In this document: one piece after another, positions 1 to 64,000 of the stretch
Layout of the letters: each line of letters opens with the position of its first letter
Numbering within the stretch: position 1 is the stretch's first letter
Virus record (IMG/VR): IMGVR_UViG_3300036985_009306
Span: 1-64,000 of that record
Reading direction: 5' to 3' (one strand)
DNA: 64,000 nucleotides
Origin: a virus
Translations under genes and position numbers: made by a program
Notes under the pieces: generated by a model
What the model saw: only the letters and a program-made list of their open reading frames with translations
The model's database searches: none
Told to the model about the DNA's origin: nothing

Positions 1-1
1 A

Positions 2-450
2 ACATCTGGATATAGTGGAGTTGGAACTTCTGGCTATAGTGGAGTTGGGACTTCAGGTTATAGTGGAATAGATGGAACTTCTGGTTATAGTGGAGTATCT
101 GGCTATTCAGGCTATAGTGGAACTTCAGGCTATAGTGGAACTTCAGGCTATAGTGGAGTTGGAACTTCTGGATATTCTGGAATAAGTGGATATTCTGGCT
201 ATAGTGGAATTTCAGGCTATTCTGGTTATTCTGGGATTTCAGGATATTCAGGAAAATCAGGTTATAGTGGAATAGGAACTTCAGGTTATTCTGGAGTATC
301 TGGATATTCTGGCTATAGTGGAATTTCAGGCTATTCTGGTTATTCTGGGATTTCAGGATATTCAGGAAAATCAGGTTATAGTGGTGTTGGAACTTCTGGA
401 TATAGTGGAGTAGGAGCATCAGGTTATTCCGGAATATCTGGTTATTTTGT
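2..450 (+). repeat. Ser-Gly-X coding repeat array with an exact 84-bp duplication
   Basis: The DNA is a degenerate 9-bp unit (ggN-tat-agt / tct-ggN) encoding Ser-Gly-X triplets. Within it, bases 187-270 are repeated exactly at 301-384, 114 bp apart, which points to recent unequal recombination or slippage. The array is coding and in frame, so it is not a CRISPR or an iteron set. Confidence 0.85.
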
Positions 451-769
451 TACTAGAGCTGTTGGTACGACAACAGCTTCTGCTCCAGCACCAGATGCTG
501 ATACTACAGATGTTTACTACTTATCTGCTCAAGCAGGTACTGCTACTTTTGGAGTACCAGGGGGATCTCCTGCTGACGGTCAGAAACTGCTAATCAGGGT
601 CTATGATAACGGTGGAGCCAGAACACTTGCATGGAATGCTATTTATGTGGTTTTAACAGGAGTAACACTACCTATAATTACGACTGTAGGTAAATGGACC
701 TATGTTGGATGTATCTATTGTACAGCAGCATCAGCCTGGCACGTTGTTGCCGCAGGAGTTTCATCATAA
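2..769 (+). CDS. Collagen-like tail fibre protein, 3' end only
   Basis: The frame is open from the left edge and ends with TAA at 767-769, giving the last 255 residues. Residues 1 to about 150 are almost wholly Ser-Gly-X triplets (SGY, SGI, SGT, SGV, SGK), a Gly-X-Ser collagen-like array occasionally broken by a Gly-Thr or Gly-Ile-Asp. The last 105 residues lack the triplet, are rich in Ala, Thr and Val, and look like a compact beta-rich tip domain (for example GTTTASAPAPDADTTDVYY). Collagen-like repeats are known in phage tail fibres, where they form trimeric shafts, so a distal fibre with a C-terminal knob is inferred. The next gene starts inside its stop codon (TAATG). The N-terminal attachment domain lies outside the window. 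An alternative is another trimeric surface protein. Confidence 0.75.
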   Translation, partial: TSGYSGVGTSGYSGVGTSGYSGIDGTSGYSGVSGYSGYSGTSGYSGTSGYSGVGTSGYSGISGYSGYSGISGYSGYSGISGYSGKSGYSGIGTSGYSGVSGYSGYSGISGYSGYSGISGYSGKSGYSGVGTSGYSGVGASGYSGISGYFVTRAVGTTTASAPAPDADTTDVYYLSAQAGTATFGVPGGSPADGQKLLIRVYDNGGARTLAWNAIYVVLTGVTLPIITTVGKWTYVGCIYCTAASAWHVVAAGVSS

Positions 770-1464
770 TGTCAGCAACTGCAATCACTGTAGGAAACAC
801 AGCAACCAGTGCAGCCTTAACTGCTGCAACAGGCACGTCAAGTACCCTTGCACTTGATAACAATAAAGATACTGTCATTGTTGCTGTATCAATAAGAGAC
901 ACTCGTACTGCAGCTACAGCTACTGCAACTTATGGTGATGATGCAATGACTGTTGACATCACAAGACTAAGAACAGATGGTGACTCGACAGCAGACTTAA
1001 GAGTTTATGTTTTCAGAAAAACACAAGCAAAAACAGGCGCAAATAATATTGTAGTAACTTTAAGTACAGCAGCAGATTATTGGGCTATTTTTGGTATAGC
1101 AGTTGACAGGTTGACTGCTGTTGGTCAGCCTAATGCTTCTGGAGGAGCAGATGCAGATAATACTGAAGCAATACCCCCTTCTTGTGCATTAACTACAACT
1201 ATAAAAGATACAATAGTGTGTGATTGTGTTTATACTAAAGCAGGTACGTCTTTAACTGCCGGTGTAATTGGACAGACTATCGTTGGTCAAGTGCTGACCA
1301 ATGGAGGGTCAGATAGAGCACTGATGGGTTATACAATACTAGCGGTCAAAGGTCTTTGTACTGACACATATACAGCTTCTGTCAATGATGATTGGTGCAT
1401 GGTCGCTGCTGCAGAGAAATCAACTAAGTCATCAGAATTTTTTCAAATGTTTAACAGGATGTAA
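769..1464 (+). CDS. Hypothetical virion-like beta-rich protein
   Basis: A 231-residue protein. The frame is open further upstream, but ATG at 769 is preferred because it overlaps the previous stop and has AGGAG at 754-758. The sequence is rich in Ala, Thr, Val and Gly with alternating hydrophobic stretches (MSATAITVGNTATSAAL, DTVIVAVSIRD), typical of an all-beta structural or fibre-associated protein, and ends EFFQMFNRM. Codon use is less A+T-biased than in most of the window and matches the fibre tip just upstream. Its place directly behind the collagen-like fibre suggests a fibre accessory, chaperone or receptor-binding partner, but no family is recognised. Confidence 0.7.
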   Translation: MSATAITVGNTATSAALTAATGTSSTLALDNNKDTVIVAVSIRDTRTAATATATYGDDAMTVDITRLRTDGDSTADLRVYVFRKTQAKTGANNIVVTLSTAADYWAIFGIAVDRLTAVGQPNASGGADADNTEAIPPSCALTTTIKDTIVCDCVYTKAGTSLTAGVIGQTIVGQVLTNGGSDRALMGYTILAVKGLCTDTYTASVNDDWCMVAAAEKSTKSSEFFQMFNRM

Positions 1465-1466
1465 CT

Positions 1467-1517
1467 ATGTCTTGCAATTATTATGATAACAGCATTTTTT
1501 TTGGCGGTATGTGGTAA
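1467..1517 (+). CDS. Possible 16-residue peptide
   Basis: ATG at 1467, two bases after the previous stop, opens a 16-codon frame ending TAA at 1515-1517. The product is MSCNYYDNSIFFGGMW, and the next gene starts four bases later. An AGGA lies at 1456-1459. It fits the tight spacing of its neighbours but is too short to be supported by composition. Confidence 0.25.
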   Translation: MSCNYYDNSIFFGGMW

Positions 1518-1520
1518 AAT

Positions 1521-1874
1521 ATGTATTCCTATCAAACATTATTTGTAAGTATAAATTATTCGTATAATGATGCGTCTTATACAATTCTTAGAGATAATTC
1601 AGTAACAAATGAAATTACAGTCCTTACCCTTGATTATGGAAAAAATATTATAATTTGCGAAAATCAATATAATGTTGTTTATTTTGATACAATATTTCTT
1701 TCAATAGATGATTTACAAATAAAAATTGTAAAAAATTTATATTTACATCAAAATGAAAATTTTCAATTTTCTATTCAAAAATTTGATACTTATTTATTAA
1801 TAGATGATAGAGACGAAATTATATATAATCCAAATTCAATAATTCAATTTATCACTACTGGTTACATTATTTAA
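1521..1874 (+). CDS. Hypothetical protein, 117 aa
   Basis: Starts at ATG 1521 and stops at TAA 1872-1874. The product is rich in Ile, Asn, Tyr and Asp, with alternating hydrophobic residues (for example QTLFVSINYSYNDASY) that suggest beta structure. No signal peptide, membrane segment or recognised motif is seen. There is no strong Shine-Dalgarno in front of ATG 1521, so translation may be coupled to the short frame just upstream. It lies between fibre-type genes and a probable virion protein and may be a small virion component. Confidence 0.6.
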   Translation: MYSYQTLFVSINYSYNDASYTILRDNSVTNEITVLTLDYGKNIIICENQYNVVYFDTIFLSIDDLQIKIVKNLYLHQNENFQFSIQKFDTYLLIDDRDEIIYNPNSIIQFITTGYII

Positions 1875-1888
1875 ATAAGGAGTAAAAT

Positions 1889-2497
1889 ATGACAAAAGTT
1901 CAATTATTAACAGCTTTAGCAAATGCCCCATTCAATTATATTGGAATCGGCACCCCTGTAAATCCTAATAGTGAAGGTCCGATAAATGGTATTACCAAAT
2001 ATATTGTTAGTGTATTTGAAACAGGTAAATCTCAGCAAAATCAGCAACCTACCGGATATAGAAAAAATGTAGTTTTTTATGTTTACAATGAAAGTCTTGG
2101 TGATGAGGCGGCTTATTTTGAACAAATTGAACCTGTAAATACAAGCAATACCGATCCATCTTTTTCATCTTCTTCTTATGCAAATATTGCAAAACTTTAT
2201 AGAACCACATCTTTACAAGATAGAGTCATGGCCGCGATTATGACACAATGTTCGGTTGTATTTCAAGAATTACCTAGTACAACTGACCATGCCAATAGAA
2301 TGCTTCTTGTCGCGTTGACAAATAAAGATATAAAAAATGTTACTATGAAATTTATGACAGCAATCGCTTTAAATGCAACAATACAAACTAGTGGAAATAC
2401 TGTAGCCGATTCTGTTATTACCTCCATTGTTTCCGGAGCCTGGAATTCATATGCTGATCTTCAAGCGTCAAATTATACACAAATGGCAAATTCTTAA
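1889..2497 (+). CDS. Hypothetical virion-like protein, 202 aa
   Basis: A clean gene: AAGGAG at 1876-1881 precedes ATG 1889, and TAA is at 2495-2497. The N-terminus (MTKVQLLTALANAPFNYIG) looks helical. The middle is beta-rich with many Ser and Asn, and the C-terminal third (DIKNVTMKFMTAIALNATIQ) has Ala-rich helices. No catalytic motif is visible and no family is recognised. Position behind fibre genes suggests a structural role. The following gene begins 12 bases after the stop but has a damaged frame. Confidence 0.65.
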   Translation: MTKVQLLTALANAPFNYIGIGTPVNPNSEGPINGITKYIVSVFETGKSQQNQQPTGYRKNVVFYVYNESLGDEAAYFEQIEPVNTSNTDPSFSSSSYANIAKLYRTTSLQDRVMAAIMTQCSVVFQELPSTTDHANRMLLVALTNKDIKNVTMKFMTAIALNATIQTSGNTVADSVITSIVSGAWNSYADLQASNYTQMANS

Positions 2498-2509
2498 ATA
2501 GGGTTCGCA

Positions 2510-2953
2510 ATGGACAAAAATTCTCATTTAAAATCAATATAACAGAAACAGAGGTTACAGTAGACGATAGAAATCCAATAAGATACGACAGAGTAGTAAA
2601 AATTCAATTTATGACTACAGGACAAATATTTGATATAGCACCAGGGGATTTTACTAGTGCTGCAGCAGCCAGTGCTACAAAAGCTGAAATTGAAAGGACG
2701 ACCAATAAAACTGTTAAATACGTATTTGCATTTAGAACGGGAAAAGATTCTATGATTTCTGACGATTATTTAATTGATAGTAGGTTAGAACCTGTACTTG
2801 TAGACAAAGAGGGAGATTAACATTACAAATGATGTAGAGGAAAGATTTCTAACTGATCCAGAAGAGCAAAAAATTAATTTAGAAGAAATTAATAGAAGAA
2901 GAGATGAAGTTCAAATGAAATTTAAGAGATTGAGATGTTTTTTCCAATTATAA
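2510..2953 (+). pseudogene. Small gene broken by two one-base frame changes
   Basis: ATG 2510 (MDKNSHLKSI then TAA) has a weak TAGGGT upstream. The coding signal moves to the -1 frame near 2516-2533, which is open from 2458, lacks a start of its own and runs to TAA 2818-2820 (it includes MTTGQIFDIAPGDFTSA). It then moves to a third frame near 2811, reading NITNDVEERFLTDPEEQ to TAA 2951-2953. If the A5 run at 2516-2520 had six A and the GGG at 2811-2813 had two G, one protein of about 147 residues would result, starting MDKKFSFKINITETEV. This may be two assembly indels, a decayed gene, or recoding; TTTAAAA at 2527-2533 is a possible -1 slip site in the phase of ATG 2510. Function is not recognised. 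Confidence 0.5.
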
Positions 2954-3049
2954 ATTTATTGTCCTAAGTTCTTCAATAAATTTCTTCATTTATCTTGTTA
3001 AAACTACTTTAAAATTAATATATAATTAGTTTTTAATAGATTGGAGTAA

Positions 3050-6000
3050 ATGAAAATGATAAAATTTTCTATTATTGTTCCTACATATAATCATCTTGAA
3101 GATTGTCTAAAACCTTGTTTAGAATCTATTGTGGCAGGTACAAATCTTGAAGAAGTTGAGATTATAGTAGTTATGAACGGTTGTGTTGATGGGACAAAAG
3201 AATATTTGTCAACATTTAGACAACCTTTAATTACTCTTGATTTTGACAAACCAATAGGTTACCCAAAAGCTATAAATGCAGGATTAAGAATTGCTAAAGG
3301 TGACTATATAATTTTATTGAATAATGATGTTCAATTTTTGAATTGGGCATATAAAGGTAGTTGGATCGATCAATTAATAGAACCATTTAAGCTCTTTCCT
3401 AATTGTGGTATAACGGGTTGTCTAAAATCATATAATGAACGAGTAGATAGAGAATTTGTGCTATTCTTTTGTGCAATGATTTCCAGACAATGTTTTAATA
3501 ATGTTGGTTATTTAAATGAAATATTTACTCCGGGTTCTGGTGAGGACATCGATTACTGCATTAGGGCAGCAAAAAAAGGATTTGTTTTTGAACAAGTTCC
3601 TTATGGAGAAGTAGGACAAGTTGTAGATAGGCGATTGATAACTTCATTTCCTATCTATCATGAAGCTGAAAAAACTGTGCATGAAATTCCAAATTGGTCT
3701 GAAATATTCCAAAGAAATCTAGATCTTGTTGCTAATCTTCATAGATTTCCTAAGATTTCTATTATCATTCCTACATACAATCATCTTGATGATTATTTAA
3801 AACCTTGTTGTGAGAGTATTATAAAGAATACTAATTTAAAAAATGTAGAGATTATTATTGTTGCAAATGGTTGTGTAGATAAAACTAGAGAGTATGTAGA
3901 GAGTTTAAGTAAACCGTTTAAACTAGTATGGTTTGAACAAGCCCTTGGATATACAAGGGCTATTAATGAGGGATTAAAAGTAGCACAAGGAGAGTATGTA
4001 GTTTTATTAAATAATGATGTTGTCTTGTTAAATCCTACATGGATAGAACTTTTATTAAAACCTTTTTTGATTTGCGATAATGTTGGGATTACAGGTCCTC
4101 TTAAGTTTACATGGCCTTGTGGACCATTGATAAAGACTGCTATTGCATTTTGGTGTTGTATGATTAGAAGATCTATAATTGATGAAATCGGATATCTTGA
4201 TGAAGATTTTTCTCCTGGAATGGGAGAGGATGGTGCTTATTGTATTGAAATGGAAGATATAGGGTATAAAATTGTTCAAGTTCCTGTTGATGATGTTAAG
4301 AAATTTGGAGAAGGACCATCAAATCAAACATTTCCGATATGGCATAAAGGTAATGGAACGTTTGCTGATCAAGAAGATAAAAAGAATGAGATCATAAATA
4401 GAAATAGTAAAATTTTAGAGAACAAATATGCTGATGCATTACAACAAAGTTATAATCATTGTGTTAATGCTTTTAGTGACACATATGCATTGTTTCCTAT
4501 TTTAAGAAAATATGCGAATAGATGTGAACATATAACCGAATTTGGAGTGAGAGATGTGTTTTCTACTTGGGCTTTTGTTGCAGCAAAACCTGTAAAAATG
4601 ATATCTTATGATATTTATACTTCTAATAATATTTATGGAGTTATTAATATTGCAAAAGGATGTGGTGTAGTAGATTATAAATTTATAGAACATAATGTTT
4701 TAACAACTGAGATAGAAGAAACTGATTTGCTTTTTATAGACACTTTGCACACATACGGTCAACTTTCTCAGGAACTGAAATTGCATGCTAATAAAGTAAG
4801 AAAATATATAATGTTTCATGACACTTTTACTTGGAGAGAAAAAGATGAAATTGAAACTACTACTGAGAAAAAAGGATTGTATACTGCAATAAAAGAGTTT
4901 TTACAAGACAATCCACAATGGCAACCAGAATTAGATATTTCTGAATCTCATGGTTTATTTGTAATGAAAAGGATTCCAACATTTTCAATTATAGTTCCTA
5001 CTTGTAATAATAAGAATGTTTTAAAAGAGTGTCTAGATCGCATTTTGTCTTATACAAATTTAATGGATAAAGAAATAATAGTTGCGGCTAATGGTTGTGA
5101 TTCTGATACATTAACTTATCTTTATTCATTAAGGAAGAAAATTTCAATTGTGAATTTTGGAGAAAAAGTAGGTCAAATTAGACCTGTCAATGAAGGTGTT
5201 AGAGTGTCTAAGGGAAAGTATATTGTTCTCATTGATGATGATTGTCTTTTATTGCCTCAAGAAAAAGATTCATGGATTAAAATGCTTTATCAGCCTTTTA
5301 TTGATCAAAATGTTGGAGTTTCAGGACCGATTGTTGCAAGTTATCCTGATTTAGGATATGCAATGCATAGTGGTTGTACTATGTATAAGAGAGAAGTATG
5401 GGAAAAAGTTAATGGTGCAGATCCTATATTTGATTATGGTTATTTATGGGATGCTGACATTAGTTATAGAATAGAAAAAGAAAATTATAAGATAGCACAT
5501 GTTGGATTTGATCATGGGTTTATGGAATTTCCATTGTATCATCCAGAGAGTCCTGCAACTACTGAAAGAAAACAAAGAGATGGTGTATTATTAAAAAGAA
5601 ATAGAGATATTTTGTATGAGAGACATGGTAAGAAAAAAGAAGAGAATGTCAAGATTTCTATTGTTATTCCAACATATAACCACTTAGATGATTGTTTGAG
5701 GCCTTGTGTAGAGAGTATCATTCAACATACTAATTTAGAAAATGTTGAAGTTTTAATTGTTGCTAATGGGTGTAAAGATGGAACAAGAGAGTACATAGAA
5801 AGTTTGGGAAAACCATTCAAATTGATTTGGGAAGATGATGGTATTGGATTTACTAAAGCTACTAATATTGGTATAAAACAAGCAAAAGGTGAATATGTAA
5901 TTTTACTTAATAATGATACTATTTTTTTAGATAAGGGACAATCTAAGAATACTTGGATAGAGATGTTAATCAAGCCATTCAAAGAAGATGACAAAGTTGG

Positions 6001-6847
6001 TATTACTGGACCATTACAACTATATGATAATTATGCAGGTTATGATGTGATGATCTTTTTTTGTGTTATGATAAGAAAAGAAGTATTTGACAAGATAGGT
6101 ATTTTAGATGAGTCATATTCTCCAGGTGGAGGAGAGGATATTGATTTTTGTGTAAGAGCTATGCAAGCAGGATATAAGCAAGTCGTTGTACCTTCTAAAC
6201 ATACAACTTTTACATTTACTAATGAGGGTTATTTTCCAATATATCACATAGGTGAGGGAACATTTTCTGATAAGGAATTTCCAGAATATGGAAAAGAGAT
6301 TATAAAACGTAACGGATTGAAGAATGCAATTCGTTACAATAAACACTTGAAATTGAATCTTGGATCTGGAGGAGTTGAGATGCCAGGTTATTTGAGTGTA
6401 GACATGAAAGATCGTAGAGCACATATAGTGAGTGATGTATTTGATTTGCAGTTACCAGATAATTCTGTAGAAGAGATACTTGCTTCTCATTTGTTAGAAC
6501 ATATATCTGTATATAGAGTAATGGATTTATTTGGTAAGTGGATTAAGATATTGAAGCCAGGTGGGAAGCTCGTGATGGAGATGCCTGACATTTTAGGTGT
6601 GTGTAGAGCACTTGTAGCAGCAACTAAAGAAGAAAGATATGGATGGTTGACTTGTATTTATGGTGCTGTTAATACAACAGACGTTGGAACACGAGAAGAC
6701 ATTACTTCTCCTCATTTGTGGGGATGGTATGATGAGCATTTATGGGACCATTTGAGCAATGCAGGATTTGTCAATATTAAGTTTATGCCTGAACAGATTC
6801 CGCATCCATTTATAAATTTTAGAGTAGAGTGTAATAAACCAATATAG
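3050..6847 (+). CDS. Four-GT2 / two-methyltransferase fusion protein, 1265 aa
   Basis: A giant modular enzyme. GT-A fold family 2 glycosyltransferase modules begin near residues 5, 235, 644 and 866, each opening with a version of ISIIIPTYNH. Three of them have a NND metal-binding motif (about residues 90, 320 and 952) followed by GEDIDYC, GEDGAYC or GEDIDFC; the third carries DDD near 728. Between modules 2 and 3 (about 470-640) is a class I methyltransferase-like or cephalosporin-hydroxylase-like domain (EFGVRD, LFIDTLHTYGQL, FHDT). The C-terminus (about 1099-1265) is a second SAM methyltransferase-like domain (LNLGSGG, HLLEHI, LKPGGKLVMEMPD). Start ATG 3050 follows TTGGAGT. GT2 enzymes transfer sugars from nucleotide-sugar donors, so four modules plus methyltransferases suggest an assembly-line polymerase for a short glycan that is then methylated. 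It heads the first glycan block. Confidence 0.88.
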   Translation: MKMIKFSIIVPTYNHLEDCLKPCLESIVAGTNLEEVEIIVVMNGCVDGTKEYLSTFRQPLITLDFDKPIGYPKAINAGLRIAKGDYIILLNNDVQFLNWAYKGSWIDQLIEPFKLFPNCGITGCLKSYNERVDREFVLFFCAMISRQCFNNVGYLNEIFTPGSGEDIDYCIRAAKKGFVFEQVPYGEVGQVVDRRLITSFPIYHEAEKTVHEIPNWSEIFQRNLDLVANLHRFPKISIIIPTYNHLDDYLKPCCESIIKNTNLKNVEIIIVANGCVDKTREYVESLSKPFKLVWFEQALGYTRAINEGLKVAQGEYVVLLNNDVVLLNPTWIELLLKPFLICDNVGITGPLKFTWPCGPLIKTAIAFWCCMIRRSIIDEIGYLDEDFSPGMGEDGAYCIEMEDIGYKIVQVPVDDVKKFGEGPSNQTFPIWHKGNGTFADQEDKKNEIINRNSKILENKYADALQQSYNHCVNAFSDTYALFPILRKYANRCEHITEFGVRDVFSTWAFVAAKPVKMISYDIYTSNNIYGVINIAKGCGVVDYKFIEHNVLTTEIEETDLLFIDTLHTYGQLSQELKLHANKVRKYIMFHDTFTWREKDEIETTTEKKGLYTAIKEFLQDNPQWQPELDISESHGLFVMKRIPTFSIIVPTCNNKNVLKECLDRILSYTNLMDKEIIVAANGCDSDTLTYLYSLRKKISIVNFGEKVGQIRPVNEGVRVSKGKYIVLIDDDCLLLPQEKDSWIKMLYQPFIDQNVGVSGPIVASYPDLGYAMHSGCTMYKREVWEKVNGADPIFDYGYLWDADISYRIEKENYKIAHVGFDHGFMEFPLYHPESPATTERKQRDGVLLKRNRDILYERHGKKKEENVKISIVIPTYNHLDDCLRPCVESIIQHTNLENVEVLIVANGCKDGTREYIESLGKPFKLIWEDDGIGFTKATNIGIKQAKGEYVILLNNDTIFLDKGQSKNTWIEMLIKPFKEDDKVGITGPLQLYDNYAGYDVMIFFCVMIRKEVFDKIGILDESYSPGGGEDIDFCVRAMQAGYKQVVVPSKHTTFTFTNEGYFPIYHIGEGTFSDKEFPEYGKEIIKRNGLKNAIRYNKHLKLNLGSGGVEMPGYLSVDMKDRRAHIVSDVFDLQLPDNSVEEILASHLLEHISVYRVMDLFGKWIKILKPGGKLVMEMPDILGVCRALVAATKEERYGWLTCIYGAVNTTDVGTREDITSPHLWGWYDEHLWDHLSNAGFVNIKFMPEQIPHPFINFRVECNKPI

Positions 6848-6856
6848 GAGACGTAA

Positions 6857-7699
6857 ATGTTTGATTGTTGTATAATTAATGATGAATTAGATATCTTAGA
6901 ATTACGTTTCGACATTCTATTTCCTTTTGTTGAAAAATTTGTTGTAGTAGAATCAGATAAGACTCATTCTGGTAAATCAAAAGAATTAAATTTTGAGAAA
7001 AATAAAGATCGTTTTAAAAAATTCCAGTCAAAAATAATCTATATGGTGTATAAAGGTCATAATGTCATAAACAGTGCACAAGCATGGGGTAATGAAAACT
7101 TTCAACGTAATTATGTTCTTGAATCTCTTAAGATTTGTAAGCCAACTGATAATTTGTTATTTGTTAGTGATGTTGATGAGATTCCAAAACCAGAGAAATT
7201 GATTGAGGCAAAATGTGTTGCATGTAAATCAAACATGCCTGTTGCTTTTAATATGTACAATTGTATGTATTATTTTAATTTTGCGGCAGATAGTGTCTTT
7301 AGAGGACCATATTTATATAATCCATATAATGCTGAAAGTGTTCATAAATCATTTGGTAACTCTCGATATGATCCAACAACTTTTCGTTGGCATATGTGTG
7401 CTGTAGAGTTTGAAAAAGATTTTCCTATAGTTAATGATGCAGGATGGCATTTTTCAACATTAGGTGGTATAGATGCAATTAGACACAAATTAGAGTCATA
7501 TGCTCATATAGAATTTAATACACCAGAGATAAGGGCAGAAGAGCATTTGTTGAAGTGTATAGCAGAGGGAATGCCATATAATGAAGATAAGTACAAATTT
7601 AGTAGTGTGAAATCTAGATTTACTAAAAGAGAGATATCATTTTTACCAGAATATGTTCAGTATAATTTAGATAAATATAAAAATTATATTTTGTTTTAA
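6857..7699 (+). CDS. Glycosyltransferase family 17-like protein
   Basis: 280 residues, starting at ATG 6857 with GGAG at 6848-6851 just after the previous stop. The N-terminal signature DCCIINDELDILELRFDIL, followed by FVVVESDKTHSGK and the acidic VSDVDEIPKPEKL, closely matches the GT17 family (beta-1,4-GlcNAc-transferase-like enzymes that occur in bacterial and viral glycan clusters). DVDE near residue 103 is the likely metal/nucleotide-sugar site. No membrane segment is seen, so it should act in the cytoplasm. It probably adds one sugar to the glycan built by the neighbouring enzymes. The donor cannot be told from sequence. Confidence 0.85.
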   Translation: MFDCCIINDELDILELRFDILFPFVEKFVVVESDKTHSGKSKELNFEKNKDRFKKFQSKIIYMVYKGHNVINSAQAWGNENFQRNYVLESLKICKPTDNLLFVSDVDEIPKPEKLIEAKCVACKSNMPVAFNMYNCMYYFNFAADSVFRGPYLYNPYNAESVHKSFGNSRYDPTTFRWHMCAVEFEKDFPIVNDAGWHFSTLGGIDAIRHKLESYAHIEFNTPEIRAEEHLLKCIAEGMPYNEDKYKFSSVKSRFTKREISFLPEYVQYNLDKYKNYILF

Positions 7700-7712
7700 G
7701 ATAGAAACATCT

Positions 7713-9005
7713 ATGTTCTCTTTAATAGTGAGTGTTAAAGATAAAAGAACGTTCAATTCGGTATTATTGCCTTCATTGAATTATCTTCATGAGTATTTAC
7801 GCAATCATCAACTTCCTCACATACAATTAATACCTATTTATGATGGTAATAAAAGTATAACAAAAAATTATAATAAAGGTTTAGAACAAAGTTTGTGGAA
7901 AATTAAATTTTTTATACATGAAGATGTAGATATTAAAGATACTCAAATTCCTCTATTTATAAAAGTCTATTCTTTGTTTAATCTGTTTCCAGATACTGGA
8001 TTGATTGGTTTAGTAGGTACAACAGAGAACTCTCCTGGGTTTTGGTGGAATTGTAGTAGAAACTCTATTATGGGTCATGTATTATGTTGTAATGAATATT
8101 GGAAATGGGATATTGATGAAATTTATAGAGATGTGAATGTTGTTGATGGTATGTTTATGGCAACTAATACAGATATAAAGTTCTCTGAAGACATAGATGG
8201 TTTTCATTTATATGATAGCGATTATTCAAATACAATTAGAAAAGCTGGACTTAAAGTAAAAGTTTTGACACATTTAGTAGATCATAGAGCAACATATAAA
8301 GACTTGTCAAAAGTAAATATAGATTATTTTAATAAGAAGTGGAATCTTTTTTCAAATCTTGTAGAATTAAAGAAACTTGAAGCTCAGCATAAAGAAGCTT
8401 ATGATGAAGTAATAACTCGGAATTTATATCGTATTAGAGAAGAAGATCTCGAGAATAAAGATGTTTTGGATCTTGGAGCAAATAATGGTTGTTTTACTTT
8501 ATTAGCGAAATACTATAAAGCTAAAAAAATTATTGCTGTTGAATCTAATATTGCAACTTTTGAAGTCTTGTCAAAAAACACAAAAGATTTAGATATTGTT
8601 CTTATAAATAAAGCTGCTTCTTCAAAAAGTGGTGAACGAGTAACATTGGGTAGACAATCAGATTATAGCACTATCGATGGTCGTTGTTATGTTGTTCCAA
8701 ATTCTGTAGGTGAAATAGAAACTATATCTTTAAATGATTTAGTTAAAATGTTTGATGGAAATATTGTTTTAAAAATTGATGTGGAAGGATCTGAATTTGA
8801 TATAATTGAAGGAGCATCAATTGAAACTTTAAAGAGATGTTCTACTATACTAATGGAAATTCATCAAGATATGGGAGCTGTTTTGGGCAAAACAAATATT
8901 ATTGAAGGATTAAAAACACATTTAAAAAATATTGGGTTTACAGAAGTATGGAAAAATGAAGCTTATAATGTTAATCTTGTTCGTTTTGACTTAATAGAAA
9001 ATTAA
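7713..9005 (+). CDS. Glycosyltransferase / FkbM methyltransferase fusion
   Basis: 430 residues. The first 200 residues (MFSLIVSVKDKRTFNSVLL, FFIHEDVDI, VVDGMFMATN) resemble the GT-A-like domain of StrF-type proteins, with HEDVD as the likely DXD equivalent. Residues about 245-420 are an FkbM-type SAM methyltransferase: LDLGANNGCFTLLAKYY is the SAM-binding glycine loop, and VLKIDVEGSEFDIIEGA is the family hallmark. FkbM enzymes O-methylate sugars or polyketides. The gene lies 13 bases after the GT17 gene and 3 bases before a paralogous FkbM fusion. A sugar-adding and then O-methylating role in the same glycan is inferred. Confidence 0.82.
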   Translation: MFSLIVSVKDKRTFNSVLLPSLNYLHEYLRNHQLPHIQLIPIYDGNKSITKNYNKGLEQSLWKIKFFIHEDVDIKDTQIPLFIKVYSLFNLFPDTGLIGLVGTTENSPGFWWNCSRNSIMGHVLCCNEYWKWDIDEIYRDVNVVDGMFMATNTDIKFSEDIDGFHLYDSDYSNTIRKAGLKVKVLTHLVDHRATYKDLSKVNIDYFNKKWNLFSNLVELKKLEAQHKEAYDEVITRNLYRIREEDLENKDVLDLGANNGCFTLLAKYYKAKKIIAVESNIATFEVLSKNTKDLDIVLINKAASSKSGERVTLGRQSDYSTIDGRCYVVPNSVGEIETISLNDLVKMFDGNIVLKIDVEGSEFDIIEGASIETLKRCSTILMEIHQDMGAVLGKTNIIEGLKTHLKNIGFTEVWKNEAYNVNLVRFDLIEN

Positions 9006-9008
9006 AAC

Positions 9009-11036
9009 ATGAAAATCGGATCTGTAGAAATACAATTATTTGACAAAAAAGATTCTTATAATGATGCTGCAAATAATGAACGAATGATAGAATTGCCGTT
9101 AGCTGAATGGTTTTTGAAAAAGCATAATTATTTAGAATCTATGATAGAAGTAGGTGCTGTAACACCGTATTATTTTGGGAAAGATCATCTTGTCTTTGAT
9201 CCATTTGATAAATATGAAAAATGCGTAAGGATTAAAGCTGAAGAAATTGATTATGCAAATAAAATACTTTTATCAATATCAACTGTTGAACACATATGCA
9301 AAAAATATAATAGTGGACCTATCGATTGGGAAGATGATTTAGCTTTAAAAGTTTTGTTGAAAATGATGAAGGCTAAAGAATATTTGATCACATTTCCTCG
9401 ACGTTTTAATAAATCTATAGATGATTTTGTAGAGCAAGAAAAAGAACACATAATAAAGCTTAAAAGAATAGAATCTCATGTTTGGCAAAAAGTAGAGTCT
9501 CTAGTTGATGTAGGTTTTAATCATCCGTTTTCTTGTGGTAATGGACTTTATATTGTGACTAATTGTAAAGAATTACTTGAAAGTGATTTTATGTTTGAAA
9601 GTATTAAAAGTCAACATGAATCAGTCTATAATGAAATAATTGTACAGAATCAATATAGAGTTTCAAAAGAAGATTTAGAAGAAAAGAATATTCTTGACAT
9701 TGGCGCCAATAATGGCATATTCACATTATTAGCAAAATCTTATAATGCTAACAAAATTATTGCTGTTGAATCAAATATTGATGTATTTAATTTGTTAAAA
9801 TCTAATGTCAAAGAATCTTCAGATATTTCTATCATTAATAAAGCAGTTACAGGAAAAAGTGGTAATAAAGTAAGTGTCATAAAACGTCCAGAATTTTGTA
9901 ATATAGATGGACGTTGTTATATTATGCCAGATGAGAAAGGCGACATAGAAACAATTTCATTAGATGATTTAATAAAAAAATTTGATGACAAACAAATTGT
10001 GTTGAAATTAGATGTAGAGGGTTCCGAATATGACATAATTTATGGGGCATCTTTGGAATTTTTAAAGAAGTGTTCAACAATATTAATAGAGATGCATGAT
10101 GATATGGGAGCAGTTTCAGGTAAAATAGGTCTGATTGAAAAGTTAAGAAATAATTTAAAAGAGATTGGTTTTAAAGAAACTTGGATTTATGACTATGTAA
10201 AAAATGTAAAGATTGCAAGATATGATTTTATGGTAGAAGTAACTGTAGTGATTTCAGAGTATTTGAGACCTGAACTTTTGTTACGACAGATAGAGTGTTT
10301 TCAGAAACAAACACTTAAGCCTAAGGAGATAATAGTTTGGCAGACTCAAGTAGAGGGACAAGAAGAAGCTTATAAATTAGAACATTCTTATTCTAATGTC
10401 TATATTGTTAAGACTAATCATGATTTTAAATTACCTGCAAGATTTGTCATACCTTTGTTAGCAAAAACTCCTTATGTGTGTCTTGTAGATGATGATGTAT
10501 TTCCGGGACCAAAATGGTTAGAAGAATGTAATAGAATTTTTATGAAAGACAATGTGGTGGTGTCCCCTTATGGTATAAAATATAAAAAAGAAACACAACA
10601 CGATATGAATTCTGATCAATATGGAGATAATGGAAAACATAATGAGTTACCTGTCAAAGTAGATATTGGGGGACATGGTTGGTTTTGTCCGACTAGATTC
10701 TTTTTGTGTTTTGGAATGGAATCTTGTTTGGATGAGAGAAGAGGAGACGATATTCATTTCGCTTATTGTCTTAAAAAGTATTTAAACATTGATATTATGG
10801 TTTCTCCTTATCCAGAAAATAATAAAGACATTTGGGGCAATTTGGATTCAGAAGCAGGAATGGGAGTAAAATCTCTTCATGCCAGAAAATTTGAAGATGA
10901 GAAGATATGGAAAAATTTAGACAGAAAAGGTTGGGAGTCGTCAGAATTGCAATATTTGAAAAATAATTTAAATGATTTTTGTTGTAAGAGAGAAGAAATT
11001 GTTAAAAAATATATTAAATCAGGTTGGTTATTGTAA
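9009..11036 (+). CDS. Methyltransferase-like / FkbM / GT2 three-domain fusion
   Basis: 675 residues. Residues 1 to about 190 contain ESMIEVGAVTPYYFG and LLSISTVEHICKKYN, which resemble a divergent SAM methyltransferase or DUF268-type domain lacking a classic glycine loop. Residues about 217-400 are an FkbM methyltransferase (LDIGANNGIFTLLAKSY, LKLDVEGSEYDIIYGA), close in sequence to that of the preceding gene, so the two arose by duplication. Residues about 411-600 form a GT2-like domain with VCLVDDDVFPGPKWLEECN as its metal-binding strand and a later SGW C-terminus. It starts 3 bases after the upstream stop and has no obvious Shine-Dalgarno, so translational coupling is likely. It continues the sugar transfer and methylation series. 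Confidence 0.8.
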   Translation: MKIGSVEIQLFDKKDSYNDAANNERMIELPLAEWFLKKHNYLESMIEVGAVTPYYFGKDHLVFDPFDKYEKCVRIKAEEIDYANKILLSISTVEHICKKYNSGPIDWEDDLALKVLLKMMKAKEYLITFPRRFNKSIDDFVEQEKEHIIKLKRIESHVWQKVESLVDVGFNHPFSCGNGLYIVTNCKELLESDFMFESIKSQHESVYNEIIVQNQYRVSKEDLEEKNILDIGANNGIFTLLAKSYNANKIIAVESNIDVFNLLKSNVKESSDISIINKAVTGKSGNKVSVIKRPEFCNIDGRCYIMPDEKGDIETISLDDLIKKFDDKQIVLKLDVEGSEYDIIYGASLEFLKKCSTILIEMHDDMGAVSGKIGLIEKLRNNLKEIGFKETWIYDYVKNVKIARYDFMVEVTVVISEYLRPELLLRQIECFQKQTLKPKEIIVWQTQVEGQEEAYKLEHSYSNVYIVKTNHDFKLPARFVIPLLAKTPYVCLVDDDVFPGPKWLEECNRIFMKDNVVVSPYGIKYKKETQHDMNSDQYGDNGKHNELPVKVDIGGHGWFCPTRFFLCFGMESCLDERRGDDIHFAYCLKKYLNIDIMVSPYPENNKDIWGNLDSEAGMGVKSLHARKFEDEKIWKNLDRKGWESSELQYLKNNLNDFCCKREEIVKKYIKSGWLL

Positions 11037-11046
11037 AGGATTAATT

Positions 11047-12744
11047 ATGGATGAGAATCAAGAAAAATTAGAGAAAATGTTGAAGTCTGTTTTAGTAGAA
11101 CAAACAAAACAAATGACACAAGATATGGAAAATCAAGAACAACCAACTAATGTTGATGTTACTTGTGTAGTTTGTACTAAAGATAGATATTTTTCAACAT
11201 TGCCTTGTTGTTTGATGGCAATAGCTCAACAAACTTATAAACCTAAGACTCTTATTATTTTTGATGATAGTAATGAGTTTAAGCCAGTAGGAAATGTTGA
11301 ACCTATTTATAGGACAATATTCGATTATCTTTTGATCCAAGGTATATATTGGTATCATGAACCAGGTAGAAAAATGGGTCAAGTGTATAGCCATATTAAA
11401 TCATTACAACTAGCAAAAACTGAGTGGATTTGGAGAGTTGATGATGATGAAGTACCAGAAAAAGATGTGCTTGAAAAATTAATTCGTAATATAAGAAATG
11501 ATGTAGGAGCGATTGCAGGATTAGTTTTACCTGCAGGAAGTGCTGCTCCTATGCCAAGAATTGTTCAAAACAAAATTGAGGACATTTATTTAGGGTTTAA
11601 TGAACAGTGGTATTTGCATCTAGATGGAGCAAGACCAAAAGAAGTTGATCATTTATATAGTTCTTTTCTTTATAGAAAGTCTATTGCAAAGTATAACACA
11701 GATTTGTCTGTTGTTTGTCATAGAGAAGAGACACTGCTTACATTCGAGATGAGATTAAAAGGGTTTAAAAATATAATCGATCCTTCAGCAAGAACATGGC
11801 ATTTTAGAAATCCTTCAGGAGGAATTCGATCTCATGATGATGTGAGCTATTTTTCACATGATGAACGAGTATTTTCAAACAAGTTAAATGAATGGGGAGT
11901 AAAACCAACAGATTTTTCTCATGTAGTTTTAGATAATGGTATAGGTGACCATTATATTTTCAAATCTATTTTACATGAATATTTTGAGAAAAACAAAAAC
12001 AAAAAAAATATTTTTTATGTGTGTTTTCCAGAGGTATTTGAGGATGTTCCTAATATAACTTTATGCTCTATTATGGAAGCAAAGATACTTTTTGGAGAAT
12101 CATTAAATTCATTTAATACATATAAGTTAATGTGGGATTGTAATTGGAAACAACACATATTAAAAGCTTTTAGAGAAGTATATCATCTTGAAGAAATAGA
12201 AAGAAAACAAGTTATAGAATCCGGGAAAGGTAATACAATAGTCTTAAGTCCATATAGTCAAAGTACTGATAATCCTAAAAGTTATCCTTTTTGGAAAGAG
12301 TTAGTTCCATTATTAAAGACATTGGGGTATAAGATTATACAGATAGGTAAAAAAGGTGAGGAAGAGTTACAGCAAGTTGATGAAATTAGTTTTAATCGAA
12401 CTTTTAAAGAGATAGAGGAATTGATAAGGAATTGTAGATTTTGGATTTCTGTTGATAATTTTTTGCAACATCTTTGTAATAATATGGAGAAAGTTATTAG
12501 AGGTGTTGTGATATTTTCAGAGTCTGATCCTGAGTTATTTGGTTATTCATATAATAAGAATATTTTAAAGTCAAGAAAATTTCTTAGATCTCAACAATTT
12601 GGGGAATGGTATGATATAGTGGATAAATTAGATGAGAATCAAAAGCCTATAAAAGTTAGAGTTGTTCAAAAGCAACATTTAGAGTATTTTAATAGACCAG
12701 AAGAAATTTTTGTAGAGATTAAGAAGTTTTTAAATGAAAAATAG
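11047..12744 (+). CDS. GT2 / GT9-like (heptosyltransferase-like) fusion
   Basis: ATG 11047 is preferred over an in-frame ATG at 10972 because AAAGGA at 11035-11040 precedes it and 10972 lies inside the previous gene; the product is 565 residues. Residues about 35-270 are a GT2 domain (VTCVVCTKDRYFSTLP, WRVDDDEVPEKD near 130). From about 295 the protein looks like a GT-B family 9 enzyme: DNGIGDHYIFKS, IVLSPYSQSTDNPKSYPFW near 400, KIIQIGKKGEEE, and FWISVDNFLQHLCNN near 468, where family 9 has its sugar-nucleotide site. GT9 enzymes usually transfer heptose to LPS. The first 30 residues are Glu/Lys/Gln-rich. It closes the first glycan block. Confidence 0.8.
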   Translation: MDENQEKLEKMLKSVLVEQTKQMTQDMENQEQPTNVDVTCVVCTKDRYFSTLPCCLMAIAQQTYKPKTLIIFDDSNEFKPVGNVEPIYRTIFDYLLIQGIYWYHEPGRKMGQVYSHIKSLQLAKTEWIWRVDDDEVPEKDVLEKLIRNIRNDVGAIAGLVLPAGSAAPMPRIVQNKIEDIYLGFNEQWYLHLDGARPKEVDHLYSSFLYRKSIAKYNTDLSVVCHREETLLTFEMRLKGFKNIIDPSARTWHFRNPSGGIRSHDDVSYFSHDERVFSNKLNEWGVKPTDFSHVVLDNGIGDHYIFKSILHEYFEKNKNKKNIFYVCFPEVFEDVPNITLCSIMEAKILFGESLNSFNTYKLMWDCNWKQHILKAFREVYHLEEIERKQVIESGKGNTIVLSPYSQSTDNPKSYPFWKELVPLLKTLGYKIIQIGKKGEEELQQVDEISFNRTFKEIEELIRNCRFWISVDNFLQHLCNNMEKVIRGVVIFSESDPELFGYSYNKNILKSRKFLRSQQFGEWYDIVDKLDENQKPIKVRVVQKQHLEYFNRPEEIFVEIKKFLNEK

Positions 12745-12814
12745 AATAGATAGACCGAAATAAGGCACTATTCCTTCAAATAACAACAAACAATTTTAAA
12801 AGAAGGAGAAGTGT

Positions 12815-13636
12815 ATGGAGTATCGTCCGCATTTAAAAAATAGTGCTGATGATTTTTTTGCTGCATCAAGTTTGGGTAACACTGTTGTTGGAGTTCTTTT
12901 TGAAAAAACTGGTCTTGAAATTAAAACAGCAATTTCTACTCGACTTAATTTGATTGTCAAAAAGATTTCTGATTACTCTTCTATTGCGTCAAAAATAGAA
13001 AATTTTATTGATGAAAAGAGAGAGATTCTTAAGAACTATGATTCATTTTATCAAAGCAGGAGAGATGAAAGAGAAGCTTTATTGATCCCATATCGTAGAA
13101 GTATTGAAGAAGTTATTAAAAAGTGTAAAGATGTTACTTTTTCATTTGATAGAGAGAGTTACAAGCAAATTTCTTCTAAAGCTTTGACATTTGAAGATGG
13201 GTTTGATGAAGCTGAAGTACATTTCAAAGAGGTTGATGAGTTTTTAAAGATGGAAGAAGATATTGTGAAAGCAGTTCTTGAAGCATCTAGTTCTGGTTTC
13301 TCAGGCTTATCTGGGTATTCTGGTTTATCTGGAACATCTGGGTATTCTGGCATAGGTGGATTTTCTGGAAGTGAATCGGGTGAAAAAGAGAATCTTGAAG
13401 AGATCGTTCATAATTATTCGCCTACATTAGAAGATGAAGCTTATTCAAAGATGTGTACAATGAGGAGCATTCTTATAAAATATTTTGAGAAACTTGAAAT
13501 GATAAAACGTGTTATTAAAAAGCTTGAACTTGAGCATAGAAGATTAGATTTGATTATGAAGAATATTGTAGATGATAGAAGTTACAAACTTGACTTGATC
13601 AAACTCTCTGCTCTTGGTTTTGAAGATTTTCAATAA
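12815..13636 (+). CDS. Coiled-coil protein with internal collagen-like insert
   Basis: 273 residues, ATG 12815 after AGAAGGAGAAG. Residues 1 to about 155 and about 195-273 are charged, heptad-rich and likely helical coiled coils. Between them, about residues 158-188 (bases 13288-13380), sits a Ser-Gly-X stretch (SGFSGLSGYSGLSGTSGYSG) like that of the fibre at the left edge. Collagen-like inserts promote trimerisation, so a trimeric rod-like virion or assembly protein is possible. Function is not recognised. The frame remains open, apart from TAA codons, into the next two small frames. Confidence 0.65.
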   Translation: MEYRPHLKNSADDFFAASSLGNTVVGVLFEKTGLEIKTAISTRLNLIVKKISDYSSIASKIENFIDEKREILKNYDSFYQSRRDEREALLIPYRRSIEEVIKKCKDVTFSFDRESYKQISSKALTFEDGFDEAEVHFKEVDEFLKMEEDIVKAVLEASSSGFSGLSGYSGLSGTSGYSGIGGFSGSESGEKENLEEIVHNYSPTLEDEAYSKMCTMRSILIKYFEKLEMIKRVIKKLELEHRRLDLIMKNIVDDRSYKLDLIKLSALGFEDFQ

Positions 13637-13645
13637 GGAGAATGG

Positions 13646-13798
13646 ATAAAAACAAGGATGTTTTTCTCTAATTTAACTATGGCTGAATTTGAAGTTTTTG
13701 TGAATGATAAAAATTTAACTTTAGATAAAATGTGTAGTGTATTTTTTGAAATAGAAAGCAAAAGAGAAATACCTGTTAGAATAGATATAATAGAATAA
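13646..13798 (+). CDS. Small frame without a canonical start near its RBS
   Basis: A coding-like frame follows in phase after the previous stop (TAA 13634-13636) and ends TAA 13796-13798. It reads as MFFSNLTMAEFEVFVNDKN and onward from ATG 13658 (46 residues). AGGAG at 13636-13640 is too far from ATG 13658 (17 bases), and only 1 base from ATG 13642, which opens another frame. In phase with the coding signal, an ATA at 13646 sits at ideal spacing. A deletion of one A from the run at 13648-13652 would join ATG 13642 to this frame (MDKTRMFFSNL). Function is unknown. The frame resumes directly after its TAA in the next entry. Confidence 0.35.
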   Translation: MKTRMFFSNLTMAEFEVFVNDKNLTLDKMCSVFFEIESKREIPVRIDIIE

Positions 13799-13837
13799 GA
13801 TTTAGAAAATTTAAGAAGACATGAAAATTTTAGAGAT

Positions 13838-14053
13838 ATGTTTGTTCAAGTTACAAGTACAGAAATATTAAGAACAGGTCTTATAGGATCTTTTTTGGGT
13901 GCACAAGTTTGTCTAAGTAGAGACTTACAAACAACTTTGACAAGTGACCATGAAAATATATACAAATTAACGTATAGAAAGAAAGAAACGATACCAGAAG
14001 TAAAACCTTCTTATAATGTAAAACTAAAATTTATAGCCAGGAGTATCCAATGA
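13838..14053 (+). CDS. Hypothetical protein, 71 aa, possibly 3' part of the preceding frame
   Basis: ATG 13838 to TGA 14051-14053. The same frame reads without interruption from the preceding TAA (13796) through 13 codons (DLENLRRHENFRD) that look coding, and ATG 13838 has only a weak TAGAGA before it. Bases 13646-14053 may therefore be one gene cut by a nonsense codon. The product contains FVQVTSTEILRTGLIGSFLG and ends NVKLKFIARSIQ, probably a small beta-rich domain. It overlaps the next gene as ATGA. No family is recognised. Confidence 0.5.
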   Translation: MFVQVTSTEILRTGLIGSFLGAQVCLSRDLQTTLTSDHENIYKLTYRKKETIPEVKPSYNVKLKFIARSIQ

Positions 14054-14733
14054 ATAATAAAAAGACTTTTGTAGAAAAACTTAATGGTTGTGGAGAAATC
14101 AAGTATGAATTGTCTGAAGTACATAGTCGAATAATTGGAAAGATTAAAGATGTTTATGAGTTAGTATTTAAGAGAGAGAAGAGAGATTTTCTCATGCTTA
14201 AAAATATGATGTTTTTCAAAGCAGGCATAGAAAATCCTGATTCAAGACCGAGACTTCATGAACAATTGGATAAATTTATTAGTCTTATAAATCACTATGA
14301 TTTTCTTGGAAACAATGAAATTTCTAATTATCTTAAAGAACAAGGTATAGAAATAAAAGTAATTGCTCCACAAATAGAAGATGGTCCTGTAAATGTGATA
14401 AAAGAAGACACAAAGAAGTTTGAGAAATCTTGGGAATTTTCAATGGTAGGAGAAACAGCTCCTGCAACAAAGAAAGAAGTTCTTAATATGATTTTGGATA
14501 GAGCTTTAGATGTTCAAAAGGTAATAGAAGATAAAAAAGAAAAGATTGATAATGACGCAGAAGATGTAGAAGCAGAGTGTCTAGTTAAGAAACCATTTTT
14601 TATGAAGGCTGTGTCCATAAAAGTAACAGAGCTAAAGAAAAAGTCCGTTGATAATGAATTGAAGAAAATTGAAGACGATATTGTTAGTAATCAAGAAGTA
14701 GTGGATGTTTTTGACAGCAATCCTAAAGTTTAA
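14050..14733 (+). CDS. Hypothetical coiled-coil-rich protein, 227 aa
   Basis: ATG 14050 overlaps the previous stop (ATGA), indicating translational coupling. The product is Lys/Glu-rich and mainly helical, with likely coiled coils near residues 20-55 and 150-220 (for example DRALDVQKVIEDKKEKIDND). No enzyme motif, signal peptide or membrane segment is seen. A hairpin with a T-rich tail begins at its stop, so it ends a transcription unit that probably starts at 12815. Function unknown. Confidence 0.65.
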   Translation: MNNKKTFVEKLNGCGEIKYELSEVHSRIIGKIKDVYELVFKREKRDFLMLKNMMFFKAGIENPDSRPRLHEQLDKFISLINHYDFLGNNEISNYLKEQGIEIKVIAPQIEDGPVNVIKEDTKKFEKSWEFSMVGETAPATKKEVLNMILDRALDVQKVIEDKKEKIDNDAEDVEAECLVKKPFFMKAVSIKVTELKKKSVDNELKKIEDDIVSNQEVVDVFDSNPKV

Positions 14734-14774
14734 CTAGAGCCATTCTCGAGTTCATCTAGTTAATTCTTTTTGTT
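14730..14774 (+). terminator. Hairpin terminator
   Basis: TTAACTAGA (14730-14738) pairs with TCTAGTTAA (14755-14763), a perfect 9-bp stem enclosing a 16-base loop that contains CTCGAG, followed by TTCTTTTTGTT. It includes the stop codon of the upstream gene. Related CTAGAG...CTCGAG elements occur near 18022 and 18290. Confidence 0.55.
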
Positions 14775-14890
14775 CATCAATAGTTTCCCCATATAAATTT
14801 TTGTTGTAATTTCTAGTTATTCTACTGTTTTTATACAGTTGAGTTATTTACAAAGGCAAAATTCTCAAAACAATAAAATAGGATCAAATT

Positions 14891-15439
14891 ATGTCTCAAC
14901 TTAAGAGTCTCTCATTTGAATCTATGCTTTGTTCAATAGTAGTTCCTCAATATAAAAGAGCAGCACAGCATTTGGCTGAGATGGTTTTTGTTGGTGCTAC
15001 TCTCACAACAGAAGAACTCAAGAACATGATCAATCATCTTCTTGACTTGTTAAATGATGAACACAAAAAAATACCTTTTAAAGAAGAAAATAATGATCCT
15101 CTTACATTAAAAGATAAACTTCCTTCAAACTTCTTTGGATACGATTTTAGCAGAGCAAAAAATATGACTGATGTTTTTGAAACTATACATAAATTGATAG
15201 ATACTACAGCAAAATTTAATGATAAAAAAATGCAATATCTTATTAAATCTTTGAAGAATATGCTTAAACCAAATTTGAAAAATATTGGTTTTGAAGTTGC
15301 AAAAAATAAAGTGCTTTCTATATTGCGTTCTTTATTTCATCTTGTAGATGAAATGCCAGAAGATATTGAACTTAAAAAGACTGTTAGCCCTCAGGAATTA
15401 AAAGAAATGCAAGATAGTGGAGTCATACCCAAACGTTAA
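14891..15439 (+). CDS. Hypothetical helical protein, 182 aa
   Basis: ATG 14891 with AGGA at 14880-14883. The protein is Lys/Leu-rich and predominantly helical, starting MSQLKSLSFESMLCSIVVP and ending with KEMQDSGVIPKR. No motif is recognised. It runs convergently into a reverse-strand gene only 7 bases away, without a clear terminator between. Function unknown; the 157-base leader upstream shows only a short ACTGT...ACAGT hairpin near 14826-14841. Confidence 0.6.
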   Translation: MSQLKSLSFESMLCSIVVPQYKRAAQHLAEMVFVGATLTTEELKNMINHLLDLLNDEHKKIPFKEENNDPLTLKDKLPSNFFGYDFSRAKNMTDVFETIHKLIDTTAKFNDKKMQYLIKSLKNMLKPNLKNIGFEVAKNKVLSILRSLFHLVDEMPEDIELKKTVSPQELKEMQDSGVIPKR

Positions 15440-15446
15440 GAAAAAG

Positions 15447-15857
15447 TTAATTTTCAACTCTTTCTAATATTTCGACATCAAACTTAGTTAGAGATTCAGA
15501 GAAAAACTTATTAAGAAGCTCAAAAAATGGATCATCTTTGAAATCTGAACAATCAACAAAGAATATGTTGTCTTCTAAAAGTTCAGGATAATCGGCTAAT
15601 TCTTCAAAATGCAAAGATGGACAGTTTAAAACTAGAATTGGTAAAGTTTGGTCAATAGAATAAGCTTTTTTAATAAAATCTAAAACATTCATTCCTCTAG
15701 TTTCAAATATAATTCCAAGTTTTTCAACATCGCCTTTTTTAATTGATTCGAGAACTTCTTCACAATTTGAATTTCCTATAACAATAGAGTCACTTTCTTT
15801 GGATATTTTATTTGCAAAACCAACAAAATTGGGATGAGTAATCAAAATGTTTTTCAT
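15447..15857 (-). CDS. Hypothetical alpha/beta protein, reverse strand, 136 aa
   Basis: One of only four reverse-strand genes in the window. On the minus strand AAAGGA lies about 8 bases before the ATG (15857-15855). The product has an alternating beta-alpha pattern (MKNILITHPNFVGFANKIS, LGIIFETRGMNVLDFIKKA, LPILVLNCPSLHFEELA) resembling a receiver-like or Rossmann-type fold, but the acidic pocket of a true response regulator cannot be confirmed. Its isolation and opposite direction suggest early or regulatory expression, or a recently acquired gene. Confidence 0.6.
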   Translation of the reverse strand: MKNILITHPNFVGFANKISKESDSIVIGNSNCEEVLESIKKGDVEKLGIIFETRGMNVLDFIKKAYSIDQTLPILVLNCPSLHFEELADYPELLEDNIFFVDCSDFKDDPFFELLNKFFSESLTKFDVEILERVEN

Positions 15858-15883
15858 AATTCAGTTCCTTTGTTTTAATATAT

Positions 15884-15897
15884 CACAAAAAATTGTG
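15884..15897. promoter_or_regulatory. Palindrome in the divergent intergenic region
   Basis: CACAA (15884-15888) and TTGTG (15893-15897) form a dyad around AAAA, about 27 bases upstream of the reverse-strand gene. On the minus strand a TTGGCA is followed by TATATT with a 19-base gap, a poor but possible promoter overlapping the dyad. An operator is possible; nothing proves binding. Bases 15898-16047 are A+T-rich and otherwise featureless. Confidence 0.25.
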
Positions 15898-16058
15898 TGT
15901 TTGCCAATTTTGTTTTGTTAGTTTTCGTTATCGTTTGTGATCTAGATATCTGCCAATTGTTTTTCTATAGTTTTTATTAAGGATAGAATATTAAACTTTA
16001 ATTTTATTCAACAAAAATTAATGTAGAGGAAATTTATAAAAATTAATTGGAGGTTATT

Positions 16059-16292
16059 ATGCAAGTAAAAACAAGTGATCTTTATTTTGCGGCTTTTTTA
16101 CAATGTCTTGGTTGTAAAATTGTTAAGACTGACAAGCAAGCTTCAAAATTTACTTTCATATTTGAAGATTCCGAAAATATGGAGAATATGAAAGAAAGTT
16201 ATTTTAATGAAGGTGTCGAAAGTTCTATCCCAGCTTTGAAATATGCAAACACGATTCGCTCTCTAAAAACACTTTTATACGTTCATAATTGA
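16059..16292 (+). CDS. DUF5659-like small protein
   Basis: 77 residues. ATG 16059 is preferred over an in-frame TTG at 16047 because TTGGAGG at 16047-16053 is ideally placed. The N-terminus TSDLYFAAFLQCLGCKIVK followed by FTFIFEDSENMENM fits the pattern of small DUF5659-type proteins common in phages and mobile elements (a TSDLxLAAFL opening, then F-x-F-x-D/E). Those proteins have no established role. The match is from memory of the pattern and not tested. Confidence 0.6.
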   Translation: MQVKTSDLYFAAFLQCLGCKIVKTDKQASKFTFIFEDSENMENMKESYFNEGVESSIPALKYANTIRSLKTLLYVHN

Positions 16293-16327
16293 AGTTCAGA
16301 ACATATTTTGAAATTTCATAATTAAAA

Positions 16328-17296
16328 ATGTCTTCATTTAATTTTAGCATTTCTATTTTAACTCCAAGTTATTTGTTTTCTATTCCTCTTGTGAATGGAG
16401 GAACATACAATTTTACTGTAGACTGGGGTGACAGTAATCCATCAGACATAATAACTACATATGATGGAGGAACACATACATACTCTATACCTGGAACTTA
16501 TATTATAAGTATGTCAGGTACTTGTACTCAATTTGATTTTTTAAATGGCTTCTATGGACCTCTTAACTCTTCGTTAGTTAGACAAGTTTTAAGTTTTGAA
16601 GACATGGGATTCACAATCTTATCATTTGGCGGTTGTACTAATTTAGTCTCTATTGCAGACAATATGTCTGTTTTGACTAACTTGAACACAGCAGAGAATA
16701 TGTTTAGCGGATGTTATTCGTTGTTGACTATTTTTGGTTCTATGTTTAGTGGAAGTGCGGGAATAACAAGTTTTAAAAATACATTTGCAAATTGCACAAA
16801 TATTTTTATCCAACAAGATTTACCAAGTGAAATATTTTCTAATAATACTGCTGTAACAGATTTTACTACAACATTCTTAAATTGTGTTTCTCTTAAATCT
16901 GTTCCTACAGATCTTTTTACGAACAATTTATTAGCAACAACATTTCAATCTACATTTCAGGGTTCAGGAATAGTTTCTCTATCTACAGCAGGAGTATTTC
17001 AACAAAATAGTCTGGTGATAAATTTTTCTTCAACATTTGCTAGTTGTAAAGATTTGCAATTAAATCAAGTTATATTTTGTCAAGAAAATCAAAAAGATTT
17101 AAGATTTATAAATAAATCAGTTAATTTTAGTTCTTGTTTTTATGAATGTTTTTTAGATGAAAATTCTCATGGAACATCTCCTGATCTTTGGAATTATAAT
17201 TTTGGTACAGAAACACCTATAAAAACAAATTGCTATTTTAGTGTAAAATACGAAAGTTTAACTAATTCTTCGGATATTCCCAAAGATTGGTTGTAA
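16328..17296 (+). CDS. PKD-like plus BspA/DUF285-type repeat protein
   Basis: 322 residues. Residues 1 to about 65 have a PKD-like opening (VDWGDSNPSDIITTYDGG, HTYSIPGTYIISMSGT). From about residue 90 to 260 there are about five imperfect repeats of 25-35 residues with a TxFxxCxxLxxxPxxLF core (TTFLNCVSLKSVPTDLFTNN, SSTFASCKDL), as in BspA-like leucine-rich and Mycoplasma DUF285 surface repeats. These usually mediate protein or surface binding. There is no signal peptide or anchor, so a virion-borne adhesin or decoration protein fits better than a secreted one. The gene lies 35 bases after its neighbour and 3 bases before the next. Confidence 0.72.
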   Translation: MSSFNFSISILTPSYLFSIPLVNGGTYNFTVDWGDSNPSDIITTYDGGTHTYSIPGTYIISMSGTCTQFDFLNGFYGPLNSSLVRQVLSFEDMGFTILSFGGCTNLVSIADNMSVLTNLNTAENMFSGCYSLLTIFGSMFSGSAGITSFKNTFANCTNIFIQQDLPSEIFSNNTAVTDFTTTFLNCVSLKSVPTDLFTNNLLATTFQSTFQGSGIVSLSTAGVFQQNSLVINFSSTFASCKDLQLNQVIFCQENQKDLRFINKSVNFSSCFYECFLDENSHGTSPDLWNYNFGTETPIKTNCYFSVKYESLTNSSDIPKDWL

Positions 17297-17299
17297 AAA

Positions 17300-17704
17300 A
17301 TGAGACAAAAATCAGAAGCAATAGAATTTTTCTTAAAAGAAATGCAAGCTGAATTATGTGATATGTCACAAGTATCACAACAGAGTCAAGACCCAAAAGA
17401 ACAAAATGAGCCAGTTGGAGTTCCACAATCAATAGCAGAGTCATGTGAACCCTGTAAGGGTTTTTCTTTTTCAGAGTTAAAGAAAAATGCTCGTATCATT
17501 GTCATGTTGACTGCTTCAAATTTGACATCAATGTATAAAAGTCAAGGAAGAAATGTTATTGTTGATGATGCAAAATTTATAGAATTTAGTTTGGGAGGTA
17601 GTGAGTTAATAGGACAATTTAAAATGTCTTATTTAGATGGTGAAAATAGGTTTGAAAGTATGGCTTTTGTTGCATGGAATGGTACAAAATTAAGAATATT
17701 TTGA
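17300..17704 (+). CDS. Hypothetical protein, 134 aa
   Basis: ATG 17300 three bases after the previous stop. The first 50 residues are Gln/Glu/Ser-rich and probably disordered; the rest (ARIIVMLTASNLTSMYKSQ, KFIEFSLGGSELIGQFKMS) looks like a small beta-sandwich ending WNGTKLRIF. Three Cys lie near residues 20-52. No family is recognised. Probably co-transcribed with the repeat protein before it. Confidence 0.6.
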   Translation: MRQKSEAIEFFLKEMQAELCDMSQVSQQSQDPKEQNEPVGVPQSIAESCEPCKGFSFSELKKNARIIVMLTASNLTSMYKSQGRNVIVDDAKFIEFSLGGSELIGQFKMSYLDGENRFESMAFVAWNGTKLRIF

Positions 17705-17705
17705 T

Positions 17706-17823
17706 ATGAGTATGGAAAAATTTAATAAAAGAAATTTTGTCATCTAAAGAAACAATTTTTAGAGTTTTCATTAATAAAGTTTATTTTCCAAGAGAAACTT
17801 GGCCCGAACTTCATGATGAATGA
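17706..17823 (+). pseudogene. Short gene broken by one base in an A run
   Basis: ATG 17706 opens MSMEKFNKRN and stops early, while the +1 frame reads on coherently (LIKEILSSKETIFRVFINK ... WPELHDE) to TGA 17821-17823. Removing one A from the A5 run at 17716-17720 joins them into a 38-residue protein beginning MSMENLIKEIL. Support for real coding: its TGA overlaps the next gene's ATG as ATGA, the arrangement used throughout the window. Function unknown. Confidence 0.45.
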
Positions 17824-18020
17824 GACTCATAAAAATAAAAGCAACTTCAAGAACAGAAGCAGCAAAAAAAGCTTGGGAACTAAAAAGTAAAGATTGGTTG
17901 AAGAAAATGAATCCCAAAGTTACATCGATAAGAAGAATTTCTTTAAATGTTAATGATCCAAATTCTCCTGGTAACATAGCCGCAAGTAGATTACCTCCCA
18001 TAGAAGTTTATAGAGATTAA
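17820..18020 (+). CDS. Hypothetical basic protein, 66 aa
   Basis: ATG 17820 overlaps the upstream TGA. The product is Lys/Arg/Ala-rich (MRLIKIKATSRTEAAKKAW, then SKDWLKKMNPKVTSIRRI) with a Pro/Asn-rich tail (NVNDPNSPGNIAASRLPPI). A small nucleic-acid-binding or scaffolding role is possible but unproven. It is the last gene before a 540-base stretch without a convincing gene. Confidence 0.55.
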   Translation: MRLIKIKATSRTEAAKKAWELKSKDWLKKMNPKVTSIRRISLNVNDPNSPGNIAASRLPPIEVYRD

Positions 18021-18214
18021 TCTAGAGTTAGACGACATAGGCTCGAGTTCATTAAGATACTTACATGTATAGAAACCTAAAGCACTTTAACAAATTCATT
18101 AGACATATACTAGAGTAATTTTTGTTTTACAATTTAAACCGGTGAGCGCGCGTTTCATTGACTTTTAACTTTTCTAAAGTTAATTAGATGTACTAAAAAA
18201 TTGCAAGCATTCCT

Positions 18215-18240
18215 TTGCGCGTAGGCGCTCGAACGCGCAA
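18215..18240. repeat. GC-rich perfect hairpin
   Basis: TTGCGCG (18215-18221) pairs with CGCGCAA (18234-18240) around a 12-base loop. It is not followed by a T run, so it is not a standard terminator; a protein-binding site or RNA processing signal is possible. Confidence 0.5.
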
Positions 18241-18339
18241 GTCTCATGTAATTTTCTGTTTTCATCAAATTTAGTTTCATTTTTTTAACTAGAGTGAAGG
18301 CTCATTAAATTTTTTTTATTCAATTGCTTGCGAAATGAG

Positions 18340-18345
18340 TATAAT
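18340..18345 (+). promoter_or_regulatory. Candidate sigma70-type -10 box
   Basis: A perfect TATAAT at 18340-18345, with TATTCA at the -35 spacing being a poor match. The box lies in front of the hairpin-terminator pair of the small-RNA candidate and not directly in front of a protein gene. Confidence 0.35.
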
Positions 18346-18351
18346 ATGTAG

Positions 18352-18473
18352 GGGTTGTGAAAAAGTATTAGCGCTTAGATTATCATATAAAATATATAGT
18401 TATTTTATATTTCTTTTTACAAGATAACTTAAAATTAAATTTAGAAAGCTCAGGAGAAATCGTGAGCTTTTTT
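18352..18473 (+). ncRNA. Candidate small RNA between promoter and terminator
   Basis: A transcript starting near 18352, just below the TATAAT, would run about 120 bases through an internal hairpin (18385-18410, 10-bp stem, 6-base loop) to the intrinsic terminator at 18445-18473. No Shine-Dalgarno plus open frame lies inside. It does not fold as a tRNA by eye. This is inference from layout alone. Confidence 0.3.
18445..18473 (+). terminator. Intrinsic terminator
   Basis: AAAGCTCA (18445-18452) pairs with TGAGCTTT (18463-18470) around a 10-base loop, followed by further T residues. A classic Rho-independent structure in the middle of the non-coding region. Confidence 0.75.
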
Positions 18474-18561
18474 GTTATATAAGTCAAAAGATGTGAGATA
18501 GCAACAGTTAAAATAAGTTAATTTGACAGGAGATTTTATATATAAAAGAATTAGTGAAAAA

Positions 18562-18615
18562 ATGAATAAAATGTTGATGTATGAGAAAGCATATCAAGAA
18601 CTTGTTCAAAAGTGA
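18562..18615 (+). CDS. Possible 17-residue peptide or damaged gene start
   Basis: ATG 18562 gives MNKMLMYEKAYQELVQK, ending TGA 18613-18615. The frame also reads in phase from AGGAG at 18528-18532 through IYKRISEK, with an ATA at 18538 at ideal spacing and no ATG there. It could be a real small gene with a non-standard or mutated start. Weak support. Confidence 0.25.
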   Translation: MNKMLMYEKAYQELVQK

Positions 18616-18630
18616 TATAAAAAGACAAAA

Positions 18631-19020
18631 ATGTTGAAGTTTGAATTTATTTTTAATAATAAAGTTTTAAAGAAAGTTAGTCAAACACAAAAAGAGGTTG
18701 ACGAAGGGATTGATAATGGAAATAGTTCTAGTGTCAATCTTGATTTTAGACAACAATTTTTAGGGATTCCAAAATCAACTGTAGGAATAGCAAGAATACA
18801 AGTATTTTTACAAACTGATCAAAATTGTAGAGTGACTATTGAGCAAGGAGATACATGTACACCTCCTTGGCAGCATATACAATCTTCAGAAGTAAAATGT
18901 ACATTTAACATTGTTCAACAAGTAATTGCATCTTATTACAGAGTTACAGTTACTAATTTATCTATTAGACAGACAACATATTTTGAATTGCGAACATTTC
19001 TTTGTCCTGTTTATTGGTAA
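18631..19020 (+). CDS. Hypothetical beta-rich protein, 129 aa
   Basis: ATG 18631. After a charged N-terminus (MLKFEFIFNNKVLKKVSQ), residues 45-129 alternate hydrophobic and polar residues (IARIQVFLQTDQNCRVTIE, YYRVTVTNLSIRQTTYFEL) as in a beta-sandwich, similar to carbohydrate-binding or Ig-like virion modules. Ends FLCPVYW. No family is named. No strong Shine-Dalgarno is visible. Probably a small virion protein. Confidence 0.6.
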   Translation: MLKFEFIFNNKVLKKVSQTQKEVDEGIDNGNSSSVNLDFRQQFLGIPKSTVGIARIQVFLQTDQNCRVTIEQGDTCTPPWQHIQSSEVKCTFNIVQQVIASYYRVTVTNLSIRQTTYFELRTFLCPVYW

Positions 19021-19061
19021 AAACCAATAATGCTAATAAAAAAGAATAAAGAGAGGTAAGT

Positions 19062-19259
19062 ATGCGTGTAATTAAAATTTCTACTTGTTGTGATTGTCCG
19101 TTTTTTAAATATTCTGGTTATACGAGTATTTGTGGTCATAGAAAAATATTTGATATGGAGGTGCGTATGTCTGAAATACACAAAGATTGCCCTCTCGATA
19201 CTCCAGAAACTGCAGGATTTGTGGAAACGAGTGCACAGAACTCAACAACTAAAAGCTGA
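19062..19259 (+). CDS. Small Cys-rich zinc-binding-like protein, 65 aa
   Basis: ATG 19062 with GAGAGG upstream. The first 25 residues contain CCDCPF and SICGHRKI, a Cys cluster (CxC...C-x-H) likely to bind zinc, and the middle has HKDCPLDTPETAG. Such small proteins with CxxC-type clusters recur in this window. The role is unknown; a nucleic-acid or protein adaptor is possible. Confidence 0.6.
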   Translation: MRVIKISTCCDCPFFKYSGYTSICGHRKIFDMEVRMSEIHKDCPLDTPETAGFVETSAQNSTTKS

Positions 19260-19296
19260 AATTCTCGCAATTCTCAATATTTGCCTGAACCATTTT

Positions 19297-19839
19297 ATGA
19301 AAAAATACAACAAATTTAATTTTATAGCAGGAGACAAACAAACAACATCTGTTGAGAACAGATCTGATTGTGGATTTTGTAGAGGTTTTAAAAGAAGTTT
19401 TAAGTTTATATTTGCTTCTGGGACATTTCCGTTTCAAAATTTAGTTCAAGATAGACAGGAAAACGCAGGTAATTATACAGAAGGATTACAAAGAGCATCA
19501 AGTACAGGTGGTAGAATAGTTAAGTCAGAAATCAATGAAAGTGTGATTAGACAACTTAAGGATATGATATCTATAGTAAAAAAGACTGAAGAATTATTAT
19601 ATTTGAAGATGAACAAATCTACAAATAATAAGTTCAGGATATATTATTGCTATGAAGCAAGTTATCCTCCGAGACAGTTGACAAAGGAAGATAAAGAAGC
19701 AGGAAAAATTATAGGTAGTATAATGGGCATCAAAATTGTTCAAGATGAATCTATGGAGAATGATTTTGTATTACCTGTAGTAAGATCTACTACTGTAAAA
19801 TCTAAATTTGCAAAAGTTTTTTCAAATTCTGTTATTTAA
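19297..19839 (+). CDS. Hypothetical protein, 180 aa
   Basis: The frame is open from a GTG at 19090, but that part overlaps the well-supported Cys-rich gene, so the first later ATG (19297) is taken, although it lacks a Shine-Dalgarno. An intermediate non-ATG start is possible, since codons from about 19255 also look coding (AEILAILNICLNHF). The product has CGFCRGFKRSFKFIFASG, a helical middle and a conserved-looking YCYEASYPPRQLTKEDKEAG segment. No family is recognised. Confidence 0.45.
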   Translation: MKKYNKFNFIAGDKQTTSVENRSDCGFCRGFKRSFKFIFASGTFPFQNLVQDRQENAGNYTEGLQRASSTGGRIVKSEINESVIRQLKDMISIVKKTEELLYLKMNKSTNNKFRIYYCYEASYPPRQLTKEDKEAGKIIGSIMGIKIVQDESMENDFVLPVVRSTTVKSKFAKVFSNSVI

Positions 19840-19915
19840 TAGAACCATTAAAAATGACAAAAATTGAAAGACATAAAGATTAGTTTAACAATTCACTACT
19901 ATTAAAGGAGAAAAA

Positions 19916-20185
19916 GTGCTTTACAAAAAAATTGTTATCGAGACAAATGGAACGTCTATGGGCACTAAAGTTTCTATTGATGGGAAACAAGTTGGTTTTG
20001 TTCAACATATAGACTTTTCTGCAGATGTTAATGAAATTTTTGCTCATATAAATGTTCATGTAACAAGGATGGTTAATGGACATATGAAAACGAAAAAAAT
20101 AAAAGTAAGAGATCCTAAGACTCAGAAATTTGTGGAAAAAGAAGAAGTTGAATTTGAACCCTTAATGTTAGAGAGACAACAGTAA
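19916..20185 (+). CDS. Hypothetical protein, 89 aa, GTG start
   Basis: GTG 19916 is set by AAAGGAG directly upstream. The product opens with beta strands (LYKKIVIETNGTSMGTKVSI, DGKQVGFVQHIDFSADVNE), then HVTRMVNGHMKTKKIKVRD and an acidic tail. The pattern resembles small phage proteins with a substituted Ig-like or SH3-like fold. Its stop codon abuts the next ATG (TAAATG). Function unknown. Confidence 0.65.
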   Translation: MLYKKIVIETNGTSMGTKVSIDGKQVGFVQHIDFSADVNEIFAHINVHVTRMVNGHMKTKKIKVRDPKTQKFVEKEEVEFEPLMLERQQ

Positions 20186-20365
20186 ATGGCACTTCCAATA
20201 AAAGAAACTCCTATTCTTAAGGGAAAAGATGCTAAAAAGTTTATCAGGAGTATGATAAGCAATGAATCTTATAAAACTAATTTTGGATATTCTAAACAGG
20301 CTTATGAACGAGCAAGACGAATCTACGAAGAAATCAGAAGGAAACATCCAGACTGGGTCACCTGA
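20186..20365 (+). CDS. Small conserved phage/mobile-element protein, 59 aa
   Basis: ATG 20186 follows the previous TAA directly and ends TGA 20363-20365. The opening MALPIKETPILKGKDAKKF, then the basic helix YERARRIYEEIRRK, is the pattern of a small conserved hypothetical protein seen in many phages and mobile elements (ALPIxETPxLxGKDAxxF). No function is established for these; the basic C-terminal helix may bind nucleic acid. Recognition is by memory of the pattern. Confidence 0.7.
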   Translation: MALPIKETPILKGKDAKKFIRSMISNESYKTNFGYSKQAYERARRIYEEIRRKHPDWVT

Positions 20366-20384
20366 TTTGAAAAAGGAGACTGAT

Positions 20385-20927
20385 ATGCCGCCTGAAATTT
20401 ATACTAGAGATTACCAATTAAATTCAGTTTTTACTTTAGGTAAATTGTGTATAACAGAACATAGAGATTTTATTGACATCAATTTTGAAGAGTCTAAAAA
20501 GTATTTAGATAATCTTAAACGTGTATGTAATGAACTTTTAGTACCTATAAGTGTATTGTTAGGTGAAGTTCCATATATTACTTCTGGATTTCGTTGTGAT
20601 GCTTTAAATAAGTCTGTAGGTGGAACTATTACATCTCAGCATTCTTATGGAGAAGCAGTAGATACTGTTTATGTAAAGCATAATTTAAAAGAAGTGTTTA
20701 ACAAGATTGCATTTGAGTCAAGCATACAATATTCTCAGATAATATTTGAATTTGGGACATGGATACATATTGCTGTTATTGATGAGGTTTTGTATCCTGG
20801 TAAGAAGTTGCAGAAGTTGATAGCAAGTAGACAAAATAGCAAAGTTGTTTATACGCCCGTATTTAATTGTCAAGAATTTTCAAGAAATAGAGAGACCTAC
20901 AGAGAAAATAGTAAAGGAAGAAGATGA
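20385..20927 (+). CDS. Peptidase M15-family zinc peptidase (endolysin-type)
   Basis: ATG 20385 is chosen over an in-frame upstream start because AAAAGGAG precedes it and the upstream part overlaps the 59-aa gene. The 180-residue product has the M15_3 layout: ITSGFRCDALNKSVGG, then SQHSYGEAVD (zinc ligands His 85 and Asp near 92), then FGTWIHIAV with the third ligand His near 126. M15 enzymes cut peptidoglycan cross-links. The ending VVYTPVF fits the family's usual C-terminus; the remaining 20 residues (from CQEF) look out of frame. It could serve lysis or entry; no holin is visible nearby. Confidence 0.8.
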   Translation: MPPEIYTRDYQLNSVFTLGKLCITEHRDFIDINFEESKKYLDNLKRVCNELLVPISVLLGEVPYITSGFRCDALNKSVGGTITSQHSYGEAVDTVYVKHNLKEVFNKIAFESSIQYSQIIFEFGTWIHIAVIDEVLYPGKKLQKLIASRQNSKVVYTPVFNCQEFSRNRETYRENSKGRR

Positions 20928-21324
20928 AGCTCAATTTAGCAAACAAAGAGAATTGGTAAAAGCAATTTGTTTAGCTAAAGATGAGTTGAGAATGTGTTTG
21001 AAAGCTGAATCAGATTTTTATTGTATGAGTACTGAATATGAAACCAAGTTTGGTAGAGTCGATTTAGTTGCACAAGATAAAGAAACAATATACCCTATAG
21101 AAGTGAAAAAGAGTGTTGCAGATCATTCTGTTATAGGGCTGATTGATAAATACATAATACATTTCAAATTGGGTCTTATAAACAGAATGTATAGATATGT
21201 AGTGGGAGTAGTTATAGCAAATGGTTTTGATGAATATTCTTTGCAAGAACTTCATAGATTTGGAGCTGTTGCAATAAAATATAAATTTAAGGGTGACAAT
21301 AATATAGAATTGACAAGAGTATGA
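20845..21324 (+). CDS. PD-(D/E)XK-like nuclease
   Basis: The only upstream start is TTG 20845, inside the peptidase gene and without a Shine-Dalgarno. Coding composition begins around base 20880 (QEIERPTEKIVKEEDEAQF). The core FGRVDLVAQDKETIYPIEVKK has the Asp (about 73) and Glu-x-Lys (about 86-88) of a PD-(D/E)XK fold, as in NucS-, Holliday-junction-resolvase-like and restriction-type nucleases. Loss of one T from the run at 20877-20880 would fuse it in frame to the M15 peptidase, so a bifunctional protein or a sequence error is possible. It overlaps the next ATG as ATGA. Confidence 0.55.
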   Translation: MFIRPYLIVKNFQEIERPTEKIVKEEDEAQFSKQRELVKAICLAKDELRMCLKAESDFYCMSTEYETKFGRVDLVAQDKETIYPIEVKKSVADHSVIGLIDKYIIHFKLGLINRMYRYVVGVVIANGFDEYSLQELHRFGAVAIKYKFKGDNNIELTRV

Positions 21325-21776
21325 AATTTAAACGAGCATTATGTTTGACCTATGATGATAATGTAATATTTTTACCGAAAATAAGATTTTTAAAAAATGG
21401 GTTGGATGTATTATTTCGTGAAGATGTTCATGATATATTTAATGAAAATGAAGTTGAAAAAATAATTTTTTCAAGTCCTTTAAGAAATGGAGATAAAATT
21501 TATATGCAACTTAAATTCAAATTCATACTAGATGGTAATGTTCCTGTTATTACTGAAGAAGAAAACAAAAGAAAACATGAAGAAAAATTAAAGGAGTTAA
21601 AGTATAAAATTAGTAAAATGTCCAATGATGAGTGGATTTCGTTTTTGCATCAAGAATGTTTAAAAAGAGATGTGAGAATTTTTTTTCAAGATCGAAGTGA
21701 AAGCGGATGGAGTGGTGTAAGTGGATATCGAGGTGCAAGTGGGTTTAGAGGTGTAAGTGATCCTCAAGAACCATGA
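21321..21776 (+). CDS. Hypothetical protein with C-terminal collagen-like triplets
   Basis: 151 residues, ATG 21321 overlapping the upstream TGA. The first 130 residues are alpha/beta with a Lys/Glu-rich helix (EEENKRKHEEKLKELKYKI). Residues about 129-146 are SESGWSGVSGYRGASGFRG, again Ser-Gly-X triplets as in the fibre, here with Arg. The body is not recognised. The short collagen-like tail may drive trimerisation or bind the fibre. Confidence 0.6.
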   Translation: MKFKRALCLTYDDNVIFLPKIRFLKNGLDVLFREDVHDIFNENEVEKIIFSSPLRNGDKIYMQLKFKFILDGNVPVITEEENKRKHEEKLKELKYKISKMSNDEWISFLHQECLKRDVRIFFQDRSESGWSGVSGYRGASGFRGVSDPQEP

Positions 21777-21966
21777 GACATTATCTGAGAATATAGCAAT
21801 GATGATGCAACAAATTAAGTCACCAAAACCATCAAATGTGGTTGTCATTTTTGGTGAGTTTGGAGATTATGAAATAAAATATGAAAATGGTTTTATAAAA
21901 GTGTATTTTGTTGGGAAAGAGATATTTGACTCAAAACCAATAATTGAAGACTTAATAAAAGAATAA
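21757..21966 (+). CDS. Hypothetical protein, 69 aa
   Basis: GTG 21757 lies inside the previous gene with GAGGTG about 5 bases upstream, which is why it is favoured over ATG 21799. The C-terminal half is a compact beta pattern (VVVIFGEFGDYEIKYENGF, IKVYFVGKEIFDSKPII). No family is recognised. The start is uncertain; a one-base frame error joining it to the preceding gene is also possible. Confidence 0.45.
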   Translation: MILKNHETLSENIAMMMQQIKSPKPSNVVVIFGEFGDYEIKYENGFIKVYFVGKEIFDSKPIIEDLIKE

Positions 21967-22005
21967 AATTTAATTCATTTTTTATATAATTAAGAAGGAT
22001 TTAAT

Positions 22006-22425
22006 ATGATTAGAATGAGATGCAAAAACGCAAATTGGCTTGAAGAGGGTAAAGATCCCGAGTTGTCCACAGGGCATTTTTATAGTTGTCAAGATGAAAT
22101 TATTGTTGATGGACATGAGTCTGATGGACCATATGTGTCACTTATAGGTAATTCTGGACATGTTATACAACGTCCAAAACGTGTTTTTGAAGTTGCAACT
22201 GATAAAGAGATAGGACTTTATAATAAGTTCAAAGTTGAAAGAACTGATGGAGGAAGTGATCCAGGAAACAAGCATGAGAATTGTAAGTATTTTGTTTTAG
22301 ATTTAACACATGATAAACATATAACTCCTGCTTTAGCAGCATATGCTGAAAGTTGTAAGGAAGAGTTTCCTGTTCTTTCTAAAGATTTGAAAAAGATTGT
22401 TGAAGATAATGAAAAAAGAAAATGA
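22006..22425 (+). CDS. Conserved-type phage hypothetical protein, 139 aa
   Basis: ATG 22006 with AAGGA upstream. The N-terminal half is a small beta domain with a Cys (FYSCQDEIIVDGHESDGPYV, VIQRPKRVFEVATDKE). The C-terminal half (KFKVERTDGGSDPGNKHEN, CKYFVLDLTHDKHITPALA, AYAESCKEEFPVLSKDL) matches a pattern seen in many small phage proteins (DG-S-x-PGxKH, CxYFVLDxxHD, AYAxSCxxEFPxLxxDL). No function is established. The conserved His/Asp/Cys residues hint at metal binding. Confidence 0.65.
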   Translation: MIRMRCKNANWLEEGKDPELSTGHFYSCQDEIIVDGHESDGPYVSLIGNSGHVIQRPKRVFEVATDKEIGLYNKFKVERTDGGSDPGNKHENCKYFVLDLTHDKHITPALAAYAESCKEEFPVLSKDLKKIVEDNEKRK

Positions 22426-22633
22426 GAGTCTACGAAGTTTTGATTGGTTTGAAAAACTTAAAAAAGCTGATGTTGTTTGTTCACAGTGTAATGACTCTTT
22501 AAATTATTCTAAGACTGGAAGTTGGAGATTTACTGGTGAACATTGGGAACACAAATGTGAAAACTTAAAATCTTCTCAATCTGGCCATTTTATTGGTGTT
22601 CCAAGAAAACAACTTCAAAAAGACAAATCTTAG
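22409..22633 (+). CDS. Zinc-knuckle-like protein, about 74 aa
   Basis: The frame overlaps the end of the previous gene. ATG 22409 is taken over TTG 22397; neither has a good Shine-Dalgarno. The product has VVCSQCNDSLNYSKTGSW then EHWEHKCENLK, a CxxC...H-x-C set consistent with one zinc site, and a Lys-rich tail. Function unknown. Confidence 0.5.
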   Translation: MKKENESLRSFDWFEKLKKADVVCSQCNDSLNYSKTGSWRFTGEHWEHKCENLKSSQSGHFIGVPRKQLQKDKS

Positions 22634-22682
22634 TAACTCATTACCAATTTTTTTCTATTGTTTTTATTGCTTCATGAATTCC

Positions 22683-22919
22683 ATGAAATTGTCAAAATTG
22701 GTGCAAGACATTGCAGACGAAATCGAGATGCATTGGGAAGGTCCGACTGAATTCAAAGGAGAAGTACCCGAGTGGGATGGGCCTTCTGGTATGTCTTGGT
22801 GTCAAGATAAGAAGAAATATGTTCATCCTGAAAAATGTGATTGTCCTGAGTGTCAAGCTATAACACAGGTAGATATTAAACCAGAAAGATATTTGCATCC
22901 GACTGATATTTCTTGGTAG
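22683..22919 (+). CDS. Tandem Cys-rich family, copy 1
   Basis: The frame is open upstream, but ATG 22683 gives the N-terminus (MKLSKLVQDIADEIE) that aligns with copies 2 and 3, so it is preferred over ATG 22674. The 78-residue product continues with HWEGPTEF, GPSGMSWCQDKKKYVHPEK and CDCPECQAI, then a short RYLHP tail. This copy has an 11-residue insertion before the W-C core. Two Cys pairs suggest a zinc site. The family is not recognised. Confidence 0.6.
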   Translation: MKLSKLVQDIADEIEMHWEGPTEFKGEVPEWDGPSGMSWCQDKKKYVHPEKCDCPECQAITQVDIKPERYLHPTDISW

Positions 22920-22927
22920 AGGTTTAA

Positions 22928-23143
22928 ATGAAAAATATAAAAAAGATAGCAGATGAAATTGAAGATAAAAATAAAGAGAAAGATTGGTTTGGGCCAACTG
23001 GAGAATGCTGGTGTGAAAAGTTAAAGAAGATGATTGATCCTTCGACATGTCCCAAAGGATGCCCTGAATGTGAACCAATAAGATCACAAGAAACAAAACA
23101 GTTTAGATATCTACACTTGCATGATGATTTTAAGTCCTATTAA
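22928..23143 (+). CDS. Tandem Cys-rich family, copy 2
   Basis: 71 residues from ATG 22928, with AGAGG (22918-22922) ahead. Shares with its neighbours a helical N-terminus (MKNIKKIADEIEDK), W-F-GPTGECWCEKLKKMID, then TCPKGCPECEP and a final FRYLHLHDDF. Four to five Cys could bind a zinc ion. It lies 8 bases after copy 1 and 2 bases before copy 3. Function unknown. Confidence 0.65.
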   Translation: MKNIKKIADEIEDKNKEKDWFGPTGECWCEKLKKMIDPSTCPKGCPECEPIRSQETKQFRYLHLHDDFKSY

Positions 23144-23145
23144 AT

Positions 23146-23346
23146 ATGAAAATTTCAAAAGTTGTAGATGAAATACTTGATTCTTGGTTTGGTCCAAATG
23201 GTGAAGTATGGTGTAAAGAAGAAAATAAATTTGTAGATCCAGACACACACACAAAAAATTGTCCAGAATGTAAAGCATTAGGACCGCATGAAGACAGACC
23301 TTTCAGATATGTTCCACAAGATGATTATAAGGAGATTAATCCATGA
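23146..23346 (+). CDS. Tandem Cys-rich family, copy 3
   Basis: 66 residues from ATG 23146. MKISKVVDEILDSWFGPNGE leads to VWCKEENKFVDPDTHTKNC, PECKALGPHEDRPFRYVPQ and an acidic end. It keeps W-GP-x-GE-x-WC and CPEC but has lost one Cys present in copy 2. It overlaps the next ATG by 4 bases. The three copies arose by tandem duplication. Confidence 0.65.
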   Translation: MKISKVVDEILDSWFGPNGEVWCKEENKFVDPDTHTKNCPECKALGPHEDRPFRYVPQDDYKEINP

Positions 23347-23693
23347 GATTTTTTCAACTTGGTGAAACTGCAGATTCTAAATTCATTTTTTTGGATTCTA
23401 CGCAACAGCCAGTAGATGTGACAAGTCCTCAATACACTATTGTGTATTATGATGGTGCAACAGAAGTACCTGTTGTTGCATTGTCCACTTTAACTCATGT
23501 GACAGGAAAAACAGGAGAATACGTTTGTTCTTGGACAATTCCTACTACAATTCCTATAAATGAGACATATTTTGTGATTGCAACTGGTGTACGTCCTGAT
23601 CATACTAATGCCAAACAAGAAGATTTCTATAGAGTTCTTTCTAAAGATTTCTTTGGAGGCATAGGAATGACAGTCAAATTCACTAAGTCATAG
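23343..23693 (+). CDS. Ig-like/beta-sandwich virion protein, 116 aa
   Basis: ATG 23343 overlaps the previous stop. The product is an all-beta domain: MRFFQLGETADSKFIFLD, PQYTIVYYDGATEVPVVAL, GKTGEYVCSWTIPTTIPIN and YFVIATGVRPDHTN. The G-x-Y-x-x-x-W-x-I-P step also occurs in the proteins at 23924 and 26105, so these three share a beta-sandwich type. The small size and setting suggest a head/neck or decoration protein. It is followed by a strong terminator. Confidence 0.6.
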   Translation: MRFFQLGETADSKFIFLDSTQQPVDVTSPQYTIVYYDGATEVPVVALSTLTHVTGKTGEYVCSWTIPTTIPINETYFVIATGVRPDHTNAKQEDFYRVLSKDFFGGIGMTVKFTKS

Positions 23694-23716
23694 TACGAAT
23701 TTATTATAATTTTTAT

Positions 23717-23754
23717 AAAAAAAAGCTTACGAATGCTCTTTGTAAGCTTTTTTT
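23717..23754 (+). terminator. Strong intrinsic terminator
   Basis: AAAAAAGCTTAC (23719-23730) pairs with GTAAGCTTTTTT (23742-23753) around an 11-base loop and ends in a T run. It lies 23 bases after the 116-aa gene and is A-rich on the left, so it could work in both directions. Confidence 0.85.
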
Positions 23755-23769
23755 GTTGAAGAAAATATT

Positions 23770-23922
23770 ATGTACGTATTTAATGTGTATAATGAAAAAG
23801 AAAAATGTGACAATTGTGGTAAACCACCTGTCGAGATGATAGTTTTTATAGAAGACGGTCATAACGAAAAGTATTGCATGGAATGTTTTTCAAAGAAGAA
23901 ATTTCCTGAACCTGAGGTCTAA
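23770..23922 (+). CDS. Zinc-ribbon-like peptide, 50 aa
   Basis: ATG 23770 to TAA 23920-23922. The product has KCDNCGKPP near residue 13 and YCMECFSKKK near 36, two CxxC pairs about 20 residues apart, a typical zinc ribbon. The next gene starts one base after its stop (TAAAATG). The role is unknown; small zinc ribbons in phages often bind nucleic acid or partner proteins. Confidence 0.6.
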   Translation: MYVFNVYNEKEKCDNCGKPPVEMIVFIEDGHNEKYCMECFSKKKFPEPEV

Positions 23923-23923
23923 A

Positions 23924-24514
23924 ATGTCTGCTACAATATATAAAGGTCAAATTCTTACTAAAAATGACTTAAAAGTTTTCATTCTTGATGAAAATGGCAA
24001 CTACATGAACCCATTTTCAATAATTTACACTATTTATAGATGCAAAACATTTTCACAAAGCAATGTACCAGTTAATAATTACTGGGATAATATTTGGCGA
24101 ACACAATATATGAGATATTTGAATGGTCCACCAGATATAACATTTCCCCCTGCAGATTTTCCTCTTTCTCCTGGTAATACTATTCCTGTAACATATCAAG
24201 CAATTAATCCCAATAATACTACAAGTAATCAAGAATGTGGAGAAGAACCTGTTCTAGAAACTATAGATTCTCAACCTATCATTTTTGGAATAGGTAAATT
24301 TTTTGCGGCATGGAAAATTGCAAATGATTTGGATATCGGAACTTATAGAATCAAATGGCATATAAGAAAATTAACTGATTCTCCAATTTATGAAGAAATA
24401 GAAAAATTCAATGTCATTAATAGAATAGATCAATATAACTATTCACTCATGAATGGTGCTAATGGCAGACTTCCAAATGATGAATATGGAAATGAGAATT
24501 TATGGGCAGGATAA
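23924..24514 (+). CDS. Ig-like virion protein, 196 aa
   Basis: ATG 23924. The opening MSATIYKGQILTKNDLKVFI parallels the start of the 26105 protein (KQGQTLTKDDLNVYF), and GIGKFFAAWKIANDLDIGTYRIK matches that protein's G-x-Y-F-A-x-W-x-I step. Between them is a Pro/Asn-rich insertion of about 70 residues. It ends GNENLWAG. A beta-sandwich structural protein, possibly part of the neck or a decoration, is inferred. Its last 12 bases are the start of a repeat copied at 25201. Confidence 0.65.
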   Translation: MSATIYKGQILTKNDLKVFILDENGNYMNPFSIIYTIYRCKTFSQSNVPVNNYWDNIWRTQYMRYLNGPPDITFPPADFPLSPGNTIPVTYQAINPNNTTSNQECGEEPVLETIDSQPIIFGIGKFFAAWKIANDLDIGTYRIKWHIRKLTDSPIYEEIEKFNVINRIDQYNYSLMNGANGRLPNDEYGNENLWAG

Positions 24515-24636
24515 TAATATTATATTTACGTTTATCACATAGGAGCAAAAATGCATAAACATTCTAATAACTGTCAGATGTGCAAAATTTATTCAAGCAT
24601 TGAAACTTTGAAATTGTCACCAAAACAAAGAGCTGA
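24503..24636 (+). repeat. Duplicated gene-start block, copy A
   Basis: These 134 bases cover the end of the 23924 gene, the intergenic bases, the Shine-Dalgarno and start codon of the 24551 gene, and its first 28 codons. They recur at 25201-25334. Within them, bases 24541-24556 (AGGAGCAAAAATGCAT) are in the reverse orientation relative to copy B. Confidence 0.95.
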
Positions 24637-25174
24637 GTTAGAACAAATAGATATAGAGAATAATAAGAGAGTTGACACGACAGAACAGAAAGAAATTAAA
24701 AAGAAGTATGATAAAGTAGTTAGAGATATGAAAGAATGGGCTAAAACAACAGGACTTGAATTTAGACACAACGTACCGTTGCCTGGCATTCTTCCTGAGT
24801 TTGTAGTAAAAAATATTATGTTTGACACTCCTGAAAATGAAAAAATCTTGAAGAATTTTATACCAGAGCAATTGAATGAATATGAGTATTTTGATGCAAG
24901 TATGCAAAGAAGTGAAGAAAAGACTTTGGAGCTTATACGAAAACTGACAGATGCAAGACCTATTAGCAAGAAACTTAAACCCGTTTTACAAGAAATTTTC
25001 AAAGATGCAACTATAAGAGTACCAACTGGTGTTTTATCAAATAATATAATAGAAATTAAGACACCTGGTAGATTTAAACTTTTTAGGATTTTTATAAAAG
25101 GTCATCCTCAATATAGAAACGGAATTGATATTTTACCACAAGTTGAAGAAATTATACAAACATTAAATGGATAG
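24551..25174 (+). CDS. Hypothetical protein, 207 aa
   Basis: ATG 24551 with AGGAG at 24541-24545. The N-terminus HKHSNNCQMCKIYSS has CxxC and His residues that may bind metal. The middle is a charged helix (RAELEQIDIENNKRVDTTEQ), and the C-terminus is alpha/beta (GRFKLFRIFIKGHPQYRNG, IDILPQVEEIIQTLNG). No family is recognised. Its ribosome-binding and start region is duplicated downstream with a 16-bp inversion. It stops at TAG, after which the same frame continues for 44 codons through a Lys-rich and then hydrophobic stretch. Confidence 0.65.
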   Translation: MHKHSNNCQMCKIYSSIETLKLSPKQRAELEQIDIENNKRVDTTEQKEIKKKYDKVVRDMKEWAKTTGLEFRHNVPLPGILPEFVVKNIMFDTPENEKILKNFIPEQLNEYEYFDASMQRSEEKTLELIRKLTDARPISKKLKPVLQEIFKDATIRVPTGVLSNNIIEIKTPGRFKLFRIFIKGHPQYRNGIDILPQVEEIIQTLNG

Positions 25175-25200
25175 AGAAAATCAAAAAAGAAGAATGGTGC

Positions 25201-25334
25201 TGGGCAGGATAATAATATTATATTTACGTTTATCACATATGCATTTTTGCTCCTAAACATTCTAATAACTGTCAGATGTGCAAAATTTATTCAAGCATTG
25301 AAACTTTGAAATTGTCACCAAAACAAAGAGCTGA
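25201..25334 (+). repeat. Duplicated gene-start block, copy B, with inverted RBS/start segment
   Basis: Identical to 24503-24636 except that 25239-25254 (ATGCATTTTTGCTCCT) is the exact reverse complement of 24541-24556. The inversion removes the Shine-Dalgarno and ATG from the + strand, so this copy has no translation start for the duplicated codons. It lies between the end of the 24551 gene and a 47-aa zinc-ribbon gene. Confidence 0.95.
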
Positions 25335-25352
25335 TAAAAAAGGAGCAAAACA

Positions 25353-25496
25353 ATGTCAAATATGATTGAATGTCACAACTGTAAAAAACTTATTTCTGTA
25401 GAATGGGATGTTTGGACAAAATGTCCATTTTGTGGGGAAGGCCAGACTTGGCGTCATTCTCTCACTCCTGAAGAGATAATAGAACAGCGGAAATGA
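25353..25496 (+). CDS. Zinc-ribbon peptide, 47 aa
   Basis: ATG 25353 with AAAGGAG about 9 bases upstream (near 25339-25343). The product is MSNMIECHNCKKLISVEWD followed by WTKCPFCGEGQTW, two CxxC pairs as in short zinc ribbons or rubredoxin-like knuckles, then EEIIEQRK. It starts 18 bases after the duplicated block. Function unknown. Confidence 0.65.
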   Translation: MSNMIECHNCKKLISVEWDVWTKCPFCGEGQTWRHSLTPEEIIEQRK

Positions 25497-25511
25497 AGAA
25501 AAAGAAGATGA

Positions 25512-25584
25512 ATGAAAAAAACTATCATAGAGTATAAAAAAAGTTGCAATTGAGATTTTAGCAATGTCTGATAAAATCAAATAA
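25512..25584 (+). pseudogene. Possible 23-residue peptide gene with an A-run frame break
   Basis: ATG 25512 reads MKKTIIEYKKSCN; removing one A from the run near 25540 gives a 23-residue frame ending VAIEILAMSDKIK at TAA 25582-25584. The only support is composition and the similar breaks elsewhere. Bases 25585-25632 hold nothing else except the next ribosome-binding site. Confidence 0.2.
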
Positions 25585-25632
25585 TTGGTTACTCAAAGAA
25601 TATTGAATGATAATGAAAGTTAAGGAGATGAA

Positions 25633-26094
25633 ATGAACATTCAAGAAATTTCTAAAGAAATAAGAAAGATAGCTCAAGAAATTATAGCAGAATCAAAATA
25701 TAAAGTGAGTGACATTGTAGTTCTTAAAGAAGATATGAAGGGTTATAAAGATAAAATTTTAGCTAAAAAGGGTGACAAAGTTAAAATTGTACATGTTTAT
25801 GAGGGTAAAAAATTTCATGATTATGAAGTAGAGGCATTAAAAAATAAAGAAGTTTTCAATGTTAATCATGACGAAGTATTCTCTGAAGAAACAAGGTATA
25901 AAGTCAATGATGAAGTCATTCTAAGAGAAAACATAGAAGGTACTGAAGATTATACTTTGGCAATAAAAGGTGACAAAGCAAAAATTTTAAAAGTTTATCC
26001 CGAAGATGAAGCTAAAAAATTAGGTTATGATTATGAAATAAAAACTTTATCAAATTCACAAATATTTGATGTAGAACATTCAAGTCTTAAATAA
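25633..26094 (+). CDS. Tandem SH3-like domain protein, 153 aa
   Basis: ATG 25633 with AAGGAG upstream. After a short helix (MNIQEISKEIRKIAQEII) come two homologous modules of about 60 residues: YKVSDIVVLKEDMKGYKDK ... KKGDKVKIVHVY and YKVNDEVILRENIEGTEDY ... IKGDKAKILKVY. The G-D-K-x-K-I/V strand pattern is typical of SH3-like or KOW-like barrels. Such domains bind protein or RNA. The N-terminal helix resembles those of the small Cys-rich paralogues at 22683-23346. Confidence 0.7.
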   Translation: MNIQEISKEIRKIAQEIIAESKYKVSDIVVLKEDMKGYKDKILAKKGDKVKIVHVYEGKKFHDYEVEALKNKEVFNVNHDEVFSEETRYKVNDEVILRENIEGTEDYTLAIKGDKAKILKVYPEDEAKKLGYDYEIKTLSNSQIFDVEHSSLK

Positions 26095-26104
26095 GGAAAG
26101 AATT

Positions 26105-27004
26105 ATGGCATCATTAAAACAGGGTCAAACACTAACAAAAGACGATCTTAATGTATATTTTTATGTTGGTGGAAGTCTATCTGATCCTTATTGGGTTACT
26201 TTTACTCTTTTTGACTCTACTTCAGGAAGTGATGTTGTTATAGGTTTGCCAGAAAGGATACCTATTAAATTTGGTGCAGGCAGTTATTTTGCACCTTGGA
26301 CTATACCTAACGATGAACCAATGGGATTGCATAAAATTAGATGGAAATATAAAGATTCAACTACTTCTATAGAAAAACAAGATTTTGAAGAGTTCCAGAT
26401 AATTCCTTTATGTGCAGGAACAGGCTTAGTCTATCCTGTAGAAATTATGTATCTAATCCAACACCTTAGAAACAAATTGAGAGACAACAATCCAGATAAG
26501 AATTATCATTTTTCTCCTCCGACATCTGAAGCTGGAATAGCAGGATTCACGTTAACTAGAGGATTCCGCTGGGATGACGATTCTCTTTATATGCATTTAG
26601 TTCAAGCTTGTAATTATATAAACTTGATACCACCAGACACAGCTTATTCTTTAGAAACTATTCCCGGACCTTGGCAACCATTAGTATTATTGCAAGCAAT
26701 GAGCTATGCTTTATATGATTTAGCAATTCTCTGGATGAATGAAGAATTTACCTACAATCTAAATGGCATTTCTTTAGACATTATGAGAAGCGATAAGTAC
26801 ATGGGTGCGGCACAAACGATCCAGGGACAGGTCGATACACAACTAACAGATGCAAAACGGCGTCTACATTACATGGTCGGGCTAAGGCAAAGTAGGTACA
26901 CCATGACGTACGGGGGGTTCTTTGGGCCTTGGACCAGCGGTAGAATGTCAATTAAGAAATGGGTGCTCGGTTTTGGAACTCAAACTGGTAAGGGTTTTAA
27001 CTAA
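26105..27004 (+). CDS. Virion structural protein with N-terminal Ig-like domain, 299 aa
   Basis: ATG 26105 with AAGGA upstream. Residues 1 to about 105 are a beta-sandwich (LKQGQTLTKDDLNVYFYVGG, FGAGSYFAPWTIPNDEPMGL, FEEFQIIPLC) shared with the 23924 and 23343 proteins. Residues about 110-299 are helical and contain VYPVEIMYLIQHLRNKLRD, FRWDDDSLYMHLVQACNYI, a run of Trp/Tyr/Leu helices, and a Gly/Arg-rich end (LRQSRYTMTYGGFFGPW). The size and mix suggest a head-tail connector or neck protein. The last 200 bases are less A+T-biased. A hairpin follows. Confidence 0.65.
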   Translation: MASLKQGQTLTKDDLNVYFYVGGSLSDPYWVTFTLFDSTSGSDVVIGLPERIPIKFGAGSYFAPWTIPNDEPMGLHKIRWKYKDSTTSIEKQDFEEFQIIPLCAGTGLVYPVEIMYLIQHLRNKLRDNNPDKNYHFSPPTSEAGIAGFTLTRGFRWDDDSLYMHLVQACNYINLIPPDTAYSLETIPGPWQPLVLLQAMSYALYDLAILWMNEEFTYNLNGISLDIMRSDKYMGAAQTIQGQVDTQLTDAKRRLHYMVGLRQSRYTMTYGGFFGPWTSGRMSIKKWVLGFGTQTGKGFN

Positions 27005-27022
27005 ACTTCCTTATTAAGTTGA

Positions 27023-27064
27023 TTTACAAGCAATAATTTATCAAAAATTATTTGTAAACTTTTT
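27023..27064. terminator. Bidirectional hairpin between convergent genes
   Basis: TTTACA (27023-27028) pairs with TGTAAA (27053-27058), and inside it AATAATTT pairs with AAATTATT, giving a long A+T stem followed by CTTTTT. It lies between the + strand virion gene and the reverse-strand nuclease cassette, so it may end both. Confidence 0.5.
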
Positions 27065-27111
27065 AAATTTACAAATAATAAAAACTTAAATTAAATGTAA
27101 ACAATGAGTAT

Positions 27112-27720
27112 TTAATTTTTTTGTATTAAAGGCATTACTTTTTCATCAAGTTCTTTGAAGCAAATTTCTTTATTTTCTATAAAATGTCTTGACACTGGGG
27201 TGACTATTAAGGGCTTTATACCAAGCTTCTCATAAATTGACAATTTCCCGTCCCAATCTATGTCATCTTCTCTTGCTAATCCATCAATTTCAACATACAT
27301 ATCATAATCAGGTAAATAGTAATCTGATGCCCTATATGTAGGTTTTAACCTTGGGTGAGCAATATGTTTAATTTTTCTTTCAGTTAACCATTCATCAAAA
27401 TCCATTTCATTCAATGATTGAAATCTATGACCATCTGAACATTTTCCCTGGTATCCATATTTGTGTCTATTATCATCTAATTGTTTAGGATGACCGCAGT
27501 TATAACAATTAATTGCATTCCAAAATCTATGTTTTGTTGCCTGATATTCTTCTCCACATGTTCTACAAATTTTCATATATTTACCATCTTTAAAACAAGA
27601 TTGCATAAATTCTTTCATTTTTGGTCTACAATCTTTGCAAACAATGTTTCTGTCTTTGGGTTCATCATTGGTTGTGTATTTTTTGCAAATCTGACAATAA
27701 TCTTGTTTCATTCTGTTCAT
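27112..27720 (-). CDS. Zinc-finger PD-(D/E)XK-type endonuclease, 202 aa
   Basis: Reverse strand. The N-terminal 80 residues carry four CxxC pairs (C9/C12, C28/C31, C52/C55, C72/C75), likely two zinc modules. The C-terminal 90 residues hold ASDYYLPDYDMYVEIDGL, with Glu 144 and Lys 159 at the spacing of a PD-(D/E)XK active site, followed by YEKLGIKPLIVTPVS. This resembles the nuclease domains of homing-type or Vsr-like enzymes. It lies 5 bases behind a second multi-CxxC gene. A mobile homing endonuclease or a host-DNA-targeting nuclease is possible. Confidence 0.7.
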   Translation of the reverse strand: MNRMKQDYCQICKKYTTNDEPKDRNIVCKDCRPKMKEFMQSCFKDGKYMKICRTCGEEYQATKHRFWNAINCYNCGHPKQLDDNRHKYGYQGKCSDGHRFQSLNEMDFDEWLTERKIKHIAHPRLKPTYRASDYYLPDYDMYVEIDGLAREDDIDWDGKLSIYEKLGIKPLIVTPVSRHFIENKEICFKELDEKVMPLIQKN

Positions 27721-27725
27721 TTCTT

Positions 27726-28352
27726 TTAACTTTTTGTCTTTTCGTAATTGTTTTTCTTTGCTCTACATTCTTCACAATAAACTATAGTTGCTTTAGGTTT
27801 CGTCGTCATAACTACTTTACCACAGTTTGGTTCTGGGCATTTACGTGGCCAAGAAAATTTTCTATGTTCATTAAAATATTTTTCATATCTTTCTTTTCTT
27901 CTTGCTTGAATACAATCAGGACAGAAAAAAGCTTTATAAGAAATTTCTTTACCTATTTCTTTATACTCTTTGCATCTTCCACAAAGTCTATATGTTTTGT
28001 CAAAATATTCTTCACAATTTATTGCTTCTGTACATTCATCACAAATGAATTTTCTAAAGTTAAAGTTTTCACTTCTTTTAAAAGTACTGTCACATTTTTC
28101 ACAAGTAGTGAAATACTCATTAGATTCATCTGTGCATTTTTGACATATATGTTTTTTTATCTTTTTGTCTGTTAAAAACTCATTACAACAATATTGACAT
28201 AGATCTTTCTTTTTGTTATTGCTTATATCTTCTCGACTAAATTGTTTTTTGTCGACACAGTCATTACAAATTCTTGAATCACTAATAAATAAGTTTGAAT
28301 CTAGACTTCTAGAACAATATTTACAAGTTCTAACATCAATTTTTTTATTCAT
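27726..28352 (-). CDS. Multi zinc-knuckle protein, 208 aa
   Basis: Reverse strand. About eight CxxC pairs spread over the whole chain (for example CKYCSRS, CNDC, CQYCCNEF, CQKC, CEKCDSTF, CDEC, CGRCKEY, CPDC, CEECRAK) suggest four or more zinc modules separated by basic linkers, and little else. Such arrays bind nucleic acid or act as adaptors. It overlaps its upstream neighbour by 4 bases and is followed at 5 bases by a nuclease with the same kind of zinc modules. No exact family is recognised. Confidence 0.68.
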   Translation of the reverse strand: MNKKIDVRTCKYCSRSLDSNLFISDSRICNDCVDKKQFSREDISNNKKKDLCQYCCNEFLTDKKIKKHICQKCTDESNEYFTTCEKCDSTFKRSENFNFRKFICDECTEAINCEEYFDKTYRLCGRCKEYKEIGKEISYKAFFCPDCIQARRKERYEKYFNEHRKFSWPRKCPEPNCGKVVMTTKPKATIVYCEECRAKKNNYEKTKS

Positions 28353-28702
28353 ATTGATCGTAGAACACTTCTGACAAGTTTTAATTTTTTCGACATAAAA
28401 ATAGGATTTCCTTTATTGTTTTTTATTATATCACGAATATATGATTTTGAATATTGATATTGTTTTGTTCTTTCTGAATAACGTACGACATGTCTAAAAT
28501 CTTTATTTTTAGAGCTAATTGGATTTTGATTAAGATCTGCACACTCTGAATGAAACATTTCTATTGAAAACTCATTGTCTGTCCAAAATAAAATTTCTAC
28601 AGAAACCGAATCTGGACCACAATCAATTTTATCTATAAGATAGTTTTCAAGCCGTTTGATTATAGTGTTAATTTTCTTAAACAGATGTGTTTTGATAAAC
28701 AT
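28349..28702 (-). CDS. Hypothetical protein at head of reverse-strand operon, 117 aa
   Basis: Reverse strand. Its ATG (28702-28700) follows AGAGGATAAT on the minus strand, the best ribosome-binding site of the cassette, so it is the first gene. The product starts MFIKTHLFKKINTIIKRLEN, continues with VEILFWTDNEFSIEMFHSE, and ends with a basic segment (MSKKLKLVRSVLRSI). No family is recognised. The set of three is flanked on both sides by hairpins. Confidence 0.6.
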   Translation of the reverse strand: MFIKTHLFKKINTIIKRLENYLIDKIDCGPDSVSVEILFWTDNEFSIEMFHSECADLNQNPISSKNKDFRHVVRYSERTKQYQYSKSYIRDIIKNNKGNPIFMSKKLKLVRSVLRSI

Positions 28703-28776
28703 ATTATCCTCTTTTAAAAGATAAAATAATTACTGTTAGAAAAGATATCGAAAATATGCTTATTAAATGCCAAGAC

Positions 28777-28819
28777 AAAGTCTATAGTATTGAGAAGTTA
28801 TCTCTTAGATATAGACTTT
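28777..28819. terminator. Long hairpin upstream of the reverse-strand cassette
   Basis: AAAGTCTATA (28777-28786) pairs with TATAGACTTT (28810-28819), with an inner GAGA/TCTC stem, and is followed by T-rich sequence on the + strand and preceded by a shorter A+T-rich stretch. A terminator for leftward or rightward transcription, or a boundary element of the cassette, is possible. The rest of 28703-28880 shows no gene. Confidence 0.45.
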
Positions 28820-28880
28820 TCTATACTTTTTATTAAGATGATCATATTAGTCATCATATAAGATAATAGCTAAGCAAATT

Positions 28881-29159
28881 TTGTCAAAAGAGAGTCTTGG
28901 GAAGAAGTTTAAAGAAGCAATTGAAGAGTATACAGGCAAAAAAGTAAAAAGAATTGAATTTATTGAAGATCCAAAAGTTGATGGAACATATGCTATTCGT
29001 TCAGACAAAAAAGAAGAATGGTTAATAGTTCATTATAAACCAATATGGACAGCAGAAGAAGCATCTCATCATCTTGAAGAATCTGAATTTACTAAATGGC
29101 CACCAGTTTCTGGTGAGTTACAATTTTTATGTAAGGAATTTAAATCAAGTGCAATATGA
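28881..29159 (+). CDS. Hypothetical protein, 92 aa, TTG start, possibly frameshifted at the 3' end
   Basis: The first start in frame is TTG 28881, without a Shine-Dalgarno; codons upstream to 28851 are also open. The product begins SKESLGKKFKEAIEEYTGKK, then VKRIEFIEDPKVDGTYAI, EEWLIVHYKPIW and EFTKWPPVSGELQF. After TGA 29157-29159 the +1 frame reads DAADIVLQIEKRK to TAA 29197-29199, which looks like a natural C-terminus, so a one-base error near 29154 is likely. Function unknown. Confidence 0.45.
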   Translation: MSKESLGKKFKEAIEEYTGKKVKRIEFIEDPKVDGTYAIRSDKKEEWLIVHYKPIWTAEEASHHLEESEFTKWPPVSGELQFLCKEFKSSAI

Positions 29160-29248
29160 TGCTGCTGACATTGTTTTGCAGATAGAAAAAAGAAAATAAA
29201 ATTATGTGATCTGTTATACTTGCCGTCGCCACCTGTGATAGAGTTTTT

Positions 29249-29350
29249 ATGGTCGGAGATACAACCGAATTAACAGCAGCAGAGCGCCGAGGATTAAACG
29301 ATTATAGAAAGAATGAAAATGAAACCAACGATGCAGACACTGTTTTTTGA
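29249..29350 (+). CDS. Possible 33-residue peptide in a GC-richer patch
   Basis: ATG 29249 gives MVGDTTELTAAERRGLNDY and ends TGA 29348-29350, overlapping the next gene in another frame. The GC content of 29215-29300 is higher than the surroundings. A competing frame in the same stretch (LPSPPVIEFLW) also looks plausible, so the call is weak. Confidence 0.3.
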   Translation: MVGDTTELTAAERRGLNDYRKNENETNDADTVF

Positions 29351-29789
29351 CAAAGATGGGACTGGAAATTGTTTCGAGGCTTGTCTTGCCTCGATTTTTG
29401 AAATTGATTTAGTTGGCGTTCCAATGTTCCATGACAAAGATTGGTTTCCGCGATTTTACGAATGGTTAGTTTCAAAAGGTTTTGAATATCACGGTACGAT
29501 CAAGCCGTCCAATGTTTCGATGTACAGCAAGGGTGTAGATGGGTATTTTATAGTAGCTGGAGAATCTCCACGCGGAAAACATATTCGCGGCGGACATGCA
29601 GTTGTTTATAAAAACGGAGTGTTAGTGCATGATCCGCACCCTTCTGGTGCAGGAGTTGCAAGTATTAAATATGGTATGGCAATAGAAAAAGATCAAGATG
29701 CGTGCTCCGAAACAGCGGAAACGGGCGAATATCTTACAACAGCAAATGGTGTTAAGTATCATTCAATTAATGAAAATTATCCCAATTGA
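29313..29789 (+). CDS. Papain-like cysteine peptidase candidate, 158 aa
   Basis: ATG 29313 with several in-frame ATGs close behind. The chain has GTGNCFEACLASIFEIDL near residue 17 with a candidate nucleophile Cys 20 after Asn, IRGGHAVVYKNGVLVHDPHP near residue 91 with a candidate His and Asp, and SPRGKHIRGG before it. This C...H...D layout matches a group of small phage proteins thought to have a papain-like fold; activity is not proven for them. Codon use is noticeably less A+T-rich than neighbouring genes, which suggests recent acquisition. Substrate unknown. Confidence 0.55.
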   Translation: MKMKPTMQTLFFDKDGTGNCFEACLASIFEIDLVGVPMFHDKDWFPRFYEWLVSKGFEYHGTIKPSNVSMYSKGVDGYFIVAGESPRGKHIRGGHAVVYKNGVLVHDPHPSGAGVASIKYGMAIEKDQDACSETAETGEYLTTANGVKYHSINENYPN

Positions 29790-29837
29790 ACATAGAAACT
29801 TCAAGAAAGATATTTCAAGAAAGTTATTAAAAAGATA

Positions 29838-29888
29838 ATGATAGAGAAACTGGCCGAAGAAGTAGAAATGCTTTCTAAAGAAGAATAA
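29838..29888 (+). CDS. Possible 16-residue peptide
   Basis: ATG 29838 to TAA 29886-29888 gives MIEKLAEEVEMLSKEE, and the next ATG follows 3 bases later. It resembles the short amphipathic N-termini of several neighbours but is too short to be certain. Confidence 0.2.
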   Translation: MIEKLAEEVEMLSKEE

Positions 29889-29891
29889 ATA

Positions 29892-32657
29892 ATGACATAC
29901 GTAAAACCTGTCTATCAAAATAGAGTTCCTCTCCCTAATTCTGTTAATATCAATATTGATTCACATATATTTTTTAGAGTTGCTGATCTTAATGGGTTGA
30001 ATTTGAGCACTTTTAATGTTGTAATTAATAGTGCAAATGTAATTTTGAATGGTGTATTTCAATCAGGATTTACAGGGTCTATTTCTCAAGATGATAATAT
30101 ACCCACAGGTATTAATGTAGAAATAATTCCTAATGTTGCATTTAGTTACAGTCAAATTATCGACATTTCTTCTGCTATCTATAACAAGATTTCGGCTGTT
30201 GCAACTGATTCATATTCTTTCACAACAGAACAAAATCCTGATATAAGTGAGCCCATTGTTGTTGCAACTCCACATGGAGCAACTTATAATTCTCATCAGA
30301 GTGTTTCTCTAAATTCAACAGATGGTGCTGCTGTTATTTATTATACTTTGGATGGTAGTATACCTACCTCTTCATCTCTTGTGTATTCTACACCTATAGC
30401 TATCATTCTAGAAGGAAATACAACTCTTAAATTTATAGCAATAGATCCATCTAATATTACATCAAGAGTGATAACAGAAGTTTATACAATAGATACTATG
30501 GCACCTGTTTCAAGTGCTTTACCAGTAGGAGGAAGTTTTTTTGAATCTCAAAGTATAGTATTGTCTGTCAATGATGCTGAAGCAATGATTTATTATACAA
30601 CAGATGGTTCTATTCCTACATTATCTTCTACTGTTTATACAGTACCTATAGTACTTGTAGATAATCAAGTTACAGTTATTAAGTTTTTTGCAATAGATAA
30701 TGCAGGAAATCAAGAAAATTATCATACAGAGACATATTCTGTTGAGATATCAAAGAATAATTATATACCTTCAAATGTATTTGTGACATGTCCTTTTAAT
30801 AGGAATGAGATGTATATCCGATGGGATGATATGCATGCAATTTATGATACAATTGTTGGCTATAATATTTATAGAGCTGATGTAGAAACAGGACCATATA
30901 CAAAATTAAATGATGATCTTATTGCTGTTACTCAGTATTTGGATAAAACTCTTGATATTGAAGTGGTCAGTGAAGATGTAAGTGATCAATTTAGAAGAAT
31001 TGTAAATATAAGTAGACAAGTCAATGATGATTTTTATGATGGATTTGAGTTTAATAAAACAAAATGGAAAGAACATGATTCTGGGCAACTTTTGTTTCAG
31101 AATCAGGGTGCTTGGTTTAAGGATGCTGTTGGTTTAGAGCAATCATCAAAGTTAGAATCTATTTTTAAGTTAAAGGGAAATTTTGATATCAATGTTTCAT
31201 TTTATTTAGCTGTGTGGAATGTTCTTTCAGGTACTGGGTCTCAATCTTGTCAATTTGTTGTTAAGAAAAATGATCATGATTATGTAGAAATTTCTCGTAG
31301 TATGTCACATGTTTTTGATGTTTATGCAAGTCAACAATACATAAATGGAAATCCAGAACTTCCTTTGACAGTAACTACTTCTGATGTAAAGGGAATATTT
31401 AGAATAACAAGAGTAAATGATATAGTTACAACTTATTATTATGATAGAGGTACAAATGTATTTGTACAATTGGGGGCTTATGATGGTTATGTAGAAGATC
31501 TTTATGTAGAGATAAGAGGAAAGTCAGCTAATAACAATCATGTAGAGATGCAATTTACTGATTTTACTGTTGTTTCAGGTAATCCAATAATAATAGAGCC
31601 TCTAAATCCAAGAAAAGAATATGTCATTTATTTGTCAAAAAGACCTGTAGTGGATAATACAGGTTTAAATAACCCAACAGATGATTCATCAAATGTTTCT
31701 GTAACTATTGATGGAGAACAAGCTTATGTACGACTTTTGCAGGGCATTGAAGGACTAATTCAATTAGAAACAGAGGAAGTCTATGATGAGATAAAAGGTC
31801 AATGGTTTAAGCCTCCAGTACCTAATGAATTTTCTACTGTATTGGTTACATATAAGATACCTAAACAAACAACAAACATACATTTACGGAAGAATTACTT
31901 TTATAAAGTTGCTTGTGTTACACCAGAAGATGAGACAGATATTGATCTTGTAGTTCCTGAGAATCTTAAACCAGAAAAGATGTCTTATATTTATGAAGAG
32001 GCTGTGAGAAGAAATTCATGGTTGTTAGATCAAGCAGGAGAGAGAACACTTCTTTATATTAAGAAGAAAGCCGGAAAAACATGTCATTGTGTCTATAGAG
32101 ATTTAAAAGAAAGAACTCATAGAAGACCTGATCAGGATTGTGAGACATGTTTTGGATCTGGATTTGATGGAGGATTTGATGGGCCTTTTCCAATAAGAAT
32201 TGGGCCTTTGACTACAGAGCAAAGAATACAGCAAACTGATAGAGGTTTGAAGTTGATGTATCAAATTGAAACTTGGATGGGACCAGCACCTGTAGTTTCA
32301 CAGAGGGACATGATTGTTAGAAGAAATGGAGATAGATGTTTAGTTGGTCCCATAACGCCTGTAGAGGGTCCAGGTGGAGTGATGACCCAACAACATTTTG
32401 TAATAGAAATTCTTGATAATACAGATATTAGATATAAATTTGGTGTTCTTCCTCTTCCAGACAAGTATCATTCCATAGGGATTAATAAGAATTCGACTTA
32501 TGTATTAGACGGAAAAGATCTTAATGTTTCAAAGATTGATAGTCCTAAAGAAAGAGAAGAACTTTTTACAAGTGAAGATAAGGTTTCTCATGAGAATGAG
32601 AATGTCGATCATATAGTTAAGGGAAGATCGATATCGTTTGAAAATATAAATTTTTAG
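29892..32657 (+). CDS. Mosaic virion protein, 921 aa: chitobiase-type, FN3-like, jelly-roll and zinc domains
   Basis: ATG 29892. After an N-terminal beta domain come two homologous modules near residues 125-200 and 210-285 with AVIYYTLDGSIPTSSSLVYS and AMIYYTTDGSIPTLSSTVY, the chitobiase C-terminal/FN3-like type. A fibronectin-like segment follows near 297-345 (IVGYNIYRADVETGPYTKL), then a jelly-roll or concanavalin-like region near 375-565. The last 230 residues contain CHCVYRDLKERTHRRPDQD followed by CETCFGSGFDGG, a zinc-binding set, and ILDNTDIRYKFGVLPLPD. The layout fits a virion or baseplate protein with carbohydrate-binding modules and a tail- or head-docking C-terminus. Confidence 0.72.
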   Translation: MTYVKPVYQNRVPLPNSVNINIDSHIFFRVADLNGLNLSTFNVVINSANVILNGVFQSGFTGSISQDDNIPTGINVEIIPNVAFSYSQIIDISSAIYNKISAVATDSYSFTTEQNPDISEPIVVATPHGATYNSHQSVSLNSTDGAAVIYYTLDGSIPTSSSLVYSTPIAIILEGNTTLKFIAIDPSNITSRVITEVYTIDTMAPVSSALPVGGSFFESQSIVLSVNDAEAMIYYTTDGSIPTLSSTVYTVPIVLVDNQVTVIKFFAIDNAGNQENYHTETYSVEISKNNYIPSNVFVTCPFNRNEMYIRWDDMHAIYDTIVGYNIYRADVETGPYTKLNDDLIAVTQYLDKTLDIEVVSEDVSDQFRRIVNISRQVNDDFYDGFEFNKTKWKEHDSGQLLFQNQGAWFKDAVGLEQSSKLESIFKLKGNFDINVSFYLAVWNVLSGTGSQSCQFVVKKNDHDYVEISRSMSHVFDVYASQQYINGNPELPLTVTTSDVKGIFRITRVNDIVTTYYYDRGTNVFVQLGAYDGYVEDLYVEIRGKSANNNHVEMQFTDFTVVSGNPIIIEPLNPRKEYVIYLSKRPVVDNTGLNNPTDDSSNVSVTIDGEQAYVRLLQGIEGLIQLETEEVYDEIKGQWFKPPVPNEFSTVLVTYKIPKQTTNIHLRKNYFYKVACVTPEDETDIDLVVPENLKPEKMSYIYEEAVRRNSWLLDQAGERTLLYIKKKAGKTCHCVYRDLKERTHRRPDQDCETCFGSGFDGGFDGPFPIRIGPLTTEQRIQQTDRGLKLMYQIETWMGPAPVVSQRDMIVRRNGDRCLVGPITPVEGPGGVMTQQHFVIEILDNTDIRYKFGVLPLPDKYHSIGINKNSTYVLDGKDLNVSKIDSPKEREELFTSEDKVSHENENVDHIVKGRSISFENINF

Positions 32658-32659
32658 TT

Positions 32660-32841
32660 ATGATTCCTAAAATATTACATCAAATATGGGTTGTGAAAAA
32701 CAGATATCTGATTATTATATAGATATAAACAAACTTGGTTAAATTTGCATCCAGAATGGGAATAGTTAGTTTGAATCAGACATTGATGAATCAATTGTTA
32801 AAAACTTGATGAAGTTTTACACAGTTTTTATTAAGTGGTAA
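32660..32841 (+). pseudogene. Remnant of a GT32-type glycosyltransferase
   Basis: ATG 32660 begins MIPKILHQIWV, the usual opening of GT32/capsular-polysaccharide sugar transferases. The frame then breaks; a second frame reads RYKQTWLNLHPEWE, also typical of that family, up to TAG near 32766, and further codons (FESDIDESIVKNLMKFY) continue in another phase to TAA 32839-32841. The catalytic DXD region is absent. It is a truncated, frameshifted relic and a sign that the glycan gene set has been changing. Confidence 0.7.
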
Positions 32842-32900
32842 GATTATAGCGTGTCATCAAGTGTGTCTCAAAGTATAGTAAATTTTATTAAGGAGAAAAA

Positions 32901-33629
32901 ATGCATATACTTTCTCAACCTAAATCACAGTATGTTAGAGATGGAGCTGCTTTGCAGTTGTTCATTAATATTGGAGGGGGTTCTGGTTCTTATACTTATC
33001 AATGGAAAATTAATGCTGTAGATATTCTGAACGCAACAGCAAATGTTTATGTTATAGAAAATTTTTCAATTCAAAATGTAGGAACATATACAGTTGTTGT
33101 GACAGATACTGTAACATCAGATACAGTTACAAGTTCTGCTGCAGTAATGCAATTAGCGCTTCCATTTTCATCAGAACAAAGTAATCTTATTAATTTTGAC
33201 AATCTTTCTGCTTCTAAGAGTAATTCTACAATAACTATACCAATGTCAAGTAGTTTGAATAACGACATGATTGCTCTTACAAATCAAAGAAGAGCAAATT
33301 TGAAAGCAAATGTTGAAAAACCTTTATTGGAAGCTGCAAAACAACCCATAACAGGTCCTGAGAAAATTAATGGAGGTGCATATTTTGATCCTCAGAGTGT
33401 TTTCCCTACATCTACTTTTAAACAAACTTTAAGACCTGTTTTTGCTCATGCTGTAGATTCTGCAAGCAAATTGAGTGATCCATTAGATTTGGCAACACAA
33501 GATAACTATGTTTATAAAGTTGATGAAGTAAATTATCAAAAATGTTATTATACTGATAATACTTGGAGAGATTCTAAGGGAAGAATTAACTTGTTTGAGA
33601 AACCGTATACTCGTATTTCATTGAGGTAA
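32901..33629 (+). CDS. Ig-like virion protein, 242 aa
   Basis: ATG 32901 with AAGGAG upstream. Residues 1 to about 88 form an Ig-like domain (ILSQPKSQYVRDGAALQLFI, YTYQWKINAVDI, VGTYTVVVTDTV), of the kind often exposed on phage particles and able to bind carbohydrate weakly. The rest has a Ser/Asn-rich linker and a region (FDPQSVFPTSTFKQTLRPVF, YQKCYYTDNTWRDSKGR) without known match. It sits between the 921-aa mosaic protein and a 114-aa protein, one base apart, so these are probably one structural unit. Confidence 0.68.
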   Translation: MHILSQPKSQYVRDGAALQLFINIGGGSGSYTYQWKINAVDILNATANVYVIENFSIQNVGTYTVVVTDTVTSDTVTSSAAVMQLALPFSSEQSNLINFDNLSASKSNSTITIPMSSSLNNDMIALTNQRRANLKANVEKPLLEAAKQPITGPEKINGGAYFDPQSVFPTSTFKQTLRPVFAHAVDSASKLSDPLDLATQDNYVYKVDEVNYQKCYYTDNTWRDSKGRINLFEKPYTRISLR

Positions 33630-33630
33630 T

Positions 33631-33975
33631 ATGCAAAATCTTGTTATTGCCCCTACAGCTACATATAAGCGCTCAGGTACTAGATTAACAGTTGATGATA
33701 TTATAAAAGATTCACCTGATGCTGTAAGAATAAATCAAGTATTGAACAAGCCGGGTTTTTATCCAACAATACCTGCTGGTGGTGCTGTAAAAAATAGCAG
33801 AGGGGTTGGCACAAAACAGTATTTTGACATGAGACAAGTTCATAGTTTAAATAATTATAATAGAACTAAGGCTCTTCAGGTATTTGATTTAGATTATTTA
33901 TATGATGTGAGACCAATGTACAATATTTCATTGCCAGACATGAAGTTAAGAAAAAAAGATTTGGGTCAGATTTAA
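33631..33975 (+). CDS. Hypothetical virion-like protein, 114 aa
   Basis: ATG 33631 one base after the previous stop with GAGGTAAT. It includes TATYKRSGTRLTVDDIIKDS, VLNKPGFYPTIPAGGAVKN and FDLDYLYDVRPMYNISLPD. No motif is recognised. Its immediate coupling to the Ig-like gene suggests a partner protein in the particle. Confidence 0.58.
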   Translation: MQNLVIAPTATYKRSGTRLTVDDIIKDSPDAVRINQVLNKPGFYPTIPAGGAVKNSRGVGTKQYFDMRQVHSLNNYNRTKALQVFDLDYLYDVRPMYNISLPDMKLRKKDLGQI

Positions 33976-34067
33976 AATTAAAAGAGATTAAGTTTTTATG
34001 TTCCTCAGATTATTTCTACATGTGTTCTTCTTATACAATTTTTTAGATATATACTTCTTGAATAATA

Positions 34068-34075
34068 TATAAATA
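34068..34075 (+). promoter_or_regulatory. T4-late-like TATAAATA box
   Basis: TATAAATA at 34068-34075, 17 bases before the first gene of the second glycan block. The T4 late promoter has this -10 sequence and no -35. The predicted leader would be very short and no Shine-Dalgarno is visible, so it may be chance in A+T-rich DNA. Confidence 0.25.
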
Positions 34076-34091
34076 CAAGAACAAATTATGG

Positions 34092-35150
34092 ATGAATATG
34101 AAAATTACAGTAAGCATTCCATTTTATGCACAAGATAGTGGTGGAATAATGAGACAAACAACTTTAGCCAAAAAGCTTAATAAATTGTGGACTGTAGAAG
34201 TTCCTAAATATTTAACTACAAGTGGTGGTGTCAATCAAATGTATGATGTAGCATGCAATTTGAAAAAGAAATATGATGTTCATTTGAGAATTCAAACTTT
34301 GAACCCAAAGTTAGATTATTCAAAAATAGATTTTGAAGTACCATATAGTGTAGGGCTGACAGATTCTACATTTCCTGAGTCTGACATTGTAATAACTTAT
34401 TCAGACAATCCTTATACAGATATTTTAACCAGTCTTCCTCAGGTAAAAAAAGTTTTGATTTATATGTTAAGTTATGGTATGTGTCTTGAACGAGAAAGGA
34501 AAAATGTTTTAAATCCTAAAGTTACTGTAATGAGCAGCACTATTAGAACTCAGAGATTAATTGAAAAAGAGGGTGTTAAATGTCATTATGTAGGTTTTGG
34601 ATTAGACATGAATTTTTTTTATGAAAATCCATCTATTAAAAGAGAGAGATATGCAGCTCTTTTATATCATTATTCACTTGATAAACAGTATGAGTTGGGA
34701 GTAAAAGTATGTGATAATTTGTACGAGCAAAATTTAATTAATGGAACTATTACTTTTGGAACATCAAAAGAGTATACAAATTTTAAACATCCAAAGTTGT
34801 TAATTAAGAATTATCTTGATGCAACACATGAACAAGTGAGAGAAGTTTTTAACAAATGTAGTGTTTTTGTTATGCCTTCAAGAACTGAAGGATTAAATTT
34901 GACACCAATAGAGTCAACTCTATGTGGTTGTCCAGCTGTTATTTGTGATGGTGCAATAGGTGATGTGTTTCTTGATGGTAAAACATGTCTTATTGCAGAA
35001 AAAGATAATTTTTCAGATATTTTAGAGAAGACAAAAGAATTGTTATCTAATTCGACTTATTCTGTTGTTTTTAAAAATAATATTCAATCTTTATTATCAA
35101 AATTTACTTGGGGAAATACAATTTCTAATATAGAAAGAGTTTTAAAATGA
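34092..35150 (+). CDS. Glycosyltransferase family 4, 352 aa
   Basis: ATG 34092 (or ATG 34098); neither has a strong Shine-Dalgarno. The GT-B protein has an N-terminal domain (KITVSIPFYAQDSGGIMRQT, SDIVITYSDNPYTDI) and a C-terminal domain with SVFVMPSRTEGLNLTPIEST, the EX7E nucleotide-sugar motif of GT4. The following CGCPAVICDGAIGDVF binds the sugar nucleotide. It retains donor specificity unknown. First gene of the second glycan block; overlaps the next ATG by 4 bases. A retaining transferase acting in the cytoplasm is inferred from the family. Confidence 0.85.
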   Translation: MNMKITVSIPFYAQDSGGIMRQTTLAKKLNKLWTVEVPKYLTTSGGVNQMYDVACNLKKKYDVHLRIQTLNPKLDYSKIDFEVPYSVGLTDSTFPESDIVITYSDNPYTDILTSLPQVKKVLIYMLSYGMCLERERKNVLNPKVTVMSSTIRTQRLIEKEGVKCHYVGFGLDMNFFYENPSIKRERYAALLYHYSLDKQYELGVKVCDNLYEQNLINGTITFGTSKEYTNFKHPKLLIKNYLDATHEQVREVFNKCSVFVMPSRTEGLNLTPIESTLCGCPAVICDGAIGDVFLDGKTCLIAEKDNFSDILEKTKELLSNSTYSVVFKNNIQSLLSKFTWGNTISNIERVLK

Positions 35151-36568
35151 TAGATTTTATAGATATAGGGTGCGGTACAGGGGGTTCAATAGAGTGGGCT
35201 AAAACTAAATTTGGTGGTTCTACTCATCTTGGTATAGATAATAGAGAGAAAGAAGTTAAGGAAGCTACAAAAAATGGGTATAATGTTACACTTGCTGATA
35301 TTACAAGTGAAGATGTAGTTTTGCCACAATGTCGATATATTACAATGTTGCACGTTCTTGAGCATTTGAAGAATGAGGAAGATGTTGAAAAAGTAATTAA
35401 AAAAGCTGTCAATGCTGCAAGTGAATTTGTTATTATAAGATCGCCTTCTTTTGATTCCATAGAATATCTACAATTATTAGGTTTTAGACTTACTTGGACA
35501 AATTGGATCGGTCATCCAACAGCAGTGACAACAGACATGTTAAAAATGATTACAGATAAATTAGGATTTAAAGCAGAAACAGGACATTTGATGCCTGTAT
35601 TAAATTCTGTTTCAAATGAAATAGTTCCTATTTCTTCTCCAGTAGATACTATTGTTTATGATCCTTCTGTTCTGGAAGCAAAAAAGTTTGTTGAATTTGT
35701 TGATGTCTATAGAGAAGTTTATTATATCATAAATATAGGAACATCATTTTTAAAACAAATTAAAGAATCACTTAATAATTCATCTTCAGAGTATTATTTA
35801 GCTCCAAAAACAACATATTTATCTGCAGAATATTATATTGATTTGATAAAAAACAACATACCATTTTCTTTTGCAAGATATGGTGATGGTGAACTGATAA
35901 TAATGTTTAATTATAAATCAGTCATAGGTAGAGACATAGGAGATATGATAAAGTCTATAGAACCTATGAAACAAATTTTTAGAAATCATTATGATTATTT
36001 TCATTGTAAATTAAATTGTACATTTCATACACATTCATTAAAATGTTTCGGGGTTGATATAGACGAAGTATGCAAGTTTATGATTGAGACTTGTCCAGAT
36101 ATGCCATTTTATGATGGTGAAATTTGGCAAGGGCTTTCTTTTAGTGGAAAAATAGAACAATTAACAAGAGAATTAAATTTATATACACCGGTATTCATAG
36201 GCGGTAAACATTTATCTAACATTCAGTATCTTAATGGAATAACTAATATGGAATTAATTACAGTACATGATAGAAAAGCATGGGATGATTTTGAAAATAT
36301 TAAACAACAGATACGACAAAAGATAGAATCTGGTAGAAGAATGTTTTGTTTTTCTATGGGATATGCAGGAAAAATAATGATCGATGAACTTTATTCAGAA
36401 ACTAGAGGCAAATGTTTTATGATAGATTTTGGAAGTTTATGGGATCCATATTGTGGTGTTCTTTCACGAAATGGAATGAGAAATGTTGGGTTTCAAAAAT
36501 TTCAATCTTTTACTAAATATAAATTACCATTATCTGTTTCACTTGAAGATTATTTTAGTAGAACATAA
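35147..36568 (+). CDS. SAM methyltransferase / GT-D glycosyltransferase fusion
   Basis: 473 residues, ATG 35147 overlapping the upstream stop. Residues 1 to about 150 are a class I methyltransferase (IDIGCGTGGSIEWAK, LHVLEHLKNEEDVEK). Residues about 225-465 match the GT-D fold (DUF1792-like): PFSFARYGDGELIIMFN near 238, a conserved RRMFCFSMGYAGKIMIDELY and FMIDFGSLWDPYCGVLSR. GT-D enzymes were first described as glucosyltransferases of serine-rich repeat adhesins. The fusion links methylation with sugar transfer. Confidence 0.75.
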   Translation: MIDFIDIGCGTGGSIEWAKTKFGGSTHLGIDNREKEVKEATKNGYNVTLADITSEDVVLPQCRYITMLHVLEHLKNEEDVEKVIKKAVNAASEFVIIRSPSFDSIEYLQLLGFRLTWTNWIGHPTAVTTDMLKMITDKLGFKAETGHLMPVLNSVSNEIVPISSPVDTIVYDPSVLEAKKFVEFVDVYREVYYIINIGTSFLKQIKESLNNSSSEYYLAPKTTYLSAEYYIDLIKNNIPFSFARYGDGELIIMFNYKSVIGRDIGDMIKSIEPMKQIFRNHYDYFHCKLNCTFHTHSLKCFGVDIDEVCKFMIETCPDMPFYDGEIWQGLSFSGKIEQLTRELNLYTPVFIGGKHLSNIQYLNGITNMELITVHDRKAWDDFENIKQQIRQKIESGRRMFCFSMGYAGKIMIDELYSETRGKCFMIDFGSLWDPYCGVLSRNGMRNVGFQKFQSFTKYKLPLSVSLEDYFSRT

Positions 36569-36583
36569 AAGGAAAAAAAGTAA

Positions 36584-37210
36584 ATGGCGAATGGAGTTTA
36601 TAAAATAACAGAAGATTTTGAAGAAGCATTATCTAAATATACTTGTTCTCCTTATGTAGTTGTGCTTGATAATATGAGTAATGCTTTATTTCTTTCATTG
36701 TATTATGAGAATATAAGAGGAAAAACCATAACTATTCCTAATAGAACTTATCCATCTGTTCCTTGTGAAATTATACATGCAGGAGGGAAAGTTAATTTTA
36801 GACATGTAGAAGGAAAAACTTTAAAAGGAGCATATTCATTGGAAGGGTCTAAAACTTGGGATAGTGCATTAAGATTCACATACAATATGTACATTCCAAA
36901 AACATTTATGTGTATAAGTTTTACAGGTCCTTATAAACATTTGAAACTTAGCAAGGGAGGTGCAATATTGACTGATGATTATATTGCATATTTATGGTTT
37001 AAAAGAGCTAGATATTCTGGCAGAAGAGAATGTTCATACCATGATGATAACTTAGATATGTTAGGATGGAACTTTTATATGATGCCTGAATTAGCTGCAA
37101 GAGGGTTGTTATTAATGAATCAGTTTTACTTAGGTGAAACACCTAAAGTTAATGAAGATCTTGAATTGCCATATCCAGATTTGTCTAAATTTGTTATCTA
37201 TCAACAATAG
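36584..37210 (+). CDS. DegT/DnrJ-like aminotransferase, short form
   Basis: 208 residues, about half the length of a full DegT/DnrJ/EryC1 enzyme. ATG 36584 follows AAAGGAAAAAAAG. It keeps the first-domain signature VVVLDNMSNALFLSLYYENI, TITIPNRTYPSVPCEIIHAG, and GPYKHLKLSKGGAILTDD, where Lys of PLP-binding type could lie. It lacks the C-terminal domain but ends cleanly with LELPYPDLSKFVIYQ. Full enzymes make amino sugars from keto-sugars using PLP. It may be a compact functional form or a subunit; whether it is active cannot be told. Confidence 0.68.
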   Translation: MANGVYKITEDFEEALSKYTCSPYVVVLDNMSNALFLSLYYENIRGKTITIPNRTYPSVPCEIIHAGGKVNFRHVEGKTLKGAYSLEGSKTWDSALRFTYNMYIPKTFMCISFTGPYKHLKLSKGGAILTDDYIAYLWFKRARYSGRRECSYHDDNLDMLGWNFYMMPELAARGLLLMNQFYLGETPKVNEDLELPYPDLSKFVIYQQ

Positions 37211-37213
37211 CAT

Positions 37214-38488
37214 ATGAAAAATGTTTTAGTATTTCCTTGTGGTTCTGAAATTGGACTTGAAGTAAATCGTGCATTAACTAATTCAACACATTTTACTTTA
37301 TTTGGAGGAAATAGTGTCAATGATCACGGAAAATATGTTTATAGAAATTATATTGCAGATCTTCCTGACATTGAAGAAAAAAATTTTATAGAAGAAATTA
37401 ACAGAGTTATAGATGAATTCAAGATTGATTTTATTATACCTTCTCATGATTCTGTAATCTTAAAAATGGCTCAAAACCAACAAAATATCAAAGCAACAAT
37501 AATTACGTCATGTGTAGAAACATGTGAAGTTTGTAGATCAAAAGCAAAGACTTATAAATTATTTGAAAAAAATATTGAAACACCCAAAGTTTATTCTTTA
37601 AAAGAAGAAATCAAATTTCCTGTTTTTTTAAAACCTGATGTGGGACAAGGAACAAAAGGGACATATAAAGCAAATAAAAAAGAAGAAATAGATTTTTATT
37701 TAAAGAAAGATTCTACATTACTTATATTAGAATATTTATCTGGGAAAGAATATACAGTTGATTGTTTTACTAATAAAAATGGAAGATTATTATTTGCTAC
37801 TGGAAGAGAAAGAATAAGAATTAATAATGGTATAAGTGTAAATTCTAAAGAATTATTTGATAATAGGTTTCAAGAAATTGCAACAATTATAAATAATACA
37901 TTGTCTTTTCAAGGTTCTTGGTTTTATCAAGTTAAAGAAAGATCTACTGATGAGCTTGTTTTAATGGAAATTGCTCCCAGAATTGCTGGAACATCTGCAT
38001 TATTTAGAGTAAAAGGAGTCAATTTTGTACAATTAAGTTTGTTTGATAAGATGGGTGTTGATGTAAGTATTTTATGCAATAATTTTGATGCTGAAATAGA
38101 TCGTGCTTTATTTTCAAGATTTTCTTCAAATGTTTGTTATGATTATGTGTATATAGATTTTGATGATACGATTATTGTAAATAATTTAGTGAATACTGAC
38201 ATTATGAAATTTCTTTATCAATCTAAAAATAATGGGAAAAAAATAGTTTTACTTTCAAAGCATAAACAAGACATCAAACAGAGTCTAAGTAATTTTTCAA
38301 TCAGTGATTTATTATTTGATGAAATAATCATTTTGAAGGATGATGAGAATAAATATGAACATATTACTGAATTAAGCTCTATATTCATTGATGATTCATT
38401 TTCTGAAAGAAAAACAATATACGACAAATTTCATATACCAGTTTTTGGATTAGATAGTATTGAATTTTTATTGCTTTGGAAAGTTTGA
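37214..38488 (+). CDS. ATP-grasp ligase / HAD-like phosphatase fusion
   Basis: 424 residues, ATG 37214 three bases after the upstream stop. Residues 1 to about 300 have the ATP-grasp layout of carbamoyl-phosphate-synthase-like proteins: NVLVFPCGSEIGLEVNRAL, IIPSHDSVILKMAQ, SKAKTYKLFEKNIETPKVY, FLKPDVGQGTKGTYKA and a metal-binding LVLMEIAPRIAGTSALF. Residues about 311-424 are HAD-like (YVYIDFDDTIIVNN with the DxDxT-type motif, SIFIDDSFSERKTIYDKF). Such fusions occur in capsule and glycan clusters, where they attach amino acids or carboxylates to sugars. The exact substrates are unknown. Confidence 0.8.
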   Translation: MKNVLVFPCGSEIGLEVNRALTNSTHFTLFGGNSVNDHGKYVYRNYIADLPDIEEKNFIEEINRVIDEFKIDFIIPSHDSVILKMAQNQQNIKATIITSCVETCEVCRSKAKTYKLFEKNIETPKVYSLKEEIKFPVFLKPDVGQGTKGTYKANKKEEIDFYLKKDSTLLILEYLSGKEYTVDCFTNKNGRLLFATGRERIRINNGISVNSKELFDNRFQEIATIINNTLSFQGSWFYQVKERSTDELVLMEIAPRIAGTSALFRVKGVNFVQLSLFDKMGVDVSILCNNFDAEIDRALFSRFSSNVCYDYVYIDFDDTIIVNNLVNTDIMKFLYQSKNNGKKIVLLSKHKQDIKQSLSNFSISDLLFDEIIILKDDENKYEHITELSSIFIDDSFSERKTIYDKFHIPVFGLDSIEFLLLWKV

Positions 38489-38493
38489 TTTAA

Positions 38494-39489
38494 ATGCAAG
38501 ATAAAAAACAAAAAAAATTCTATAAAGAATTGAGCAATATTGTACCTGTAAATCCTAAATCAATAAATTTAGAGTTAACTAATAACTGTAATTTAAGATG
38601 TATTTTTTGTCTTAATTCTTTGCATAACTTCAGAAAAAAAGGATTCATGAGTGATGAAATTTTTTACAAATTAATTAATGAAGCATCTGAGGATACAACT
38701 ATAATTATATGTGGAATAGGAGAACCAACTTTACATAATAAGTTTGATGAATATGTTACAAAATTATCTGATAAATTTAAAAACATATTTTTAGTTACCA
38801 ATGGTCACTTTGAGAACAAAAGAATAAGAACAATATTGAACTCAAATATAACAAAAGTGACTTTTTCATTAGATTTTTTTGATAAAGATGCTTATTGTTC
38901 TAATAAAAATGGCAAAATTGATAAGGTGATAAAAAATATTGAATCTTTGTTAAAATTGCGGGGTTCAAGGAACATGCCGATTTTGCAGATAAATATGTTA
39001 ATGGAAAAAGGAAAAGAAAAACAAATCAAAGATTGTTTATTGTATTTTAATGCTATTTTGGGAAAAGATGATTTTGTTTATAGCAGAAATGTTAAATCAC
39101 TTTCTGAACAAATAAAAGTTGAAACAATTGATAATTATGAAGATTGGTTAAGTCTTGAGAAAATTAAAAAGATAATTTCTAAAGATGTCAATACAGATAA
39201 GTATTTTGTAGAAAATTGGTGTAATTTTTTAGGTTTAGAAGAACCATTATCATCTAGGCAAGTATGTAGACATCCTTTTATTTATGCTATGGTATTATAT
39301 GACGGAAGAGTTGTTTTTTGTTGTATTGATTTTAATGCAAAGATGATAGCGGGTGATTTAAAGTTTGAAAGTTTGCAAGAAATATGGAATGGGAAAAAAT
39401 ATAATAATTTTAGATCGGATATGATTAATTTTAGATTTGATGCTCACCCATTATGTATAAATTGTACCGAATGGTATAAACAAAAATAA
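38494..39489 (+). CDS. Radical SAM / SPASM enzyme, 331 aa
   Basis: ATG 38494. Near residue 31 is ELTNNCNLRCIFCLNSLHNF with the CxxxCxxC cluster for the SAM-binding [4Fe-4S]. GIGEPTLHN follows as the usual GxGEPxL loop. The C-terminal CRHPFIYAMVLYDGRVVFCC and CINCTEWY segments are a SPASM-type set of cysteines for an auxiliary cluster. In glycan clusters, such enzymes epimerise, dehydrogenate or otherwise modify sugars, cofactors or peptides. No precursor peptide gene is obvious nearby. The chemistry must be anaerobic or oxygen-sensitive. Confidence 0.85.
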   Translation: MQDKKQKKFYKELSNIVPVNPKSINLELTNNCNLRCIFCLNSLHNFRKKGFMSDEIFYKLINEASEDTTIIICGIGEPTLHNKFDEYVTKLSDKFKNIFLVTNGHFENKRIRTILNSNITKVTFSLDFFDKDAYCSNKNGKIDKVIKNIESLLKLRGSRNMPILQINMLMEKGKEKQIKDCLLYFNAILGKDDFVYSRNVKSLSEQIKVETIDNYEDWLSLEKIKKIISKDVNTDKYFVENWCNFLGLEEPLSSRQVCRHPFIYAMVLYDGRVVFCCIDFNAKMIAGDLKFESLQEIWNGKKYNNFRSDMINFRFDAHPLCINCTEWYKQK

Positions 39490-39509
39490 TTATAACAGAA
39501 GGAATAAAA

Positions 39510-40256
39510 ATGCTTTGTGATGAGAAAAAATTTCTTGATAGTATGTATTCTACTTATAGACTTAAAATGTCTTCACAAAATAGGATAATTAGAGAATTAG
39601 TAATAAAAAACATCATGCCATATATTGAGATTGATAAGTTTGTAGGTTTGCAATTGGGATGTGCAGATGGATATGAGACTAAATTACTTGCTAAATTATT
39701 GAAACAATTAGATGTTCTTGAGGGTTCAACAAAATTTATTAATGATGTCCGAAAAAAAAATATATCAAAAGTTGATTTAATTTATTCATTATTTGAAGAA
39801 TTTCAAACACCAAAAGATAAAAAATATGATATTGTTTTTGCAACATTTGTGCTTGAACATGTTTTTGATCCAACTTTGTTGTTAAAAAAAATAAGAAATG
39901 TTCTTAATGAAAATGGTCTGCTTTATATTGTTGTTCCAAATGCTAGAGCATTATCACGACAATTGGCTCTTCATATGGGAATTTTAAAAAATTTATATGA
40001 GTTAACTCCAAATGATTTAGGACATGGACACAGACGTGTTTTTGATCGTAATTCTCTGAATAAATTATTAGAATCATGTAATTTTCAGACAATTGCTCAA
40101 AGTGGAATTATGTTAAAAATACTAGCTGATTTTCAAATGGATAAGCTTATTGATTCTAATATTCTTAAATCTGAACATATAAATGGGTTATATTCTCTTG
40201 GTTTAGAGCATCCTGATCTTTGTGGTGCAATTTACAGTATTTGTAAAAATGTTTGA
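39510..40256 (+). CDS. Class I SAM methyltransferase, 248 aa
   Basis: ATG 39510 with AGAAGGA upstream. FVGLQLGCADGYETKLLAK is the SAM-binding strand-loop, then YDIVFATFVLEHVFDPTLLL and ENGLLYIVVPNARALSRQL, typical of the Methyltransf_11/23 group. The final helix-rich part (GHRRVFDRNSLNKLLES) agrees. It probably methylates a sugar of the same glycan. Its stop overlaps the open frame of the GT11 gene. Confidence 0.82.
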   Translation: MLCDEKKFLDSMYSTYRLKMSSQNRIIRELVIKNIMPYIEIDKFVGLQLGCADGYETKLLAKLLKQLDVLEGSTKFINDVRKKNISKVDLIYSLFEEFQTPKDKKYDIVFATFVLEHVFDPTLLLKKIRNVLNENGLLYIVVPNARALSRQLALHMGILKNLYELTPNDLGHGHRRVFDRNSLNKLLESCNFQTIAQSGIMLKILADFQMDKLIDSNILKSEHINGLYSLGLEHPDLCGAIYSICKNV

Positions 40257-40291
40257 ACTTTTTAAATTTTCTTGTCATGAGAGAAAAGCAA

Positions 40292-41179
40292 ATGATAACA
40301 TTTAGTAATTTAGGAGCTTTTGGAAGATTAGGTAATCAATTGTTTCAATATGCGATATTATTATCAGTTGGTGCAGAAAATGATTATGAAGTAAAAATAC
40401 CGAAACTTGATGATAAAGAATGGCATGGACAAAAGTGTTTATTAAAAAATTTTAATATCAAAGCAAAGACATTAGATTGTAATGACGTAATAAAATATTT
40501 TTATAATGAATTAGAACGTTCAAAAGGTCTATATGATCCAACAGTAGGTCTATATGATCCAACAGTTTTTAATGTCCCTGACAATTCAGATTTATTTGGA
40601 TATTTTGGTGATTATCGATATTTAAAAAAACATGAAGATTTGATAATAAATGAGATGTCCCTTAAAGAGAATATTTTAGAAAAAAATAGAAAAAGGTTTT
40701 TTGAAATAAAACAAAAATATGCTGATTGTTTAATAATTTCACTTCATATAAGACGTGGTGATACTGCTTTAGATATGTATAGTAAAAAAGAAACTCTTGA
40801 AATACTTGACATTAATTCTCCTTGGCAAATATATTTCTCTAATGCAAGGAAGATGTTTGACAATAAAAAATGTAAATTTTTAGTTTTTACAGGAGGATCA
40901 CATTCTAACAATAATGAGCTTGATTATATATGGTGCAAGAGAAATTTGAAAGGTGATGAATTTATTTATTGTGATGATAATATTGATAATCCGATAGATG
41001 ATTTTGCTATGATGTACCTTTGTGACGCACATATTTTATCTGCATCATCAACATTAAGTTGGTGGGTTGGGTTTTTAGACAAAAAAAATGATAAGATTAC
41101 TATTGCACCTGAAAAATATTGGTTTTTAACAAAAGCAATGCATGAAGGATTTTATCCTGATAATTTTATTTTAGTATAA
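40292..41179 (+). CDS. GT11 alpha-1,2-fucosyltransferase-like enzyme
   Basis: The frame is open from a TTG at 40253, but ATG 40292 gives the usual opening (MITFSNLGAFGRLGNQLFQY) and has GAGAG about 9 bases upstream; 295 residues. The catalytic motif ISLHIRRGDTALDMY (HxRRGD) and the C-terminal ILSASSTLSWWVGFL (SxxSWW) define family GT11, which transfers fucose from GDP-fucose. Near residue 75 there is a tandem 7-residue repeat (GLYDPTV twice) from a 21-bp DNA duplication. It suggests a fucose or galactose-like deoxy sugar in the product; no GDP-fucose synthesis gene is seen here. Confidence 0.82.
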   Translation: MITFSNLGAFGRLGNQLFQYAILLSVGAENDYEVKIPKLDDKEWHGQKCLLKNFNIKAKTLDCNDVIKYFYNELERSKGLYDPTVGLYDPTVFNVPDNSDLFGYFGDYRYLKKHEDLIINEMSLKENILEKNRKRFFEIKQKYADCLIISLHIRRGDTALDMYSKKETLEILDINSPWQIYFSNARKMFDNKKCKFLVFTGGSHSNNNELDYIWCKRNLKGDEFIYCDDNIDNPIDDFAMMYLCDAHILSASSTLSWWVGFLDKKNDKITIAPEKYWFLTKAMHEGFYPDNFILV

Positions 41180-41182
41180 ATT

Positions 41183-41854
41183 ATGAAATTAGAAGACATA
41201 AGAATACATTGTATAGGAGATAGTCATGTTTCAGTTTTTACAGGAAAAGATACAATAAGCAAAGGTTGGCCTTGTCCACAAGATTCAATACAATATTTTC
41301 ATACTTATTGGCTTGGACCAGTATTAGCATATAATCTTTATTCTGTTGGACATCAATCAAGGTTGAATTTGTTTAATGTTTTAGAAAGTATTTCTAAAAG
41401 TGATTATGTGATGCTTTGTGCAGGAGAAATTGATTGTAGGATGCATTTGATTAGACAAAAAGAATTACAAAACAAATCATTAGAAGAAATTGTACAAGAA
41501 TGTGTATGTAGATATTTTCAAGTGATTTTAGAAATAAAAAATATGGGATTTAAAGTGATAATATGGGGAGTACCAGGTACAGCAAATATTGATTGTTTTG
41601 AATTAAAAGATAAAAATACTTTTCCTCATTATGGCACGTATAAGGAAAGAAATCAGGCTACAAAAATTTTTAATAACAAAATAGAATATTTATGTAAATT
41701 AAATGATGTTTTATTTTTATCTATTTTTGATGATCTAATTGATGACAATGGAAAAACTAAAATAACAGAATATTATATGGATGAGTTTCATGTAAGTCAG
41801 AAAGTAATGCCTTTGATAATTAGTAAACTTAAAAATGTTTTAAACAAAGAATGA
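41183..41854 (+). CDS. SGNH/GDSL-type hydrolase, 223 aa
   Basis: ATG 41183. The motif set IHCIGDSHVSVFTG (block I with the candidate Ser), YVMLCAGEIDCRMHL (block III-like), and YYMDEFHVSQKVMP (D-x-x-H block V) is that of SGNH hydrolases, which remove or transfer acyl groups on glycans. No signal peptide is present. In glycan clusters such proteins act as O-acetylesterases or acyltransferases. Its stop overlaps the next frame. Confidence 0.72.
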   Translation: MKLEDIRIHCIGDSHVSVFTGKDTISKGWPCPQDSIQYFHTYWLGPVLAYNLYSVGHQSRLNLFNVLESISKSDYVMLCAGEIDCRMHLIRQKELQNKSLEEIVQECVCRYFQVILEIKNMGFKVIIWGVPGTANIDCFELKDKNTFPHYGTYKERNQATKIFNNKIEYLCKLNDVLFLSIFDDLIDDNGKTKITEYYMDEFHVSQKVMPLIISKLKNVLNKE

Positions 41855-41862
41855 GATGTTTT

Positions 41863-42564
41863 ATGAATAAAGAACAATATGAAAATCAATTTATACTTTT
41901 TAAAGAGAAATCTAAATTGGATGAAAGATTTGTTGTTGAAGAAACAAATAAATACATGATATTGAATGAAGACACTTACAAGTGTTCATATGATCAACAT
42001 TACATATATCATACTGCTTGGGCTGCACGTAGAATTTGTGAAAATAAACCCAAAAAACATGTAGATATTTCATCTTCTATTTATTTTTCAACTATTGTTT
42101 CTGCTTTTGTACCTGTAGATTTTTTTGATTATCGTCCTGTTGAACTTGATTTAGAAAACTACAATTCTGGAAAAGCTGATTTGACATGTTTACCTCATTC
42201 TGATAATAGTATACAGTCTTTATCTTGTATGCATGTTTTAGAGCATATTGGTTTAGGAAGATATGGAGATGCAATAGATCCTTTAGGAGATATTGTTGCT
42301 GCAAATGAATTAAAAAGAGTATTGGCTCCTGGAGGAATTCTTTATATGGTTTTACCAGTAGCATCAATAAATAAGATATGTTTTAATGCTCATAGAATTT
42401 ATTCTTTTAAAAGCGTACTTTCTCTTTTTAATGGATTGGTTTTAAAAAGTAATACTTTACTTTCATTATTTTCTAATAAAAGTGCTTTTATAAAAAATGC
42501 TTCAGAAAATGACTATAACCAACAAACTTATGGTTGTGGTTGTTTTGAGTTTCAAAAAATATAG
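41863..42564 (+). CDS. DUF268-type SAM methyltransferase-like protein
   Basis: ATG 41863 gives 233 residues; ATG 41851, overlapping the upstream TGA, adds MRCF and cannot be excluded. The protein has HVDISSSIYFSTIVSAFV, FFDYRPVELDLENYNSGKAD, LSCMHVLEHIGLGRYGDAID and LKRVLAPGGILYMVLPV, the pattern of DUF268 (a methyltransferase-like family found in O-antigen loci). No classical GxGxG loop is present, as usual for the family. Likely modifies a sugar in the same pathway. Confidence 0.72.
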   Translation: MNKEQYENQFILFKEKSKLDERFVVEETNKYMILNEDTYKCSYDQHYIYHTAWAARRICENKPKKHVDISSSIYFSTIVSAFVPVDFFDYRPVELDLENYNSGKADLTCLPHSDNSIQSLSCMHVLEHIGLGRYGDAIDPLGDIVAANELKRVLAPGGILYMVLPVASINKICFNAHRIYSFKSVLSLFNGLVLKSNTLLSLFSNKSAFIKNASENDYNQQTYGCGCFEFQKI

Positions 42565-42575
42565 AAAAATTTGTT

Positions 42576-43085
42576 ATGCCTGCAACTATAGAAACTTATT
42601 GTATAGCATATGAATTTTCAACTAAATCCACTTTTCTTGAATTGGGTGGATTTTTAGGTGATGGAATATTGAAAGCACTTAATGTAGGTTTTAAAAATGT
42701 GATTTCTGTAGAATTATCAGAAGATTTATGTATGTTTTTAAAAAAAAGGTTTGTAAGTGATAAAAAAGTTATGATTGTACAAGGGGATGTTGAAAATGTA
42801 TTACCCGACATAATTAAAGACTTGAATGAACCATGTGCTATTATGTTAGATGCGCATTATAGTGGAAATGGTACAGTACGAGGTATTCATGATGACCCCA
42901 TAATTGAAGAACTTAGCATAATTGGTAGTAGTAAATTTAAAAATCATGTTTTAATGATAGATGATATGAGACTTCTTAATGATGAACAAATAAGAAAAAA
43001 AGTGCTTGAAATAAATCAAAATTATACTTTTATGTATGCTGAAGGTCACGTGAAAGATGATGTTCTCATCTGTTACATGAAATAA
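42576..43085 (+). CDS. SAM methyltransferase-like protein, 169 aa
   Basis: ATG 42576. STFLELGGFLGDGILKAL resembles the SAM loop, VISVELSEDLCMFLKKRF the second strand with its acidic end, IVQGDVENVLPDIIKDL the third, and AIMLDAHYSGNGTV and VLMIDDMRLLNDEQI complete the fold. The Asp pair near 90 and 125 may bind metal, as in small-molecule O-methyltransferases. It is shorter than most; the substrate is unknown. Confidence 0.68.
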   Translation: MPATIETYCIAYEFSTKSTFLELGGFLGDGILKALNVGFKNVISVELSEDLCMFLKKRFVSDKKVMIVQGDVENVLPDIIKDLNEPCAIMLDAHYSGNGTVRGIHDDPIIEELSIIGSSKFKNHVLMIDDMRLLNDEQIRKKVLEINQNYTFMYAEGHVKDDVLICYMK

Positions 43086-43089
43086 TAAA

Positions 43090-46000
43090 ATGAATATATC
43101 TATTGTAATCCCAGTTCATAATCAATGTCAATTGTTGCAAAATTGCATAAACTCTATTTTTGAAAAAACAAATACTGAGTTTCAAATTATTATTGTAAAT
43201 GATGGTTCTGATGAACAAACAACGAAATTTTGTCATCAACTTTATGAAACAAAGAAAATCAAGAAACTAGTTCATAATCCTGTTGCAAAAGGATTTAGTG
43301 AAAGTTGCAATCAAGGAATTGTTGCAAGTCAAGATTCTGATTATATTTGTCTTTTAAATTCTGACACAAAAATAGTCACAAAAAATTGGTTAGAAAAAGT
43401 GATTTTATGTGGAGAAAGTGATGAAAAAATAGGATGTCTTGGAGTATTATCTAATTGTGCAACTTGGCAATCTATAGGTAAAAACTTTGTCAAAGAAAGT
43501 GAAATACAAAAATATGGTGATTTGATCGTTTCTCTTTCAGAAAATCAATATCCCAGAACTAATTTGATTAATGGATTTTGTTTTTTTATTAAAACTAATG
43601 TTCAAAAACAAGTTGGACTTTTAGATGTTCAAGTTTTCCCTCATTATGGAAGTGAAGATGATTTTGCTTTAAGAATTAGACAAAAAGGATATGAGCTGGC
43701 AATTGTTGATAATGTCTATGTCTATCACTATTCTAATCAGTCTTATAAAGAAAAAAGAGAAAAAATAATGCATTATTCTTTGCCCAATTTATTAAAGAAA
43801 TGGGGAAACAAAAGAATAGTTCAAGATACAAATGTGTCAAATAATTCATTAAATTATTTAAAAAAGAAAATCAATGAATATTTTTCTTCTATGTCTTGTG
43901 ACATTATTATTGTTGTTCATAATGCTTTATCATATCTTAAAAAATGTATAGAAAGTATTCAAAAATACACTGATTATGAGCATAATATCTTTATTGTAGA
44001 TAATAACTCAAATGAAGAAACTAAATCTTATTTAAAAAGTCTTAAACATGTTCAAATTATTTCAAATAAGAAAAACTATGGTTTTGGTTATTCTAACAAT
44101 CAAGCAATAAGAAAATCAAAATCTAAATATGTATGTTTTTTAAACAGTGATACGATAGTTACGAAGAACTGGTTGACAAATTTGATTGAGTGTTTAGAAA
44201 AAAATAATGCAGGAATTGTAGGTCCAATTTCAAATGAAGTATCATCTGAACTACAAAAGGTAGATTATCTTTATGATGATAATGATGAAAATATTCAAGA
44301 TTTTGCAGAAAAAAGATACTTACAATATAAAGACAAAGTTGCAGAGTATAACAGACTTATTGGCTTTTGCATGGTCATGAAGAGAGAAGTCTTACAGAAG
44401 ACAGGATGTTTTGATGATAGATATAGATTTAATTTTGAAGATGATGATTTATGTTTAAGAACTGTAGAACAGGGATATAGACTTTATTGTTCATTTGGTG
44501 TATTTATATATCATTATGCAGGACAATCATTTAAAGAAAAATCAATAAACGTAGACTATAATAATATGCTTGAAACTAGTAGAGACTTATACAAAAAGAA
44601 ATGGTATGAAACTCAAAAAATAAAGTTTATTAATGAAAAAAAAGATAATATTTCAATAATCTATCTTTTAGAGTCAAATTCACCAAGTGGTGGAGTTAAA
44701 GTTGTTTTTGAACATGCAAATAGACTTAAAGATAGAGGTTATAATGTAAAGATATATTGTAGAAGAAATGAAACAGGAACAAATTGGTTTGATTTATATA
44801 CACCTATTGTCTATTTTTCTGAACCTCAAGAAGTTCCTCATTGTGACATTGCAATAGGTACCTATTTTACTACACTTCCTATTCTCCAAAAGATTAATAG
44901 TTCTATTAAAATTCATCTTTGTCAAGGATATGAAGCTTCTCTTTATGACAAAGTCAAAGAAAAAATGTTAATTTCTACTATACAAGATAATTATAAAAGT
45001 ATTAAAGAAAAAATAGTAGTCTCTAAATGGTTAAAAGAAATAATTGATAAAGAATACAAAATAGATTCTTATTATGTACCAAATGGTCTTGATCAATATG
45101 TGTTTTCATTTTCAAAACATCAAAGAAATAGAACACCGAGAATTCTTATTGTAGGAAATTATGGGCTTCAAATTAAAGGAGTAGCAATAGCTTTAAAAGC
45201 TGCAGAAGAATATTTAAAAGCTCATTCTCGTAATGAACCAATAATGCATCGTCAAGTTTATACAGCAATAAAAATTGTTAATAAAAAAGTTCAAGGAACG
45301 ATTGTAAGACTTGCATCTGAAAAAACTCAATTTGATGATAAATGTGAATTTCATGATATGTCAAAGATGACACAAGATGAGATTGCTAAAGTTTATGAAT
45401 CTTGTGATGTAACTCTTTGTGCCTCTTATAAAGTTGAAGGTTTTAGTTTACCACCTTTAGAATCTATGGCTAGTGGAACTCCTGTAATAACAACAGACTG
45501 TGGGGGTATAAATGATTATGCAATAAATAATGAAAATTCAATTATTGTACCTCCTGGTGATGTAAAAGCATTACAACAAGGTCTTGAGATGGTATTATCT
45601 AATAACGAGTTGTATTCTCGTTTGGTAGAGAATGGTTTAAAAACAGCCAATGAATATCCATGGTATAAACAAATAGATATACTTGAGGGATTTCTGCATA
45701 GGCTCTATTATAAACAAATTGCTCTGAGTAGAGAACAGCTGTCTGTATGTATGATTGTAAAGAATGAGCAATTGTGTTTAGCAAATTGTTTGGAATCTAT
45801 TAAGGGTCTTGCAAACGAAATAATAATTGTAGATACTGGTTCTACGGATGACACTATAAGAATAGCTAAAAGTTTTGGAGCAAAAATTTTTCATTTTGAG
45901 TGGATTGATGATTTCTCTGCTGCTAGAAATTTTGCTCTAGAAAAAGTGACTCAGTCTTGGACTTTTATTCTGGATGCTGATGAAGTAATAAGTCCAGTAG

Positions 46001-46962
46001 ATATATCAAAAATAAGAAATTTATTGAAACAAAATAAAGCTTATAGTTTTGTTTCTAGAAATTATGTTAATTCTACAAATATTGAAGATGTAGTTTGTTG
46101 TAAAGGTGAATACAAAAATGAAGAGAAAGATTTTGTTGGATGGTGTAGATCAGGTAAAGTTAGATTATTTCCTACGACAAAAGGTGCAAAGTTTAATGGG
46201 CAAATACATGAGCTAGTAGAAGATTCATTAGAAGAATTAAATATTAAAATTGAGATGTGTGATATTCCAGTTCATCATTATGGTTATCTTAAACAAAATA
46301 AAGAAAAAGGTGAGATATATTTAAAGTTGGGGAAGAATAAAGCAAAAGTTGGCGATAAGAAAGCACTTTATGAATTAGCATCGCAATATATGGCACTTAA
46401 TAATTATGATGAATCACTTGTTGTTTGGAGAAGATTGTTGTCAATAGAACCTAAAAATTATGATTATTTGTCACATATAGGAACTGTATTTAACTTGTTA
46501 AATGATTATGATCAAGCAGAGAAATATTTTCTTAAGTCTATTTCTATATGTCAATCTGAATATGCTTTTAAGCATTTAGCGATTTGTTATTCAAAATTAG
46601 ATAGATATAATGATGCATATTTAACGTTTAAAAAGATTGTTTATAAGACTGATGATTTGAAAACAATGGCAGATTTTGCATATTGTTGTAATACATTAAA
46701 GAAATATGACGAAGCGATTTCTATTTTAGAAAAATGTTTGAAAATTAATAGAGAAATAACTGTGTCTTGGGGGCTGTTAGAATCAGCTTATAATGAGAAG
46801 GGAATAGAGTTTGCAAGTGCAAATAACCTTAATCAAGCATTGGTGATGTTCAAAAAAGCTTTAGATTTAGATTGTAGATTTGAAGCAGCTCAAACAAATC
46901 TAAATGTGGTCAATAAACTTTTAAGTACTGGGTCATTTTCTAAAAGTTTTATCAAAGTTTAA
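43090..46962 (+). CDS. GT2-GT2-GT4-GT2-TPR fusion glycosyltransferase, 1290 aa
   Basis: ATG 43090. GT2 module 1 occupies about residues 1-235 (NISIVIPVHNQCQLLQNCI, CLLNSDTKIVTKNW, GSEDDFALRIRQKGYEL). Module 2 is near 270-500 (CDIIIVVHNALSYLKKCIE, VCFLNSDTIVTKNW, NFEDDDLCLRTVEQGY). A GT-B family 4 module lies near 520-875 (SNSPSGGVKVVFEHAN, YKVEGFSLPPLESMASGTPV). Module 4 near 883-1090 is a SunS-like GT2 (LSVCMIVKNEQLCLANCLES, IIIVDTGSTDDTIRIAK, ILDADEV). The last 200 residues are TPR-like helices (YELASQYMALNNYDESLVVW). This is a one-chain glycan assembly enzyme; the SunS/TPR end suggests a protein acceptor. Confidence 0.85.
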   Translation: MNISIVIPVHNQCQLLQNCINSIFEKTNTEFQIIIVNDGSDEQTTKFCHQLYETKKIKKLVHNPVAKGFSESCNQGIVASQDSDYICLLNSDTKIVTKNWLEKVILCGESDEKIGCLGVLSNCATWQSIGKNFVKESEIQKYGDLIVSLSENQYPRTNLINGFCFFIKTNVQKQVGLLDVQVFPHYGSEDDFALRIRQKGYELAIVDNVYVYHYSNQSYKEKREKIMHYSLPNLLKKWGNKRIVQDTNVSNNSLNYLKKKINEYFSSMSCDIIIVVHNALSYLKKCIESIQKYTDYEHNIFIVDNNSNEETKSYLKSLKHVQIISNKKNYGFGYSNNQAIRKSKSKYVCFLNSDTIVTKNWLTNLIECLEKNNAGIVGPISNEVSSELQKVDYLYDDNDENIQDFAEKRYLQYKDKVAEYNRLIGFCMVMKREVLQKTGCFDDRYRFNFEDDDLCLRTVEQGYRLYCSFGVFIYHYAGQSFKEKSINVDYNNMLETSRDLYKKKWYETQKIKFINEKKDNISIIYLLESNSPSGGVKVVFEHANRLKDRGYNVKIYCRRNETGTNWFDLYTPIVYFSEPQEVPHCDIAIGTYFTTLPILQKINSSIKIHLCQGYEASLYDKVKEKMLISTIQDNYKSIKEKIVVSKWLKEIIDKEYKIDSYYVPNGLDQYVFSFSKHQRNRTPRILIVGNYGLQIKGVAIALKAAEEYLKAHSRNEPIMHRQVYTAIKIVNKKVQGTIVRLASEKTQFDDKCEFHDMSKMTQDEIAKVYESCDVTLCASYKVEGFSLPPLESMASGTPVITTDCGGINDYAINNENSIIVPPGDVKALQQGLEMVLSNNELYSRLVENGLKTANEYPWYKQIDILEGFLHRLYYKQIALSREQLSVCMIVKNEQLCLANCLESIKGLANEIIIVDTGSTDDTIRIAKSFGAKIFHFEWIDDFSAARNFALEKVTQSWTFILDADEVISPVDISKIRNLLKQNKAYSFVSRNYVNSTNIEDVVCCKGEYKNEEKDFVGWCRSGKVRLFPTTKGAKFNGQIHELVEDSLEELNIKIEMCDIPVHHYGYLKQNKEKGEIYLKLGKNKAKVGDKKALYELASQYMALNNYDESLVVWRRLLSIEPKNYDYLSHIGTVFNLLNDYDQAEKYFLKSISICQSEYAFKHLAICYSKLDRYNDAYLTFKKIVYKTDDLKTMADFAYCCNTLKKYDEAISILEKCLKINREITVSWGLLESAYNEKGIEFASANNLNQALVMFKKALDLDCRFEAAQTNLNVVNKLLSTGSFSKSFIKV

Positions 46963-46967
46963 AGAAT

Positions 46968-47348
46968 GTGAGACAAATACCCAAAAATATAAAAGGAAGA
47001 GTAAAAAATTTTTTTGATACATATTTAAAGAGTTTAGCTATTTCAGGAGATGAGAATATTAAAACTGAATTAGCAAAACGAGGCCAAGAAGCCGAAGTTG
47101 AACATTCTATAGGAAAAAATGAAATAGTTTTTACTGTAAAACCAAAGATAGAGAAACTAGAGACAAAAAAGGTTCCAAAAAAGGAAGCTGCAAAGTTTAA
47201 AAAGGTATTAGGTCCTGTACCATTAGAAATGTTAAATCAAGAAATGAGTGATCAAGAGATTTCTGAAGTAGCTGTCGACGAAGCTATGCAGATTACTCAG
47301 GATGATTCATTTAATAAATTTAATGAATTAATAGAAAAAATGTATTAA
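46968..47348 (+). CDS. Hypothetical charged protein, 126 aa, GTG start
   Basis: GTG 46968 follows the previous stop at five bases; an ATG at 46966 is out of frame. The product is Lys/Glu-rich (RQIPKNIKGRVKNFFDTYLK, NEIVFTVKPKIEKLETKKVP) with an acidic helical tail. No motif is recognised. It starts the small-gene group between the glycan block and the fibre. Confidence 0.5.
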   Translation: MRQIPKNIKGRVKNFFDTYLKSLAISGDENIKTELAKRGQEAEVEHSIGKNEIVFTVKPKIEKLETKKVPKKEAAKFKKVLGPVPLEMLNQEMSDQEISEVAVDEAMQITQDDSFNKFNELIEKMY

Positions 47349-47381
47349 TTAAAAGTTATGTGCATTTGGGTAAGGAAAAAA

Positions 47382-47981
47382 ATGAAAAATTTTCAACAAA
47401 CTTTGATGAGAACAATGTGGAAACCTCAAAAAAGATCTGGTATAAGTATGGTAATTAGAGGAAAAATTCTAAATGTAGTTCAATTAATAGACATAAATAG
47501 AACAGTACAATGTGGACAGGAAATAAGTCTTGATGAGTTTGAAGTTAACAGATCAAGAGACTTACAGAATGCTATTAAAAGAGATTGGGTGGAAGTAATA
47601 TTTGATAAATATAAACAAATAGAAAATAGACATGGAACTGAAGATGTTGTTGGTATTGCAAAAAAAATGGCTCAATCAATGGCTGAAGAGATGATAAAGA
47701 ATAGTCCTTTGGTAAAAGAGATAGCAAAAGAAGTTGCAAAAGAAATGTTGTCGGGAATACAAGATAGCTTAAAAGCGCATCCTCAACAAATTGTAATTCA
47801 ACAGGTAGGAGAAAAGAAGATAGATCTTAAGGATTCTGATAACGTTTTTGTAGAATTTAAAGATGAAGAAGTTGGAATGACTTCAAATATAAAAGAGATA
47901 GGAAAAGTTGAGATACAGAAAGATGATCTTACGAGTTCATTAGAGAAAATGAAGAAATTTAGACAAAATCAAAAAGGGTAA
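47382..47981 (+). CDS. Hypothetical helical protein, 199 aa
   Basis: ATG 47382 is preferred over in-frame ATG 47358 because AAGGAAAAAA precedes it. Residues 15-45 are beta (SGISMVIRGKILNVVQLIDI); the middle is a long amphipathic helix (AKKMAQSMAEEMIKNSPLV, KEIAKEVAKEMLSGIQDSL), then an acidic beta segment (DSDNVFVEFKDEEVG). It may oligomerise by coiled coil. Not recognised. Its stop is one base before the next start. Confidence 0.58.
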   Translation: MKNFQQTLMRTMWKPQKRSGISMVIRGKILNVVQLIDINRTVQCGQEISLDEFEVNRSRDLQNAIKRDWVEVIFDKYKQIENRHGTEDVVGIAKKMAQSMAEEMIKNSPLVKEIAKEVAKEMLSGIQDSLKAHPQQIVIQQVGEKKIDLKDSDNVFVEFKDEEVGMTSNIKEIGKVEIQKDDLTSSLEKMKKFRQNQKG

Positions 47982-47982
47982 T

Positions 47983-48180
47983 ATGGACACAGAAAAGTTA
48001 GTTTTTGAAATAATTGCTACAGGTCCTTCAAAGTCTCAAAAAGGTGATGTGGTTCAATATTTGCTTGAACAAGGTTTTTTTGATGATGACAAGTCAATGG
48101 CAGATTCACTGAAGAAGAGAGACAAGCTACCAGGTGGAAATCCAATAGATGTAAAGAAAGAATTTGATAGACAAAATTAA
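47983..48180 (+). CDS. Hypothetical protein, 65 aa
   Basis: ATG 47983 after AAAGGG. The product (MDTEKLVFEIIATGPSKSQ, KGDVVQYLLEQGFFDDDKS) is a small helical protein with a conserved-looking PGGNPIDVKKEFDRQN end. It lies directly in front of the actin-like gene and might be its regulator or adaptor, by position only, as small partners often accompany ParM-type filaments. Confidence 0.5.
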   Translation: MDTEKLVFEIIATGPSKSQKGDVVQYLLEQGFFDDDKSMADSLKKRDKLPGGNPIDVKKEFDRQN

Positions 48181-48201
48181 ATTAATGAAAGGAAAAAATT
48201 C

Positions 48202-49266
48202 ATGAATATTAATGTAGATGAAAACAAAACAGATTTAAGTGAGCAATTGATTTCAAGAAAAAAATCTGAGATCAAAAGACAACCCGGAGTAGGGTTAGAT
48301 TGTGGTACAATGTTTACTGTTAGTGCAAGTTATTATAATGGTAATACATCATTCGCAAGTGAAAGAAATGCATTTTTTGATATTGAAAATAGTTCAATTT
48401 CAAAAAGTATGTTATCAAAATTAAAAGCAAATTTTGTAGAATCATCTGATAAAAAAAGTTTGTATGTTATTGGTAATGAAGCTCTATTTATTGCAGACTT
48501 TTTTAACAAGGATTGCAGACGTCCTTTTTCAAAAGGCGTTCTTTCAACTAGAGAAACAGAAGCTATTTTTATTATAAAGATGATTTTAAAAAATTTGGTT
48601 AGAGAACCAGTTGTTGAAAACGAAAAACTATTCTTTTCTGTTCCAGCTGATCCTATAGATGCTGATTTTAATAATATCTATCATCAAAACATTATAAAGT
48701 CGTTTTTGATGTCTTTTGGGTATAACCCTCAACCAATGAATGAAGCATTTGCAATTATATGGTCAGAATTAGAAGATGAGAAATATTCTGGGATGGCTTT
48801 GTCATTTGGTGCAGGTAGTGTAAATATTGCTCTTTCTCTTTATGGAATATCAAATAGTAATCAACAATTTTGTCTTGCAAGGTCAGGAGATTATATAGAT
48901 TCGAATGCAGCGCAAGCATTGGGTGTTAAAACATCTAGAATAACAACAATAAAGGAAGCAGGTTTAGATCTTTTGAATCCTAAGAATAGAGAAGAAACAG
49001 CAATAAAAATTTATTATGAAAATTTAATATCATATACTTGTAATGCAATAGAAAAAAAATTTAATAATACACAAGATGTACCTAATTTTAAAGAACCTAT
49101 ATCTATTGTAATTAGTGGTGGAACATCAAAAGCAAACAATTTTGATAAGTTGTTTGAACAAGAAATAAAGAGTAAGAGTTTGCCATTTTCTATAAAGCAA
49201 GTAAAAAAGGCTTCAGATCCTTTGAATGTTGTTGCTAAAGGTTGTTTATTGAATGCATTGGAATGA
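48202..49266 (+). CDS. Actin/ParM-like ATPase, 354 aa
   Basis: ATG 48202 with GAAAGGAAAA. The actin-fold nucleotide motifs are present in order: phosphate 1 near residue 30 (PGVGLDCGTMFTVSASYYNG), connect/phosphate 2 near 200 (GMALSFGAGSVNIALSLYG), and adenosine near 303 (ISIVISGGTSKANNFDKLF). The length suits ParM/MreB-type proteins. Actin-like proteins of phages and plasmids form filaments that move or anchor DNA or virions; an Hsp70-like chaperone role is less likely given the length. The N-terminal 25 residues before the first strand are charged and may bind a partner. No obvious centromere-like repeat was seen nearby. Confidence 0.78.
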   Translation: MNINVDENKTDLSEQLISRKKSEIKRQPGVGLDCGTMFTVSASYYNGNTSFASERNAFFDIENSSISKSMLSKLKANFVESSDKKSLYVIGNEALFIADFFNKDCRRPFSKGVLSTRETEAIFIIKMILKNLVREPVVENEKLFFSVPADPIDADFNNIYHQNIIKSFLMSFGYNPQPMNEAFAIIWSELEDEKYSGMALSFGAGSVNIALSLYGISNSNQQFCLARSGDYIDSNAAQALGVKTSRITTIKEAGLDLLNPKNREETAIKIYYENLISYTCNAIEKKFNNTQDVPNFKEPISIVISGGTSKANNFDKLFEQEIKSKSLPFSIKQVKKASDPLNVVAKGCLLNALE

Positions 49267-49269
49267 TTT

Positions 49270-49581
49270 GTGAATATTCAAGAATTTAAAAAAATTTTAG
49301 AAAGTGAGTTGTCCAAAGACAACAAGCTTATTGCAGGAAGATTTTTTGGTAAAGATATAGATAAGAGAATTAATAATAATTTAAAATGGAAAACTACACT
49401 TGAAAAAGGATATGGATTAGTCATTGTTTGGGTTAAAAAATTTTTTATGGAGCTTTGTCTTAATGATATTAAAAAAATAGATGATAATCTTTATTTAGAA
49501 AATAAGTTTGTTGATTTTAATGAAGACAACTTAAAAAAATGTTTTGTTAATTGGTTCAATAGTGAGGGTAAGCTAATTTAG
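49270..49581 (+). CDS. Hypothetical protein, 103 aa, GTG start
   Basis: GTG 49270, three bases after the actin-like gene. The protein (MNIQEFKKILESELSKDNKL, KWKTTLEKGYGLVIVWVKKF) is Lys/Asn/Leu-rich with a FFMELCLNDI segment. Not recognised. Close coupling suggests a functional link with the actin-like ATPase. Confidence 0.5.
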   Translation: MNIQEFKKILESELSKDNKLIAGRFFGKDIDKRINNNLKWKTTLEKGYGLVIVWVKKFFMELCLNDIKKIDDNLYLENKFVDFNEDNLKKCFVNWFNSEGKLI

Positions 49582-49642
49582 ATTTTTCACTTTAAAGATG
49601 ATATCACAAAATTTGTTAAGATGACTTAAAAAGGAGAATATC

Positions 49643-49996
49643 ATGAAAAAAGAGATTTTGGCTGATCTATCTAAAGTTGTAAAAGAGACTATAACCTTAG
49701 ATCAACCTATGTCAGAAGATTTGAGCATACTTGCAAGACATTTGGCATCTGCTCTTTCTGATGAAGAATTGGATGAAATGACTGAAAAGAGTGCAACTTT
49801 AGAAAAAGATGCAAAACTTATTAATGAAGGTGACACTGTAGTATGTGTAGATAATTTTAGCCCTCTATACAAGGGCCGTCGGTATATTGTTTCAGATGCA
49901 AGTATTCCTGGTTTTTTGGTAGTGCGTGAAGAAGACGGGTCAGATGTGGGCATTTTTGCCGTAAATAGATTTTCTCTTGATTGGTCTGGATATTAA
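49643..49996 (+). CDS. Hypothetical protein with SH3-like C-terminus, 117 aa
   Basis: ATG 49643 with AAAAAGGAG. The N-terminal half is helical and acidic (LADLSKVVKETITLDQPMS, LARHLASALSDEELDEMTE). The C-terminal half is a small barrel-like domain (EGDTVVCVDNFSPLYKGRRY, PGFLVVREEDGSDVGIFAV). It recalls the SH3-like pairs at 25633. Function unknown. Confidence 0.6.
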   Translation: MKKEILADLSKVVKETITLDQPMSEDLSILARHLASALSDEELDEMTEKSATLEKDAKLINEGDTVVCVDNFSPLYKGRRYIVSDASIPGFLVVREEDGSDVGIFAVNRFSLDWSGY

Positions 49997-50003
49997 GTAA
50001 TTT

Positions 50004-50057
50004 ATGCAAAATATTATAGATCAAGAATTTAATGAAGACAATTTTTACAAATCTTAA
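50004..50057 (+). CDS. Possible 17-residue peptide
   Basis: ATG 50004 to TAA 50055-50057 encodes MQNIIDQEFNEDNFYKS, acidic and short, between two small SH3-like genes. There is no Shine-Dalgarno and no further support. Confidence 0.15.
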   Translation: MQNIIDQEFNEDNFYKS

Positions 50058-50085
50058 ATTTGAACAATTCAATTGCAGGATAATC

Positions 50086-50241
50086 ATGTCAGAAAAACAA
50101 TTAAAAACATATAAACCTGGTGAAATTATTTTTATTAGAGACAAAGGTGATTTTGAAATAATCAAAGATTTGGGTTCAAAATTAATGATAAGACGGAAAG
50201 ACAGTTGTGTCAAAATAATATTAAATAAAGACAGAATTTAA
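50086..50241 (+). CDS. Small SH3-like protein, 51 aa
   Basis: ATG 50086 is preferred over in-frame ATG 50032 because AGGA lies 7 bases upstream. The product (SEKQLKTYKPGEIIFIRDKG, DFEIIKDLGSKLMIRRKDS) shows the K-P-G-E-I-I-F-x-R-D-K-G-x-F-E-I-I pattern of a small barrel. The next gene starts after a TAA that shares bases with its ATG (TAAATG). Confidence 0.5.
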   Translation: MSEKQLKTYKPGEIIFIRDKGDFEIIKDLGSKLMIRRKDSCVKIILNKDRI

Positions 50242-50319
50242 ATGTCGCTTTGTCCAGTTTGCAATAAAGAGTGTATTCGTGTTAGTAATCATTTGACTAT
50301 GTCAAGAGATGAAGCCTAA
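50242..50319 (+). CDS. Single zinc-finger peptide, 25 aa
   Basis: ATG 50242 reads MSLCPVCNKECIRVSNHLTM and stops TAA 50317-50319. CxxC...C plus H resembles the finger of Ros/MucR-like or phage zinc-finger peptides. The frame of the overlapping 50309 peptide continues in a similar style, so a frame error joining them is possible. Confidence 0.4.
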   Translation: MSLCPVCNKECIRVSNHLTMSRDEA

Positions 50320-50398
50320 GGGAGGTCTATATCTATTTTATTGTTTCAAACGGGCTCAAGAAGAGGCTTGTTTTAATCTTTCAGGATATTTTGTCTAA
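50309..50398 (+). CDS. Possible 29-residue peptide overlapping the zinc-finger peptide
   Basis: ATG 50309 gives MKPKGGLYLFYCFKRAQEEA, ending TAA 50396-50398 inside the next gene's first codons. It may instead be the true C-terminus of the zinc-finger peptide if one base is misplaced. Confidence 0.3.
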   Translation: MKPKGGLYLFYCFKRAQEEACFNLSGYFV

Positions 50399-51554
50399 AC
50401 ATCCTATTTTTGAGAAAGCAAAAGTTTATACTAAGTTTCCAACAGATGAACGTCCTAAGTATGCAATAATAATTCGTTCATCTTCAGGAATGGCTCAAAA
50501 GTTAAGTCTTGACAACTTTATTGCTACTCATAGAGGATTTTGTGCTCTAGCAAATCTTAAGGATGTTCCAGGAAATTCAATCGAATGGGTGCGAGATGAT
50601 CAGAGTAACCTGGATAACCTTTCGGCCCCAGGTTACTATATAGTAAAAATAACTGGTCACGATCCATCTACTAATTTATTCCAATTTACAATAGATCCCT
50701 ATCTTATAATTAATGATGAACCATTGTCTATCCAAACAATAAGTGGTAAAGATGGAGGAATTCTAAAAAATTTACCTGTTAATCCTAATTCTGAGTTTGT
50801 GTTTTCAGAAAGTAATAGATTCCAGTTCAAAAGAGATATAGAATATACAATTGATTATACTACAGGTCAAATTTTGTTTAACGATCTTGTAACTGATTTT
50901 ACACCAATTGTTGTTGATTATCAATCACTTTGTCCTCAAATGGGACCATTTACTACAGAATATTATAAACTTCATAACGATGCTCTTCCGGGTGTGATTC
51001 TAGCTTTTGGTGACAGACTTAAAGTAAATGATGAACAAGTTGTTGTTGTCACAAAAGAAGACAAAGATATTGCTAAAGTTTTTGGTGGACGTTGGGTAAT
51101 GGATTTTGAAATCATTGGGTTAGCACAGGACCCTGATCAACAAGAAAGACTTGTAGATTATGTAGTAACATCATTGTGGGCGGAATATCAGGATGCTTTG
51201 ACAAATGAAGGAATTGTAATTAGAGATTTTACTCTTTCAGGAGAAGCTGAGGATTTAGAAGTAGAAATACCTGAAGAATATAATTTTACTGGTGGTATAA
51301 GTTTTTCAATGGAAGCTGATTGGGAAGTTTATGTGCCAACTATTTCTGAAGTTCGTAGAATTAATGTTTCTTATGGTAAAGAAAGTTTTAAAGAGGAATT
51401 AGATTATCCGACGGAAGTCAAATATGAAGAGACGCAATTTGATGAAAGAATGTTAAATTCCGGTCATCAATTAGGATTACAAGTAGTACCCTCTCTTGAT
51501 GCATATATTGTACATCCAAGTCCATTTCCGAGAGTTTCTCCAAGAAAATACTAA
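50391..51554 (+). CDS. Virion structural protein, 387 aa, TTG start
   Basis: TTG 50391 is set by AGGA at 50383-50386 and by the length of coherent sequence; no nearby ATG is in frame. The product has KYAIIIRSSSGMAQKLSL, FQFKRDIEYTIDYTTGQILF and NDLVTDFTPIVVDYQSLCP, a beta-hairpin pattern seen in contractile-tail sheath and neck proteins, then WVMDFEIIGLAQDPDQQERL and SLWAEYQDALTNEGIVI, typical of tail-terminator or completion proteins. It ends FPRVSPRKY. Most likely a neck or tail-completion protein; a strong terminator follows. Confidence 0.6.
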   Translation: MSKHPIFEKAKVYTKFPTDERPKYAIIIRSSSGMAQKLSLDNFIATHRGFCALANLKDVPGNSIEWVRDDQSNLDNLSAPGYYIVKITGHDPSTNLFQFTIDPYLIINDEPLSIQTISGKDGGILKNLPVNPNSEFVFSESNRFQFKRDIEYTIDYTTGQILFNDLVTDFTPIVVDYQSLCPQMGPFTTEYYKLHNDALPGVILAFGDRLKVNDEQVVVVTKEDKDIAKVFGGRWVMDFEIIGLAQDPDQQERLVDYVVTSLWAEYQDALTNEGIVIRDFTLSGEAEDLEVEIPEEYNFTGGISFSMEADWEVYVPTISEVRRINVSYGKESFKEELDYPTEVKYEETQFDERMLNSGHQLGLQVVPSLDAYIVHPSPFPRVSPRKY

Positions 51555-51581
51555 GTTTTTTAAAGCCTTTATTAAAAACAT

Positions 51582-51613
51582 CTCTTTAATAAAATTTTTA
51601 TTAAAGAGTTTTT
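51582..51613. terminator. Intrinsic terminator, likely bidirectional
   Basis: CTCTTTAATAAA (51582-51593) pairs perfectly with TTTATTAAAGAG (51597-51608), loop of 3 bases, followed by a T run (51609-51613). It separates the virion gene from the large fibre gene. Confidence 0.8.
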
Positions 51614-51628
51614 AAAAAAGGAAATCCT

Positions 51629-54600
51629 ATGTCTGTACCATTTAAAGGAAGTTATTCTATTGATAGTTTTGATGCTTCAAAAAGATACAGAATGCAATTT
51701 CAAAAAGCAACACCTCTTTCAGACAATGAATTGCTAGATATAGGAGAAGTTTCTAATTCTTTTGTGCAAGAACTTGTTGCTGTTAACTTTTCTCGTGGTT
51801 CATCTCCTAATGATGGATTTAAAGTCATAGAGTCATCTTTTTCAAATGTTAATAATTTTACTATTAAGGGTGGAGATGCAACTGTTAATGGTGCAGGAAT
51901 TCTTTTTGTAGATGGTTATATATTATTTCTTAAAAGTGACATTGAATATACAGCACAACAGTTGACCAGTTCATCAACTTCTATGACAATAGGAGTTGGA
52001 ACTCAATCTCCAATTGTTGGACCCGGATTGCCTTTACTATCAGGTCAACAAATAGTTATTAGCACTTATGACAAAAATAATACAATGTCAGGTACTATTA
52101 CTTCTTATGATACAGGTACAGGAGAAATAGTAGCTAATATTACATCAATAACAGGTGCAGGAGCATATTCTGCTTGGACAATTTCTTCTCCTTCTCTTCT
52201 TGTTTTAGATTCATATACATCAACTTTGATTTCTGGTCTTACAACTCCTGGATCTAGTCGTACAGATTATGTTTATGTTGATTTTTATTTTGCGGAAGTT
52301 TCTGCTGATACTCAACATGTTTCTGAGTATGTTGATCCTTCTCTTATTGTTGCTGATGTAGGAAGAATTACTGCAAATAGAATTAGACAAGTACAAGATA
52401 TTAAAGTAGCAGAAGGTGTTGCAATGCCTACAGATGATTATGATAGTGCAGGAATTTTTCATAGATATGTCAAAATTGCTACAATAAGTCGTCTTGCAGG
52501 AAACAATCAAATTACAAGTGCAATGATTCAAGATGAGAGAACTTTTGTCAATTCTAATGCATGGTTTAGTGAATACATACAATTGATGCCAGATGGAACG
52601 GTAAATATAGGCGACAATACTCACAGAATTACTACAATTTATATGGCATCATCAATTGATTATGATACTGATTTAGCTTTTATTCATAGTAGTTCTGAAA
52701 AAATGAGATTGTCAATTGGAGGTAATCTTGGTATTGGGACAACAACTCCAGGAAGTCTTTTACAAATAAATGGTGGAGCTGCTATCGGATTTTCATCATC
52801 AACTTCTGCGCCATCAAATGGTCTTACTGTTAGAGGAAGAGTGGGAATAGGGACATTGGTCCCTGGTGCAAATTTAGAAATTGCAGCAACAACTTTACCT
52901 GAAGTTTTGTTTACTCCTACATCTGGTGATTCAGTTATAGATACAACAACAGGAAATCTTTTAATTAAAAGTGCAGGAACTACACAATTGAATGTTAGTT
53001 CTACAGGAGTTACAATTCCTGGTGATTTAACTGTTAATGGTATAACTGAAGTAATTAATACACATACAACAACTTCAGATAAGATGTTGATAAGTCAAAG
53101 CACAGATAATGTAGCATTGGGGGTAGAACAAACTGGTAGTGGTAATTCAGCAATAGTGATGACAATTAATAATGCTGGAAGTGGTCCAGCATTGACAATT
53201 ATAGGTACGGGTACCGGATCAAGTGGACGTGTAGGTATTGGAACAATAAGTCCACTAAGTAACTTGCATGTTGATGGCTTGAGTACTGTTGCATTAACTC
53301 TTGGTTGGGGTGATGGATTATCATCAAGTAGGAGTTTACATGGAGTTATAGAAACCAATACAGGCGACATCATAGGATCAATGCTGAAAGTGCAAGCTTG
53401 GGCAAGTAATTCTGGAAATACTGTTGGCACACTTGAATGTGCTAAAATAGATTTGTATAAAGACACTCAAGGAGGTAATGGGTACAATACAAGTATCAGA
53501 TTTCATACAAAAACTGGCACAGGGGATACTCTTGCAGAACAAATGAGAATTACTTGTGATGGTAATGTTGGTATAGGGACAATAAATCCTGGTGCTCGTC
53601 TAGAATTATCTACTCCATCGACATCAATTCCGACTTTAATAATTAGTCGTGCATCTGGACAGTCAAGTATAAAATCAGTTGCAAGTGAAGATTTGATTTT
53701 AGAATCAGGTGGAAGTTCACATTCAGTAAAGCTAAATTATTATAGTACTGATAATGTTTTGCTATGTGAAGGTGGTGGCAAAGTTGGTATTAATGCATCA
53801 AGTCCAGGAAGTTCTTTACAAGTTGGAAGTGGTGGGACAACAGAAAGGGTAATAATAAGCTCTCAACGTAGTACTCATAGTCAATTGCAGATAGGAAATC
53901 CAGCATCCAATGCTGAAGCAAGTATAAATTTTAATTCAGGAGTTACTGCATTTGGTGATTCTCCGACATCTGTAAATGGAACGACAAATATATGGGGGAT
54001 AGGAGCTGGTGCTTATGGAGTTGGAGGTAATAAATTTGGAATTGGAAATGAAGCATTTGGTGATTCAATTTTGACTATTCAATCTAATGGTTGTGTAGGT
54101 GTTGGAACTACAGGTCCACTTCAAAAATTGCATATTAGTGGTACATCATTATTTGAGGGCAATATACGCTCAGGTGCTAATTCTGCATTATCTTCAGGTA
54201 GTCCAACTGACCCGGCAATTACAGTGGGCGGTTATACGCATGCGGGAATATATTTTGAAAATTCAGGAGTGGGATTAGGTTCTGGAGCTGGAAATTATTT
54301 ATTTTTGAATTCATCTGGCGGCGTTGGCATCGGAATAGCACCAGCAGCAGATGTTAATTCATTATATATATGTAATAGATTATGTGTAGGAACATCTACA
54401 TCATCATCAATGGGACTTACTGTAAATACTTCAACAAGTGATCCTGCAGGAACCGCTGCAATTGCAAATTTTGCATCTACATTAGGAAATTTTTATATAT
54501 TTGTACAGTCAGGAAATGTCACACAGATGCAATCTTCTGGTGGTATGCAAGTAATAAGTCCAAGTATTAATTTGCCTGGTACATCTATTGGTTATTTTCC

Positions 54601-55531
54601 AAGTTATGTCACACCTCCTAATTATGGACTTGCTGTTAGTGGAAGAGTGGGAATTGGAACAAATATTCCAGATTCAGAATTAGAAGTTGTAGGTAATATA
54701 CATGCTACTGCGTCAGGTTACCTTCATACTGAAGGTGGAGTTAATTGTGACGGAAATCTAAATGTTTATTCAAGTGCAGGAATTTCTGGAAGTTTACATG
54801 TAGAAGATAATTCATCATTTGACGCTATTTTGGGTGCAGGTTCTTTGGTTGTTTGTGCTCCATCTCCATCACCACAACCTACGCCTACTCAGCTTCTCCA
54901 TGTTTATGGAGGATCTTCTCTAGGAATTGGACTGACATTAGAAAATACTTATGGGGGTAATCCTGGGAAAATTACTATTGAAGCTCTTGGTGGCTTGCAG
55001 ATAATTGATGATAATGCATCTACAACAAGATTGACAATAGATAATTCAGGAAATCTTGGTGTTGGTGCATTAAGTTATGCAGGACCCTTTTCAAATGTGG
55101 GTATAATAAAAGCTAATACTTTAGGTGCACTTTCAACGTCAGGTAGTCCAACGACAGATTTGACTGATTGGAGTGCAAGTTCAAGTCCAGTAGGATTTGA
55201 TTCAGTTAGTATAAAGTCTGTTTGGTATAAGATTGTTGATGGTATGTGTCATCTGTTTTACTATATTTATGGTCCAGGTGATGCTTCAGGACTTTTTAGT
55301 TTTACTTTACCAATCGAATTAAATTCATCAATTGCTGCTGCGATGGGGGGAAGCTATTATCAAACAATACCAGCTGTAGTTGATAATGCTCAACAGTCAA
55401 CACCTGGATTGATGAATGTGGGAACTGGGGTATCACATACTACAGCAAATTTGTATAAAAATTGTGCACTTGGTGGTTGGTCTAGTAATGTGGCAAAAGG
55501 TGCAAATGGATATATTTGTTATCCAGTCTAA
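51629..55531 (+). CDS. Long fibre/adhesin protein with VGIGT-type repeats, 1300 aa
   Basis: ATG 51629 with AAAGGAAATCCT. The first 320 residues look like a phage fibre/baseplate attachment region (KGSYSIDSFDASKRYRMQF, GDATVNGAGILFVDGYILFL, TDYVYVDFYFAEVSADTQHV). From about residue 365 to 1150 there are about nine copies of an I/V-G-I-G-T-x-x-P-G-x-x-L-x-I motif (for example LGIGTTTPGSLLQI, VGIGTLVPGANLEI, VGIGTINPGARLEL), as in many phage tail fibres and bacterial adhesins. The C-terminus (about 1160-1300) is a globular tip (SIKSVWYKIVDGMCHLFYYI). A trimeric fibre carrying a receptor-binding tip is inferred. Confidence 0.8.
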   Translation: MSVPFKGSYSIDSFDASKRYRMQFQKATPLSDNELLDIGEVSNSFVQELVAVNFSRGSSPNDGFKVIESSFSNVNNFTIKGGDATVNGAGILFVDGYILFLKSDIEYTAQQLTSSSTSMTIGVGTQSPIVGPGLPLLSGQQIVISTYDKNNTMSGTITSYDTGTGEIVANITSITGAGAYSAWTISSPSLLVLDSYTSTLISGLTTPGSSRTDYVYVDFYFAEVSADTQHVSEYVDPSLIVADVGRITANRIRQVQDIKVAEGVAMPTDDYDSAGIFHRYVKIATISRLAGNNQITSAMIQDERTFVNSNAWFSEYIQLMPDGTVNIGDNTHRITTIYMASSIDYDTDLAFIHSSSEKMRLSIGGNLGIGTTTPGSLLQINGGAAIGFSSSTSAPSNGLTVRGRVGIGTLVPGANLEIAATTLPEVLFTPTSGDSVIDTTTGNLLIKSAGTTQLNVSSTGVTIPGDLTVNGITEVINTHTTTSDKMLISQSTDNVALGVEQTGSGNSAIVMTINNAGSGPALTIIGTGTGSSGRVGIGTISPLSNLHVDGLSTVALTLGWGDGLSSSRSLHGVIETNTGDIIGSMLKVQAWASNSGNTVGTLECAKIDLYKDTQGGNGYNTSIRFHTKTGTGDTLAEQMRITCDGNVGIGTINPGARLELSTPSTSIPTLIISRASGQSSIKSVASEDLILESGGSSHSVKLNYYSTDNVLLCEGGGKVGINASSPGSSLQVGSGGTTERVIISSQRSTHSQLQIGNPASNAEASINFNSGVTAFGDSPTSVNGTTNIWGIGAGAYGVGGNKFGIGNEAFGDSILTIQSNGCVGVGTTGPLQKLHISGTSLFEGNIRSGANSALSSGSPTDPAITVGGYTHAGIYFENSGVGLGSGAGNYLFLNSSGGVGIGIAPAADVNSLYICNRLCVGTSTSSSMGLTVNTSTSDPAGTAAIANFASTLGNFYIFVQSGNVTQMQSSGGMQVISPSINLPGTSIGYFPSYVTPPNYGLAVSGRVGIGTNIPDSELEVVGNIHATASGYLHTEGGVNCDGNLNVYSSAGISGSLHVEDNSSFDAILGAGSLVVCAPSPSPQPTPTQLLHVYGGSSLGIGLTLENTYGGNPGKITIEALGGLQIIDDNASTTRLTIDNSGNLGVGALSYAGPFSNVGIIKANTLGALSTSGSPTTDLTDWSASSSPVGFDSVSIKSVWYKIVDGMCHLFYYIYGPGDASGLFSFTLPIELNSSIAAAMGGSYYQTIPAVVDNAQQSTPGLMNVGTGVSHTTANLYKNCALGGWSSNVAKGANGYICYPV

Positions 55532-55562
55532 CATATTAATTAATAATTAATTAGGAGGTTTT

Positions 55563-55844
55563 ATGTCTGATGAAAAAGAAGTACAAGTAACAGATCAAAA
55601 AGAACAACCAAAAGCTGAACAGATTAATATAGATGTTGGAACAGCTTTTAATCTCAAACTTCAAGAGTTTGACAAGAAAATTGCTGAAGCAGAACATGCT
55701 GTTGCAACTTTGAAAAAAGATAAAGCAGCTTATATTTATGATCAGAATGTACAACAGATAGTTTTTAATCATAAAGAACAGATGCTAAAAAACCAGATAG
55801 AACAAGAAACAAAGAAAAAACTTGCTGAACAACAAGCAAGGTGA
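55563..55844 (+). CDS. Coiled-coil protein, 93 aa
   Basis: ATG 55563 with AGGAGG. A disordered Gln/Lys/Glu-rich N-terminus precedes a coiled coil (FNLKLQEFDKKIAEAEHAVA, EQMLKNQIEQETKKKLAEQ). Position between the fibre and the tail sheath suggests a fibre-assembly chaperone or small virion protein. No family is recognised. Confidence 0.62.
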   Translation: MSDEKEVQVTDQKEQPKAEQINIDVGTAFNLKLQEFDKKIAEAEHAVATLKKDKAAYIYDQNVQQIVFNHKEQMLKNQIEQETKKKLAEQQAR

Positions 55845-55846
55845 AT

Positions 55847-56188
55847 ATGCATATAAAACCCATAGTTAGTTATGTTGCACATAATCTAATTTCATTGATT
55901 CCTCAACTAAATGTTCCAATTGTAAGGAAAAAAGAATCAAAAGATAATTATAGGAATTGGATCAATAAAGTTGAATTGACGGATTATGTTGATGCTCTTT
56001 ATAAACCTCCGGCATCGGATTGCTACATTTATATAAAATGCAAATGTGGTGTTGAGTATGAATATACAAATAAACAAACTGTTCCAGACAAGAATGTTAT
56101 TTGCAAGTGCGGCAGAAAAGTTGTTGAGTATGGAATCTTTGATAATAATGAAAAAATTGATAAGAATAATTTAGCAATGATTTTATAA
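55847..56188 (+). CDS. Zinc-ribbon protein, 113 aa
   Basis: ATG 55847 is taken (AAGGTG 4-5 bases upstream) rather than GTG 55841, which overlaps the upstream stop. Near residue 65 is YIYIKCKCGVEYEYTNK and near 88 NVICKCGRKVVEYG, two CxC pairs forming a zinc ribbon. The N-terminal half is unmatched (IKPIVSYVAHNLISLIPQL). The role is unknown; it may belong to the tail operon. Confidence 0.58.
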   Translation: MHIKPIVSYVAHNLISLIPQLNVPIVRKKESKDNYRNWINKVELTDYVDALYKPPASDCYIYIKCKCGVEYEYTNKQTVPDKNVICKCGRKVVEYGIFDNNEKIDKNNLAMIL

Positions 56189-56357
56189 ATAATAGCAACA
56201 GATGATTCTCTGTAATGTTTTCTCTAGATAAAAACAAAAATGACAAAAATAGAAAAGATTAGAAATCAAAAAAGACTATTTTAGACTAAATGAAATCTAG
56301 AATTAATTTATTTGCTAGTTAAAAGAAATTTATTAACATTTTTCATAGGAGTAAAAA
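56189..56357. other. Leader of the tail module
   Basis: 169 bases without a convincing gene. A TATAAATA overlaps the preceding stop region near 56184; a 14-codon frame (MTKIEKIRNQKRLF) and a TCTAGAATT...GCTAG partial dyad are present. The ribosome-binding site AGGAG of the sheath gene lies at 56347-56351. A promoter here is plausible but not defined. Confidence 0.3.
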
Positions 56358-59087
56358 ATGGGACCCTTCGTTGGATATAGCCCTCCTGCAACATACACGC
56401 AATCATCGTTACAGTCGGGTATAGCAGGAATTCTAGCAAATTTGCGTATTCCTGCACTTATAGGAACTGCTGATGAAATACAGCAAGTCAATGGTTATGA
56501 ACTTTTTAGAGGTTCAAGTGCCACACAAGACAACAAAAAAGTAGGGGAAGATTTATCTGCTCAGGCTGATGGTACGAATAGAATGTTTCAAGTTATAAAT
56601 TACCCTATTGTTGTAGGTGATGGTCTTGGAAGAGTTACAACTAATACTAATGATGTGGAAGTCATTGTCAACAGTGTAAAAGTAATTGTTGCAAAAGTTG
56701 ACGGATTAAATGGAAAAATATATCTTGCATTAGCTCCTCATCTTCATGATGTTGTAACTGTAACTTATTTTTATAAGAAAACAGACACAAGAATTGTTGA
56801 TGAAGATCTCAGTGATCAGATTGATGGAACAACTACAACATTTTTCACTCATCACTTGCCCATTGTTGATGGTACAAATGCAGGAAGACCTACAACAACA
56901 ATTGAAAATATTGTTGTTAAGATAAATGGAGCAATAGTAACTAATGATGTTTCCCATCTTGATGGTCTGAATGGAAACTTCACAATGTCTTCTCCTCCTA
57001 CTATAGGTCAAATTATCAAAGTCACATATTATTTCAATATGTGGGCTAATACTTATGATGATCTTCCTTATCCAGGTGAAACTCAGATGATTAGAGTTGG
57101 TGTTTCTCCTGAGACATCCAATTTCATTGAGAATATTGACTATATAATTATAGGTGATCAAATTAACTGGGGAACTGGTTACAAATTGGTCCCTGTAGTT
57201 CATACTACTGGTAGTGAATTTTTTGAAGACCAGATTGTTGGAACTTTGATTGATGATAGAATCTATAATGAAGATGTTTCAAGTCAATTTGTGACATCCG
57301 GTGTGACTTCATTGTCTGTTTTGCATCTACCTATTGTAGATGGTACTGGAAATGATATTATCACATATGATCCATCACACGTTATAGTAACAATTGGTGG
57401 TCCGTATGTACCGTCAGGAACATATACAGAACTTGATGTAAATAGAGTTGATGGAGAGACAGGAATAGTTTATTTGCAAACTGCTCCTGCAGCTCACAGC
57501 CAGATATTTGTTACATACTGGTATTCAAGAGTTACTGATGACACATATGCATTAGAAGTAGTGGTACCAGGTGTGACAGGAGTTGGAACATATACAATAA
57601 CATCAACTTATACAGGAGCTGAGATAGGAAATGCAACTCCTGATACAGTTTGGAATAGTTCACATTCAGCAGTGACTCCTACTTGGTTGTCGGGCCCTAT
57701 GGTTTCTAGAGGTCATACTATTGATGAAACAGTAACTTTGACTTTTACATCAAGTACTCAGTTTACTGTGACATCAACTGTAGTAGGAGGTTCAAGTGGA
57801 GTAGGTGTTACAGGAACAACCTATATTGATTCAACAACACAACTCATTTTTACTTTAAAACCGGATAGTTATGTTATTGCTAATTCACTTAAGATAGATA
57901 TAGTAGAAAATGCTACATTTTTGACAAGTGTTATACCTATATTAAGTGTAGGAGGAATGCAGTTAACTGTTAATAACACAACAGATATTACTACAGGTGA
58001 CATAACTGATATGATTGTGTTTGATAAGTCGGGTGAACAACCTAATGTTGGTGATAACTATTATGTGTCTTATTTTTATGAAAAGACAGATTATGAATGT
58101 GCTTTTTATAGCAAGTTTACTGACATTACAAACAATTTTGGTAATCTTGGTGCTTCGAATAATCTAGTTTTGGCTTCTTATCTGATGTTCTTGAATGGGG
58201 CACCTGCTCTTATTCTTTGTCAGGCTAAGAAAGCTTCAGGAAGTGAACTTGCACCTGATCAGACATATTTTGATATTTTGACAAGGCTTCAAAATGATGT
58301 TAATGGCATTAATCCTGATGTGATTGTACCTCTTACAACATCACAGGCGGTTATTAATGCAGTTTCAATTCATTGTTCAACCATGTCTTCAAAGAGAAAT
58401 AGAAGAGAGAGAATTGGTTTCTTTGGATATGCAGTTGGAACTGAACCAATGGATGCTGCAAGTTATGCTCAGACTCTTTATAATCAGAGAATGATTGGTC
58501 TTTATCCTGATGGTGCTGTCGTAGAATTAGTAGCATCGGATGGCACGGTGAATGACAATGTGATTGATGGTTCTTTCTTAGCTGCAGCTCTTGCTGGTTT
58601 GAATGTTAATCCAGTATATGATGTGGCTACTCCGATGACTAAAAAGACGCTTATTGGGTTTACTCAACTTGTACGCTCTCTGGATGAATCAACTATGGAC
58701 ATGGTTGCTACAAGAGGTCTGACTCTTATCCAGAATATTCGGTCCTCATTTGTAGTTAGACATGCTTTGACAACAAACATGGATTCTACTCTTACAAGAG
58801 AAGTGATGGTGATTACAATTATAGATTTCATTCAAGAGCAAAGTCGCATCGTCATTGATCCTTTTATTGGTCGTAAGATGACACCTAATATGCCAGGTCA
58901 GATTTCTGCTACTCTTGGCTCAATGTTGGCTTCAGCAAAAGATTCTCAGATTATTACAGATTATAAAGGGATAGCATCTGTAAGAGATCCAAGACAGCCT
59001 GATCTGATTAATGTGACAGCATTCTTTATTCCTATGTTTGGTTTAAATTGGGTTTCAGTTTCATACCAAGTACAAGTAAGTTTTTAA
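56358..59087 (+). CDS. Tail sheath protein, 909 aa
   Basis: ATG 56358. The C-terminal 350 residues have the sheath layout: RIGFFGYAVGTEPMDAASYA, MIGLYPDGAVVELVASDG, LAAALAGLNVNPVYDVATPM and near the end VFRH-like SSFVVRHALTTNMDSTLTRE, MVITIIDFIQEQSRIVIDPF, and GIASVRDPRQPDLINVTAFF. It is longer than the T4 sheath (659 aa). The extra length is in the N-terminal half, where three homologous beta modules of about 80 residues occur near 61-143, 145-230 and 300-393, each with a D-L/V-S-x-Q start, PIVxG and a T-Y-x-Y end. The sheath contracts to drive the tube through the host envelope. Confidence 0.9.
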   Translation: MGPFVGYSPPATYTQSSLQSGIAGILANLRIPALIGTADEIQQVNGYELFRGSSATQDNKKVGEDLSAQADGTNRMFQVINYPIVVGDGLGRVTTNTNDVEVIVNSVKVIVAKVDGLNGKIYLALAPHLHDVVTVTYFYKKTDTRIVDEDLSDQIDGTTTTFFTHHLPIVDGTNAGRPTTTIENIVVKINGAIVTNDVSHLDGLNGNFTMSSPPTIGQIIKVTYYFNMWANTYDDLPYPGETQMIRVGVSPETSNFIENIDYIIIGDQINWGTGYKLVPVVHTTGSEFFEDQIVGTLIDDRIYNEDVSSQFVTSGVTSLSVLHLPIVDGTGNDIITYDPSHVIVTIGGPYVPSGTYTELDVNRVDGETGIVYLQTAPAAHSQIFVTYWYSRVTDDTYALEVVVPGVTGVGTYTITSTYTGAEIGNATPDTVWNSSHSAVTPTWLSGPMVSRGHTIDETVTLTFTSSTQFTVTSTVVGGSSGVGVTGTTYIDSTTQLIFTLKPDSYVIANSLKIDIVENATFLTSVIPILSVGGMQLTVNNTTDITTGDITDMIVFDKSGEQPNVGDNYYVSYFYEKTDYECAFYSKFTDITNNFGNLGASNNLVLASYLMFLNGAPALILCQAKKASGSELAPDQTYFDILTRLQNDVNGINPDVIVPLTTSQAVINAVSIHCSTMSSKRNRRERIGFFGYAVGTEPMDAASYAQTLYNQRMIGLYPDGAVVELVASDGTVNDNVIDGSFLAAALAGLNVNPVYDVATPMTKKTLIGFTQLVRSLDESTMDMVATRGLTLIQNIRSSFVVRHALTTNMDSTLTREVMVITIIDFIQEQSRIVIDPFIGRKMTPNMPGQISATLGSMLASAKDSQIITDYKGIASVRDPRQPDLINVTAFFIPMFGLNWVSVSYQVQVSF

Positions 59088-59100
59088 TTTTTAACAACTT

Positions 59101-59134
59101 AGAGCAAGTGCTCTTATAAAGCACTTGCTCTTTT
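59101..59134 (+). terminator. Strong intrinsic terminator after the sheath gene
   Basis: AGAGCAAGTGCT (59101-59112) pairs perfectly with AGCACTTGCTCT (59120-59131) around a 7-base loop, followed by TTT. It probably tunes sheath against tube expression. Confidence 0.9.
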
Positions 59135-59179
59135 GTAAACAAAAAAATATGAAGCAACATTTACAAAGGAGAAAAATCC

Positions 59180-59788
59180 ATGGCTCAGGCATATGTCTAT
59201 CGTGAGGGCGTATCCCCAAATACTCGTCTTCTTAATCCTCAAAGAGTGCGAGTGTTTAGCACTGATGCAGAGGATGGTTATCAGCAAATAGGTCTTATTC
59301 AGACTTGGAATCCGTCTGATACAAGAGCTGTTGAAGCAGTACGTGGAATTGGTTTTGGTGACCAGATTGCAGAACTTGCTGTTGGTGTCACAGATCTTAC
59401 TGCTACAGCAACAGTTATGATGATGTACTTGAGAGATATTCAACAGTTGTTCGGTTACAAAGCAGGTAGTTCAGGATTTGTTCGTTCATTAAAACACCAT
59501 CAGTGGCCGTTTGATGTTTATGAGACAATTCTGATCCCTGATTATATTTCAGGTCAAGCAAAGGGTGGTGCAACTGTTGATAGTGGCAGTATTGTTGTAA
59601 AAACTTGGTACGAAGGTTGCTGGATGTCAGATTTTGCAAAAACATTTGACATTGGTGCTACTTCGGTTACTCAAGATATGACATGTCAGATATCTGATGT
59701 TTATGGTGGAGATAGTAGAACAACAGATACATCAGATTTCTATGCAAGCAATCAGAATTCTATGAGAGGTGCTGGTACTGCTGTATAA
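59180..59788 (+). CDS. Tail tube protein, 202 aa
   Basis: ATG 59180 with AAAGGAG. Directly behind the sheath, of usual tube length, with beta-rich sequence (AQAYVYREGVSPNTRLLN, VRVFSTDAEDGYQQIGLIQ, GFGDQIAELAVGVTDLTATA, YETILIPDYISGQAKGG, TWYEGCWMSDFAKTFDIG). Tube proteins stack in rings inside the sheath and form the DNA channel. The family call rests on position, size and fold pattern rather than a sharp motif. Bracketed by two terminators, so it can be transcribed apart. Confidence 0.82.
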   Translation: MAQAYVYREGVSPNTRLLNPQRVRVFSTDAEDGYQQIGLIQTWNPSDTRAVEAVRGIGFGDQIAELAVGVTDLTATATVMMMYLRDIQQLFGYKAGSSGFVRSLKHHQWPFDVYETILIPDYISGQAKGGATVDSGSIVVKTWYEGCWMSDFAKTFDIGATSVTQDMTCQISDVYGGDSRTTDTSDFYASNQNSMRGAGTAV

Positions 59789-59794
59789 TTTGTG

Positions 59795-59830
59795 AAGGGA
59801 GTAATTAAACTAAGGTTTTACTCCCTTTTT
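59795..59830 (+). terminator. Intrinsic terminator after the tube gene
   Basis: AAGGGAGTAA (59795-59804) pairs with TTACTCCCTT (59818-59827) around a 13-base loop, and a T run continues to 59830. Confidence 0.85.
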
Positions 59831-59932
59831 CTTCAACTGCATTCTACGCAATACTCATTGACTATGCTTGCAGTCATAGGAGAGCGTTGTTAAATCTTAT
59901 TTTCTCATTTTAATTTTTGGAGTTAATGCTAA

Positions 59933-61336
59933 ATGTCTTCTACTAGAGTTGTCAACAAAAATGATTTAGAGATTCTTTCAAGTTTAGTTTTTGACTCATA
60001 TATCTCTAAAGAATTAGAATTTCAGGGATATTATTTTGTGATTAGAACTTTGACTCCAGAAGAAAGAGAAGACATTTCTAGAAAACACAAACATCTCTCA
60101 GAAAAACATAACATTTATTTGGTTTTAGAGATTCTTTCTAACTCAATCATGTTCATAAATGGGTATGAATTCAAAAAAGATCAACATGCATTTTTATTGA
60201 ACAGATTGAATTCAAGATTGATTTTACTTCTTTATAAGTTTTATCAAAAATTAGATGAAGAAACAATAGAATCTTCAAAATTTATTGATTATTATATTGA
60301 AACTAGAGAATCAAGAAATCTATGGACTATTTTTAAGAGATGTAGTAGAATAACAGAGCCTTTTTCTATTAGAAAAATTAATCAATATAGATATTATTGG
60401 ATAGTGATGAATAGTTTTAAAGATTCATTTGAAGAAGAGAAGAAGGCATGGTCTAAAGTAGAGTATATGACTAATTCTATTTGCGCATTTACTAATCCAA
60501 AAGCATTTAGAAAGTCAAGAGGACAAATGGGAATTGTAGATCAATTAGAGAGAAATGAAGATAAATCAAAACAACTTATTGTAGAACAATTAGAAGGTGG
60601 TACAAGTGAAGTTAGAGATAATGACATTTTTTCGACATTAGAAAGATTACCAGGTGAAGAGAGAGATGAACATGAAGCACGTTTGAATATAATGATGGAG
60701 AAAACTTTAAAAGGTGAGTTAGTTGATGATTATGACAGAATAGTTAGACAGGATGAGATTAAGTTGTTTAAGAAGTATTTAAGAGATGAAAGAAAGAAAA
60801 TTTTAGTAAACAGAGAAATATTAAAGCAAAAAGGTGAAGAATTTGATAATTCTGAAGTTTTAACTAACTCAACAAGTAGAAGTAAAAAAATTGAAGAAGA
60901 TAAAAAGAAGGGTTTCTTTTATGAGGATTATAGTTATTTAGAGATTGTAAACATGAAGGATTTTAAAGCAATACCTAAGAAAGAGAAAGAAGTTGCTTTT
61001 GATGAAGTTATGCTTGAGCCAATAGACATTAAGAAAGAGGTAGAGAATTTTTTAAAATGTTTATCGAAACCATCTAGTGTTAATGAGAATGTTCAGGAAC
61101 CTGTTACTATGGTTGATAAAAAAGATGAAACTACGCAATTAGAGTCTGACTCGAGTGGAATTTTGAGGACACCAGCAGAGAGAGCATCTAAAATGAATGT
61201 TGATGTAAAAGGTGTGGATTTGATGAAACAGAGACAGAATAAAGTTGATAGAATTAATAGTACAATGAACCAAAGACGACAAACAATAGAACCTGAAGAG
61301 GGACTTGATGTTATAAAGTTTGGAGATATTAAATAA
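59933..61336 (+). CDS. Tail-module protein, 467 aa, putative assembly factor
   Basis: ATG 59933; GGAG lies about 10 bases upstream. Residues 1 to about 200 form a helical domain (LEILSSLVFDSYISKELEF, YYFVIRTLTPEEREDIS, SRLILLLYKFYQKLDEET, NQYRYYWIVMNSFKDSFEE), similar in style to tail-assembly chaperones. The rest is highly charged and probably disordered, with a long Lys/Glu helix (DEIKLFKKYLRDERKKIL). In myophages the genes between tube and tape measure are assembly chaperones, so a chaperone or baseplate-assembly function is inferred. Family not recognised. Confidence 0.65.
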   Translation: MSSTRVVNKNDLEILSSLVFDSYISKELEFQGYYFVIRTLTPEEREDISRKHKHLSEKHNIYLVLEILSNSIMFINGYEFKKDQHAFLLNRLNSRLILLLYKFYQKLDEETIESSKFIDYYIETRESRNLWTIFKRCSRITEPFSIRKINQYRYYWIVMNSFKDSFEEEKKAWSKVEYMTNSICAFTNPKAFRKSRGQMGIVDQLERNEDKSKQLIVEQLEGGTSEVRDNDIFSTLERLPGEERDEHEARLNIMMEKTLKGELVDDYDRIVRQDEIKLFKKYLRDERKKILVNREILKQKGEEFDNSEVLTNSTSRSKKIEEDKKKGFFYEDYSYLEIVNMKDFKAIPKKEKEVAFDEVMLEPIDIKKEVENFLKCLSKPSSVNENVQEPVTMVDKKDETTQLESDSSGILRTPAERASKMNVDVKGVDLMKQRQNKVDRINSTMNQRRQTIEPEEGLDVIKFGDIK

Positions 61337-61355
61337 ATATTAAAAAGGAGAGGAT

Positions 61356-61574
61356 ATGGAAGAAGACAAGTTTATTGTGAAAGCAAAGGAATTGAGAGAG
61401 AAGCTTGGAGAGAAGAAAAAACAAGAAACTGAGCAGCAGACAAAGCAAAGAATGAAAAGTGTTTTAAGCAGTAGGGATAAAGCGATGAGACAGATTTGGG
61501 ATTATCAAGATGTTACAGGTATGCCGACACCACAGGAAACTGAGAAAAATTTTTTAGAGAATGAAATGAGTTAA
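61356..61574 (+). CDS. Small charged tail-module protein, 72 aa
   Basis: ATG 61356 with AAAGGAGAGG. The product is almost wholly charged helix (MEEDKFIVKAKELREKLGEK, QRMKSVLSSRDKAMRQIWDY) ending TPQETEKNFLENEMS. It lies in the chaperone position between tube and tape measure and may help assembly. Unrecognised. Confidence 0.6.
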   Translation: MEEDKFIVKAKELREKLGEKKKQETEQQTKQRMKSVLSSRDKAMRQIWDYQDVTGMPTPQETEKNFLENEMS

Positions 61575-61591
61575 AATTAAAGGAGAAAATT

Positions 61592-61996
61592 ATGGATGCA
61601 TTCGAATCATTGACAGAACTTGCTAAATTGGGTAAGATGACTAGAGAAGTTGAGATGGGTGAAATGAAGATTTTGTTGAGCACATTAGATGTTAAAGATG
61701 AGGGTGATGTGTTTATTTCATGTTCAGATTTGACAGGTAATGCATATTTTTATAAATTGAAGTGTGAAACATTGAAATATGCTATTAGGGCTGTAAATGG
61801 ACAGAGATTAGATGGTTATGAGAGTTTAAAAAATGGCGACGAGAGAGATAAGTTAAGAAAAGAGACATTGGAGAAGTTAGAAAAGATTTTGGGCACATGG
61901 GATCAGAATGTTATATCATTTTTGTATAAGAGGTGGGTTGATCTTTCAGAAGAATCTGAAGATCAACTTAAGTCAAAGGGAATAGTTGTTGAATAA
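61592..61996 (+). CDS. Tail assembly chaperone-like protein, 134 aa
   Basis: ATG 61592 with AAAGGAG. The product is alpha/beta: AFESLTELAKLGKMTREVEM, DEGDVFISCSDLTGNAYFYK, LKYAIRAVNGQRLDGYESL, then helices NVISFLYKRWVDLSEESED. Directly in front of the tape measure, where chaperones that coat the tape-measure helix are encoded. No -1 slip site to a longer product was seen at its end. Function inferred from position. Confidence 0.6.
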   Translation: MDAFESLTELAKLGKMTREVEMGEMKILLSTLDVKDEGDVFISCSDLTGNAYFYKLKCETLKYAIRAVNGQRLDGYESLKNGDERDKLRKETLEKLEKILGTWDQNVISFLYKRWVDLSEESEDQLKSKGIVVE

Positions 61997-62007
61997 TTGA
62001 GGTAAAC

Positions 62008-64000
62008 ATGGCCACTACTTCTAAGGAATATGTAAGTAAGCTTCAAATTCAGTCTAATATTGAAGAGGCTTTGGAGAATTTCCAGAAGCTATATATTAAG
62101 TTTTCTGAGATGCCTAAAGCTGTTGAGGGTTTTAATAAAGCTCTCAAGAAGAGTGAGGGATTGGAAAAAGTTTATTATGACATGATGACAGCTATACATA
62201 AGACTACTAAGAGAGTGTCTGAGTTGTCAAAAGTGGTGGCATTGCCTAAAAAACAGTTAGAGGGTATTTCAGATGTTGTGACTATGCTTGAAAGTGCTAT
62301 GAAGGGTTTTTCTGCTAAGGATTTTCTTGATCCTACTGTGATAAAAGATGCTAAGAATACTTTAGATGGAGCTGTTTTGAGTTTGAAAGAGCTTGAAGCT
62401 ACTAATCAAAAAGCTGTTGATAATTTTGATAAGCAAAGTATGCTTCTTAAAGATATTTCAAAACTTGAAGGAGTGATTGAAAGTAATTCAGATAGATATA
62501 GAGATTCAACAAGAGCTGTTTTAGGTACATATGGGAGCATTGTAGGTAAAGTAAAGACAATTAAGGATATGTTGAAGGAAGCTGAAACTGAAGGGCTTAG
62601 TGCAAGATCTATAGAGACTATAGAGAAAAAAATAAGAGAAGTTAAAAAAGATACTATTGGTCTTAATAATCTGACTGAAAATTATTCCAGAAAACTTGCT
62701 GATGTAGATAAATTTTTGAAAGATTCAGCTACTGTTGCAAAGGATTTTACTAATGAAACAGCAAAGGCAAATTTTGATAATGTCGTAAAACGGGCAGAAG
62801 AATTAAAAAGAAAATTAGAGGATTTAAAAAAGACAGGCGTAAAAGAAAGTTTTGAAGGATCAGAAGAAGAATTAAAAAAGATAAATGAAGATGCTAATAA
62901 AACAGTAGATTTCATGCTACAAATAAAGAAATTAGAGGATCAATCTGTTGCAGGTATGGTGAAAAAAGCAAAACTTGAACATGAAGCAAATAAAGCCTAC
63001 ATAAAGCAAACGATGAAGAGAGGTGGAATTGGCGGTGTTGTTGATACTTTTTCAGCGGTCAAAAAAGCTATACCTACTGCCGCAGTGGCAAAGTTTGGTG
63101 AAACTGGTGTAGTTGCTATGAAGGGGATTACTACAGCTGCAACATCTTTAATGTCTATGTTTGCACCTTTAGCTATGTTTGGTGGTGTGTTAGCTGCTGT
63201 TAGTGGTATGTTTGAATTGGAAAAAAAGGTTAAAGCTGCAAGAAAACAGATGTTTATGATGGCAGCCGATTCTAATTTAGCAGGTAAAGGGATAGCTGAA
63301 GTGGATTCTACTGTAGGTGATATGTCAAAGAGATTAGATAGTTTTAATTTAGTAGGGTTGGGAATAAATTTTGAAAAGGCAACAGAAGCAGCACAAGGTT
63401 TTGTGAGGGAGGGTTTTAAAGCACAAGATGTTGTAAATGATTTGACAAGTTCAACAGGTGGCATGTTTGCTGAAGCTGTTTCTTTGGGTATGAGTATAGA
63501 AGAATTGACTGGGAGAGCAGGAGAATTGAGAAAGCAGTTTGGATTAAGTCTTAGTGGAATAGATGATGCTTTTGAGACATTGAGAAAAAGTGCAAAGAAT
63601 GCAGGAATTAACATTTCTATATTTTTTGATAAGGTTATTAATGCAGCTACTGGTTTAGCTTTGTGGGGTAAAAAAGTAGGTGATGTGAGTGTAGTTTATT
63701 CGAAACTTTTTAAAGCAATGAAGTTGCCAGAAGCAATAGGAACTGAGCTTGCTGCAAAAATGGTTAAAAGTTTTAGTGATATGTCGACAGAGATGCAGAT
63801 AGTTACATATCAGCAGGGTGGTGGAGCAAAAAGATACAAAAAACAATCAGAAGAACGTCTGGCATTAATTGATGCTGAAATTGATGCAGCAAGAAAGCAG
63901 AAAGATTTTGCAAAAGCTGATCAATTAGAAATGGAAAAAAGTCAGTATAAAGAACAAGAAAAAAAGGGCGGAAAAGATCTATCTGCTCAGATGCAACGTT
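62008..64000 (+). CDS. Tape measure protein, N-terminal part, 664 codons in window
   Basis: ATG 62008 with GAGG upstream; the frame is open to the end of the window. The first 320 residues are heptad-rich coiled coil (IQSNIEEALENFQKLYIK, VKTIKDMLKEAETEGLSARS). A hydrophobic Gly/Ala-rich stretch near 370-400 (ITTAATSLMSMFAPLAMFG, GVLAAVSGMFELEKK) is typical of tape measures, followed by more helices. Tape measures set tail length and leave the tail at DNA injection; the hydrophobic part may insert into the host membrane. The C-terminal end, where peptidoglycan hydrolase domains often lie, is outside the window. Confidence 0.82.
   Translation, partial: MATTSKEYVSKLQIQSNIEEALENFQKLYIKFSEMPKAVEGFNKALKKSEGLEKVYYDMMTAIHKTTKRVSELSKVVALPKKQLEGISDVVTMLESAMKGFSAKDFLDPTVIKDAKNTLDGAVLSLKELEATNQKAVDNFDKQSMLLKDISKLEGVIESNSDRYRDSTRAVLGTYGSIVGKVKTIKDMLKEAETEGLSARSIETIEKKIREVKKDTIGLNNLTENYSRKLADVDKFLKDSATVAKDFTNETAKANFDNVVKRAEELKRKLEDLKKTGVKESFEGSEEELKKINEDANKTVDFMLQIKKLEDQSVAGMVKKAKLEHEANKAYIKQTMKRGGIGGVVDTFSAVKKAIPTAAVAKFGETGVVAMKGITTAATSLMSMFAPLAMFGGVLAAVSGMFELEKKVKAARKQMFMMAADSNLAGKGIAEVDSTVGDMSKRLDSFNLVGLGINFEKATEAAQGFVREGFKAQDVVNDLTSSTGGMFAEAVSLGMSIEELTGRAGELRKQFGLSLSGIDDAFETLRKSAKNAGINISIFFDKVINAATGLALWGKKVGDVSVVYSKLFKAMKLPEAIGTELAAKMVKSFSDMSTEMQIVTYQQGGGAKRYKKQSEERLALIDAEIDAARKQKDFAKADQLEMEKSQYKEQEKKGGKDLSAQMQR

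Follow-up and report, generated by a model that had tools for sequence, protein, structure and literature searches.

A putative glycan-assembly island with a compact DegT-family protein in the tail module of a large non-T4-like myovirus

The eleven-gene block described here lies in the tail module of a large, non-T4-like myovirus (IMG/VR record IMGVR_UViG_3300036985_009306), and probably serves, as a mobile glycan-assembly island, to produce a 4-amino-6-deoxy sugar, N-acylate it and incorporate it into a glycan of the virion or host surface. Its key gene encodes a compact DegT-family protein, predicted from family and context to be a nucleotide-sugar aminotransferase. A wider proposal, advanced tentatively and with rather less confidence, is that this protein belongs to a family, centred on viruses, of active fold-type I sugar aminotransferases in minimal form, with about 200 residues and the large domain only, and under stronger constraint than the DNA-metabolism genes of the hundreds of unrelated phages that carry them; it would act as a hub with a swapped N-acylating partner (PglD, WbqC or ATP-grasp), each phage making its own N-acyl-perosamine-like sugar.

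The block occupies positions 34092-46962 of the window (the first 64,000 nucleotides of the record) and consists of contiguous plus-strand open reading frames (Table 1, named below by their start positions) whose junctions measure, in order, -4, 15, 3, 5, 20, -4, 3, -4, 11 and 4 bases; the initial annotation's account of eleven contiguous genes at these coordinates is confirmed. GC content is 27.4% vs. 30.8% for the whole record, the lowest of any stretch of that length in it. Families were called from Pfam matches scored against the curated cut-offs. Most of those first assigned hold at that standard (GT4, the 35147 methyltransferase, DegT, ATP-grasp, radical SAM/SPASM, 39510, GT11, DUF268 and the multi-GT/TPR protein), while the GT-D, SGNH and 42576 methyltransferase calls and the HAD half of 37214 are weak, the last giving no Pfam match. 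Cyanophage homologues of 42576 (27-35% identity) are annotated as methyltransferase or hypothetical. Scans for promoters and terminators gave no excess over shuffles.

Table 1. Genes of the block and of its two boundaries (bits are Pfam scores, with the curated cut-off where given).
Feature	Position	Strand	Basis and remarks
Conserved tail-module protein	29892..32657	+	Left boundary of insert, outside block; in 30 related contigs, LR745208 and Tunturi_5 a homologue lies before Volactin or the tail terminator
GT4 glycosyltransferase	34092..35150	+	Glyco_trans_1_4, 46.9 bits; E-x7-E motif EGLNLTPIE
Fusion of N-terminal SAM methyltransferase and C-terminal GT-D-like domain (tentative)	35147..36568	+	Methyltransf_25 above cut-off; GT-D 15.6 bits vs. 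27, weak despite RYGDGE at residue 244
Compact DegT-family nucleotide-sugar aminotransferase (predicted), 208 aa, key gene	36584..37210	+	DegT (PF01041), 37.3 bits vs. 19.8; at least 513 viral relatives; best profile and fold match GDP-perosamine synthase; K118 and D93 invariant
Fusion of ATP-grasp ligase and HAD domain; N-acylation proposed, in place of PglD/WbqC	37214..38488	+	ATPgrasp_Ter, 56.2 bits, above cut-off; HAD motifs DFDDT and DDS
Radical SAM/SPASM (twitch) enzyme, BtrN-like	38494..39489	+	Radical_SAM and SPASM above cut-offs; CX3CX2C at 32
Class I methyltransferase, possible sugar O-methylation	39510..40256	+	Methyltransf_23, 63 bits
GT11 (fucosyltransferase family)	40253..41179	+	Glyco_transf_11, 52.7 bits; PHROG 2644 glycosyltransferase; GRLGNQ and HIRRGD motifs
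SGNH-like hydrolase or acyltransferase (tentative)	41183..41854	+	Lipase_GDSL_2, 16.2 bits vs. 32.9; GDS, GEID and DEFH (DxxH) motifs
DUF268 methyltransferase-like protein	41851..42564	+	DUF268, 56 bits
Methyltransferase-like protein (weak)	42576..43085	+	RrnaAD, 20.8 bits vs. 24
GT2-GT2-GT1-GT2-TPR fusion glycosyltransferase	43090..46962	+	Three GT2 stretches, Glycos_transf_1 and TPR above cut-offs
Volactin (actin-like)	48202..49266	+	Right boundary of insert, outside block; PF25216, 244.9 bits; same order in relatives

Near kin were picked by tail-sheath alignment (30 related contigs); Volactin and the radical SAM protein gave no close relatives in IMG/VR and were not usable for this. From the tail protein to Volactin is 1.1-3.6 kb in 18 relatives vs. 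15.5 kb here, and in 12 relatives without Volactin the tail protein is followed by the tail-terminator gene after 0.9-2.7 kb. Since this slot of the tail module thus spans 0.9-3.6 kb in the 30 relatives, the eleven genes are a single insert when compared with related phages; it is adjoined by virion genes of Ig-like and Fn3-like type. Gene set and insertion alike are read directly from the sequence, as are the compact DegT family with its conserved Lys and Asp and the partners that recur beside it. A concatenated query of the block against phage records found no phage sharing the gene set, only DegT matching at high identity. Against the single pathway originally deduced from layout stands the separate distribution of its genes in other phages, which had been set beforehand as the refuting outcome: only the pairs DegT-ATP-grasp (contig L072) and methyltransferase-ATP-grasp (contig L194) recur there. 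What can be shown is therefore a modular assembly forming one island; a single fixed pathway is not shown.

Phage glycan islands are already known, their chemistry mostly guessed from family names, and most of the eleven genes belong to ordinary types. The "unusual chemistry for a phage" first remarked on was overstated: islands of glycosyltransferase, DegT, radical SAM and methyltransferase genes exist in S-SCSM2R and Flavobacterium phage immuto. As in islands of the cyanophage glycan/LPS type, a glycosyltransferase cluster is accompanied here by NDP-sugar tailoring genes. Clustered glycosyltransferases and NDP-sugar genes are likewise found in the cell-wall/LPS sets of T4-like cyanophages S-SCSM1 and P-SSM2 (PMC9602691) and in S-SCSM2R, where compact DegT and radical SAM lie side by side, but those sets have another gene order and other family members, and the present island lies within the tail module, in a myovirus that is not T4-like. 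The glycosyltransferase block of vB_FspM_immuto (MW353175, immuto26A_90-102) includes a compact DegT of 77% identity, after which come genes for a "pilin glycosylation protein" and for an NDP-sugar epimerase; the partner gene is different, and no homologue of the ATP-grasp, radical SAM or multi-GT fusion protein was detected in that cluster.

The compact DegT protein compares best with GDP-perosamine synthase (PDB 3bn1, 3dr4, 3dr7), which ranked first in the profile search and whose K186, the Lys mutated in 3dr4, aligns with K118. The residues K118, D93, S112, F113, G125 and G126 are invariant in a 34-sequence alignment and are kept even in cyanophage and huge-phage members of 31-33% identity; the Schiff-base Lys and PLP-binding Asp of the DegT family are thus both retained, the role of D93 being assigned from its position within the DA motif rather than from a structure. 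The AF2 model (pLDDT 83, pTM 0.83, with residues 149-162 of low confidence) has 3dr4 as its top Foldseek match and fits full-size enzymes over the large domain only (TM-score ~0.57). Unlike GDP-perosamine synthase (~370 aa), the protein has no C-terminal domain and lacks ~40 residues between two conserved regions, so that its predicted activity is not assured; it has 208 aa vs. 359-445 aa for the matched solved DegT enzymes, and family members (~195-234 aa) fall well below the ~360-400 aa of a fold-type I enzyme with large and small domains. A truncated gene was considered and rejected, given at least 513 relatives in IMG/VR and a compact size that is family-wide; what had been listed as a "short DegT", an oddity of one genome, is a conserved compact family.

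The best 80 relatives are 76-81% identical over full length. Divergence at 4-fold sites is 0.635 vs. a saturation of ~0.657, with the proteins at least 70% identical, and recent horizontal spread was rejected as the cause of the high identity because synonymous sites are saturated. Among 85,000 genomes of bacteria and archaea the family is rare (11 loci at the sensitivity used), and no description of it was found in the papers searched. Its neighbours recur: of the loci of the 80 best relatives, 75 (50 of 55 groups at 95% nucleotide identity) encode a PglD-like acetyltransferase or WbqC at a distance of -2 to +4 genes, and in 11 compact-DegT loci a homologue of the 39510 methyltransferase is fused to GNAT. 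In a second, sister subfamily (B), 33 of 86 loci (27 of 62 groups) have as their next gene that of GDP-mannose 4,6-dehydratase (GMD), the enzyme that makes the substrate of GDP-perosamine synthase; genomes of Prochlorococcus and Marinimicrobia are among them, and the linkage is the one expected of a GDP-perosamine synthase. The near-constancy of the half-size protein across hundreds of unrelated phages suggests that production of amino sugars by phages themselves, with a pared-down enzyme, is widespread. The compact DegT also offers a handle on such islands: it is a single small protein, highly conserved, that marks them across hundreds of viral contigs, and few partners are exchanged beside it. 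Should it prove active, it would reveal the minimum of DegT fold required for a sugar aminotransferase, and a test of phage amino sugars could be made directly with this one small protein and with GDP- and dTDP-sugars prepared enzymatically.

In the window and in one other phage, L072, the partner slot of the compact DegT is filled by an ATP-grasp/HAD protein: a homologue of 37214 (43% identity) holds the same position in L072, the one other contig from which the pair is known. In L194 a homologue of 48% identity adjoins a homologue (49%) of 39510. Against the PRK12767-type ATP-grasp model (NCBIfam carbamoyl-phosphate-synthase-like), 37214 scores 115.7 bits, below the equivalog cut-off of 390, and its structural model, built from three sequences, was too poor for a fold search (pTM 0.37).

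As to the supply of nucleotide sugars, the initial annotation was mistaken in finding no genes for their synthesis. The DegT-like protein is itself one by family and context, and the whole-record search also gave, outside the window, an RmlB-like dehydratase (103181), an RmlD/epimerase-like SDR (185313) and a class II aldolase (173682). The RmlB-like SDR carries STTDVY where 6bi4 has STDEVY, which makes its dehydratase activity doubtful. No homologues of GMD, Fcl, PglD or WbqC were found in the record, which may be incomplete.

In the pathway that we infer, including its sequence of steps, the sugar and its nucleotide, the substrate of the ATP-grasp protein, the part played by the radical SAM protein and the target of the glycan, a 4-keto-6-deoxy nucleotide sugar would be supplied by a 4,6-dehydratase, either a host GDP-mannose 4,6-dehydratase or the phage RmlB-like SDR. 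Transamination by the compact DegT would yield a 4-amino-4,6-dideoxy sugar that most likely resembles perosamine, and the ATP-grasp/HAD protein would then acylate the new amine, in the slot that a PglD-like acetyltransferase or WbqC occupies in other phages. Decoration would fall to the radical SAM protein, the methyltransferases and the SGNH protein, the first possibly by a BtrN-type alcohol-to-ketone oxidation that opens a site for further amination or tailoring. GT4, GT11, the GT-D-like protein and the multi-GT fusion would assemble the chain, which would end up on tail or decoration proteins of the virion or else on the surface of the host. Mimivirus offers a precedent for a virus-encoded aminotransferase and N-acetyltransferase serving the virus's own glycans, L136 (DegT) and L142 of the UDP-Vio4NAc pathway (PMC9614988), but L136 has 352 aa and a typical type I fold, belongs to a eukaryotic virus and has a proven substrate, whereas that of the window enzyme is predicted.

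The likeliest of the alternatives, though itself unlikely, is that the compact DegT does not work as an aminotransferase by itself and is instead an accessory that binds PLP, or a protein of altered catalysis (a 3-dehydrase, for example, or a subunit completing another enzyme), with a structural or regulatory role. The missing C-terminal domain and the shortfall in length would fit this, and the extreme constraint could reflect partner binding; yet the Schiff-base Lys, invariant Asp and GG loop are kept in every member compared, very divergent ones included, and the neighbouring GMD and N-acetyltransferases are enzymes that flank a 4-aminotransferase step. For a 3-dehydrase in particular, ColD has His188 in place of the Lys equivalent to K118, according to the titles of entries 3b8x and 3gr9.

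The modified sugar or sugar-peptide originally suggested survives in its first half: the product is probably a modified (amino) sugar and not a plain polysaccharide. We consider a sugar-peptide or RiPP-like product, with a peptide as the substrate of the radical SAM/SPASM and ATP-grasp proteins, improbable: both protein types do occur in peptide maturation, and several peptide maturases are among the weak NCBIfam matches, but none reaches its cut-off (a tungsten-cofactor maturase model gives 38494 119.8 bits, higher than its similarity to BtrN and far below the cut-off of 380), and with gaps of at most 20 bp there is no precursor-peptide ORF. The closest solved relative of 38494 is BtrN, the 2-deoxy-scyllo-inosamine dehydrogenase of butirosin biosynthesis and thus an enzyme acting on a cyclitol alcohol, a remote similarity (E 6e-13) in which C32/C36/C39 and a single four-Cys auxiliary cluster (C258/C276/C321/C324) align; the butirosin pathway also includes a DegT aminotransferase (BtrR), and the radical SAM-DegT neighbourhood of S-SCSM2R is made up of glycosyltransferases. 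A defence-gene reading of the block was also discarded, PADLOC giving only generic radical SAM (viperin) and methyltransferase similarity. Slightly less probable than a sugar-peptide is a transfer of the sugars to phage DNA as hypermodified bases. Phage glycosyltransferases that glycosylate DNA are described in PMC12619734 and PMC12838424 (Shewanella phage Thanatos), but GT4, GT11, the multi-GT fusion, DegT and the N-acyl partners are of surface-polysaccharide type, the insert lies beside virion genes in the tail module, and no DNA-glucosyltransferase-type PHROG is among the block's matches. We give equally little credence to a host capsule fragment acquired passively and lacking coherent phage function: the insert is AT-rich, its relatives are heterogeneous and the set is little conserved in other phages, but the eleven ORFs are intact and tightly packed, with intact catalytic motifs, and the DegT family has been maintained in hundreds of viral contigs to the point of synonymous saturation.

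The eleven glycan genes at 34092-46962 belong as a whole to the phage glycan islands already known (PMC9602691) and also evident in the annotations of immuto and S-SCSM2R; what is new here is the compact DegT enzyme and the substitution involving an ATP-grasp protein. All eleven ORFs listed in the initial annotation were found at its coordinates; they share a strand, and adjacent ones meet at junctions of -4 to +20 bases. Most of the family assignments hold, while the GT-D domain, the SGNH hydrolase and the last methyltransferase score under the curated cut-offs; GT-D and SGNH motifs are present despite those scores. The C-terminal part of the ATP-grasp/HAD protein carries the HAD motifs DFDDT and DDS without a Pfam match.

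The 208-aa DegT has 513 confirmed relatives in the IMG/VR scan, and the best 80 of these, to which the per-scan details apply, show 76-81% identity over nearly the full length. The 85 members compared range from 195 to 234 aa, with one exception of 321 aa that has a mechanical start call upstream. The top PDB profile match is GDP-perosamine synthase, covering segments 7-60 and 111-182 on either side of a shortened middle, and the same search gave no match to the C-terminal domain of full-size DegT enzymes. K118 aligns with K186, the lysine mutated in 3dr4; it is invariant, as are D93, S112, F113, G125 and G126, even when the 31-33% identical proteins of S-SCSM2R and LR756502 are included. In the AF2 model (pLDDT 83, pTM 0.83, with residues 149-162 poor), all 50 of the 50 best fold matches are DegT-type enzymes, 3dr4 being the top one. 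We read the protein as a large-domain-only DegT enzyme with predicted catalysis. No paper on the compact family or on partner swapping was found in the open-licence papers searched. A scan of genome collections with two short patterns, which may miss members and so gives a lower bound, located at least 11 loci in cellular genomes; in genome bins there are five loci at 68-73% identity, at least one of which (L104) looks phage-derived.

The compact DegT is an old, constrained family. Pooled four-fold-site divergence is 0.635 vs. about 0.657 expected at saturation for pairs below 90% protein identity, and this nearness to saturation rules out a recent spread; median protein identity is 81%. In the same contig pairs PhoH, the exonuclease, dUTPase and each of the partner genes compared are less conserved than the DegT, a contrast that is inflated because the loci were picked by DegT similarity; the synonymous-site result is independent of that choice. 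Between the window and LR756511, a pair not so picked, DegT identity is 68% and Volactin identity 30%.

Of the 80 loci, 75 (50 of 55 groups at 95% nucleotide identity) have a PglD-like hexapeptide acetyltransferase or WbqC at most two genes upstream or four downstream of the DegT; the neighbours were identified from mechanical ORF calls and BLAST clusters. In L035 and L044, which are among the five exceptions, a second compact DegT copy is followed by PglD; three other genes separate the two copies in each island. WbqC is a putative alternative N-acyl partner; a recurrent cassette of compact DegT, WbqC, a GH43/32-like protein and a GNAT/methyltransferase fusion is seen in many phage contigs (L036:11886-14010, L063, L067 and others). 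No PglD or WbqC homologue was found in the 192,143-base record. Locus L072 matches the window's arrangement, with an ATP-grasp/HAD protein (43% identity to that at 37214) directly after DegT. A second compact subfamily of about 195 aa occurs in cyanophage and other viral contigs, Prochlorococcus and Marinimicrobia; in 33 of 86 loci (27 of 62 groups) its next gene encodes GDP-mannose 4,6-dehydratase (GMD; reference sequence verified against PDB). S-SCSM2R and two contigs close to it have a radical SAM gene after DegT. In L194 a homologue of the 39510 methyltransferase (49%) adjoins an ATP-grasp/HAD homologue (48%), and 11 WbqC-type loci carry the same methyltransferase as a domain, with one further copy that is free-standing. 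The complete eleven-gene set was not found elsewhere when the block was queried against phage records; since these neighbours recur in other contigs, the block genes come from a shared pool.

In the established pathway GMD yields GDP-4-keto-6-deoxymannose, from which a DegT aminotransferase forms GDP-perosamine, and a hexapeptide acetyltransferase then N-acetylates it. By sequence, the compact DegT keeps its catalytic residues and adjoins GMD or an N-acetyltransferase in many independent contigs. In the window the ATP-grasp protein would take over acylation, adding a non-acetyl carboxylate. The mimivirus UDP-Vio4NAc route through L136 and L142 is an analogue of the established GDP-perosamine pathway (PMC9614988). 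The closest solved relative of the radical SAM protein is BtrN, whose chemistry and four-Cys cluster are described (PMC9012708), and the window's protein may likewise carry out an alcohol-to-ketone oxidation. Either the host or an RmlB-like SDR at record position 103181 (match 6bi4, E 1.5e-56) could supply the 4-keto donor; the SDR has STTDVY where 6bi4 has STDEVY, so that dehydration by it is uncertain. The GT11 family points to GDP-fucose as a donor, and this would need host supply because no Fcl or GMD homologue was found in the record (192,143 bases, possibly incomplete). The sugar would finally reside on the virion or the host surface.

The block is an insert. Tail gene order is kept across related contigs, and the end of the tail protein homologous to 29892-32657 lies 1.1-3.6 kb (median 1.6) from the Volactin start in 18 IMG/VR relatives; 12 others that gave no Volactin match have 0.9-2.7 kb from there to the tail-terminator-like gene, end points being projections from local alignments; the window's distances are 15.5 and 17.7 kb. 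Block GC is 27.4% vs. 30.8% for the record, and of 359 windows of equal length just 4 reach so low a value, every one overlapping the block. This site may have received insertions repeatedly, since two relatives carry small glycosyltransferase-like ORFs where the window holds its 13-kb block (L207:474-2980, L200:3462-4139).

The source is an uncultured tailed phage with a contractile tail, as its tail sheath and Volactin genes show; the window covers bases 1-64000 of its record. Its nearest described relatives are LR745208 (a 485-kb uncultured phage) and Tunturiibacter phage Tunturi_5, phage G being more distant. Volactin is a conserved tail-module gene of this large-phage lineage, with a tail protein on one side and the tail terminator on the other. 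A second glycan block resembles the first at family level.

Features of the window and its source record (record coordinates)
Feature	Position	Details
Second glycan block	3050-12744	
1265-aa protein	within 3050-12744	four GT2 domains and a methyltransferase domain
GT17 protein	within 3050-12744	
GT2_5+FkbM fusion	within 3050-12744	
FkbM+GT2 fusion	within 3050-12744	
GT2+GT9-like protein	within 3050-12744	
Volactin-family actin homologue	48202-49266	PF25216, 244.9 bits
Tail sheath	56358	PHROG 2839
Family starting MHKYSDNCPFCKI(Y/F) or near-identical	24551-25174; 65795-71021; 104133-104768	
Small FAD/NAD-binding protein	within 176098-178177	UDP-galactopyranose mutase-like GxGxxG start; no PDB sequence match
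Second radical SAM/SPASM protein	180686-181699	outside any GT block

Close to the small FAD/NAD-binding protein is a 329-aa protein, part of which is HAD-like. The MHKYSDNCPFCKI family has several tandem members after the 1176-aa protein at 62008, and more copies elsewhere.
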